DNA from: Eubacterium sp.
Lineage (GTDB): Bacteria > Bacillota > Clostridia > Lachnospirales > Lachnospiraceae
Direction of reading: 5' to 3'
NCBI GenBank assembly: GCA_017437905.1
Contig: JAFRWY010000117.1
Coordinates: 1 to 40,266 of the forward strand
Length of the DNA stretch: 40,266 nucleotides
Shown here piece after piece: positions 1 to 40,266 of this stretch. The translations under genes were made by a program, and so were the position numbers. Under the pieces are notes generated by a model. It had not been told where the DNA came from and ran no database searches. It saw only the letters and a program-made list of their open reading frames with translations. Every line of letters begins with the position of its first letter. Position 1 is the stretch's first letter.

Positions 1-3000
1 GATGTATCAAAGAACCCGCTGCTGGAGGGACTGTCCTGTTCCAGATGCAAGATTACGGAACTGGATGTCAGCAACAATCCGGAGCTGACCTCTCTGGACT
101 GTTACAGTGATCATCTGACGGAGCTGGATGTTACCAATAATCCGAAGCTCATTTATCTCTGGTGCTTTGATAATCAGCTGACAGAACTGGATCTCAGTAA
201 GAATACGGCGCTGGAGGATCTTAGGTGCACCAGGAATTCGCTGGCTGAACTGGATCTCTCCAATGCTCCCGGTCTGAAAATGCTGCAGTGCCATACCAAT
301 CAGTTAACAGAGCTGGATGTGAGCACCTGTACGGAATTAAAAACGCTTTATTGTTATGGGAATAAACTGTCGAGTCTGGACTTAAGAAACAATACCAAAT
401 TGCAGGTTGTAGAGTGTCAGGATAATAATCTGGGAGATCAGCGGCGGGGGGATCTGCCTGACTATGATCTGACGCTGGGAGATAAGCCGGATCTGGTATC
501 ATTGAACTACAGTAATAATCAAATGTTTGACCAGGTGGATCTGTCCGGCTGCGAATCACTGACAGCCCTGATCTGCGAAGAGAATCTACTCGGGAAACTT
601 ACCGTGGATATGCTTCCGAACCTGAAGACATTATACTGCGGCGGACAGGCTTCTCTGAGCATTCTGGATGTATCGAAGAACACGCTGCTTGAAACGCTGC
701 ATTGCAGTGGCGATCTGCTGAAACAACTTGATCTTAGTAATAACACGAAGCTGAAGGACCTTGACTGCTCATCGAACCCGCTCGACACCCTGGATATCAG
801 TCAGAATACAGAACTTAAGAATCTGGATTGTTCCGGTTGCATGCTTACGTCTCTGGATACAAGCAAGAATACCAATCTCGGGTTCTTCGTGTGCAATAAC
901 AATGACCTGGAGTCGCTGGATCTGACCGGGAATACTGCGTTGTATTCTCTTCATTGCTACGGCAACAATCTGACAGAACTGGATGTCAGATTCAATCCGT
1001 CTCTCCGTGCCCTGAACTGTACTTCGAATCCCTTAAAGCTTCTGGAACTCAGGAACCAGGGGACAATGGATCCTCTGTACTGTCCGGGAACCTCGATCCG
1101 GATCTGCACGGATGAGGATCTTGGCTGGAATAAGATCGGGGATGACCGTTACTATGTGGTTGATGACGGGACGACTCCGAAGAACTGCCATTTTCTGACA
1201 GGACATCAGGTGATCGATGGCGGCATCTACGAATTTGATGAAAATGGTGTGCTGCTTTCATCTATCGTGACTCCCACAGACATATCCGTAAATCCCACCA
1301 CGGTTAGAATGACCTGCCTGGATACTGTCACCCTGCAGGTGGTGACCAGTCCTGCAGATGTGGCTCCGGATGCACTGGTTTGGAGCGCCGAGGATGAGTC
1401 CGTAGCGACAGTGGATGGCAGCGGTACCATAACTCCGGTTGCCATCGGAACCACCACGATCACGGTTTCTTCCGTATATGATTCCTCGGTTCAGTTCTCC
1501 GTACCGGTTGCAGTCCTTCCGGTGATCTCTCTTAACTCCGAACAACTGGATCTTCTGACCGGCGGAGACGCAGAGATCAAACTGACAAAGAATACTGAGT
1601 ATAAATTCCATTCCGAATCTGTGTATTCCCGGGATACGGACGTGGCGAAACTCATTCCCGGCGGAAATGGTTACAAGGTCCGGGGCGTTGGAGCAGGAGA
1701 GACGGATATCTGCATCGTGCTGGTGGATCAGATGGATCGGTCCTATCAATTCACGGTGCATGTGGTGGTATCCTCTTTGGAATCCATGGATACGAACATA
1801 GAAAAGATTGTGCTGCTGTATCAGGGAGAGGAGCTTCCCGAGGATATGGAACTGTTGTTTTTTGAAGGGGAAAGCTTCGAACTTACAGCCGAAATCTATA
1901 TAACGGATGTGGATACACCCTATCTGTACAGTTTTGATCATCCGGCTGTTCAGACGGATCACGGACGTGTTCGGCTGGCATGGGAGACAACGAATTCGGA
2001 TATTGCCGTAGCAAATAACGGACACATCGATATACGGTCCGGCGGAACCACCTACATCACCGCCAAGGGACTTGGAACCACGGTGATGTCAAATGCCGTT
2101 ACCGTGACCGCCATCGAGCGACCGGTTGCTCTCCGGAGTCTTTCCATCCAGGGAGATTCATCTGTTGAGATGGGACAGAAATTGTATCTGAAACCTGTAT
2201 TTACTCCGGGAAATGCAAGTAATAAAGAGGTTGAATGGATATCGGAGGATCCGGACGTTGCAGAGGTAAATGAATATGGTATGGTCACGGGAATGTCAGT
2301 CGGAACGACGACGATCCGGGTGACCTCCAAAGCGGATCCCACAATTACCGCAACCATATTCATGGAAGTGACTCCGACACTTATCAATAGTATCCGGATC
2401 ATGCAGGGAACCGTGACAGAATCCGACGGAAAATATCTCTTTGAGGGTACGAAGATATTATCCGAGGGTGACTGGGTCATCCTTCGGCACAGCGTGGACG
2501 AGGCGATATATCTTTCCGCAGTGGTCAATGATGACGCTGCATGTAAGGATCTGGATGTAACGAGTGGATATTACAATGATAATGAACTGTATGCGGATGA
2601 TGTTACGAATCGATTCATAGGAGTTACGGATTCGGAATCGATCATACGCATCAGCATGGAGGAACCCGGTGAGGGGGACCTGACATTTATTGCGGGAGAT
2701 GGCAGCGGCGTCCATGTAAACCTGATGGTGCGAGTTGTTCCTTACGATGATTGGTTTGAAACAAAACTCGGGGAAAAGCAGCATTATACGCAGGGAGTGA
2801 TGGATACCGGCTTTACGAAGATTGACGGTAAGACATATTACTTTAGTGTAGAGGGTAATCTGCAGACCGGATGGAAGAAGATCGGCGGGAAATGGTATTA
2901 CCTGGGTACAGATGGTGTAATGGTCACCGGCCGGAAGAAACTCGGCAGCAAATGGTATTTCTTCGGAACCGATGGTGTGATGCGTACCGGCTGGCAGAAG

Positions 3001-3405
3001 ATGAGCGGCAGATGGAGTTACGTTGGCACCGACGGTGTGCTCAGTGTCGGTTGGAAGCAGATCGGTAAGAAATGGTATCTCTTCGATTCCAACGGTTACA
3101 TGCAGACCGGCTGGAAGAAGAGCGGAAACAACTGGTATTATTTCGGGACTGACGGCGCTATGGTCACCGGCTGGAAAAAGATCGGAAAATGGTACTATTT
3201 CAAATCCGGAGCCATGGTATCCGGCTGGCAGAAGATCGGAAGCAAATGGTATTTCTTCCCGGGCGGAGCCATGAAGACCGGTTGGCTGAAATCCGGTGGC
3301 AAGTGGTACTTCTTCAACAAAGACGGTGAGATGGTGACCGGAAGCGTGAAGATCGGCACAAAGACCTACCAATTCAGCAGTTCGGGCGTATGCCTGAATC
3401 CCTAA
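1..3405 (+). CDS. LRR / Ig-like / cell-wall-binding-repeat surface protein, 5' end outside window
   Basis: The reading frame is open from base 1, so the signal peptide and N-terminus lie upstream; 1134 residues are visible. Residues about 1-350 are cysteine-bearing leucine-rich repeats of about 21 residues (pattern LTELDVSNNxxLxxLxC). Near residue 370 is a conserved DLGW...YYVVDDG segment, then one isolated wall-binding-like repeat. Residues about 424-791 hold Ig-like beta domains; the first and last are clearly Big_2-like (ATVDGSGTITPVAIGTTTITV). After a linker come ten wall-binding repeats (GWKKIGGKWYYLGTDGVMVT type) from about residue 921, ending SSGVCLNP. Known of these families: LRR and Ig-like arrays bind ligands or act as stalks, and YG/W repeats hold proteins non-covalently to the wall. 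Inferred role: wall-associated adhesin or binding protein. It is the first of four paralogs in the window; the ligand is unknown. Confidence 0.9.
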   Translation, partial: DVSKNPLLEGLSCSRCKITELDVSNNPELTSLDCYSDHLTELDVTNNPKLIYLWCFDNQLTELDLSKNTALEDLRCTRNSLAELDLSNAPGLKMLQCHTNQLTELDVSTCTELKTLYCYGNKLSSLDLRNNTKLQVVECQDNNLGDQRRGDLPDYDLTLGDKPDLVSLNYSNNQMFDQVDLSGCESLTALICEENLLGKLTVDMLPNLKTLYCGGQASLSILDVSKNTLLETLHCSGDLLKQLDLSNNTKLKDLDCSSNPLDTLDISQNTELKNLDCSGCMLTSLDTSKNTNLGFFVCNNNDLESLDLTGNTALYSLHCYGNNLTELDVRFNPSLRALNCTSNPLKLLELRNQGTMDPLYCPGTSIRICTDEDLGWNKIGDDRYYVVDDGTTPKNCHFLTGHQVIDGGIYEFDENGVLLSSIVTPTDISVNPTTVRMTCLDTVTLQVVTSPADVAPDALVWSAEDESVATVDGSGTITPVAIGTTTITVSSVYDSSVQFSVPVAVLPVISLNSEQLDLLTGGDAEIKLTKNTEYKFHSESVYSRDTDVAKLIPGGNGYKVRGVGAGETDICIVLVDQMDRSYQFTVHVVVSSLESMDTNIEKIVLLYQGEELPEDMELLFFEGESFELTAEIYITDVDTPYLYSFDHPAVQTDHGRVRLAWETTNSDIAVANNGHIDIRSGGTTYITAKGLGTTVMSNAVTVTAIERPVALRSLSIQGDSSVEMGQKLYLKPVFTPGNASNKEVEWISEDPDVAEVNEYGMVTGMSVGTTTIRVTSKADPTITATIFMEVTPTLINSIRIMQGTVTESDGKYLFEGTKILSEGDWVILRHSVDEAIYLSAVVNDDAACKDLDVTSGYYNDNELYADDVTNRFIGVTDSESIIRISMEEPGEGDLTFIAGDGSGVHVNLMVRVVPYDDWFETKLGEKQHYTQGVMDTGFTKIDGKTYYFSVEGNLQTGWKKIGGKWYYLGTDGVMVTGRKKLGSKWYFFGTDGVMRTGWQKMSGRWSYVGTDGVLSVGWKQIGKKWYLFDSNGYMQTGWKKSGNNWYYFGTDGAMVTGWKKIGKWYYFKSGAMVSGWQKIGSKWYFFPGGAMKTGWLKSGGKWYFFNKDGEMVTGSVKIGTKTYQFSSSGVCLNP

Positions 3406-3500
3406 AGGGAAGAGTAACACATGCATAAAAAACGCGTATGATCGGGGTATAGCATCAATACATGTCATCAACGTGGGTACCCGGGTCATAACACCATTCA

Positions 3501-3533
3501 CGTCATCCTGAGGCCGCAAGGCCGAAGAATCTC
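3501..3533. repeat. Short interspersed palindromic repeat between genes
   Basis: The 202-bp gap between the first two genes contains GTCATCCTGAGGCCGCAAGG followed by CCGAAGAATCTC. GGCC-GCAA-GGCC forms a tetraloop hairpin. Read on the other strand it is of the GATTCTTCGGCC...CTCAGGATGAC kind often seen scattered between genes in bacterial genomes. A related CCTGAGCGAAGCGAAGGAT string lies at the far end of the window (40235-40253). No gene or convincing promoter was seen in the rest of this gap. Confidence 0.5.
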
Positions 3534-3607
3534 AAAAGAAATAAAAGTTTACATCGGAGATAATCAGCACTGAGAAGGGAAGCACCGCATAAGGGGGAGG
3601 TAGTATT

Positions 3608-5095
3608 ATGGGGTACTGTCAAAACTGCGGAACATACAACTCAGATAAAATGCCGTATTGCGTAAATTGCAAGGCACCGCTTTTCGGGGGAAGGTACGGA
3701 AACCGGATCGGTGGTTTTCTGGCATTCATCACCTATGGGATGATCATAGGATCGATCCTGTTCGGAATCTACTCCATCTTTTTTGTGGTTGAGGTTTTTA
3801 AACTCGCATCATGGCTTGGCGGAGTTCTGAGGTTTTTCGCATTTCTGTATATCATTCTGGCAATTTCGATGATCATATGGTTTGTCCAGACTTCGATGAT
3901 GATCCTTGATAAGGATCCGGAATTCCTGAGAACATATCAGAGGGGACTGATCATTAATTCGGTACTCTTACTGATCATGGTAATCTGGGGTTTCTCCAAG
4001 TTCGGAAGTGAACTTGGAGTCGGTCTGATCATAGATGTGATTTACTTCTTTATAGGAGGCCTTGTGTACTCCATCTATTTCAGCACATCGGAACGTGTTT
4101 TTGAATACATGAACGGCAGTGACAAGTATCTTCGGTGCAGCCTCTTTAACCAGTCGAGTACCCGGTTTTACGGTCGATCGATGGATGTCATGTCCGGAAC
4201 CGGCATGTTGTCCAGGATTACAAATGAAGCAGAGATCAAGGATATCCTGGATCACGGTGGATGGAAATGTGAGAAATGCGGTGCTGTAAACAAGGCATAT
4301 ATAGGTACCTGCAGCTGCGGAGTCGATCGTGCGGAATCGGATCATTTGAAAGAAAAGCGTGTGCAGGATACGAATGATCTGATCCGGGCAAGGCAGGAAC
4401 GGGAGCAGAAGCAGGCTTCGAAGAATGATATCAATCCGCTGACGGCCGCAGATGCCATCGCAAAATATAAGCAGCTGCTGGATCTGGGAGCGATCACTCC
4501 CCAGGAGTATGAGAATAAGAAGAAGGAACTGCTTAGTTCGGTCTCCACAGATGAAACATCCACAGCGACGTCTTCAGCAGGTACACAGGAGAAGGCGACC
4601 GGTACAACTACGACCGGTTCTCAGACTGCAGGATCCGCTTCAAATGGCACTCCAAAACCTGTGAAGGCAGAGGACACCATGGACTGGAACTGCAAGAAGT
4701 GCGGTACACTGAATAAAGGTGATGTACAGTGCTGCCGTCACTGTGGCGGGATCAAGAAGATCGTTGGTTATACGCCGGTGGCGAGCACCGGGAATACGGC
4801 ACAGAAGAGTCAGCAGACACAGCATGTGGCACAGTCACAGAATATTCAGGCGAAGCAGCAGACGCAACAGGCACCTCAGTATACGCAGCATACGGATGCC
4901 AACGGAAATACCTATTATATGGACAGTCAGGGAAATGCCTTCTATGTGGATGAGAACGGAAATGCCGTTTATATCAATCAGAAGGGATATCCGTACTATC
5001 TGGATCCGGAAGGAAGACCGTACTATCACGATATGAACGGCTATCTGGTTTACTATGATCAGAACGGAGATCCGTATTATCCGTCGAATCAGTGA
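3608..5095 (+). CDS. Zinc-ribbon, multi-pass membrane, SHOCT protein with YY-rich repeat tail
   Basis: 495 residues, ATG preceded by a strong GGGGGAGG site. Order of parts: an N-terminal zinc ribbon (C4, C7, C18, C21); about four membrane segments at roughly residues 36-58, 72-96, 110-128 and 136-156, opening GGFLAFITYGMIIG, which resembles the DUF2569 family; a second Cys cluster (CEKCG...CSCG) near 220-236; a SHOCT-like helix pair (DAIAKYKQLLDLGAIT) near 280-312; a RanBP2-like zinc finger (WNCKKCGTLN...CCRHCG) near 360-382; a Q/T-rich linker; and a tail of seven nine-residue repeats of the form DxxGxxYYx. From SHOCT onward it is paralogous to the protein at 28197-29717. The cysteine domains probably face the cytoplasm. 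SHOCT is known as an oligomerisation or binding module. Precise function unknown. Confidence 0.85.
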   Translation: MGYCQNCGTYNSDKMPYCVNCKAPLFGGRYGNRIGGFLAFITYGMIIGSILFGIYSIFFVVEVFKLASWLGGVLRFFAFLYIILAISMIIWFVQTSMMILDKDPEFLRTYQRGLIINSVLLLIMVIWGFSKFGSELGVGLIIDVIYFFIGGLVYSIYFSTSERVFEYMNGSDKYLRCSLFNQSSTRFYGRSMDVMSGTGMLSRITNEAEIKDILDHGGWKCEKCGAVNKAYIGTCSCGVDRAESDHLKEKRVQDTNDLIRARQEREQKQASKNDINPLTAADAIAKYKQLLDLGAITPQEYENKKKELLSSVSTDETSTATSSAGTQEKATGTTTTGSQTAGSASNGTPKPVKAEDTMDWNCKKCGTLNKGDVQCCRHCGGIKKIVGYTPVASTGNTAQKSQQTQHVAQSQNIQAKQQTQQAPQYTQHTDANGNTYYMDSQGNAFYVDENGNAVYINQKGYPYYLDPEGRPYYHDMNGYLVYYDQNGDPYYPSNQ

Positions 5096-5143
5096 TAATG
5101 ATAACAGGTAAAAATACGCTTGGAACAGAGAGAGGGGTATATT

Positions 5144-8100
5144 ATGAAAAGAACAGGTGGAATACTGTATAAGAATTCAAAGCGTATCATGGCCGCTATG
5201 CTCAGTGCGGCTATGGTTCTCAGCGGAATCTATATGGACGGAACCAAAAGAGAGGTTCATGCGGCCGAATTACAGGGATCGATAGATATCCTGGCATTTA
5301 CCGATACGGACTTCCTTCCGGATTCAGGAACGGATTTTACGGACGGACTGGATTATACCGTGATCACACCTACAGATCAGGTTTCCTTCAGACTGCCTGA
5401 TTATCCGGATGATGAGGAGGGATATTCCTATGCCTGGTATCTTCCGGGAGAAGAACCATCTGTGGATTCCTTGGATCCGTCAATCCTTGTGGATTCATAT
5501 TCGCCGGTCAGCATGATCAATAGTGAGACAGACAAGGCCACTTTGTTCAGGACAAAACCCGGAGTCCCGGAAGTGGTTGATGACCCGTCGACATTGGAGG
5601 ATGAGTCGGCCGCGGCGATTCCGGCAGAAGCGGAGAAGCTGTCTTCGATTGTGTATGATTATCAGGAACTGACGGAACTTAAACTGACAGTGGATGGAGT
5701 AAACCGGGAAATCAAGGTTACGGATCAGGATCCTTTCTATGATCCGTCTGCAGCCCGGACGCTTTATTATGGGGATGTTCAGCTTGCCTGGATGAAAGCT
5801 ACCGAAACAATTGAGACGGATCCCTCCGATGTTACCGGATGGACAGATAAAGCAACGGTGGAAGAAGAACTCAATTACAACGGCGAATCCTATGACGGAG
5901 TTTATACTGTGTATAAGAAGGTTGAGTTGAAGGATTTTGCCGGAACGGCAGTTTACTTTTATTATTTTCAGGTAGTAAGGGATTTTAATATCAGCATTGT
6001 AGATGCATCACTTAGCGCAGATTCAGGTTTTGTATCAGTAGAGTACCATACCTTATCCATTGTCAGGGTAACGGCAACGGATGATGTTAAGTTTGCTGTA
6101 AGATCGAATGATACAGCTGATACTATTATAACGGCGGTGAATACTCAGGATCCGACAGAAATCTATACGGGTGAAGGGAAAACACTCACAATTCCGGGAG
6201 GTTTGGAGAATGCGGGACAGGATAAAACCTATGAGATAACCGTTTCCTCCATTGGTAAATATCCAGAGACATATGATATAGAGATTTCCTATCTTGAAGC
6301 CGGAGGCTGGGAACCGACATACACCGTTTTAGAGAGGAAAGATAATTTTCATTGGACTATAAAACAACCAATCGATGGAACGTATTACATAGGCAAAGGT
6401 TATGGTAATTCCTGGCCGGCTAAGGTTGAAATCCAGGGAAAAACCACACAGGAAGATGAATTGATCATTCAGGTGAATCAAGTAAATGTAACACATGACT
6501 TTCTTTCATCGAAACTTACCGTTGATACGCCGAGTAATACGATAAATTGTAACTTCTCGTTTACGCCATCGAGACAATTAACGGTATATCAATATATCTG
6601 CATTACGAATAAGGGGGGGCAGTATCCTACTGATATGATCAGTATTGTCTATGATCCACAAGATCCAACGATCGTAAACCTTTCTGCAAACCAAAACGGA
6701 AAAGCTTTATCGATCGACTCGGAAGGAATCATCGAAGGGGATCTGAATCCGTTCAGACCGGTTTCCGTCTCTTTTTCAGCAAATGAGGAGGCTGAATATG
6801 ACAGCGGGTTCGGAACGGATCCCGTTTCCGCAAGTCTGTCCACGGGAGAGCCGGTTGATTTGGTTCGAAGCGGTGATGTATGGACCGTCACGGTGCCGGC
6901 AAATAGTGATTATTTTGGACAGACACTAACTTTGAATGTTACAGCAACCGATAAAGCAGGCAATGCAACTACAAAGCCTGTAGTTCTTAAGTATTTGGAT
7001 CAGGTCTTCGGTGTATCCCATGTGATTGATCCTGCCTTGAGTGATGAAAATGATACAAATGAAGAGACATTTAACATCAATTACAGCATTACATCGGATG
7101 AGGAACTGGCGAGACTTGAAATTCGTTATCAGAGGGAAGGAGCAGAAGAGGAAAAAACAGTTATTGATGTGGCGGATCTTGTGATGATCGGTACGCCGGA
7201 GACCGAAGGAATGTATGTGTATTACTACTCAAAGCCGATTAAATCTGTGGATTCCACAATCTATCATGACATTGGAGCCTGTGCAGTAAATAAGTATGGC
7301 GTCAAAAGTGAAGAAGATCTGATCGAAACCATCAACGTGGATCTTGCGGCACCCGAGTGGGAGGATCTGGAGTCATGGGAAACTGGATGGTACAGGTATC
7401 TATCCTATTCAGTGAAATACAACGATGCAGAAGAAGGAGACTATATTTCCGGGGTTGATCAGGATTCAATCCGGGATATTTCGGGTTGTTCCATCGTATC
7501 AGTTATGCCGAATGGGGATGGATCCTATACGGCAGTGCTGAGTGTGGATCCTTCTTTGGATACTGACGGAACGATGGTTCGTTTTGCTATTCGGGATAAG
7601 GCAGGGAATATTTCCGACACATATCAGAAAACGTACTATATAGACACTGAACTGCCGGAGATCGCTTCATTCACTGTAAATGGAAAATCAGCAAATAACC
7701 TGCACTTCGGAGGGGATCCGAAGATCAGTTTCAGCGCTATGGATAATATCGGTGTTCATCAGATTGAACTGGAGATATCGAAAGACGGAGAAGTGATAAA
7801 GCGCCCGGTGATTTATACCGCATCGATATCAAATCGCACCCTTAGCAGTCTCCTGGGGACAACATCGGAGGAACTCTCCGATGGTCAGTACACGTTAACG
7901 CTGAAGGTGTGGGATCGTGCAGGCGTGCAGTATTCTGAAGATGATGATTTTGCATCGAAACAGATCACCTTTAATCTGCATAATTCCATACCGTATATTG
8001 ACGAAAACCTGTTCCCGGACGAAGCATTCCGGAATTATGTCCTTCAGAATATTGACACGGATAAGGATATGTTTTTGTCCGAAGAAGAACGCGATGCTGT

Positions 8101-11002
8101 ACTTGACATTATTGTGAATGATATGGGGATCAAAGATCTTACCGGTATCGAACTTTTTACGAATCTGGATAATCTGGAATGTGACGATAACGAGATCAGG
8201 GAACTGGATATGGGTTTTGCACCGAAACTCTGGCGACTGGTCTGCAGGAATAATCAGCTGACGAAGCTGGATGTCAGTCAGAACCTGAACCTGGCTAAAC
8301 TGTGGTGTGCAGGTAACGAACTAACGGAAATCGATGTAAAGAATAATACAAAACTGGATGAAATTGCAATTCAGAATAACCGGTTGACTAAAATAGATAT
8401 CAAAAATAATCCACTTCTGTGGTTATGTTACGTGTCGGAAAACAGTTTAACGGAACTGGATGTCACTCGGCAAACGGTGCTGGAACGGTTGGATTGCTGT
8501 GATAATCAGCTTACGGAACTGGATGTCAGCAACTGTCCGAAAATGAACCTTCTGAACTGCAGAGATAATAAGCTGACAGCACTGGACATCAGTTATAATC
8601 CGTTGATGAGAGAACTGACATGCTACAACAATCAGATCAAACTTCTGGATCTCAGAAATAACGAAGATATCATAGACTTCGATGAAACCTCTGCCATGAT
8701 CCTCATACGTTCCAATGGGGATCTCGGCTGGCACACAGTGGGAAGCGATATTTACTATGTTCAAGATCTTGGTGGTGTGTCTCCGAAGCAGAGCCGTCTC
8801 GCAACAGGGCTAAATGAGATTGACGGAAAGAAGTATTATTTTAATCAGGCAGGAATACTTCAGAAAGACGTTTTACCTGCTACAATCAATGTAACTCCGT
8901 CGACGGTATCCATGACGACCTGGGATACGATAAAAATCGAAGCTGTAACGACTCCATCAGGTGCAAAGAGTTATCTGGTGTGGGAAGCGGATGATGAATC
9001 CATCGTCGAAGTGGATCCTTCGGGTGTTCTTACTGCGGTTAAACCGGGAAATACTTCGGTAACTGTATCCGCACTTTATGATCCGTCCATGATGGTTACC
9101 ATTCCGGTTACGGTGAAGCCGGTTCTCTCTCTGGAAACGACGGAACTGGATCTTCTGAGCGGAGAGCCTGTATCTGTGGGATACACACGTAATACAGAAA
9201 AGATAAAGAAGATCACATGTGAATCGGAGGATCCCGAAGTTGCAACCGTAACTTCGGAGTTTGAGATTCTTGGTGAAGGAGAGGGAGAGACGGATATTAC
9301 GGTTACCGTATCCGACGGGAACGGAAACACCGAGGTATACACGATCCATGTAACCGTGTCCGGAGCTGAATCCATCAATACAGATGTCAGCCGGATCGAG
9401 CTCTATTATAACGGAGATCTGGTTACAGAGGATGACGAGTTCCCGGCACTTGTAGATGATACTTTGGAGTTTACTGCAAAAATCTATCTGGAAGGTGTGG
9501 ACGAACCGTACGAGTATTCCTATGACAATCCGGTGATCCAGACAAATAACGGTCGGATCCGTCTGATCTGGAAAACAACGAATACGGATGTTGCAACCGT
9601 TACAAGAGGGAATGTCCGGGTGTCCGATGCAGGAACCGCATTTATCACCGCACAGGCCATGCGAACCGAGATTGTGTCGGATGCGATCACCATTTCCGCG
9701 AAAGCACCTGCCATTCATCTTCGCGGCATCAAGATCGGAGAAGTGTCTCCGATCGAGATAGGTCAGAGTATCTATCTGAAAGCTGCCTTCACACCCGTGA
9801 ATGCCGAGAATAAGGCAGTTCACTGGGAATCGGAGGAGCCGGAAGTTGCTGAAGTGAATGAATACGGCAGGGTTACCGGTGTATCTTTTGGTAAAACCAC
9901 GATCCGTGTGATCTCGGATGAGAATGAAGAGATCATGGATGAGGTGGAAGTGGAAGTGATACCGATCGTAGTAAAGAGTCTTACTGTACAGACTGGCTCC
10001 ATTAACTCAACGGACGGAAGCATCATCTTCAACAGCCAGAAGGTGATCACGGAAGGCGAAACGCTGACCCTGAAGCATGGCATAGATCATCAGATCTATA
10101 TCTGCACCGCGGTCAATAATGACGCCGCTAATAAAGCAATCGGTGTCAGTGTATATGACGAGGAAGGGGAACCGCTGACAGTACAGGATATTTCCGAAGA
10201 CTGCACCGGACTTTCGGATGTGAATCAGGTATTCCGGATCGACCTGGAAGAGGTCGGAACATATGATGTTAAACTTGTTGCCATGGATGGCTACGGCGCA
10301 AAGAAAACATTTACAGTGAACGTAGCATATTATGACGAATGGGTACAGGATGAGGACGGAAGTACCCGGCATTACACAAAGGATAAGATGGATACCGGCT
10401 GGAAGACCATTGACAGTCACCGTTATTATTTCGGAACCGATGGCATCATGGCTACCGACTGGCAGCAGGTTGATGAGGCCTGGTACTATTTCGGAACAGA
10501 TGGGGTCATGGTAACCGGCTGGAAGAAGGTCAGCGGGAAATGGTACTATTTCGGCACGGACGGCGTCATGACTACCGGCTGGAGGAAGATCCGCGGCAAA
10601 TGGTATTATTTCGGCGGCAACGGTATCATGTCAACCGGCTGGAAGAAGATCGGAAAGAAATGGTACTATTTCGAGCCGACGGACGGATACATGATAACCG
10701 GCTGGAAGCAGATCGACAAAAAATGGTATTACTTTGATCCGACGGATGGGTATATGGTAACCGGCTGGAAACAGATCAGCGGGAAATGGTACTACTTCAA
10801 AGGCGGAGTGATGCTGACCGGCTGGCAGCAGATCGGAGGAAAGTGGTACTTCTTCAGTGGAGGTGCCATGAAGACCGGCTGGCTGAAATCCGGTGGGAAG
10901 TGGTATTACTTCGATGCTAACGGTGTGATGGTAACCGGAAGCCGGAAGATTGGAAACAAGATCTACAATTTCAACAGTTCGGGCGTGTGCCTGAATCCGT
11001 AG
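5144..11002 (+). CDS. Giant secreted LRR / Ig-like / wall-binding-repeat protein
   Basis: 1952 residues. The ATG at 5144 is chosen because GAGAGGGG lies just upstream and the protein then begins with a proper signal peptide (MKRTGG..., hydrophobic core, cleavage near VHA-AEL); an in-frame TTG 24 bases upstream has no such support. Residues about 35-945 are a long beta-rich region unique among the four paralogs, with Ig-like stretches such as TLNVTATDKAGNATTKPVVL. An EF-hand-like loop (DTDKDMFLSEEE) is near 965, about eight LRRs span about 1000-1172, then the DLGW segment and one lone wall-binding repeat, Ig-like domains about 1245-1605, and ten wall-binding repeats from about 1730 to the end (SSGVCLNP). 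Inferred role: cell-surface adhesin or glycan-binding protein. The large N-terminal region probably gives it a distinct specificity. Confidence 0.92.
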   Translation: MKRTGGILYKNSKRIMAAMLSAAMVLSGIYMDGTKREVHAAELQGSIDILAFTDTDFLPDSGTDFTDGLDYTVITPTDQVSFRLPDYPDDEEGYSYAWYLPGEEPSVDSLDPSILVDSYSPVSMINSETDKATLFRTKPGVPEVVDDPSTLEDESAAAIPAEAEKLSSIVYDYQELTELKLTVDGVNREIKVTDQDPFYDPSAARTLYYGDVQLAWMKATETIETDPSDVTGWTDKATVEEELNYNGESYDGVYTVYKKVELKDFAGTAVYFYYFQVVRDFNISIVDASLSADSGFVSVEYHTLSIVRVTATDDVKFAVRSNDTADTIITAVNTQDPTEIYTGEGKTLTIPGGLENAGQDKTYEITVSSIGKYPETYDIEISYLEAGGWEPTYTVLERKDNFHWTIKQPIDGTYYIGKGYGNSWPAKVEIQGKTTQEDELIIQVNQVNVTHDFLSSKLTVDTPSNTINCNFSFTPSRQLTVYQYICITNKGGQYPTDMISIVYDPQDPTIVNLSANQNGKALSIDSEGIIEGDLNPFRPVSVSFSANEEAEYDSGFGTDPVSASLSTGEPVDLVRSGDVWTVTVPANSDYFGQTLTLNVTATDKAGNATTKPVVLKYLDQVFGVSHVIDPALSDENDTNEETFNINYSITSDEELARLEIRYQREGAEEEKTVIDVADLVMIGTPETEGMYVYYYSKPIKSVDSTIYHDIGACAVNKYGVKSEEDLIETINVDLAAPEWEDLESWETGWYRYLSYSVKYNDAEEGDYISGVDQDSIRDISGCSIVSVMPNGDGSYTAVLSVDPSLDTDGTMVRFAIRDKAGNISDTYQKTYYIDTELPEIASFTVNGKSANNLHFGGDPKISFSAMDNIGVHQIELEISKDGEVIKRPVIYTASISNRTLSSLLGTTSEELSDGQYTLTLKVWDRAGVQYSEDDDFASKQITFNLHNSIPYIDENLFPDEAFRNYVLQNIDTDKDMFLSEEERDAVLDIIVNDMGIKDLTGIELFTNLDNLECDDNEIRELDMGFAPKLWRLVCRNNQLTKLDVSQNLNLAKLWCAGNELTEIDVKNNTKLDEIAIQNNRLTKIDIKNNPLLWLCYVSENSLTELDVTRQTVLERLDCCDNQLTELDVSNCPKMNLLNCRDNKLTALDISYNPLMRELTCYNNQIKLLDLRNNEDIIDFDETSAMILIRSNGDLGWHTVGSDIYYVQDLGGVSPKQSRLATGLNEIDGKKYYFNQAGILQKDVLPATINVTPSTVSMTTWDTIKIEAVTTPSGAKSYLVWEADDESIVEVDPSGVLTAVKPGNTSVTVSALYDPSMMVTIPVTVKPVLSLETTELDLLSGEPVSVGYTRNTEKIKKITCESEDPEVATVTSEFEILGEGEGETDITVTVSDGNGNTEVYTIHVTVSGAESINTDVSRIELYYNGDLVTEDDEFPALVDDTLEFTAKIYLEGVDEPYEYSYDNPVIQTNNGRIRLIWKTTNTDVATVTRGNVRVSDAGTAFITAQAMRTEIVSDAITISAKAPAIHLRGIKIGEVSPIEIGQSIYLKAAFTPVNAENKAVHWESEEPEVAEVNEYGRVTGVSFGKTTIRVISDENEEIMDEVEVEVIPIVVKSLTVQTGSINSTDGSIIFNSQKVITEGETLTLKHGIDHQIYICTAVNNDAANKAIGVSVYDEEGEPLTVQDISEDCTGLSDVNQVFRIDLEEVGTYDVKLVAMDGYGAKKTFTVNVAYYDEWVQDEDGSTRHYTKDKMDTGWKTIDSHRYYFGTDGIMATDWQQVDEAWYYFGTDGVMVTGWKKVSGKWYYFGTDGVMTTGWRKIRGKWYYFGGNGIMSTGWKKIGKKWYYFEPTDGYMITGWKQIDKKWYYFDPTDGYMVTGWKQISGKWYYFKGGVMLTGWQQIGGKWYFFSGGAMKTGWLKSGGKWYYFDANGVMVTGSRKIGNKIYNFNSSGVCLNP

Positions 11003-11064
11003 AATACGGTACATATTCAAAAAAGCAATAAGATGGCTGATATCGAGGACAAGGAGAACATAAC

Positions 11065-14000
11065 ATGCAGAACTACAAGAAGCGTTTATTAGCATATTCA
11101 CTGACTCTGGGCATGATTCTTCCGACGCTACCCACATTTGTGTCCCATGCGGCTGGAAGTATCAAAATCAGTGAGGATAACTTCCCGGATCCGGCGTTTC
11201 GCAGCGAGGTGGCGAAACAGTTTGATTCGGATGGGGATACTTTCCTGAGTGTGGAAGAGTGTGAAGCAGTGACCAGTATTGGAGTAGAATCCTGTAGCAT
11301 TAGCAGTGTTGATGGAATCGCTTTTTTCCCTAATCTGGAAACGCTTGACTGTAAGTATAACAATATAACTTCATTGGACATCAGTAAGAATCCTTCGCTG
11401 TTGTCTCTCTCTTGTGATTATAACAAACTGACGTCTTTGGATGTTAGTCAGAATCCGTTACTACAGGAACTGAGGTGTGGGAAAAATCAATTGACGGATT
11501 TAGATGTCAGTCATAATACAGAATTACAGGTTCTTTATTGTTATTATAATCCAATTAAAATGCTGGATTTGGAGAATCAGACAAAACTGGTGGATGTAAG
11601 TTGTGCAAATTGTCAGCTGACGGATTTGGATGTGAGTGGTCTTTCGGGTTTAAAAGAATTATACTGTGGATCAAATGAATTACAAAAACTTGACATTAGT
11701 CATAATACCGAGTTGGAAAAAATCAACTGTAGTGAATGTGGTCTAACGACACTTGATGTAAGCAATAATACGAAGCTGACGTGGTTGTGCTGTGAAAAAA
11801 ACAGTCTTGCCACCCTGGATGTGGGTGGTTGCGTCGCATTGGACTATTTACAATGCAATAACAACAATCTGGTTGAACTTGATTTGAGCAACAATACTAT
11901 ATTAACAGGACTGTACTGTTATGATAATCAAATCGAAAATCTGATCATCAATACACATAATGAGTATAATAGATCAGTTCACATTAATTGTTCGGGTAAT
12001 CGATTAAAGGACATTGATCTCTCAAATTGTTCAAATCTAATATCTTTATATTGTGCACAAAACCAGTTAACGGAACTTGATCTTTCTTCCCATGGAGGGA
12101 TCGTTAATTTTACTTGCAGTGATAATATGCTTACCGAATTAGATTTGAGTCATAACACACAGATTACAGGGATAAGCTGCTCAAATAATAATTTGACCAA
12201 TTTGATCATTGGGAATAATACCAAGGTGAGAATCCTTGAATGCCAGAATAATCAATTGACCAATCTAGATCTGACAAATAATACCGCGTTAGAAAGTATT
12301 CAATGTAATAATAATAACCTTGAAAAACTGAATCTTAGTTCAAATTCAAAACTAAAATCATTACATTGCGAATCAAATCAACTGGAAGAACTGGACTTGA
12401 GTCAGAATTCGGCATTAATGCAGCTCTATTGCAATGATAATAATCTGACAGAATTAGACTTAAGTAATAATCCAAAACTGTCATGGTTAATATGTGAAGA
12501 TAATCCATTGACATTTATGGATGTGCGAAATAATACACTGTATAAATCTTCTTTTGATCCTCGTACAATCGTCATCAAATCCGATGACGACCTTGGCTGG
12601 AACGCCGCGGATGATAAAACCTATTACATCGTGGATGATGGTGTTGAACCGAAGAAAAGTCATCCCGTTACAGGTGTAGTGGAGATCGATGGCGAGAAGC
12701 ATTATTTCAACTCCCAGGGTGTCCTCCAGACGGATATCGTTATTCCTTCGGATATCAAGGTCACGCCGTCCTCTGTGACGCTTACCTGTCTGGATACGGT
12801 GACTTTAACTGCGACTCCGACGCCGTCGGAAGTTGCAGGCGAAGACCTGATCTGGAAGTCGGATGATGAGTCAATCGTTATGGTGAGTCAGGATGGTGTC
12901 GTGACACCGGTTTCGGAGGGGTCGACCTTTGTTACCGTATCCTCCATATATGATCCGGCCATCATGTACATGGTTCCGGTCACGGTGAAACCGGTGATTT
13001 CGTTGGAAACCAGTGAAATCATGGTTCTTGCAGGCGGCGAAGCAGAGTGTAAGTATGCATTGAATACCGATAAGCTCCTTTTGATCAGACTGATCAGCGA
13101 GAATCCGGAGATCGTTTCGATCACTTCTGATAATCTGATCCAGGGTGAACGTGAAGGTGAGACGGATGTCATAATGCAAATCAATGATGCATATGATTAT
13201 GAGGTGACTTTCCGGATCCATGTGGTGGTGTCCGGCTCGGAGTCCATCAATACCAACATCCGCAGGATAGAGCTGTACCGGAATGGCACACTTGTCACGG
13301 AAGATGATGATATTTCAGGTATGCCGGGGGATCTTCTGGAGTTCTCTGCCAAGGTCTATGTGACCGGGGAAGAGGATGGATATGAATGCACATTTGACCA
13401 ACCGGTGATCCAGACAAACGAAGGAAGGATCCGTCTGATCTGGAAATCGACAAATCCGTCTGTAGTTACGATTAACCGTGGAAGTGTTACGGTAGAATCT
13501 GCCGGGATAGCATTTATTACTGCACAGGCCATGGGATCGACGGTCATGTCCGATGCGATCACTGTGTCTGCAAAGGCACGCCCAATCAATCTGCGAAGCG
13601 TGACAATTTCAGGCAATAAAACGATCGAGTAAAATGAGAGCTTCTACCTGAAAGCTACATGTGCGCCGATGAACGCCCATAATAAAACAGTGATTTGGGT
13701 TTCGGATGATCCTTCAATCGCATCCGTAAATGAACTCGGTAAGGTTACCGGTATTTCTGTGGGAACGACTATGATCCATCTGATCTCGGATGAAAATCCG
13801 GAGATTACGGATGAAGTTAAGATTGAAGTAAAGCCCATATCGGTTAAGAATATCAGGGTGGAGTCCGGTGCTGCTGAGGAAGGGTCCGTCGGAAGCACAT
13901 TTGTAGATGCACAGGAGATTTCGGAAGACGGGGTTCTCACATTGAAGCATCATTTGGATGAAGAACTATTCCTTCGGACCGTCGTAAATGCAGATGCGGC

Positions 14001-14870
14001 GAATAAGCAGGTTGGCCTTGAAATATATGACGAAGATGATATCGACATTGATGTGATTGATGTGACCGACGAGTTTGAAGATTCGACGGAAGCAAACCGT
14101 GTGTACCTGATCGAACTCCCGGATATCGGTGAGTATTCGGTTTATTGTAAAGCGCTGGATGGAAACGGTGCTTCCAAATCAAATCCTTCACGATCCGCAT
14201 GATCCCGTATGACGAGTGGTATGAGGATGATGAAGGTGCTGTCTATCATTATACACTCGACCAGATGAATGTTGGCTGGACCACCATTTCCGGGCAGAAA
14301 TACTACTTCGATGAAGAAGGTATCCTGCAGACCGGATGGCAGCAGATCGCCGGAAAGTGGTACTATCTCGGAGAAGATGGCGTCCTTTGCGCCGGATGGA
14401 AGAAGATCGGTAAGTGGTACTATTTCGGAACCGACGGTATCATGGCCACCGGCTGGAAGAAGCTTAGTGGAAAATGGTATTACTTTGGCGCAAATGGGTT
14501 CCTCCGCACCGGATGGCAGAAGGTGGGTAAATCCTGGTATTACTTTGGAACCGATGGTGTGATGCGTACCGGTTGGCAGAAGGTCGGACAGACATGGTAT
14601 TACTTCGGAACCGATGGCATCATGGTAACCGGCTGGAAGAAGCTCGGAAAGGTCTGGTACTATTTCAAAGGCGGTGCAATGGTAACCGGCTGGCAGAAGA
14701 TCGGAAATGCATGGTACTTCTTCAAAGACGGTGCCATGAAGACCGGCTGGCTGAAATCCGGCGGGAAGTGGTATTACTTCAATGCTGACGGTGTGATGAC
14801 AACCGGAAGCCGGAAGATCGGCGCGAAGACATATCAGTTCAGCAGCTCAGGCGTGTGTCTGAATCCGTGA
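11065..14870 (+). pseudogene. Broken LRR / Ig-like / wall-binding surface protein
   Basis: A full-length paralog of its neighbours split by two lesions. The ATG at 11065 follows AAGGAGA and opens a signal peptide (MQNYKKRLLAYSLTL..., cleavage near SHA-AGS), an EF-hand-like loop (DSDGDTFLSVEE) and about 19 LRRs, the most of any copy here. Ig-like domains follow. An in-frame TAA at 13630-13632 sits where paralogs have Ile or Met (PIEIGQSIYLK against TIE-stop-NESFYLK), and the same frame continues past it. At 14176-14185 AAATC is duplicated; removing one copy restores GASKSFTIRMIPYDEW, matching the paralog GAKKTFTVNVAYYDEW residue for residue. The ten wall-binding repeats and GVCLNP end lie after the frameshift. 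If the first part is still made it would be secreted without its wall anchor. Confidence 0.88.
14176..14185 (+). repeat. AAATC x2 tandem duplication causing a frameshift
   Basis: The local sequence is TCC-AAATC-AAATC-CTTCACG. With one AAATC removed the codons read S-K-S-F-T and the downstream frame joins the upstream one with no gap relative to paralogs. The insertion of five bases is therefore the simplest explanation of the break. Confidence 0.85.
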
Positions 14871-14944
14871 TCTTCGGTTTCATGGACTATGTGACCACGA
14901 ATAGGCGTCAACAAGCTGCCTGAATACGGATGGGTTGGTGTGAA

Positions 14945-15178
14945 ATGCAGAACAGATGTATGCATTGTATGAAAGAATACACTTCTTCTGTGGCGGATCA
15001 GAATGAGAGCGTGTGCCCTAATTGTGGATATAAAACGGGCACACCTCAAATGCTGGATTATTTTCTCAAGCCGGGCACATTGCTTCATGACAGATACGAT
15101 CTTGGGGTTGGTTTAGGATATAATGGACGGTTTATCACTTATAAAGCGTGGGATCGGACCTGCGGAAGTAATTGTTAA
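14945..15178 (+). pseudogene. Remnant of a zinc-ribbon Ser/Thr kinase, N-terminal part only
   Basis: The 77-residue product starts with a zinc ribbon (C5, C8, C24, C27) and continues into DRYDLGVGLGYNGRFITYKAWD, which lines up with the start of the kinase at 21262 (NRYRIDAILAMGGFGITYRAWD). It stops right after AWDRT, before the catalytic lysine. The next bases in another frame (EVIVKSI) may be a worn version of KVAIKEF. The glycine loop has lost its GxGxxG spacing (GLGYNG). No kinase domain follows; 72 bases later the next gene begins. A short independent protein is possible, but a decayed gene is more likely because the preceding gene is also broken. Start at 14945 rather than 14930 is a guess; neither has a strong ribosome binding site. 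Confidence 0.65.
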
Positions 15179-15220
15179 AAGCATAAGTGTAAAGTACGTC
15201 GGAATAATGATTAGGTAAAG

Positions 15221-15226
15221 TATAAT
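15221..15226 (+). promoter_or_regulatory. Candidate -10 element upstream of the DUF4139 gene
   Basis: A perfect TATAAT lies 25 bases before the ATG at 15251, with the AAAGGGG ribosome binding site in between. No good -35 match is visible at the usual spacing, so this is a motif-level call. Confidence 0.35.
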
Positions 15227-15250
15227 TGGGGACAAGGAAAGGGGTATAGT

Positions 15251-16849
15251 ATGCTAACAACGACGAAGGTAACTGAGGTGCAGGTATACCGCAGCAGCGC
15301 AACGGTGATCCGCCCCGGGGAGATGACTCTGACGGCCGGAAAAAACCTGGTATATATCGTAGGAATGACCGGAACAGCGGATTCCGGAAGTTTTCGTCTG
15401 AAGTTCCCGGAGAAGATCCGAGTGATCAATCTTCAGATTGTGGATCAGGAAGATGTCAATAAAGTAAATGACACGAAGAAGGCTTCGGAACAGCTTCAAC
15501 GTCAGCTGGATGAACTGGAATTCCGGATCGTGACCTGCAACACCATGCTGGAGCTTCGGAGAAAGAACAGTGATTTCACGGGACGCTCAAATGTGACCAC
15601 CGAAGAACAGGAGAATCTTCTGGCAGCACTTCCGGAACAGCTGCTTCAACTCCATAGAGAGATCGATCAGCTAAATGAGAAGAAGGCAGAACTGGAGAAA
15701 AAGACTGAAGAGGCTGAAAAGGAAGAGGATAAGCCGGTGATCATGGCCGAACTTCAGGCGGAAGAGGGAGGAACTATTCCATTCATCCTTCAATATCAGG
15801 AACAGAACAGCGGCTGGAGACCGAAATATGAGGTTCAGTATAAGGATGACCGCAGCCCGCTGGAGGTCCGCATGAAAGCTATGATCCTGCAGTCCTCCGG
15901 GGAAGACTGGAAGCAGGTGAAGGTGACTCTATATACGGGCAATCCTTCTGTATCAAACGAACTTCCCTCCATGTCGGCATTGGAGCTTTCACTGTATGAA
16001 CCACAGAAGACCAGAGTCCGTGCTAAGGGCATGATGATGGGGGCTGCGCGCGCAGTCGCAGACGATATGTGCGTGGAAGAAGAGTGTGCGGATAATGCAG
16101 CACCTGAAATGCTTTTCTCTATGATGGATGAGGCTGAGGTTTCTGAGGAAGAGACTATGAAGTCCTACGTTCTGCCGAATGCCCGTGATATTCTGAACGA
16201 TACGGAAGGGAATGTGGCGGACCTTCAGTCATTTACCGTAAAGGCCAATTACCATGTTCTATCCATTCCGTCCATAGATCCGCATAATTACCTTACTGCG
16301 GAGATTGCGGCGAAGGACTGGCCGCTTCCACCCGCCACTGCTGCAATCTATCTGGGTGATACATATGCAGGGGATGTCTATGTGGATCCGGAACGCGATA
16401 CGGATCTTCTCACCCTTTCCCTGGGGCAGGATGAGCGGCTGACTGTGGTTCGTACGGAGAGTCCGAAGCAGACACAGGACGTCTTCCTGAAGAATGCCAG
16501 AAAGGAGACGCGAGGGATTGAAATCCGCGTGGTCAACAAGTTCTCTGACAAGGTGAAGCTTCTGGTCAAGGATCAGGTACCGGTCTCCACTGATAAATCG
16601 ATTGATATCGATGTCACCGAGCTTTCGGAAGGGGTTCTGGATGCGGACAGCGGAGAAGTCTGCTGGGAACTGACGGCGGAACCTGACCAGCCGGTTTCCG
16701 TACGCCTGGAATACAAGATCTCCTGGCCGAAGGATAAGCGCCTCGAAGAGCACCGGAAGGAAATGAAAGTAAAGCATAGATTCTGCTCCGAGTGCGGCAG
16801 CATCGTAACCGGCAGGTTCTGCCCGGAGTGCGGGAAGAGTATTGTCTGA
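15251..16849 (+). CDS. DUF4140/DUF4139 (MuiA-like) protein with C-terminal zinc ribbon
   Basis: 532 residues, ATG after AAAGGGG. Residues about 5-110 match the N-terminal DUF4140 pattern (VTEVQVYRSSATVIRPGE). A charged helical, probably coiled-coil stretch covers about 75-180. From about 185 come DUF4139 hallmarks: NSGWRPKYEVQYK, SSGEDWKQVKVTLYTGNP, and near the end NKFSDKVKLLVKDQVPVS. A treble of Cys pairs closes the protein (C512, C515, C524, C527). No signal peptide or membrane segment is seen, so it is predicted cytoplasmic, which is unusual because many family members are exported. DUF4139 proteins have no settled biochemical role. A divergent relative with its zinc ribbon at the other end is at 34633-36384. 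It appears to have its own promoter. Confidence 0.88.
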   Translation: MLTTTKVTEVQVYRSSATVIRPGEMTLTAGKNLVYIVGMTGTADSGSFRLKFPEKIRVINLQIVDQEDVNKVNDTKKASEQLQRQLDELEFRIVTCNTMLELRRKNSDFTGRSNVTTEEQENLLAALPEQLLQLHREIDQLNEKKAELEKKTEEAEKEEDKPVIMAELQAEEGGTIPFILQYQEQNSGWRPKYEVQYKDDRSPLEVRMKAMILQSSGEDWKQVKVTLYTGNPSVSNELPSMSALELSLYEPQKTRVRAKGMMMGAARAVADDMCVEEECADNAAPEMLFSMMDEAEVSEEETMKSYVLPNARDILNDTEGNVADLQSFTVKANYHVLSIPSIDPHNYLTAEIAAKDWPLPPATAAIYLGDTYAGDVYVDPERDTDLLTLSLGQDERLTVVRTESPKQTQDVFLKNARKETRGIEIRVVNKFSDKVKLLVKDQVPVSTDKSIDIDVTELSEGVLDADSGEVCWELTAEPDQPVSVRLEYKISWPKDKRLEEHRKEMKVKHRFCSECGSIVTGRFCPECGKSIV

Positions 16850-16927
16850 AAAAGATTATTTGAATTGGATAGATAAGACAGATCGGTCCAACTTAGATGA
16901 TTGGTAGTGATTAAGGAGACAAACCGT

Positions 16928-19900
16928 ATGAAGATGATTACAAAACGTTTATTGGCACATACACTTATTCTTACTATGTTTTTGTCCGTTGTTCCTTCAT
17001 TTGACATACATGCAGCAGAAACGATTGCTGTAGATGAGGATCATTTTCCGGATGAAAACTTTCGTACTTATATCCTCCAAAACATTGATGAGAATAAAGA
17101 TAAATCTCTTACAGAAGAAGAGTGTCAAAAAGTAACATCTATAGATGTTAAAAATAGCGGGATTCGAAATCTTTCCGGAATTAAGTATTTCACCTCCTTG
17201 AAGAATTTGTATTGCAATAAGAATCAATTGACGGAACTTGATGTTAGTTACAATACGGTTTTAAGGTATTTAAATTGTGCTGATAATCAGTTATCAGGTC
17301 TGGACTTGAGCATGAATGCAGTTTTGCAAACGGTATATTGTGATAATAACAGTATTTCCAGTCTTGATTTAAGTCATAATCCGGAATTGGATCGTTTGAT
17401 GTGTTCGAACAATGGTTTGACAGAATTGGATTTGACATCAAACCCAGAGATGAACACGTTTGACTGCTCAAAGAATAGTTTGACGAAACTTGACCTGAGT
17501 ATTCATTCACGTATGGATTATCTGAAGTGTAATGACAATAATCTGACGGAACTACGCGTAGACAATTGTTCTAAATTGAGGACACTTTACTGCTACAGAA
17601 ACAAATTAACTGAACTTACCCTGAATGGAAAGAGTGAACTAACTACACTTAATTGTGAACAGAATAATCTGACTGATTTGGAACTGAAGGGAGTTACGAA
17701 GTTACCTTTTATTCAGTGTGATTACAATCCGTTAAGTTCATTAGATGTGAGTCAATGTGCCAGTCTGGAGGTTCTGTATTGTAGAAATTGCAGCCTGACA
17801 AGTCTTGACTTAAGTTCGAATTCGAAATTGAGAGATTTAGATTGTCGTAATAATCAAATCACGCAACTAAATCTGAATGGTTGTTCCAATCTTAAACAAA
17901 TCTGCTGCTATTCGAATTTCCTGAATAGTCTGGACTTAAGTTCAACTGATAAGATCGAATACTTGACTTGCTATAGTAATAATATATCGGATCTGAATCT
18001 AAGTTGCTTTGAATCACTACAATCTGTTTTATGTAATAATAATCCACTGACGGAATTAGATGTGAGACAGAATCCTCAATTGGTGAAGATTGATTGTTCA
18101 GATACAGGTATTACATCTATCGACTTAAGTCAGAATCCGGAATTGGGTTATATAAAGTGCACGGGAACCGGGATAACCCTATTAGATTTAAGAAATAATA
18201 GCAAATCTACGAAGCCGGGATGTGATTCCGGTACTAAGGTTGTGTGGTCGGACGAAGATCTTGGTTGGTCTACAGTCAATGGAAATACATATTATGTGGT
18301 CGATGATGGCACAACACCTAAGACCAGTCATCTGGCAACCGGTCTCATGGAGATTAGTGGCAGGAAGTTCTACTTCGATGATCATGGAGTACTTCAAACG
18401 GATATTCTTATTCCGTCGCAGATTACGACGGTGCCTTCTTCAATAACCATGACAGTTTGGGATACTGTTACAGTTCAGGTGGATTCGGAACCGGAAGGGA
18501 TCACTGGTGATGATCTGGTCTGGATATCCGAAAATGAGTCTGTTGTAACAGTTAACGAAGATGGAACGATTTTTCCTGTTTCTACCGGAACTACTTCAGT
18601 CACTGTTTCCTCGGTCTATGATAAATCGGTGATGTATGTGATTCCGGTTACAGTTCGTCCTTTGATTTCATTGGAAGCTGAGGAACTTGCAATCATGTCA
18701 GGAGATACTCGAGAAGACAAAGTGACCCAAAATTCAAATATGATTGATTCTATTTCATGGGAGAGCAAGGATCCTTCAATTGCGAAAGTCACTTCTGACT
18801 ACAAGATTTTGGGTGAAAGCGAGGGCGAGACAGATATTATTCTGATTGTATCTGACGGGAATGGACGGACGGAATCATTTACGATTCATGTCACCGTATC
18901 AAGTTCAGATTCGATAAACACGAATGTTTGTAAAATTGAACTTTATTATGATGGAAAACTGATCACGGAAGAAAACGATATATCCTGTCTGGTCAATGAC
19001 ACTCTTAATATCACGGCTAAAGTATTCGTTGATGGAGAGGAAGAAGGATATGATTATTCATTTGATCAATCGTTGATTCAAACGAGTGACGGCAGGATTC
19101 AACTGATCTGGAAATCAACAAATATGGATGTCGCATCGGTAGACAAGGGAAATGTTATAGTGAATTCAGCAGGGACAGCCTTTATTACTGCACAAGCCAT
19201 GGGAACAAGCACTATGTCGGATGTGGTTACTGTATCTGCAAAGGAGAGACCCATTCGTCTTCGCAGTCTTTCTATCGGAGGAACTGATTCAATCATCCTT
19301 GGACAGAATACCTACTTGAAACCATCATTTGTTCCCATGAATGCTGCGAATAAGAAAGCAACTTGGAAATCGGATGACACTACAATTGCTACAGTTAATT
19401 CATATGGTATGGTAACCGGTGTGTCTCTCGGAACGACAACAATTCATCTGATCTCTGATGAGAATAAAGAAATCATGGATACGATTAACATAGAAGTAAA
19501 ACCGATTCAGGTTACTTCTATCATTGTTGATTCCGGAATTATAAGTACTTCGACGTCGGGTAATTCATTTGATAGTTCAAATGAAATTTCAGAAGGCGAT
19601 GTTCTTTCCATGAAACATGGAATCGATCAAAAACTATATTTACGGACGACTGTCAATGAAGATGCTGAAGATAAAGCACTTGCTGTAAGAGTGTTCTATG
19701 ACCATACTCCGATTATTGCTGCACAGGATGTGACGAGTGTCTTTTCAGGATTAACGGATGAAAACCAGATATTTAGTATTACGTTTGCAGATCTTGGTGA
19801 TTATTCTGTTGAATTCTATGCTTTGGATCATGGCGGGGCTGCAAGGGCTTTTACGGTAAAGGTGCTTCCTTACGAGGAATGGATCATTGATGAATCGGGA

Positions 19901-20539
19901 AAGAAGAGTCATTATTCAAAAGATAAGAAAGATATTGGTTGGTCCACTATCTCCGGAAAGAAGTACTATTTTGATGCATCCGGTATTCTTCTGACAGGAT
20001 GGAAGAAAATCAGTGGTAACTGGTATTTCTTAGGGACAGATGGAGTCTTGCAAATCGGATGGAAACAGATCGGTGGAAAGTGGTACTTTCTTGGAACCAA
20101 CGGGATTCTACAGACCGGATGGAAAAAGCTGAGCAACAAGTGGTATTACTTCGGAACCGATGGTATCATGCGAACCGGGTGGCAGAAGGTCGGAAAGTCC
20201 TGGTATTACTTCGGAACCGACGGTGTCATGCGAACCGGGTGGCAGAAGGTCGGAAAGTCCTGGTATTACTTCGGAACCGACGGTGTCATGCGAACCGGGT
20301 GGCAGAAGGTTGGGAAGTCCTGGTATTACTTCGGAACGAATGGAGTCATGCGAACCGGATGGCAGAAGATCGGCAAATCCTGGTATTTCCTGAAAGACGG
20401 CGTGATGTTTACCGGTTGGATCAAATCCGGCGGAAAGTGGTATTACTTTAACTCGAACGGAGTGATGGTGACCGGAAGCGTGAAGATCGGAACAAAGACC
20501 TATCAGTTTAATAGTTCCGGAGTCTGTCTGAATCCGTGA
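16928..20539 (+). CDS. Secreted LRR / Ig-like / wall-binding-repeat protein
   Basis: 1203 residues. Start set at the ATG at 16928, eight bases after AAGGAGA; the longer form from 16901 would put non-signal residues ahead of the signal peptide (MKMITKRLLAHTLILTMF..., cleavage near IHA-AET). Next: an EF-hand-like loop (DENKDKSLTEEE), about 16 cysteine LRRs, the DLGW...YYVVDDG segment, one lone wall-binding repeat (TGLMEISGRKFYFDDHGVLQ), Ig-like domains including a clear Big_2 (TVNSYGMVTGVSLGTTTI), and ten wall-binding repeats ending SSGVCLNP. The body is visibly richer in A/T than the repeat region at its 3' end. Repeats 5-7 are nearly identical at DNA level (see 20161-20340). Inferred role as for the other paralogs: wall-bound adhesin or binding protein. 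It is intact and lies just after the broken copy and the DUF4139 gene. Confidence 0.92.
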   Translation: MKMITKRLLAHTLILTMFLSVVPSFDIHAAETIAVDEDHFPDENFRTYILQNIDENKDKSLTEEECQKVTSIDVKNSGIRNLSGIKYFTSLKNLYCNKNQLTELDVSYNTVLRYLNCADNQLSGLDLSMNAVLQTVYCDNNSISSLDLSHNPELDRLMCSNNGLTELDLTSNPEMNTFDCSKNSLTKLDLSIHSRMDYLKCNDNNLTELRVDNCSKLRTLYCYRNKLTELTLNGKSELTTLNCEQNNLTDLELKGVTKLPFIQCDYNPLSSLDVSQCASLEVLYCRNCSLTSLDLSSNSKLRDLDCRNNQITQLNLNGCSNLKQICCYSNFLNSLDLSSTDKIEYLTCYSNNISDLNLSCFESLQSVLCNNNPLTELDVRQNPQLVKIDCSDTGITSIDLSQNPELGYIKCTGTGITLLDLRNNSKSTKPGCDSGTKVVWSDEDLGWSTVNGNTYYVVDDGTTPKTSHLATGLMEISGRKFYFDDHGVLQTDILIPSQITTVPSSITMTVWDTVTVQVDSEPEGITGDDLVWISENESVVTVNEDGTIFPVSTGTTSVTVSSVYDKSVMYVIPVTVRPLISLEAEELAIMSGDTREDKVTQNSNMIDSISWESKDPSIAKVTSDYKILGESEGETDIILIVSDGNGRTESFTIHVTVSSSDSINTNVCKIELYYDGKLITEENDISCLVNDTLNITAKVFVDGEEEGYDYSFDQSLIQTSDGRIQLIWKSTNMDVASVDKGNVIVNSAGTAFITAQAMGTSTMSDVVTVSAKERPIRLRSLSIGGTDSIILGQNTYLKPSFVPMNAANKKATWKSDDTTIATVNSYGMVTGVSLGTTTIHLISDENKEIMDTINIEVKPIQVTSIIVDSGIISTSTSGNSFDSSNEISEGDVLSMKHGIDQKLYLRTTVNEDAEDKALAVRVFYDHTPIIAAQDVTSVFSGLTDENQIFSITFADLGDYSVEFYALDHGGAARAFTVKVLPYEEWIIDESGKKSHYSKDKKDIGWSTISGKKYYFDASGILLTGWKKISGNWYFLGTDGVLQIGWKQIGGKWYFLGTNGILQTGWKKLSNKWYYFGTDGIMRTGWQKVGKSWYYFGTDGVMRTGWQKVGKSWYYFGTDGVMRTGWQKVGKSWYYFGTNGVMRTGWQKIGKSWYFLKDGVMFTGWIKSGGKWYYFNSNGVMVTGSVKIGTKTYQFNSSGVCLNP
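20161..20340 (+). repeat. Three 60-bp near-identical tandem repeats inside the wall-binding region
   Basis: Units 20161-20220, 20221-20280 and 20281-20340 each encode one 20-residue wall-binding repeat (RTGWQKVGKSWYYFGTDGVM). By eye the first two differ at two bases and the third differs from the second at four. Other repeats in the same gene are much more divergent, which points to recent copying by slippage or unequal crossover. Confidence 0.9.
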
Positions 20540-20566
20540 TTTCGTAATTCGTCTGCGTGTGCAGGA

Positions 20567-20595
20567 TGGAGTGGAGGCTTTTTTCGGAATATAAT
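20567..20595 (+). promoter_or_regulatory. Candidate promoter for the FHA-kinase-SGNH operon
   Basis: A perfect TATAAT at 20590-20595 is preceded at 17 bases by TGGAGT (20567-20572), a weak -35 match. It lies in the 81-base gap after the LRR gene, 25 bases before the ATG at 20621, with the AGAGGAAG ribosome binding site in between. Confidence 0.4.
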
Positions 20596-20620
20596 CATTT
20601 CTTAAGAGAGGAAGCAAGAT

Positions 20621-21238
20621 ATGGTGAATCCCGGTGAGAATAAAGACGTTGCGCTGAATTGCGATGTGACTATTATCAGAATCTGTGAAGAGGGTATGGC
20701 TCCGCGAAGCTATGTTTTGGAAAACTTCGGGAAGTCTACGGTCACGATCGGGCGAAGTGATGATTGTGATATTCTCTTGAGCAAAGACAGAATCTCGAGA
20801 AGACATGGGAAGTTTTTCAGAGATGGAAATAACGAACACTGGTGTTATCAGGATCTGCTCAGCAAGAACGGATCATTTATTGATAACAAACGTGTGGAAT
20901 ATCATGTGATCACGAATAATGTTTGTATCAGGTTACCCGGGAATTGTACCGTAACGATCTCCCTGCATCCAAATAGAGAGAATTATAAGGTTGTTCCGGG
21001 CCCGGTGCCCGGAGGTGACTACGCTGAGATATACACCGGAAGCGGGATGACGATTATTACTGTTTTTACTGCTGATGGGACCAGAGTAAATGAAATATTC
21101 AGTCCTCATCCTAATCCGGAACTTGAGGAAGACCCTCCACCGTTTGCTAATTTATATGGCTGTCCCAATGCAGGGAGAATGGGGAATTCTCAATTGAGAA
21201 AACAGATTGATATCATTGATTATGATGAAACTGATTAA
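20621..21238 (+). CDS. FHA-domain protein
   Basis: 205 residues. The FHA domain, a reader of phosphothreonine, spans about residues 28-115 with all key parts: TIGRSDDCDI (Gly-Arg), ISRRHGKFF (Ser and His) and LLSKNGSFID (Asn-Gly). The remaining 80 or so residues are unrecognised: a proline-rich turn (PGPVPGGDY), a short beta-rich part, and an acidic end (IDIIDYDETD). No signal peptide or membrane segment is seen, so it is predicted cytoplasmic. It ends 23 bases before the kinase at 21262 and is probably co-transcribed with it, which makes it a natural candidate substrate reader or partner for that kinase. It is the only one of the four FHA proteins here without a Q/G/Y-rich linker or membrane anchor. 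Confidence 0.9.
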   Translation: MVNPGENKDVALNCDVTIIRICEEGMAPRSYVLENFGKSTVTIGRSDDCDILLSKDRISRRHGKFFRDGNNEHWCYQDLLSKNGSFIDNKRVEYHVITNNVCIRLPGNCTVTISLHPNRENYKVVPGPVPGGDYAEIYTGSGMTIITVFTADGTRVNEIFSPHPNPELEEDPPPFANLYGCPNAGRMGNSQLRKQIDIIDYDETD

Positions 21239-21261
21239 CAAATACTTGTGTGAGGGGAAAG

Positions 21262-23787
21262 ATGGAAAATAACGTTGAAATCAGTATCGGATTGCCGATT
21301 GGTCTGATTCTGAACAATCGTTACAGGATCGATGCCATCCTGGCCATGGGTGGCTTCGGCATCACTTACCGGGCGTGGGATTGTACGCTTGAGAAGAAAG
21401 TAGCGATCAAGGAATTTTATCCGAACGGACTTGTAACGCGGACGGAAGAGAAGCTGGTTTCCGTATATGTGACGGAAAATGAAGATCAGTTTGAACACGG
21501 GAAGACGCGGTTTCTGCGAGAGGCGAGGGATGTGTCGCGCTTCTCGAACAACCCGAATATCGTCACAGTATTTGATTTCTTTGAAGCAAATGGGACCGCT
21601 TATATCGTCATGGAATTCCTGGAAGGAATGACCCTGAAGCAGTATATCGACCGGAGTGGCGGACGTATTGATGAATCCATGGCCATCAACGTGATCTTTG
21701 CACTCATGACCACACTGGAGACGGTTCATAATGAAGGGGTCGTTCACAGAGACATTGCTCCGGATAATATCTTTGTGTGCAATGATAAGAGGATCAAACT
21801 GATTGATTTCGGTGCGGCCAGGGAGACGACGGATATGTCTCAGAATTCCTCCTCCGTGATCCTGAAACACGGTTATGCACCGGTGGAGCAATATTCGAGG
21901 CACGGAAATATCGGACCGTGGACGGATGTGTACGCATTTGGTGCTCTGATCTACTATATGATGACAGGGGTGCGTCCTCTCGATTCCGTGGACCGGATGA
22001 TCGATGACAGTTTGGAACCGCCCAGTCATCTGAACCCTTCCATTCCGTATGCCATGGATGTGGTGACGATGAAAGCACTCAAAGTCAATGCGAAGGATCG
22101 TTATCAGAATATGGGGGAGATGCGTGCGGATTACCTTCGCCTGTCGCAGGGGCAGAACACACAGACCGCCCCGGGGGATCAGCAGCAGATTCGGACGGAA
22201 GCTTCGGATAAGAAGACTGCCGTAGACAGAACGAAAACGCCGGGCAACGGTGGAAAGGGAGAGAAGAAGCAGGCAGCACCATCGAAGAGCCGTAAATGGA
22301 TTCCGATCGCAGGGATCGCAGGGGTGCTTGTGGCAGCCGGAATCCTGTGTCTGGTATTTCTCGGAAAGAAAGATGGGTCTACGGACCCGGGATCATCGGA
22401 ATCATCAACGATGGTGGGTACGGAGAATCCCTCTGAGGGAACTGCTGATACGAACACCGGAGAATTAACGGAACAACCGACGGATAAGGCCACGGAAGCA
22501 CCCGTCGGGCAGAGTTATGCGGAACAGCACGGCGTGAAGGCTCCGGATCCTTCTTCCTGGACAGATGAAGATTCTATCTGCATTTACTGTTGGGATGACA
22601 GCCTCGAGAGTGAGATCAAGGAGTTTAAGGAGCGTTTTCCGCAGTACAAGGATTATATCGAATATGTAAAACTAGGGATCAGCAGTACCCAGATGTCTTC
22701 GTCTATAAGTGACGTCCTGAAAAATCAGGAGAATGGGAAGTATCCTTCTGTCTTTTGTCTCGGAGCGGGTGGTGACGCCCTTGGCTGGATCCACAGCGAT
22801 CCGGCAGAACTGTATAATCTGTACGATCTCGGATTTACGGATGATACACTGTCCAATTGTTATTCGGCAGATGTGGATTATGGTCGTTCCGGAGATCAGT
22901 TATATGCACTTCCCGTATATTCTTCCATAGGAACGGTTGTCTATAACCGGAGGATCGCACAGGAAGTGTTCGGAACGGATGATCCGGATCAGGTACAGGA
23001 ACTGGTGAAGGACTGGGATTCCTATCTGAATACGGCAGCCCGGCTGAAAGAGAAGGGTTATATGATCAATTCTTCGCTGGAGGAGATCAATTATCCGATC
23101 CTGCATTCCAGAACCGCAGCCTGGGTGACGGAAGATGCGGAAGGACACCCGGTATTTCAGGCGGATGACAGTATCCGGACTTATCTGTCTATCACAAAAA
23201 CACTGTATGATTCCGGTTATACACATGATACGAAATTCAGATCAACGGAATGGACTGCGGATACGAAGCCGGGTGCAAATGTGTTTATGTATTTCATTCA
23301 TCCGTCCAATCTGAAAAATATGCGGAAAAACGGAATGGGTAAAGGTGAGTGGGGTGTGATCCGCGGACCGGAGGATTTCTTCTGGGGAGAGAAGTTTCTG
23401 GTGATCGGTAAAGATACACCGAATCCGGAACTGGCTGCTTTTTTGGTATGCGAACTAGTCTGTGATCCGGAACTGGCGCTGGCCCTTGTGAATACGAATA
23501 ATAAACCGGTGAATAACAGGGAAGCCATGGATCAGTTGGCGAATGATTACCTGGGATCCAAGAATGATCTGGTTCTGTTCCTGAACAATCAGAATCCGTA
23601 TCCGGTCTGGAAACAGTCGGAAGAGAATCTGAAGTTGTATCCGACTAGCCTGTATGATTCCGATATCTGGGCGCTTCTCAGGCAATACGGCAGATCTTAT
23701 TACGAAGGAGACCTGAAGAACGCGTCGCTGGATGAAGTTGTTGCAGCGATGGAACAGGAAGTAAATCAGATAATTCAGGAGCCATAG
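21262..23787 (+). CDS. Transmembrane Ser/Thr kinase with extracellular solute-binding-protein-like domain
   Basis: 841 residues; ATG at 21262 follows GAGGGG (an in-frame GTG at 21250 has no better site). The kinase domain covers about residues 14-285: glycine loop around G30-G33, catalytic lysine K50 (VAIKEF), HRD aspartate D164 (VHRDIAPDN), DFG aspartate D182 and a YAPVEQY segment, all consistent with an active PknB-like kinase. A basic linker leads to one membrane segment near 346-368 and a T/E/P-rich stalk. From about 434 to the end the protein resembles ABC-transporter extracellular solute-binding proteins (family 1, sugar type), for example PSVFCLGAGGD, YALPVYSSIGTVVYNRR and a C-terminal helical part. 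Usual PknB-type kinases carry PASTA repeats outside; none occur here. Inferred: ligand-sensing receptor kinase. No cognate permease or phosphatase is in the window. Confidence 0.9.
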   Translation: MENNVEISIGLPIGLILNNRYRIDAILAMGGFGITYRAWDCTLEKKVAIKEFYPNGLVTRTEEKLVSVYVTENEDQFEHGKTRFLREARDVSRFSNNPNIVTVFDFFEANGTAYIVMEFLEGMTLKQYIDRSGGRIDESMAINVIFALMTTLETVHNEGVVHRDIAPDNIFVCNDKRIKLIDFGAARETTDMSQNSSSVILKHGYAPVEQYSRHGNIGPWTDVYAFGALIYYMMTGVRPLDSVDRMIDDSLEPPSHLNPSIPYAMDVVTMKALKVNAKDRYQNMGEMRADYLRLSQGQNTQTAPGDQQQIRTEASDKKTAVDRTKTPGNGGKGEKKQAAPSKSRKWIPIAGIAGVLVAAGILCLVFLGKKDGSTDPGSSESSTMVGTENPSEGTADTNTGELTEQPTDKATEAPVGQSYAEQHGVKAPDPSSWTDEDSICIYCWDDSLESEIKEFKERFPQYKDYIEYVKLGISSTQMSSSISDVLKNQENGKYPSVFCLGAGGDALGWIHSDPAELYNLYDLGFTDDTLSNCYSADVDYGRSGDQLYALPVYSSIGTVVYNRRIAQEVFGTDDPDQVQELVKDWDSYLNTAARLKEKGYMINSSLEEINYPILHSRTAAWVTEDAEGHPVFQADDSIRTYLSITKTLYDSGYTHDTKFRSTEWTADTKPGANVFMYFIHPSNLKNMRKNGMGKGEWGVIRGPEDFFWGEKFLVIGKDTPNPELAAFLVCELVCDPELALALVNTNNKPVNNREAMDQLANDYLGSKNDLVLFLNNQNPYPVWKQSEENLKLYPTSLYDSDIWALLRQYGRSYYEGDLKNASLDEVVAAMEQEVNQIIQEP

Positions 23788-23789
23788 AT

Positions 23790-24530
23790 ATGAAATGTAT
23801 TCATTGTCAGAGAGAGAAAAATCCGGGCATTCCCGTATGCCCCTGGTGCGGATATAATCATGCCCGGACGGTAGCAGTGGTGGGAGATTCCATCAGCACA
23901 TTTCAGGGATATAATCCGAAGGGATACTCTGTATATTATACTCCGTCTGTTCTGAAGCAGAATAACATGAGGAGTGTTAAGGATACCTGGTGGAGCATTT
24001 TTCTTGAGGCGACAGGTGCATATCTCTTCACGAATAATTCTTACTCCGGAAGCAAGGTCTCCGGAGGACGATTTCCGGCGGTGGGGAGCGAAGAACGGCT
24101 CAGAGCCCTCGGCACGGAGGTTCAGCATCCGGATATCATCCTTGTGTATGCAGGCTGCAATGATTGGGGTTACGGTGTGCCGTTGAATCAGTTTGAGGGT
24201 TCGTACCGCCTCATGCTTATGCGGATGAAGGAACTCTATCCGAAGTCACGGATCATTTGCGGGACCCTGATGCGAACGTATCTGATGAAGAACCCTGCCT
24301 GGGGATTCCCGGAGAATATGTCCGGGTATTCATTCTCGCAGTACAATGACTCCATCATCCGTTGCTGTAAGTCGGCCGGCGTGGATTGCGCGGATCTGGC
24401 GGCTTCGGGCGAACGATACGAAACACTGGATGGTTCGCATCCCACAGCGCTTGGCCATGAGCAGATCGCAAATGCGTGGATCCGGTGCTATGAGAAGCTG
24501 GAGCAGAAGCGAAGTCGGGCAGGTACATGA
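23790..24530 (+). CDS. Zinc-ribbon SGNH/GDSL-type hydrolase
   Basis: 246 residues, starting two bases after the kinase stop with AGGAG inside the kinase end, so translation is probably coupled. The N-terminus is a four-cysteine zinc ribbon (C3, C6, C17, C20; NPGIPVCPWCGY), almost the same as that of the protein at 25630. The rest is an SGNH hydrolase: block I GDSIS with S34, the SYSGS glycine block, block III GCND with N124, and DGSHPT with D214 and H217. These form the expected esterase/lipase-type active site. No signal peptide or membrane segment is present, so it is predicted cytoplasmic, which is odd for a family often acting on exported glycans or lipids. The substrate is unknown. Operon position suggests a link with the kinase. 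Confidence 0.9.
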   Translation: MKCIHCQREKNPGIPVCPWCGYNHARTVAVVGDSISTFQGYNPKGYSVYYTPSVLKQNNMRSVKDTWWSIFLEATGAYLFTNNSYSGSKVSGGRFPAVGSEERLRALGTEVQHPDIILVYAGCNDWGYGVPLNQFEGSYRLMLMRMKELYPKSRIICGTLMRTYLMKNPAWGFPENMSGYSFSQYNDSIIRCCKSAGVDCADLAASGERYETLDGSHPTALGHEQIANAWIRCYEKLEQKRSRAGT

Positions 24531-24595
24531 ACGTGGCTTTGCCCGGGGAATGGTGACGAAGGATCACTGATTACGAACGAAATTTCGGACGGACG

Positions 24596-24630
24596 AATCT
24601 CCGGGATGATGCCTTTCGTGGGGAGATTTT
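24596..24630 (+). terminator. Possible weak terminator after the kinase operon
   Basis: AATCTCC (24596-24602) can pair with GGAGATT (24622-24628), followed by TT and then ATAAT. The loop is long and the T-run short, so this is tentative. The 248-base gap 24531-24778 holds no gene I can support. It also contains TTTATAATGTATT at 24628-24640, which recurs upstream of the gene at 38802. Confidence 0.3.
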
Positions 24631-24778
24631 ATAATGTATTCAAAAACAACACGGACCGTACCGGAATTCATGTAATTCTGACAATAACCGTGATAATAAT
24701 GGCATGTGGCAAAAGTGCGGGTTTTTCATGTAGTATTCTTGACTTACCAAATAAAAAGAAATTGAAAGGGGGATTATT

Positions 24779-25510
24779 ATGAACCTGACAAGATGTGAGC
24801 GTGGACATTTTTATGATGCTGACAGATTCAAAGACTGCCCCAGATGTGGTGATTCGGGGATTTCAACCATGGAGAACAAGATGTATTTTGGAAGCCGGGA
24901 AAAAGCTGATTCTGTGTTTGAATCCATGGCGAAAGCAATCCGGGGCAACGATTATCTACTGTATATTTCAACCGCACAGGAATTATACAAGGATGTATAT
25001 ATCCGAAAATGCAAGATAAGAATGTCAACGGAGCAGATCAAGGCATCCATGCGTTCTCGATATGGAGATCCATTCACCGATCCGGAAAAGATAGATGAGG
25101 CAGTTGATATTGCCATGGCATTTATCTACGAATATGATCCGGAGATCGAAAGTGATGATAAGGCACAGGCGGTGCTTGATAATATGGTGCGGGAAGAGGC
25201 TGAAAAGAATGCGGCCGCAGGTATAAAAAACAGAATAACGGATGACTGGGGGTTGACACCGAGAAATCCGGTGTTCGTAATGGGGTTCCCGGGTATGCAC
25301 TACTATATAAATCGTCTAATGACAAATAATGGAGAACCCGTTCATGTTTCACGGCTTGGATCATCGTCGGTTCCCGGTATTAACGGGCCTGTGGATAGAT
25401 ACGAGGTGACCGGACCGGGAATTCGCATGGGGATATTCATCTCAATTTACGGAAATGAGACACCGCAGATGGCTCCAAGAGGGCTGAAATACAGAGGTGC
25501 ACAGCATTGA
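24779..25510 (+). CDS. Zinc-ribbon protein of unknown function
   Basis: 243 residues, ATG after AAGGGGG. The first 25 residues form a metal-binding header with C6, C20 and C23, plus H10 as a possible fourth ligand (MNLTRCERGHFYDADRFKDC). Nearly the same header begins the DUF4139 protein at 34633. Residues about 35-160 look helical and charged and could be a small globular or adaptor domain (EKIDEAVDIAMAFIYEYDPE). The C-terminal 80 residues look beta-rich with many Gly and Pro (FVMGFPGMHYYINRL, RYEVTGPGIRMGIF). No signal peptide or membrane segment. I do not recognise the body of the protein. It stands alone between the kinase operon and the membrane protein at 25630. Confidence 0.8.
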   Translation: MNLTRCERGHFYDADRFKDCPRCGDSGISTMENKMYFGSREKADSVFESMAKAIRGNDYLLYISTAQELYKDVYIRKCKIRMSTEQIKASMRSRYGDPFTDPEKIDEAVDIAMAFIYEYDPEIESDDKAQAVLDNMVREEAEKNAAAGIKNRITDDWGLTPRNPVFVMGFPGMHYYINRLMTNNGEPVHVSRLGSSSVPGINGPVDRYEVTGPGIRMGIFISIYGNETPQMAPRGLKYRGAQH

Positions 25511-25629
25511 TCCGGGATGTAGAGAACTGGTAGTGTCAGAAGGAATAACTGTGGAGCTTACCCCGGACTTGAGACCGTATCATCAGAATAGCAGGTTGTC
25601 TGGAATGAATGATAGTGAGGAGTGCCAAG

Positions 25630-26766
25630 ATGAGATGTAACCGATGCAATCGTGAGATTAATCCGGGAATACCAATATGTCAGTGGTGTGGATATGATAA
25701 TTCGGTACCGAACATGCAGGGGAATTCGCAGCAGAATTATCAGCAGAATTGGCAACAGGGGAACCCGCAGTACAATTGGCAGCAGGATCGTCCGCAGGGG
25801 AACATGCAGCAGAATTGGCAGCAGAGCAATCCCCAGAGGAATCCACAGCAGAATTGGCAACAGAATCGTCCACAGGGAAATCCGCAGTGGAATTCACAGC
25901 CGACGAATCAGGATCCGGGTCCGGGAAAGCCGGAAAACCAAGGCTCCGGGAAGTTGGGTGCAGATCGCGGAAACAGGAAAAAGATCCTGGCAATCTGTAT
26001 CATAGGCGGTGTGGTTCTGGTGGTGCTGGTGGTGTCGCTGATCATACTGTTTACAATTAAAACGGAGAAGGAACCGGACAAAACAACGGAAAAAGGTTCG
26101 GAATGGACGATGACTTCTCAAACAGACCGTACGGAATCGACGGAATTGATCACTACCGAGTTCGATACGGAATCCGGGAATACGGAAACCCATACTTCTT
26201 CTACGGAATCGGATATAACGGGAAATAATGCCCCCATAGAGGAACAGGTAAAGGACAAAGTACCGAAAAACGGTTTTTCCGATGGGACGGTGAATGCTGT
26301 CACATATGATGATTACATTTTTGATATTCCCGCTTATATGGGCAATCAGGTGGAATCGAATAAGACATTAACCTACTATCCCGAACTCGGAAGCAATAAT
26401 GACAGTGATCTGATCGTGGTATGTCTGACCATTTCAAAAACAGAACAGATACCGAAGGATGCGGTATATCATATGGAGGAACTCTGGGAAGCGGCAGACA
26501 GTACATTGTATAACACATATTTAAAAAGCGGAGCAACGAATATTGTAAAACTCGGAAAAGAGGATCTGACGATAAACGGCATGCCCGGACACCGGTGTGA
26601 TATTTCCTTTGAACTGATGGGCATTTCCGTACTTCTTCGGGCATATTCGTTCTATGATGCATCTCTGGACAAGGTGATCATGATTGCTTTTCAGGAGTCA
26701 TTGTCCTCCTATTACACGTATTTTTCGGATTTTGAGAAGATCGTCATGAGTTGCAGAAAGTTTTGA
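25630..26766 (+). CDS. Zinc-ribbon, Q/N-rich, single-pass membrane protein with extracellular domain
   Basis: 378 residues from the ATG at 25630, placed after GAGGAG; an in-frame ATG at 25609 lacks a ribosome binding site and would bury the zinc ribbon. Order: zinc ribbon (C3, C6, C17, C20; NPGIPICQWCGY, matching the hydrolase at 23790); a Q/N/W/P-rich low-complexity stretch about 30-100 (QQNWQQGNPQYNWQQ); a basic patch then one membrane helix near 117-143; a T/E/S-rich stalk to about 205; and an outer beta-rich domain of about 150 residues (YDDYIFDIPAYMG, MPGHRCDISFEL) that vaguely recalls PsbP-like lipoprotein folds. The ribbon and low-complexity part should be inside. Function unknown. It precedes a likely promoter region and is probably transcribed separately from the FHA operon. 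Confidence 0.85.
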   Translation: MRCNRCNREINPGIPICQWCGYDNSVPNMQGNSQQNYQQNWQQGNPQYNWQQDRPQGNMQQNWQQSNPQRNPQQNWQQNRPQGNPQWNSQPTNQDPGPGKPENQGSGKLGADRGNRKKILAICIIGGVVLVVLVVSLIILFTIKTEKEPDKTTEKGSEWTMTSQTDRTESTELITTEFDTESGNTETHTSSTESDITGNNAPIEEQVKDKVPKNGFSDGTVNAVTYDDYIFDIPAYMGNQVESNKTLTYYPELGSNNDSDLIVVCLTISKTEQIPKDAVYHMEELWEAADSTLYNTYLKSGATNIVKLGKEDLTINGMPGHRCDISFELMGISVLLRAYSFYDASLDKVIMIAFQESLSSYYTYFSDFEKIVMSCRKF

Positions 26767-26778
26767 TTTTTCCTCAGA

Positions 26779-26813
26779 TTTTACTGTAGAAAAACAGTAA
26801 AAAGTGGTATGAT
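26779..26813 (+). promoter_or_regulatory. Candidate promoter overlapped by a 9-bp inverted repeat
   Basis: TTTTACTGT (26779-26787) and ACAGTAAAA (26794-26802) are perfect inverted copies with a six-base spacer. A TATGAT -10-like box follows at 26808-26813, and the inverted repeat covers where the -35 would be (TGTAGA, 26785-26790, at 17 bases). No T-run follows on this strand, so an operator is more likely than a terminator. It would control the four-gene operon 26895-32652. Confidence 0.42.
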
Positions 26814-26859
26814 TTAGATATCGGATGTCCGGATACTTCTGTCCGTAAGGATCAGGTCC

Positions 26860-26871
26860 CGGAATATTCCG
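26860..26871. promoter_or_regulatory. 12-bp perfect palindrome in the leader of the FHA operon
   Basis: CGGAATATTCCG is a perfect palindrome lying between the candidate promoter and the start of the first FHA gene. It could be a second regulator site; chance occurrence cannot be excluded. Confidence 0.25.
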
Positions 26872-26894
26872 AATCAATGGGAGAGGGGAAAGGT

Positions 26895-28169
26895 ATGAGG
26901 AAAACGAAGATACTGGTTTCAGATAACGGCAGACATGCCGAGTATGTACTGGATGATTTCGGAAAGGAACTGATTTCGATCGGTCGTGACAGGAGAAATG
27001 ACATCGTCCTCACGAATCCGAAATGCTCCGGAAACCATGGCCGGTTCTTTAAGAGTCAGGGCTGGTGGTGTTATCAGGATATGAACAGCACAAATGGTTC
27101 ATCCATGGATGGATCGGAAGTGACTTCAACGTATATTCAGAACGGAAACAGGGTTTTCTTTGAACGTAGTCCGATGCAGGATTCTTCCTGGTTTGACGTT
27201 GTTGTCGAAGATGTGGCGGTTCAAAGCAATCCGCAGCCGGCGCAGGGTTATGACCAGCCGCAGAGCTACGGTCAGGCAGTTCAAAACCGTCAGGCACCGG
27301 GGACTTCTCAGGGTTACGGCCAGCATGCACAGGGTTCGGTGCAGGGGTATGGACAGCAGGCACAGAATTATAGCCAGGCAGCGCAGGGGTATAATCAGCA
27401 GCAGAACTACGGTCAGGTTCCCCAGAACCGTCAGGCACTGGGAGCTTCTCAGGGTTACGGCCAGTCTGCACAGGGGCCGGCACAGGCTTACGGCCAGCAG
27501 GCACAAAACTTCGGTCAGGCGGCGCAGGCGTTTAACCGGCAGGTTCAGGGAGTTCAACAGCCGGGAGCAGGTCGCCCGGCACAAAGTGCTCCGGTAAGAA
27601 AAAGCACGGCTGCCGCGAGCAGCAAGAACGGACCGGGTAACTGGAGGGAATATGCGAATCGTTCCGGTTATGAGATGAAGTGGTTTTACTTCCTGGTTTA
27701 TTTTCTGATCTTTGCGTATGCTGCATGGCGGATTTTTGATGCAGTGATGATGTTTACCGGAAAACATTTCTATGTGGACTATTCGAAGATGTCCGGTAAT
27801 GGGTACCGGATGTATGCCAATTATTTCCACGCAGCCGGAAATACGAATATTACACAGGAGATCTATGCGATGGCACCGGCCATGAAGACCTTTGATATCA
27901 TTCACGGGGTTTTCCTCTTTGTTCTTGCGGCAATGTCCGTTTGTACAAGATTTCTGCTGACCGGTTTCAAGAAGATCGGACCGATCCTTTTCTATTCGGT
28001 CATGGTGGCTGATCTTTTGTTTGTAGTTGTGGATTTCTTCGCTATGCAGTCTATACTTTCCGGTATAGCTACATTTGGATTCAATATCTATGGAATCACG
28101 GTACCGGGGTCAATGATCCTTGCGAATGCACTATATATCAGCAAGAGAAAAGACCTGTTTATCTACTAA
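26895..28169 (+). CDS. FHA-domain membrane protein with Q/G/Y-rich low-complexity linker
   Basis: 424 residues. ATG at 26895 (MRKTKILVSD) follows GAGGGGAAAGG; the ATG at 26877 would overlap that site. The FHA domain is at about 5-105, with ISIGRDRRNDI, CSGNHGRFF and NSTNGSSMDG carrying the phosphothreonine-reading residues. Residues about 112-232 are a low-complexity run of QGYGQ, QNYGQ and QAAQ units, much like the aromatic prion-like domains of FUS-type proteins. About four membrane segments follow (roughly 262-284, 335-355, 363-385, 393-412). The FHA and linker parts are predicted cytoplasmic. Its N-terminal 100 residues are a tandem paralog of the protein at 29826. First gene of a four-gene operon. 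Inferred role: membrane-tethered phospho-reader or scaffold. Confidence 0.88.
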   Translation: MRKTKILVSDNGRHAEYVLDDFGKELISIGRDRRNDIVLTNPKCSGNHGRFFKSQGWWCYQDMNSTNGSSMDGSEVTSTYIQNGNRVFFERSPMQDSSWFDVVVEDVAVQSNPQPAQGYDQPQSYGQAVQNRQAPGTSQGYGQHAQGSVQGYGQQAQNYSQAAQGYNQQQNYGQVPQNRQALGASQGYGQSAQGPAQAYGQQAQNFGQAAQAFNRQVQGVQQPGAGRPAQSAPVRKSTAAASSKNGPGNWREYANRSGYEMKWFYFLVYFLIFAYAAWRIFDAVMMFTGKHFYVDYSKMSGNGYRMYANYFHAAGNTNITQEIYAMAPAMKTFDIIHGVFLFVLAAMSVCTRFLLTGFKKIGPILFYSVMVADLLFVVVDFFAMQSILSGIATFGFNIYGITVPGSMILANALYISKRKDLFIY

Positions 28170-28196
28170 GTAACTGACGGAACGGAGGAGCAGGGT

Positions 28197-29717
28197 GTGG
28201 ATGCAATAAAGGCCGCTGAGGCAATCAGAAAATATAAAGAATTGCTGGATATGGGCGCGATCACTGCAGAGGAATTTGAGGAACGCAAGCGGCAGTTTCT
28301 GTCCTCCACCGGGGAAAATGGCGGAGAGTCGAAGCCTTCACCGAAGAGTGAAACGAAGCCTGCTGACGCTGCTTCTTTGGATTGGAGATGCGGTAAATGC
28401 GGAGCCGTGAATATCGGAGCGGTAAAATGTTGTAAGAACTGCGGCGGTATTCAGCAGATTGTCGGTTTCGAACTGGTAGGAGCTTCTTCGAAGGCTTTGG
28501 GAGCAAACGGAGCAAGGACGTCGAACGGAATGAATGGCGGGAATGCATCCGGTCCCAAGCGATATACGAATATTCCGGGGCAGCAGAACCGGTTCGTCCG
28601 TCAGGGAGTAAACGGCCCGCAAGGACCATACAACCAGCAGGGACAGTTTAACCAACAGGGAAGATATGGCCAGCAGGGGCCCTATAACCAGATGGGACCT
28701 TACGGTCAGATGGGAATGAACGGCCAGCAGGGACCGTATGGTCGTGGGATCAACGGCCAGAATGGAATGTATAATCAGATGGCTCCCGGCGGCCAGCAGG
28801 GGATGTATAACCAGATGGGTCCGGGGGGCCAGCAGGGGCCATATAACCGGATGGGAGTAAATGGTCAGCAGGGACCGTACAACCGGATGGGTGCCGGCGT
28901 CCAGCAGGGACCCTATAACCAGATGGACCCGGGTGGACAGTACGGACCGTATGGAGTGCCGGGAATGAATAGCCCGCAGGGACCATACAATCAGAGGGTG
29001 AATGGTCCGTCCGGTTCATATGGGGCACAGGGCATGAATGCTCAGCAGGAACAGCAGGCTCCGCCGGAGGAGGAAGAGCATTCAGGACTCCGGGGACTGT
29101 TTGATACTTCGGATGCAGCAGGGCAGAAGAACGGATCCGGTCAGCCGGAAGGTCAGAGTGAACGGAGTCAGTCAGGCCGTCAGGGAGAGAAAAAACTGTC
29201 CGTACAGGAAAGTGAACAGAGTCAGTCAGAGCAGGATGAGTACTCTGAAGAGGATGATCACGCAGGACTTCGGGGACTGTTTGATCCGGAACCCTCGGAG
29301 CAGCCGGCACAGTCAAAACCATCGGAGCAATCCGGTCAATCGGGTAGATCCGGTCAATCGGGTAGATCCGGTCAATCGGGTCAATCGGGCCAATCCGGCC
29401 GGATGGATCAGCCGGGTGAATCCGGTCAGTCGGGTGAATCCGGTCAGTCCGGCCAATCGGGGGAATCGGTCAAGTCCGGTCAGTCCGGCTCACCGAGTCA
29501 GCAGTACACACCGCATACGGACGAGAACGGCACGGTTTACTTTACCGACAGTGAAGGAAATGCATTCTATGTAGATGAAAAGGGAGTCCCATTCTACTAT
29601 AACCAGAATGGATATCCGTATTATCTGGATGATAACGGAACACCCTATTATCATGATGTAAACGGTGTACTTGTGTATTTTGATGAGGAAGGCAATCCGT
29701 ATTATCCGGAGAATTAA
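28197..29717 (+). CDS. SHOCT / zinc-finger protein with long disordered region and YY-rich repeat tail
   Basis: 506 residues, GTG start at 28197 six bases after GGAGGAG. Residues 1-37 are a SHOCT-like helix pair (RKYKELLDMGAITAEEFEER). A RanBP2-like zinc finger follows (C65, C68, C79, C82). Residues about 130-280 repeat QQGPYNQMG units. The acidic motif HSGLRGLFD / HAGLRGLFD occurs twice (nt 29080-29112 and 29260-29292). A Q/S/G-rich run (SGQSGRSGQSG) precedes a tail of seven nine-residue DxxGxPYYx repeats. There is no signal peptide or membrane segment, so it is probably cytoplasmic. SHOCT, finger and tail match the C-terminal half of the protein at 3608-5095. It starts 27 bases after the FHA gene. 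Inferred: adaptor or scaffold; function unknown. Confidence 0.85.
   Translation: MDAIKAAEAIRKYKELLDMGAITAEEFEERKRQFLSSTGENGGESKPSPKSETKPADAASLDWRCGKCGAVNIGAVKCCKNCGGIQQIVGFELVGASSKALGANGARTSNGMNGGNASGPKRYTNIPGQQNRFVRQGVNGPQGPYNQQGQFNQQGRYGQQGPYNQMGPYGQMGMNGQQGPYGRGINGQNGMYNQMAPGGQQGMYNQMGPGGQQGPYNRMGVNGQQGPYNRMGAGVQQGPYNQMDPGGQYGPYGVPGMNSPQGPYNQRVNGPSGSYGAQGMNAQQEQQAPPEEEEHSGLRGLFDTSDAAGQKNGSGQPEGQSERSQSGRQGEKKLSVQESEQSQSEQDEYSEEDDHAGLRGLFDPEPSEQPAQSKPSEQSGQSGRSGQSGRSGQSGQSGQSGRMDQPGESGQSGESGQSGQSGESVKSGQSGSPSQQYTPHTDENGTVYFTDSEGNAFYVDEKGVPFYYNQNGYPYYLDDNGTPYYHDVNGVLVYFDEEGNPYYPEN
29331..29480 (+). repeat. Short tandem repeats coding for SGQ-rich run
   Basis: The 18-bp unit TCCGGTCAATCGGGTAGA occurs at 29331-29348 and 29349-29366, followed by degenerate 9- and 18-bp variants. 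They encode QSGRSGQSG-type repeats. Such repeats can change length by slippage in multiples of three without breaking the frame. Confidence 0.85.
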
Positions 29718-29825
29718 GTGATGATGTGATCGTAACGGATGTTGATCATGACATCGGATTCCGGCAGGGAATATGCTGACAGAGGATCATTCCGGCGGGA
29801 GTATCGGAGTAAGAGGGGAGAGAAT

Positions 29826-30638
29826 ATGAGCAAAACAAAGGTCTGCTTCTCGGATAGCGGACGAAAAATGGAGTTTGTCCTGGATGACTTCGGAAAGGAC
29901 ACCGTGGTGGTCGGAAGAAGCACCGGATGTGATATCCGTCTTGTGAATCCGAAGGTCTCATCCAGTCACGGCTGTTTCTATAAGAATCAGGGGCAGTGGT
30001 GTTATCAGGACATGAAGAGTACGAATGGTTCTTCCATGAACGGAACCCCCATCACATCGATCACGGTTCGTGACGGAGACAAGATCTTCCTTGAGAGTAC
30101 ACCGAAGGAGAACAGTACATTCTTTCAGGTGATCCAGTCCGCAGGGGCGGCGGCAGCATATGCTGGCGATGCATATGGCCAGCAACCATATCAGCAATCT
30201 TACGGGGCACAATCCTATCAGACACCGGTCGCTCAGCCATACCAGGCACCGGTTCAGCCCTATCAGGCGCCGGTACAGCCGGCTTATTACGCAGCACAGC
30301 CGGTTTATGTGGCACCGGTGAGCCCGTATCCGATATATGCATTACAGCCGAAACCACCGGTATCCGCATTGGCAGTGATATCCATGATCTTCGGAATACT
30401 TGCATTCATGGCATCAATCATTTTGTTGTGGATCTTCTTTTTCTACAATATTACGGTTCCGTTGATCATCGGCATTACGGCACTGGTAGCCGTGATTCTG
30501 GCGATTCCTGCCATGGCAGGACGTAAAGGCGGAAAGGGTATGGCTATCGCGGGTCTGGTACTGGGAATCCTGACGATCATCCGTCTGGTTATTTACTGGA
30601 TTACCTATTCGGCTCTTATTTCCTATTACTGGTGGTAA
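29826..30638 (+). CDS. FHA-domain membrane protein with Y/Q/P-rich linker and DUF4190-like end
   Basis: 270 residues. ATG at 29826 (MSKTKVCFSD) follows AGAGGGGAGAG; the longer frame from 29739 adds residues with no ribosome site. The FHA domain at about 5-105 has VVVGRSTGCDI, VSSSHGCFY and KSTNGSSMNG. Residues about 113-173 are a Y/Q/P/A-rich low-complexity linker (PYQAPVQPYQAPVQPAYY). Three membrane segments follow (about 180-208, 212-232, 245-266); the G-K-G-M-A-I-A-G-L-V-L-G-I turn resembles DUF4190 membrane proteins. The N-terminal 100 residues are a close paralog of the protein at 26895. The FHA part should be cytoplasmic. Third gene of the operon. Inferred role: membrane-tethered phosphothreonine reader. 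Confidence 0.87.
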   Translation: MSKTKVCFSDSGRKMEFVLDDFGKDTVVVGRSTGCDIRLVNPKVSSSHGCFYKNQGQWCYQDMKSTNGSSMNGTPITSITVRDGDKIFLESTPKENSTFFQVIQSAGAAAAYAGDAYGQQPYQQSYGAQSYQTPVAQPYQAPVQPYQAPVQPAYYAAQPVYVAPVSPYPIYALQPKPPVSALAVISMIFGILAFMASIILLWIFFFYNITVPLIIGITALVAVILAIPAMAGRKGGKGMAIAGLVLGILTIIRLVIYWITYSALISYYWW

Positions 30639-30681
30639 GATCAGGGCGAAATCATTTGTTACGACGTAAAAGGGGACAACT

Positions 30682-32652
30682 ATGGCAGATACTACGATCA
30701 GGATCCGAAACGGATCTTTGGTTCAATCCTATAATCTGGGGAGTTTTGGAAAAAACAGTGTAATAATCGGTAGAAATCCGGATTCGGATATTGTGATCAA
30801 CAATCCCAGGGTATCCGGTCACCACGGGTGTTTCTACCTGCAAAACGGTGTCTGGTGCTATCAGGACATGCAGAGCACCAACGGATCTTCAATCAACGGA
30901 AGGCCGGTCTCGACGACACAGCTTGGTAACGGAACGGTTCTGGTGATGGACAGAAACGGTGCGTCTGAAGCTCCTGTGATCCAGGTGGCGATCGGTGCTG
31001 CATCCCAGGGTTCTTACGGTGCCGGTGGATACGGGACTACAGGTGCAGCGGGTGCATACGGAGCAGCCGGTGCAAGGCAGGGATCGTATGGTTCTGCAGG
31101 TTCCGGACAGGGAGCCTACGGTTCCGGAGACTCCGGCGCAAGACCCACTTCATTTGGTGCGGCATGGGCAGGTGAAAGCGGCAACTCTTCCGGAGCATCG
31201 AACGGTTACCAGGGGAGACCCTATGCACCGAAAGCCTCTTCCGGAGCATCGAAGCCCGCTGCTCCGCCACCAAAGAAGAAGAGCAACGCCCCGCTAATAG
31301 CAACACTGGCTTCGCTGGGGGGAATCCTTCTGGTAGTGGTTCTTCTGTTTGCGTTCGGCGTGTTCGGAGGAAGCAAGGACACCGACAGACCTAAGGGATC
31401 TTCGTCAGAGGTGAGTACGGATACCGGCTGGATAAAGGAGCCGACTACCCGGACCACGGAGAATAAAACGGAGCAGCCCACGACGGAGGAACCAACCACG
31501 GGATCCGATGAACCGAAGGAACTGGAATCGGAGGTCATCTATCAGCAGGCAAGTCAGTCAACCGTTGAGGTACAGGCAACAAACGGCGGATATGGTTCCA
31601 TAGGTACCGGTTTCTTTGATGATGAAAAAGGGACTGTGATCACCAACTATCATGTGATCGACGGTATGACGGCCGGCTATATTCTGACCGTTGATGAAAA
31701 AAAGTATGATATAACCGCTGTTCTCGGATATGATCCGGACATGGATATCGCCATCCTGAAAACAGAAATCAGCAGCAGTATTCCTCTGAAGCGGCGGACG
31801 GGCAAGGTGGTTACCGGCGAAAAGGTATATGCCCTCGGAAGTTCCCAGGGCTATGACGGTACATTTACCGAAGGAATCGTATCCACAGCGGAAAGAAATG
31901 AAGGAGGACATGTATATATCCAGCATTCCGCGCCGATCACCAACGGCAACAGCGGCGGCCCGCTTCTGGATAAATACGGACAGGTGGTCGGAATCAACAA
32001 CTGGATGCGTACGGACGGACAGAATCTGAACTTCGCCATCCCGATCGATCAGGTGGATCTGGTTCCCCGCGGCAGCACCCAGTCCATGACGGACGTATAT
32101 ACGAAGGAGTACGGCGGTATCGGATCATCCGGCTCGGATATCGAGATCATGAAGAACGGTTCCACGGTAACACTTGGATCTTCGGGAGGGAAGTCGCTTA
32201 CGGTTGATGTGCCGGCGGAATCCATGACGACTTCAAACGGCGAAGCGAAGGTCATGACATACATGCATGGAAGAAATGGTGTCGTTATCTCCGGCGGTGT
32301 GGAATCCAACCCCTATGGAGGTTCCATCGAGGATAATTCCGAGACGATCATAGAATATATGACAAAGGCGCTGGATGAAATGGGCCAGCAGTACGGCGTT
32401 GAATTCTCGGAGATCGAAACGGAAGTTCTTATGATCAACGGAACATACTGGACGGTATATACAACCTATGGTATGGTCAGCAGCGGAGACCTTGCAGGTT
32501 ATTTGATGGACTTTTCCTTCTATATATGTGAGAAGGACGGAGTTTATGCCATGGCGTCTATCGTTACCATGGTCATTGATACAGATTATGACGAATGGGA
32601 ATATATCTATGAGGCTGAACAGGGAGCGATTTCCTCGCTTAAGTTTAAATAA
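30682..32652 (+). CDS. FHA - transmembrane - HtrA/trypsin-like serine protease fusion
   Basis: 656 residues, ATG after AAAGGGG. FHA at about 5-100 (VIIGRNPDSDI, VSGHHGCFY, QSTNGSSING). Residues about 110-193 are a G/S/Y/A-rich linker (GSYGAGGYGTTGAAGAYG). A basic PPPKKKS patch precedes one membrane helix near 204-226, so the FHA part is inside and the rest outside. After a T/E/P-rich stalk comes a chymotrypsin-fold protease: H324 (TNYHVIDG), D355 (DMDIAIL) and S424 (NGNSGGPLL) form the triad, as in DegP/HtrA. No PDZ domain follows; instead there is a C-terminal domain of about 180 residues I do not recognise, with conserved-looking aromatic strands. Last gene of the operon, followed by a terminator. 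Inferred: surface protease whose position or activity is set by phosphorylation inside the cell. Confidence 0.92.
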   Translation: MADTTIRIRNGSLVQSYNLGSFGKNSVIIGRNPDSDIVINNPRVSGHHGCFYLQNGVWCYQDMQSTNGSSINGRPVSTTQLGNGTVLVMDRNGASEAPVIQVAIGAASQGSYGAGGYGTTGAAGAYGAAGARQGSYGSAGSGQGAYGSGDSGARPTSFGAAWAGESGNSSGASNGYQGRPYAPKASSGASKPAAPPPKKKSNAPLIATLASLGGILLVVVLLFAFGVFGGSKDTDRPKGSSSEVSTDTGWIKEPTTRTTENKTEQPTTEEPTTGSDEPKELESEVIYQQASQSTVEVQATNGGYGSIGTGFFDDEKGTVITNYHVIDGMTAGYILTVDEKKYDITAVLGYDPDMDIAILKTEISSSIPLKRRTGKVVTGEKVYALGSSQGYDGTFTEGIVSTAERNEGGHVYIQHSAPITNGNSGGPLLDKYGQVVGINNWMRTDGQNLNFAIPIDQVDLVPRGSTQSMTDVYTKEYGGIGSSGSDIEIMKNGSTVTLGSSGGKSLTVDVPAESMTTSNGEAKVMTYMHGRNGVVISGGVESNPYGGSIEDNSETIIEYMTKALDEMGQQYGVEFSEIETEVLMINGTYWTVYTTYGMVSSGDLAGYLMDFSFYICEKDGVYAMASIVTMVIDTDYDEWEYIYEAEQGAISSLKFK

Positions 32653-32670
32653 ATAAATCGGTCTGAAATC

Positions 32671-32719
32671 AGGATGCCCGGATGCGTGCGAAAACACGTC
32701 ATTTGCGGCATCCTTTTTT
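32671..32719 (+). terminator. Rho-independent terminator of the FHA operon
   Basis: AGGATGCC (32671-32678) pairs with GGCATCCT (32707-32714), with an inner GCGTG/CACGT hairpin (around 32684-32699), then a run of six T (32714-32719). It lies just after the FHA-protease stop codon. The following 155 bases to the next gene hold no gene; I see no convincing promoter there, although one is expected. Confidence 0.85.
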
Positions 32720-32874
32720 GTATGGAAGAATTGATTTGGATCGGTAGGAATTCCATTTATACGGATCATAAGTATTACAAGTATCATGTTAAATATGACA
32801 AAGCGGATATATCTGTCAGGGAATACTGTAGAATAAAGCTATCATAAGAATTCCCGGAAAGGAGACGGATCAAT

Positions 32875-33603
32875 ATGAAGAAGAAAACCGGACTTATAGT
32901 TTTGACGCTTATGCTGGCAGTCAGTGCGACAGCCTGTGGATCAAAAAAAGGAACGAAGAATGCTTTCGCGGATAAGATGACTGTAGCTGAAGGAAAAACG
33001 GAGCAGGAGGAGGAACCTGTCGGTAGGAACCCTTTCGTCCGGTTTAGGGAAGATGATACGGAGGAGCCGGAGTACCCATGGAAGGATTCCAAAGAGCCGA
33101 AAACGGAGGAACCTGCAACCGAAGAACCGCCGACGGAAGCTCCGGTGGATCGTTTCCCGGGAAGGTCAAATGCAGATACCGGTGAGGGAACTCCTAAGAT
33201 TCTGCAGGTAGGCGATGTGGCACCTGATTTTACGATCGATCTGAAAGACGGCAGAACCTTCCGTCTGTCCGATTTTGATGATGAAGTGATCCTCATCAAT
33301 TTCTGGGCAACCTGGTGCGGCCCATGTGTAGGAGAGATGCCGGCATTTGAGCAGCTTCAGCAGGAAGGCTACAATATTCTCTGTATTAACTGCGGTGATA
33401 ATTCCTTTACAACGAATCAGTTCGCTGATCAGAACGAGTATTCATTTATGGTCGGCTGTGATGAGGACTACAGGATCATAACGTATTATCCGACGGACTA
33501 TATCCCCTACACGGTGGTTGTTGATCATGGCGTGATCGCAAAGCTGTACACCGGAGCCAATGATTACAGTGAGTACAAGTCGGCACTGGATTCGTGTTAT
33601 TAA
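32875..33603 (+). CDS. TlpA-like thioredoxin-fold lipoprotein
   Basis: 242 residues, ATG after AAAGGAGA. The N-terminus is a lipoprotein signal with a plausible lipobox ending at C21 (SATACGSKK). Residues about 35-100 form an E/T/P-rich stalk (KTEEPATEEPPTEAPVD). Residues about 103-242 are a thioredoxin-like redoxin domain: VGDVAPDFTIDL, then INFWATWCGPC with the active-site pair C148 and C151, and the cis-proline region IPYTVVV. TlpA/ResA-type proteins reduce disulfides outside the membrane. It heads an operon with the small CXXC protein (11 bases on) and the NapH-like ferredoxin, which could bring electrons across the membrane to it. The start of a new transcript is expected here because a terminator lies upstream. 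Confidence 0.92.
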   Translation: MKKKTGLIVLTLMLAVSATACGSKKGTKNAFADKMTVAEGKTEQEEEPVGRNPFVRFREDDTEEPEYPWKDSKEPKTEEPATEEPPTEAPVDRFPGRSNADTGEGTPKILQVGDVAPDFTIDLKDGRTFRLSDFDDEVILINFWATWCGPCVGEMPAFEQLQQEGYNILCINCGDNSFTTNQFADQNEYSFMVGCDEDYRIITYYPTDYIPYTVVVDHGVIAKLYTGANDYSEYKSALDSCY

Positions 33604-33614
33604 GGATGACGAAG

Positions 33615-33761
33615 ATGAAGAATTACAGAACCTGGATTATCAGAGGAATCCTGCTTTTGGTCGGAGCTGAATTTCTTGCAGCAGGCTTATTGCAGGGTGG
33701 ATTCTCTGATGTGATGAAGAAGGCTGTCATGATCTGTTATGAATGCATCGGAATAGGTTGA
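33615..33761 (+). CDS. Small membrane CXXC protein, CD1871A-type
   Basis: 48 residues. The ATG at 33615 has AAGGA eight bases upstream; an in-frame ATG at 33606 would sit on that site. It has one hydrophobic helix (WIIRGILLLVGAEFLAAGLL) and ends MICYECIGIG. This length, single helix and CxxC-IGIG ending match the small clostridial proteins annotated as the CD1871A family CXXC motif-containing protein, known to me by that pattern. Such genes typically lie between a TlpA-like gene and a 4Fe-4S membrane protein, as here. Inferred role: redox relay between membrane ferredoxin and the outer thioredoxin-like lipoprotein. It is missed by length cut-offs. Confidence 0.82.
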   Translation: MKNYRTWIIRGILLLVGAEFLAAGLLQGGFSDVMKKAVMICYECIGIG

Positions 33762-33766
33762 ACCGT

Positions 33767-34636
33767 ATGAAGAAAGACAAAGTGAAGCATAAGAGAATAC
33801 CGAAGAGACACTTTGTTCAGCTGATCACTGCAGTGTTATATAATTGCAATTTCATGGGATTTGCCGCTGGGAAGATCTATAAAGGAAATATGAAAGGGGT
33901 ATGCGTTCCGGGGCTGAATTGTTATTCATGTCCCGGAGCGATTGCGTCCTGCCCTCTGGGAAGTCTCCAAAGCGGACTGCTTTCATCCCGATATCGGTTT
34001 CCGTATTATATTCTCGGAACCCTGATCCTGTTCGGGCTGCTGCTGGGGCGTTTTATCTGCGGATTCCTTTGTCCCTTTGGCTTCCTTCAGGATCTTCTCC
34101 ATAAGATCCCTACGCCGAAGCTGCGGAAGAACCGTGTGACGCGCGTCCTTTCCTATCTGAAATATGTGATCCTGGTTCTCTTTGTGGTTTTGATACCGCT
34201 CATTAAACTTGTTCCCGGGTTCTGCAAGTATATCTGTCCCGCAGGTACTCTGGAAGCGGGAATTCCCCTTGTGTTTAAAAATGAGATATTACAGGGACTG
34301 ATCGGATTCCTTTTCTCCTGGAAGGTTTATTTCCTGGTGCTCCTGCTGGTTCTATGTATCTTCTGTTACCGCGCGTTCTGCAGATTCCTGTGTCCGCTGG
34401 GCGCCCTTTACTCGCTGTTTAATCCCGTGTCCTTCTTCGGGATCAAGGTAGATCCTGAAAAATGCACACATTGTAATGCCTGTGTCCGTATGTGTGAAAT
34501 GGATGTGAAGAAGGTCTGTGACCGCGAATGCATCCAGTGCGGAAAATGCCGGCACGTATGTCCGGAAGGAGCGATCCATTTCGGAATCCATAATAAAACA
34601 AAGAAAAAGAAAGAAATATCGGAGGTGGAAAAATGA
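33767..34636 (+). CDS. NapH/YccM-like membrane 4Fe-4S ferredoxin protein
   Basis: 289 residues from the ATG at 33767; the alternative at 33743 overlaps the end of the small CXXC gene and lacks a ribosome site. It has about five membrane segments and cysteine motifs of the NapH/YccM type: NCYSCPGAIASCPLG, ICGFLCPFGFLQDLL, CKYICPAG and CRFLCPLGALYSLF. The C-terminal ferredoxin domain has CTHCNACVRMCEMD and CIQCGKCRHVCPEG, enough for two 4Fe-4S clusters. Family members move electrons across the membrane. With the TlpA-like lipoprotein and small CXXC protein it probably forms an extracytoplasmic thiol-reducing pathway. Its stop overlaps the ATG of the next gene (ATGA), so the downstream DUF4139 gene is translationally coupled. 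Confidence 0.9.
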   Translation: MKKDKVKHKRIPKRHFVQLITAVLYNCNFMGFAAGKIYKGNMKGVCVPGLNCYSCPGAIASCPLGSLQSGLLSSRYRFPYYILGTLILFGLLLGRFICGFLCPFGFLQDLLHKIPTPKLRKNRVTRVLSYLKYVILVLFVVLIPLIKLVPGFCKYICPAGTLEAGIPLVFKNEILQGLIGFLFSWKVYFLVLLLVLCIFCYRAFCRFLCPLGALYSLFNPVSFFGIKVDPEKCTHCNACVRMCEMDVKKVCDRECIQCGKCRHVCPEGAIHFGIHNKTKKKKEISEVEK

Positions 34637-36384
34637 ACCTGGTTAGATGTGAAACCGGACACTTTTATGCTTCAGACAGATTCAACGTGTGTCCGCATTG
34701 CGATGGTACATTTTCAAAAGAAGAGCAAGACAACTATGATTTTTCAGAAATATTGGACGAAATCGATGATTCGGATAATAATCCCGATTTTAGTGTTCCT
34801 GATTTTAATTATTCAGATGATTTCACGTGTCGACCATGGAATACTTATTCGTTTGAATCGACGGTTGAAACCGTGAATATCAGAGAAATACTGGATGGAG
34901 GAAATGCATATACTACAACGATGTCGGGCATTAAGCTTTTTAGTGATTCTTCTCGTATTGAAAGCAGGTTTATCTGTAAACCAACGGGATCTGCAAGAGA
35001 TATTTATATTGTGGGCCTTAAAGACAATATTAAAACAGGGAGTATTGTTATATCTGCTACGGGGCTTCGTTATTCTTCCATTTCCTTCTTTACTTATTGG
35101 AAATCCGGTGAAATTGTAGCGGATGAATCAAAAGAGATTCGATACCGGATGTTGAAGAAAGAAGCTAAGGATATGAAACGTTACATGAAGAATCTGGCGA
35201 AAAAGACGAATTCATTGGATCTTTTCCTGGTTCAACATAAAACAGCGGAAGAGTATTATCTGAATTTGCTGAAGCAGATGGAAAAAATCGATGACGAAAA
35301 GGCAATCGATGATGAAAAGCTGTTTGGAATCCATGTGGTTTTAAAGGACGAGATTAAAGAGGAAACGGAAGTAAAGCTTTCCTATATTTATAATAAAATC
35401 TACTGGCGACCATATTACATTATCAATGCCGATTCAACGAAGGATATAGTTGCATTGGATTTTTATGCTGAGCTCCATACAGATATGGATATTTGCGATG
35501 TTCCGATTACAGTATCGACGGGGATGGACGTTCAACGTATTCCGACCATCAGAAAGTTAATTATAGACCAGAGCTATAAGAAGAAATATGATTCGGAATA
35601 CAATTCACCTGCACCTTCTTTTGCACAACTGATGGCACCGTCAGAAGGAACGTTTTATGGTGAGGCTGAAGGTCGGGCTGATTATGGAAATGATAGTTCT
35701 GCTGAACGTGATTACATTTCAAAAGAAAGTGTGAATGTGGAACAGATTGTTTCTGATTACAGACTGAGCAGGGATTATCAGATTCAGGATGCTGTATCAG
35801 TAAATGCCGGAGAGATCCTGGGGATTCTTTTGGAAACAAAAGATTATCCGGTTGAAAAAAACTATCTGCTTGTCCCATCCGAGAATCCGAATGCATTCCT
35901 TTTGATGGGATCAAATGAATTACAAGAAGCTCTTGATGAACATATAAAGAATATGCGTAATGCGCGGGCTGAATTATTTCTGGATAAAGAATACATCCGA
36001 AGTCTACATGTGAATGATGTTTGTATGGAACATGGATTGATTTTATCCCGAACCGATGGGATTACGTCAAAAAGAGTCGTCTTGGAAACAAAGGTTGGAA
36101 AGAACATAGAGGAAAGGAAGAATTGGATCAGAAATAAATACCGAATAGAAATCGCGAACAAACTGGAATATGATGCGAAGATATTTGTATATGATAACAT
36201 TCCGGGAAGCATAAATGAGGAGATTCAGATTGAAGTTATTCAATCATCAGATGCTTTTCTTGACAAAAAGAAGGGTATTGCTACATGGGAGGTGAGAGCT
36301 GAAGCCGGAAAAACACTTGAAATGGATGTTGAATATGAAATCACATATCCGATTGGGATGTCTGTCCGGGCAAAGAGATCGTAG
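34633..36384 (+). CDS. Divergent DUF4139 protein with N-terminal zinc-binding header
   Basis: 583 residues, ATG overlapping the previous stop, with GGAGGTGG upstream. The header (MNLVRCETGHFYASDRFNVC; C6, C20, C23, perhaps H10) is nearly the same as that of the protein at 24779. An acidic linker follows to about residue 60. Residues about 75-160 may be a worn DUF4140 domain, about 165-215 are helical and charged, and the rest is DUF4139-like: IYNKIYWRPYYIINAD, an internal insertion about 320-380, and a clear end domain (NKLEYDAKIFVYDNIPGS ... ATWEVRAEAGKTLEMDV). No signal peptide, so probably cytoplasmic. It is a distant paralog of 15251-16849 and is more A/T-rich. Its coupling to a redox operon is unexplained. 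Confidence 0.85.
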   Translation: MNLVRCETGHFYASDRFNVCPHCDGTFSKEEQDNYDFSEILDEIDDSDNNPDFSVPDFNYSDDFTCRPWNTYSFESTVETVNIREILDGGNAYTTTMSGIKLFSDSSRIESRFICKPTGSARDIYIVGLKDNIKTGSIVISATGLRYSSISFFTYWKSGEIVADESKEIRYRMLKKEAKDMKRYMKNLAKKTNSLDLFLVQHKTAEEYYLNLLKQMEKIDDEKAIDDEKLFGIHVVLKDEIKEETEVKLSYIYNKIYWRPYYIINADSTKDIVALDFYAELHTDMDICDVPITVSTGMDVQRIPTIRKLIIDQSYKKKYDSEYNSPAPSFAQLMAPSEGTFYGEAEGRADYGNDSSAERDYISKESVNVEQIVSDYRLSRDYQIQDAVSVNAGEILGILLETKDYPVEKNYLLVPSENPNAFLLMGSNELQEALDEHIKNMRNARAELFLDKEYIRSLHVNDVCMEHGLILSRTDGITSKRVVLETKVGKNIEERKNWIRNKYRIEIANKLEYDAKIFVYDNIPGSINEEIQIEVIQSSDAFLDKKKGIATWEVRAEAGKTLEMDVEYEITYPIGMSVRAKRS

Positions 36385-36435
36385 TCAATTATATCGAAAA
36401 GGAAGATGAAAACGTACGATGAAGGAGGACGAGAG

Positions 36436-38694
36436 ATGAGTAAGATTTTGAAAAAAACGATATGCGGAATTCTGACAATGGCATTGATGTTGTTATTGAT
36501 TTCCAATCTGGGGGGAGTAAAAGAAGTAGAGGCCGCGGTTACATATAATCCGCAAAAGGCTGTAGCTTATGCGCGACAATACACCTGCAATCATGGATAT
36601 CCCTGTGGATGCAGTTATAATCCCGCGTATTATAATTACAATCCGGATGGAGGCGATTGTGCTAATTTTGTTTCTCAGTGTCTTGTAGCAGGTGGGTTAC
36701 CGGTAAATAGCAGTTGGGGAGTGTACGAACAGAATGGAAAAATCAAAGGAAATGCAGCGTGGTGCGGTGCCATTTCGCTTCTTAATTATTTTAAGAATTC
36801 ACCAGAATATAAAAACCTTGTTGTAAGTAATCCTTCTTATTCTGATATGAAAGCAGGAAATCCCATGTGGTATTCTATGGGACATGTAGTCATATGTACT
36901 GCTGATGGAGGAACATGGTGTGCACATAATGATGATTATAAAGATCATGCTCCATGCAGCATGCTTTATACGGTCAGACTTGATCTGCTGGGACAAAGCG
37001 TTGATAATACACCTCCTGACTATTCTGATTTTCATGTAGGGGAGATAGTTTCGGATGGATCAGGGTTCACAGTTATGGCGAAAGTAACTGACGCCTCAGG
37101 TGTTAAATCGGTACGTTACGCTGTATGGACTGAAAAAAATGGTCAGGATGATATTCAGTGGTACGATGGATATTGTACAGATAATAATGATTATTATTGG
37201 CATAGAATAAAGTTTGCCGATCATAATGGCGAAAAAGGAAAATACATTATCCATATGTATGCCTATGACAACTATGATAACAAGGCGAATCCCGGATTGT
37301 CGTATGATTTTGGCACCTCAAAAGGACCTGATTATTCCGGATTCCGAGTGGCAGAATTCAGGGATGGAGCTTTTACTATACTTGCAAAGGTGACAAGTCC
37401 TAACGGAGTAAAATCGGTTAGATATGCCGTATGGACTGAAAAAAACGGACAGGACGATATTAAGTGGTATGATGGATATTGTACAGATAACAATGATATG
37501 TATTGGGCAAGAATTAATTTTGCCGATCACAAGAATGAAAAAGGAAAATATATAGTGCATATGTATGCCTATGATAATGCGAATGTGTTGACTAATCCTG
37601 GGATTGAATACACATTTCCTGAAAAAGGACCTCGAATATCTGATGTTGAAGTATCAAACATTTCATCAAAAGGATACACAATTACTTGTCGGGTAACAAA
37701 TGATAATACTGATGCCGGAGTAAACAGAGTGCAGTTTCCTACCTGGACATTAAAAAATGATCAGGATGATATTGTTTCTGCCTGGTGGCTGGATACTAAA
37801 GTAAGAGGAACTATTAATAATGGCAAAGTGGTTTTTAATGTTGTGACTTCTGATCATAATAACGAAACAGGATTATACAGAACTCATATTTATGCATATG
37901 ACGTGTTCGGAAACTATACAAGTGTTGCTGTACCGGATGTGAATGTACATGATCACAATAGAGTGATAGTGAAAGGGCTGCCTGCTTCGTGTTTAGGCAG
38001 CGGATTGACGGACGGTGTAAAATGCTCTATTTGCAATGAAGTTCTGAAAGAACAAACGATTATACCGGCGTTGGGACACACGGAAGAAGTCATCCCTGCG
38101 GTAGCCGCGACATGTACTGAGAATGGAAAGACCGCTGGAAGGAAATGTTCGGTATGTGGTGAAGTGATCAAAGCACAGGAAACGGTGAAGGCTCTCGGAC
38201 ATAGAGAGGTAATAGACAAGGCTGTTTCTGCGACAAATACAAGAACAGGTCTTACCGAAGGCAGTCACTGTTCGGTTTGCGGAGAAGTGATCAGGAAACA
38301 GGAAGTGGTTCCGAAACTGGCGAAAAATGGTTGGAGCAAGGAAGGCGGGCATTGGTACTATTACATCAATGGTGCAAAGCAGACCGGCTGGAGGAAGATC
38401 GGCAGTGACTGGTACTTTTTCAAGAAGAACGGCATCATGGCCGCAAATGAATGGTGTCAGGGTTACTGGCTGAATAAAGATGGAACCTGGACCTATAAGA
38501 AGAAATCTACCTGGCACAAAGATGATGTCAGTTGGTGGTTCGGATGTTCCGGGTGGTATGCGAAGAGTCAGTGGCAGAAGATTGATGACAAGTGGTACTA
38601 CTTCGACAAGAATGGGTATATCACGACTGGGAACAAAACAATCGGATCTAAGGCATATAGGTTTGATAAAAATGGAGTGTGTTTGAATCCGTAG
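36436..38694 (+). CDS. Secreted amidase-like protein with GBS_Bsp-like and wall-binding repeats
   Basis: 752 residues from the ATG at 36436 (GGAGG just upstream), with a signal peptide cleaved near VEA-AVT. Residues about 40-190 match the Amidase_6 type: GGDCANFVSQCL with likely catalytic C75, and MGHVVIC with H150. Three GBS_Bsp-like beta repeats follow (about 195-500), the first two almost identical (VKSVRYAVWTEKNGQDDI). Then come three 42-residue repeats with CSxCGEVI pairs, and a short array of wall-binding repeats ending KNGVCLNP, the same ending as the LRR proteins. Known for the family: cysteine amidase folds often cut peptide bonds in the wall. Inferred: wall-bound peptidoglycan hydrolase. 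The body is A/T-rich and the wall-binding end is not, suggesting a joined origin. Confidence 0.88.
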   Translation: MSKILKKTICGILTMALMLLLISNLGGVKEVEAAVTYNPQKAVAYARQYTCNHGYPCGCSYNPAYYNYNPDGGDCANFVSQCLVAGGLPVNSSWGVYEQNGKIKGNAAWCGAISLLNYFKNSPEYKNLVVSNPSYSDMKAGNPMWYSMGHVVICTADGGTWCAHNDDYKDHAPCSMLYTVRLDLLGQSVDNTPPDYSDFHVGEIVSDGSGFTVMAKVTDASGVKSVRYAVWTEKNGQDDIQWYDGYCTDNNDYYWHRIKFADHNGEKGKYIIHMYAYDNYDNKANPGLSYDFGTSKGPDYSGFRVAEFRDGAFTILAKVTSPNGVKSVRYAVWTEKNGQDDIKWYDGYCTDNNDMYWARINFADHKNEKGKYIVHMYAYDNANVLTNPGIEYTFPEKGPRISDVEVSNISSKGYTITCRVTNDNTDAGVNRVQFPTWTLKNDQDDIVSAWWLDTKVRGTINNGKVVFNVVTSDHNNETGLYRTHIYAYDVFGNYTSVAVPDVNVHDHNRVIVKGLPASCLGSGLTDGVKCSICNEVLKEQTIIPALGHTEEVIPAVAATCTENGKTAGRKCSVCGEVIKAQETVKALGHREVIDKAVSATNTRTGLTEGSHCSVCGEVIRKQEVVPKLAKNGWSKEGGHWYYYINGAKQTGWRKIGSDWYFFKKNGIMAANEWCQGYWLNKDGTWTYKKKSTWHKDDVSWWFGCSGWYAKSQWQKIDDKWYYFDKNGYITTGNKTIGSKAYRFDKNGVCLNP

Positions 38695-38733
38695 AGGATG
38701 TTTCACTCAATAAACAAATGCTCATAGATGCAA

Positions 38734-38785
38734 GTACAGTCACAATATATGATTCAACGGACTTTATAATGTATTGTGACTGTAC
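38734..38785. promoter_or_regulatory. 14-bp perfect inverted repeat enclosing a TATAAT box
   Basis: GTACAGTCACAATA (38734-38747) is exactly inverted as TATTGTGACTGTAC (38772-38785), extendable by a G-T pair and two more pairs. The 24-base centre holds a perfect TATAAT (38765-38770). The right arm ends six bases before the GAGGTGG ribosome site of the gene at 38802. No T-run follows. The best reading is an operator pair around a promoter, or a leader hairpin close to the start codon. Confidence 0.5.
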
Positions 38786-38801
38786 CGGATGAGGTGGACG
38801 A

Positions 38802-40184
38802 ATGAATGATAAGAAAGGAAAGGACAACAGGTACCTGTTTGCCATTATAGGGATATCGGCTCTGGTTGTTCTTGTTGTGATCATCCTGATCGTTGTTCTG
38901 ACCGGGCGAAAGTCAAAGCGGCCGGGATCCGGTTCGGAGGGACCCGGTCAGAGCACCTCGGAAAATCAGAGTACGACACGGTCGACGGAAGGGTTTACAT
39001 GGCCCGATAACTCGACTGCGACCGGGACCTCGGAAGGAACAGAGACAACAGAGGGAACGGATGCTACAGATTCCTCGGAGACAAAGGAATCGTCGGAAAC
39101 TACGGAAGAGGATACTGCAACACAGGAACCGACAAGGACGAAGGAGTACCAAATCGGTGATTCGCTGCTATATGGAAAGTTTGAGCAGGATGATAATACA
39201 TCAAATGGTGCGGAGAATATCGAATGGGTCGTTCTCGATAAGCACGGGGATGAATATCTGCTAATCAGTAAATACATTCTCGACTGCAATTATTATGCTG
39301 AATATCGGGAAGCAGGAAGCGAAGGCTGGCGTTCATGGGACAACAGTTGGGTAAGACTCTGGCTGAATGAGATATTCTACGAATCCGCATTTTCCGGGGA
39401 AGAAAAGGCACGGATTGTGAAGGGCAGAGTAACCATGGAGAAGAATCATGGATATGAGTATGCTCCGAATGATATCTACTATGGCCGTGAAACCAGTGAC
39501 CGGGTGTATCTCCTCAGTCTGAACGAGGCGAAAGAGTTCTTCCCCACAGACGAATCGAGGATAGCTCTGCCTACGGCCTATGCAAAAGCCCAGTATTCAC
39601 GAAATCAGGTGAATATGGGATGGGACGACGGAAGTGCGGATTGCTGGTGGCTTCGGTCACCCAGTAATTATGCGGACGGATGTGCTTCCCTGGTGGGAGA
39701 GTCCGGTATCATTCTTGATTCCGCAAAATCCGCAGGCTCCAAGAATGCATGGAACGGTGTACGGCCGGTAATCCGGATCAATCTGGATGAATCCGTCACA
39801 CTGACACATGAGTATTCGAAGGAACTCAGTGATTACTGGAATGATAATATCTTTAACTTTGTTGCGGAACATGATCATTTCTATGATGTGGAAGCAACCT
39901 CCGGGATTGAATTCAAATACTATAATACACAGGTGATCGTTGGCTCCGGTTTTGACGAAAAGATCAGTTTCCTGTCCCTTGATGCCGGAACGGATTATAC
40001 GTTGTATGGTCTGACTCCCGGTATGAAAATGAAGGATGCCCAGGCAAAGATCCTTGCGCAAGGCGGAACTCAGGAAGAATCGAATGAATACACTTATACA
40101 TACAGGATGAAAGATGGATGTGCGCTGACATTCCGGTATTCCGGAGATGTGATGACAACTGTTTCCGCAAGCCGAAATATGTGA
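38802..40184 (+). CDS. Membrane-anchored DUF6273 protein
   Basis: 460 residues, ATG after GAGGTGG. A short cytoplasmic start (MNDKKGKDNR) leads into one membrane helix at about 12-34, then a long T/E/S-rich stalk to about 115. Residues about 118-335 match DUF6273: IEWVVLDKHGDEYLLISKYI, WVRLWLNEIFYESAF, DCWWLRSP and GVRPVIRINL. These domains are common on gut clostridial surface proteins and resemble C-type-lectin/formylglycine-enzyme-like folds, but no enzyme activity is established. The last 110 residues form a separate domain; DYTLYGLTPGMKMKDAQAKI recalls the SmpA/BamE-like G-M-x-x-x-x-A pattern, a weak likeness only. The head faces outward. It probably has its own promoter within the inverted repeat upstream. 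Confidence 0.87.
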   Translation: MNDKKGKDNRYLFAIIGISALVVLVVIILIVVLTGRKSKRPGSGSEGPGQSTSENQSTTRSTEGFTWPDNSTATGTSEGTETTEGTDATDSSETKESSETTEEDTATQEPTRTKEYQIGDSLLYGKFEQDDNTSNGAENIEWVVLDKHGDEYLLISKYILDCNYYAEYREAGSEGWRSWDNSWVRLWLNEIFYESAFSGEEKARIVKGRVTMEKNHGYEYAPNDIYYGRETSDRVYLLSLNEAKEFFPTDESRIALPTAYAKAQYSRNQVNMGWDDGSADCWWLRSPSNYADGCASLVGESGIILDSAKSAGSKNAWNGVRPVIRINLDESVTLTHEYSKELSDYWNDNIFNFVAEHDHFYDVEATSGIEFKYYNTQVIVGSGFDEKISFLSLDAGTDYTLYGLTPGMKMKDAQAKILAQGGTQEESNEYTYTYRMKDGCALTFRYSGDVMTTVSASRNM

Positions 40185-40190
40185 TATAAT
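40185..40190 (+). promoter_or_regulatory. Candidate extended -10 element at the end of the window
   Basis: TGA-TATAAT forms an extended -10 (TGnTATAAT) overlapping the stop codon of the DUF6273 gene. No clear -35 is seen. It would drive whatever lies beyond the window, starting with the structured leader at 40195-40266. Confidence 0.3.
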
Positions 40191-40194
40191 AGCT

Positions 40195-40266
40195 ACGGGA
40201 TTGCCCGCACGAAGTGCGGGAGGGTCCCGTGAGTCCTGAGCGAAGCGAAGGATACCGACGCGAAGC
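40195..40266 (+). repeat. Run of GAA-loop hairpins, possibly a structured RNA or repeat element
   Basis: ACGGGA (40195-40200) pairs with TCCCGT (40225-40230) around an inner perfect hairpin CCCGCAC-GAA-GTGCGGG (40204-40220). Next, TCCT (40234-40237) pairs with AGGA (40249-40252) around GCGAAGC (40240-40246). GCGAAGC appears again at 40260-40266 where the window stops. There is no T-run inside the window. The CCTGAGCGAAGCGAAGGAT part resembles the short repeat at 3501-3533. Confidence 0.45.

Follow-up and report, generated by a model that had tools for sequence, protein, structure and literature searches.

FHA membrane proteins with aromatic, predicted disordered linkers beside a membrane Ser/Thr kinase gene in Eubacterium sp.

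Introduction

Do neighbouring genes that join an FHA domain to an aromatic linker and membrane segments encode a phosphothreonine signalling module, and what might the linkers contribute to it? The question is raised by a stretch of 40,266 nucleotides from Eubacterium sp. (Lachnospiraceae; contig JAFRWY010000117.1), which was analysed as a whole and is called the window here. An earlier note on this DNA had proposed a phosphorylation-controlled, membrane-bound assembly or condensate.

Results

Gene cluster and FHA proteins

Four open reading frames on the + strand, 21-43 bp apart, lie within 26877-32652 (Table 1). They encode, in this order, an FHA-linker-polytopic protein, a SHOCT/low-complexity protein, a second FHA-linker-polytopic protein and a protein in which FHA domain, linker and TM segment are followed by an S1C protease. 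For FHA1 an alternative ATG at 26895 is the start that the earlier note had used. This note had described a set of four genes, which has to be extended by a further FHA protein (FHA0) and a further low-complexity/TM protein (25609..26766), the gene of which contains a 39-bp tandem repeat. The gene of the membrane kinase is located upstream of the cluster; its product has a TM segment at residues 353-371, and the translation shows HRD and DFG motifs. All TM segments reported here were taken from a hydropathy scan and not from a trained predictor. The GDSL hydrolase has homologues in the G160 and G251 islands, and the genes at L040 and L088 are 36-37% identical to it. Promoter-like matches were at chance level (20 vs 19) and terminator-like matches above it (23 vs 11.6), with no + strand terminator-like match between 32652 and 32875. 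Neither a PP2C phosphatase nor a zinc-ribbon FHA adaptor is encoded in the window; the genome contains four PP2C genes, two of them on contig C114.

Table 1. Positions of the genes and protein parts discussed in the text
Feature	Position	Strand	Evidence
FHA0, FHA protein without TM	20621..21238	+	Pfam FHA 9.5e-15; hydropathy scan
Membrane Ser/Thr kinase, solute-binding-like ectodomain	21250..23787	+	Pkinase 5.9e-34, SBP_bac_8 7.7e-10
GDSL hydrolase, N-terminal zinc-ribbon-like cysteines	23790..24530	+	Lipase_GDSL_2 5.5e-16; cysteines by eye
Zinc-ribbon-like N-terminus, Q/N/W low-complexity segment, TM, C-terminal part	25609..26766	+	segment aa 22-106, TM aa 129-147
FHA1: FHA, QGYGQ linker, polytopic membrane domain	26877..28169	+	Pfam FHA 3.9e-12
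FHA1, FHA domain	26898..27212	+	pLDDT block means 90-97
FHA1, aromatic disordered linker	27213..27605	+	141-bp repeat at 27240-27542
SHOCT/low-complexity protein	28197..29717	+	Pfam SHOCT E 1.7e-8
FHA2: FHA, linker, DUF4190-like TM part	29739..30638	+	Pfam FHA 5.9e-14; DUF4190 below cut-off
FHA2, FHA domain	29829..30143	+	
FHA2, PYQAPVQ linker	30144..30386	+	
FHA3: FHA, linker, TM, S1C/HtrA-like protease	30682..32652	+	Pfam FHA 6.2e-16, Trypsin_2 4.4e-25
FHA3, FHA domain	30685..30999	+	
FHA3, GSYG linker	31000..31293	+	
FHA3, TM	31294..31350	+	
FHA3, protease domain	31603..31995	+	
FHA3, C-terminal alpha/beta domain (after the protease domain)		+	

The four FHA domains of the window pass the Pfam cut-off of 20.7 bits (46.9, 52.7, 59.0 and 55.2 bits). 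FHA1, FHA2 and FHA3 all keep GR, SxxH and STNG, and in each of them the domain stands at the start of the protein. In FHA domains GR, SxxH and NG are phosphothreonine contacts; the Asn of NG is missing in 4 of 20 aligned FHA rows, which come from contigs C114 and C18. Pfam, motifs and composition confirmed the earlier description of three FHA genes with these motifs, different aromatic linkers and membrane segments. The plan of FHA, linker and membrane part also holds for all three; that the last protein is in addition a protease had not been mentioned.

In FHA3, residues H324, D355 and S424, which we take to be the catalytic triad, are invariant in 6/6 aligned rows. PDZ domains are found in many, not all, S1C/HtrA proteases, and a Pfam scan with E values up to 0.01 detected none in FHA3. 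When the entire protein was used as query in a search of the family, 17 of 250 genomes had a match, in most cases because of the protease part. The stretches fetched around S1C homologues of ten other family genomes (L041-L050) contained no FHA protein. Association with an FHA domain is therefore no general feature of this S1C protease. The best Foldseek match of FHA3 was RsgI9 of Clostridium thermocellum (PDB 7sjy) at a low whole-chain TM-score (0.24 by query).

The remaining gene of the cluster had been regarded as encoding a SHOCT/zinc-finger protein with a QQGPYNQMG run. The SHOCT domain was recovered, as were QGPYNQMG repeats within 28500-29090, and a zinc-ribbon-like CxxC motif, a collagen-like SGQ run and C-terminal Y/D/G repeats were seen by eye. 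The protein has no TM segment in the hydropathy scan and no FHA domain according to Pfam.

Composition, disorder and selection in the linkers

From the FHA domain to the first TM segment there are 159 residues in FHA1, 81 in FHA2 and 98 in FHA3. The linkers had been described as aromatic, of low complexity and prion-like. They are aromatic (11%, 15% and 9% Y/F/W, respectively) with 8%, 2% and 10% charged residues; their Q/N content is 30%, 16% and 7%, and only FHA1 is clearly Q/N-rich. They contain 1, 1 and 3 Thr and are therefore hardly phosphorylation targets themselves. AlphaFold-type models of two proteins, FHA1 and FHA3, predicted disordered linkers (pLDDT about 30); the membrane part of FHA1 was poorly modelled (block means 28-62). 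Aromatic low-complexity segments, by a definition of our own with thresholds fixed after the sequences were seen, were found in 6 of the 22 open reading frames of the window, whereas a 298-kb background sample from this genome had them in 4 of 245 (Fisher 2.7e-5).

The linkers of FHA1 and FHA2 contain tandem repeats, and so does the SHOCT protein. Aromatic residues are spaced more evenly than random in residues 113-232 of FHA1 (p 0.0047; whole untrimmed linker p 0.67) as well as in FHA2 (p 0.003) and FHA3 (p 0.012), in part because the linkers carry such repeats. Comparison of the repeat copies in FHA1 pointed to purifying selection (pN 0.14, pS 0.49, Fisher 4e-5), and all six aromatic columns remain aromatic (four Y/Y, two Y/F). 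For the SHOCT protein we obtained pN 0.15 and pS 0.70 with 4/4 aromatic columns preserved, and for FHA2 no significant purifying selection (p 0.14) with 3/5 preserved, where in both tests the lag had been picked by amino-acid identity, which biases pN downwards. Aromatic columns were preserved in 2/3 cases in FHA3, in 3/5 in the 25609 protein and in 2/5 in L018.

Islands in related genomes

Within the genus, 18 of 61 genomes contain the N-terminal FHA type, compared with 3 of 397 genomes sampled from the family. In a phylum sample the FHA profile matched 78 of 398 genomes at 1e-13 and only the window's own below 1e-20. Among 50 loci recovered by scanning named genomes, the top five were from Lachnospiraceae or Eubacterium MAGs and the others weaker and scattered. 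Our survey of FHA homologues comprises 31 loci; FHA domains starting at or beyond residue 60, matches with E above 1e-15 and repeated FHA sequences were dropped. Among the longer loci (14 of the 31, representing 13 islands), a kinase is present in 12 of 13 islands and a PP2C phosphatase in 10. The co-occurrence with a kinase, put forward earlier as a check, is thus borne out; in the same-genome background one of 20 stretches (298 kb) had a kinase match, located on contig C30.

For 56 linkers, classified without five FHA-ABC proteins and three proteins lacking TM segments and after trimming of the last six residues, composition tracks protein class, whereas the sequence is unalignable among homologues and not conserved. 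Aromatic low-charge linkers were found in 20/24 polytopic, 5/7 protease and 4/25 single-TM/ectodomain proteins, with 4, 2 and 21 linkers, respectively, failing the thresholds, which were our own. With the homologues being non-independent observations, polytopic and protease types together (25/31) differ from the ectodomain types (4/25; Fisher 2e-6), also when the own genome is left out (21/26 vs 2/23). L018:5064, L268 and L080:11616 fail narrowly or are merely aromatic-poor, and others are plain charged spacers; L080:8188 and L084:9710 have Q-rich tracts with almost no aromatics. Plain charged spacers are the sole linker type in the G264 island (L086, 4/4) and the SIG296 island (L112, 3/3). 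Therefore, aromatic linkers are favoured, not obligatory. For the replacement by non-aromatic spacers, which the earlier note had named as evidence against its proposal, the outcome is mixed: it is seen in most ectodomain types, in a few polytopic and protease proteins and in all linkers of these two islands, while most polytopic and protease proteins keep the aromatic type.

A candidate phospho-motif (acidic/Asn/Gln-T-[VIKR]-x-hydrophobic), defined after inspection of the same sequences, is present in 11/11 PP2C proteins with a long N-terminus and 0/6 short ones, and a stricter form precedes the FHA region in 11 of 21 zinc-ribbon adaptors. Shuffle controls gave means of 1.2 and 1.4 with maxima of 6 and 6, and the remaining island open reading frames had no motif excess (125 vs 109 in shuffles). 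These PP2C proteins and adaptors come from other islands and contig C114, outside the window. In FHA1-3 no Thr motif was found N-terminal to the FHA domain; two pattern matches (FHA2, FHA3) fall inside it.

Discussion

With some reserve, we favour a membrane phosphothreonine signalling module of a kinase and FHA-bearing effectors with disordered aromatic tethers. Within this reading, we infer phosphothreonine binding, the kinase-substrate relation, topology and clustering from the sequences. The membrane Ser/Thr kinase with its extracellular binding-type domain would phosphorylate cytoplasmic threonine motifs, and the FHA domains of FHA1-3 would bind these marks and thereby recruit or gather membrane effectors, namely polytopic proteins of unassigned activity and a putatively outward-facing S1C protease without PDZ. 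Phosphatases encoded elsewhere in the genome may remove the marks. Disordered tethers with a composition under selection would be formed by the linkers, which are aromatic, low in charge and about 80-160 residues long, and which perhaps also cluster the effectors. Weak multivalent contacts between linkers are probable, and phosphorylated partners would thereby draw the proteins into membrane patches. The interpretation of the earlier note is in part supported, namely by the FHA readers, the kinase in most islands examined, the membrane anchoring, the predicted disorder, the class-wise composition and the selection on the FHA1 repeats.

FHA domains are known from EssC-type systems, and a type VII-like locus was noticed by eye on a separate contig (C82) of the same genome. 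That the island belongs to a secretion or defence system instead of general signalling is nevertheless highly improbable, as no secretion component was found among ten window proteins scanned with Pfam, and NCBIfam T6/T7-linked FHA models as well as the MAD6 defence kinase match far below the cut-off. It is quite conceivable, even if we do not prefer it, that the linkers are plain flexible spacers which arose from repeat slippage, with incidental aromatics and no clustering. Tandem repeats in FHA1, FHA2 and the SHOCT protein would fit, and so would the charged spacers of many homologues, the two nearly aromatic-free tracts and the FHA2 repeats. However, plain spacers would not explain why composition follows protein class across 19 genomes, or why pN is well under pS and every aromatic column is kept in FHA1 and the SHOCT protein.

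The opposite extreme, phosphorylation-controlled condensates of all proteins jointly, driven by the aromatic linkers and including the SHOCT and zinc-ribbon proteins, appears rather unlikely. It would be in line with the low-complexity segments in six window reading frames, the even spacing of aromatics and the Rv1747 precedent described below, but some islands do not keep the linker type, FHA3 is not Q/N-rich and FHA2 is only moderately so. Similarly doubtful is a largely genus-restricted writer/eraser/reader system in which selection on composition maintains the aromatic linkers of polytopic and protease-type FHA effectors. Kinase activity would here bring the surface protease together with its partners in membrane condensates that are reversible, and the SHOCT and zinc-ribbon partners would share the sticker grammar.

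For the favoured signalling module, RsgI9 offers a structural parallel. In both proteins a single TM segment separates a signalling part in the cytoplasm from an S1C-type domain and a C-terminal domain outside the cell; RsgI9 has an anti-sigma domain on the inside, FHA3 an FHA domain with aromatic linker. With DegS/HtrA, FHA3 shares the S1C fold and the triad residues but has no PDZ domain (Pfam) and carries an N-terminal FHA domain. The accessible part of the review PMC9312465 describes Rv1747 of Mycobacterium tuberculosis as an FHA/disordered-linker membrane protein which undergoes phosphorylation-dependent phase separation and membrane clustering. Because phosphorylation-driven FHA clusters are known from this work, the condensate idea would be a variant of a known principle and not a new one. 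As far as this source goes, Rv1747 with PknF and PstP resembles our proteins in being a membrane protein whose cytoplasmic side carries FHA and a disordered linker, and in having kinase/PP2C partners. However, Rv1747 combines two FHA domains with an ABC transporter, whereas FHA1-3 have one FHA domain each, followed by an aromatic linker that leads to the TM part, and no ABC part (Pfam); their outputs are polytopic or protease domains. Genes of the Rv1747 plan (FHA-FHA-ABC) are present in 5 of the 31 surveyed loci (Pfam-checked in one). The earlier statement that no such system had been described was accordingly too strong. A few word combinations tried in the open-licence literature yielded no paper on such a system, and the main texts of two bacterial prion surveys (PMC4606120, PMC6400439) do not contain the term FHA. 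The Thr-rich acidic stretch before the FHA region in the zinc-ribbon adaptors of other islands and C114 resembles the GarA/OdhI-type switch as far as accessible descriptions of it go; the adaptors add an N-terminal zinc ribbon, and FHA1-3 are FHA-first membrane proteins.

If clustering takes place, it would represent kinase-controlled membrane condensates in a low-GC Gram-positive bacterium outside mycobacteria, and sister-species homologues with and without aromatic linkers would be natural controls. Even without clustering, the islands seem to encode a compact signalling system of kinase, phosphatase and FHA proteins in Lachnospiraceae, which offers candidate phospho-motifs and an HtrA-type output. 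vWA conflict systems were set aside, as PMC7159879 deals in its accessible part with other architectures. A vWA-TM-FHA gene is present in island L080.

Gene organization of the FHA locus

The window is a complete contig (G000:C59, 40,266 bases) of a source genome of 3.09 Mb. Between 26877 and 32652 it carries four consecutive genes with intergenic gaps of 21-43 bases. Three of them (FHA1-3) encode a canonical N-terminal FHA domain followed by a low-complexity linker and membrane segments, and FHA3, the last of the four, carries a protease domain (Trypsin_2, 4.4e-25) anchored in the membrane. The second gene encodes a SHOCT protein without a TM segment, with QGPYNQMG repeats and, by eye, zinc-ribbon-like cysteines. 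Both this protein and the SHOCT protein at 3608-5095 end in about seven repeats of about 10 residues each (by eye), which are Y/D/G-rich (type YxDxxGxPY) and gave no Pfam match. A GDSL hydrolase gene was found next to FHA genes in three FHA islands. Elsewhere in the window an LRR/Ig-like/cell-wall-binding gene with neighbours of the same kind is broken into three ORFs in different frames, which reflects either a sequencing error or a broken copy.

Positions of features in the window and in compared stretches (L-numbers)
Feature	Position	Remark
FHA protein without TM	20621	same strand, upstream of 26877-32652
Kinase with TM and solute-binding-like ectodomain	21250	same strand, upstream of 26877-32652
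GDSL protein	23790-24530	same strand, upstream of 26877-32652
Low-complexity/TM protein, zinc-ribbon-like cysteines	25609	same strand, upstream of 26877-32652
FHA1	26877-28169	+
SHOCT protein	28197-29717	+
FHA2	29739-30638	+
FHA3	30682-32652	+
Split LRR/Ig-like/cell-wall-binding gene (11065-14870)	11065-13632, 13669-14202, 14199-14870	three ORFs
GDSL hydrolase genes in other islands	L040:12733-13413, L088:9097-9834	
PP2C with Thr motif in long N-terminus (examples)	L080:6574-7392, L012:8933-9778, L256:5540-6370	
FHA domains without the usual Asn	L011:15140, L011:5131, L012:10496, L018:5064	same genome

Composition and repeats of the linkers

By our own definition, an aromatic low-complexity segment occurs in 6 of the 22 window ORFs, whereas 298 kb of background from the source genome gave 4 among 245 (Fisher 2.7e-5). 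AlphaFold block means for FHA1 were 90-97 in the FHA domain and about 30 in the linker; FHA3 follows a similar pattern, with its FHA domain at 70-91. Outside the FHA islands, a 420-aa protein on contig C55 (L169:8358-9620) contains a 117-residue segment of the GAYPGSTAGGYG type.

Among 56 distinct FHA-linker-TM proteins from 19 genomes the linker sequences could not be aligned; their composition instead tracks protein class. Median aromatic content was 10.9% in polytopic proteins (n=24), 7.5% in proteases (n=7) and 3.8% in single-TM proteins with an ectodomain (n=25), with charged residues at 11.8%, 9.3% and 22.0%, respectively. With cut-offs of ≥5% aromatic and ≤18% charged residues, 20/24, 5/7 and 4/25 linkers passed (p = 2e-6; 4e-7 without the own genome), values that overstate independence because we chose the threshold ourselves and the proteins share ancestry. 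Counting against the earlier note's reading, islands in two genomes (G264, L086; SIG296, L112) have charged spacers throughout, and two proteins have Q-rich tracts with few aromatics.

The FHA1 linker contains a 141-bp repeat detectable at the DNA level, the two copies of which differ by 17 changes at 35 synonymous sites versus 18 at 127 non-synonymous sites, with an aromatic kept in all six aromatic columns. Across eight repeat proteins pN was below pS in seven (p < 0.01), the exception being FHA2 (p 0.14), in a comparison whose lags were picked on protein identity, which favours this outcome. In FHA2, FHA3, the 25609 protein and L018, not all aromatics were retained. FHA1 and the SHOCT protein, at least, therefore do not look as if their repeats drift freely.

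Distribution and partner genes

A profile built from 20 such FHA domains matched, at 1e-20 or better, in 18/61 genomes of the genus, in 3/397 of a family sample (two from the same genus) and, among 398 genomes of a phylum sample, in the source genome alone. FHA3's protease part has a wider distribution: ten family genomes have S1C homologues with no FHA protein nearby. Thirteen islands, corresponding to 14 longer loci out of 31, were examined; 12 contain a kinase and 10 a PP2C gene. PP2C is absent from the window and L018 islands, and the L090 island has neither. An FHA-FHA-ABC gene, identified by a match to the FHA profile plus an ABC signature (Pfam check in one), is present in five of the 31 loci.

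In the source genome, 16 FHA domains were counted, alongside 14 matches to kinases, 13 of which exceed the cut-off, and four to PP2C; no PP2C gene lies on the contig of the window. Another, more complete paralogous island lies on contig C114 (L011, L012) and comprises FHA proteins with Q/G/Y repeats and a TM segment, two PP2C genes, zinc-ribbon FHA adaptors and several kinases, of which one shows PASTA-like repeats by eye. STNG is replaced by STYG or SKCG in four of the genome's FHA domains, which thereby lose the usual Asn.

Proposed mechanism and candidate ligands

We propose, as the most likely mechanism, that the kinase would sense outside signals and phosphorylate Thr motifs inside, and that FHA domains on disordered tethers would carry polytopic proteins and the outward S1C protease to these marks. 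Clustering through the aromatic linkers is plausible but unproven. The best fold match of FHA3 is RsgI9 S1C-NTF2, which suggests that an architecture with a cytoplasmic signalling domain connected through the membrane to an S1C ectodomain already exists in a Clostridium.

The earlier note knew of no described system with this composition. However, the principle of phosphorylation-dependent clustering is already known, since the FHA-linker-FHA part of Rv1747 is described to phase-separate, more readily upon phosphorylation by PknF and reversibly with PstP, and Rv1747 to form nanoclusters in the membrane (review PMC9312465). In contrast to Rv1747, the window proteins place an aromatic linker between FHA domain and membrane, and their outputs and lineage differ.

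An acidic/Asn/Gln-T-[VIKR]-x-hydrophobic motif was present in 11/11 island PP2C proteins with a long N-terminus versus 0/6 short ones, and a stricter form N-terminal to the FHA region in 11/21 zinc-ribbon adaptors; it was not in excess in the remaining island ORFs. By analogy with GarA/OdhI, these motifs could be marks for FHA domains, and a Thr-Val/Ile-type motif on the phosphatase itself is a possible FHA ligand. As the pattern was derived from the very proteins counted, it is a lead. Matches within the window lie mostly in LRR/Ig-like proteins, where they are meaningless; the zinc-ribbon gene at 34633 has one site, VETVNI.
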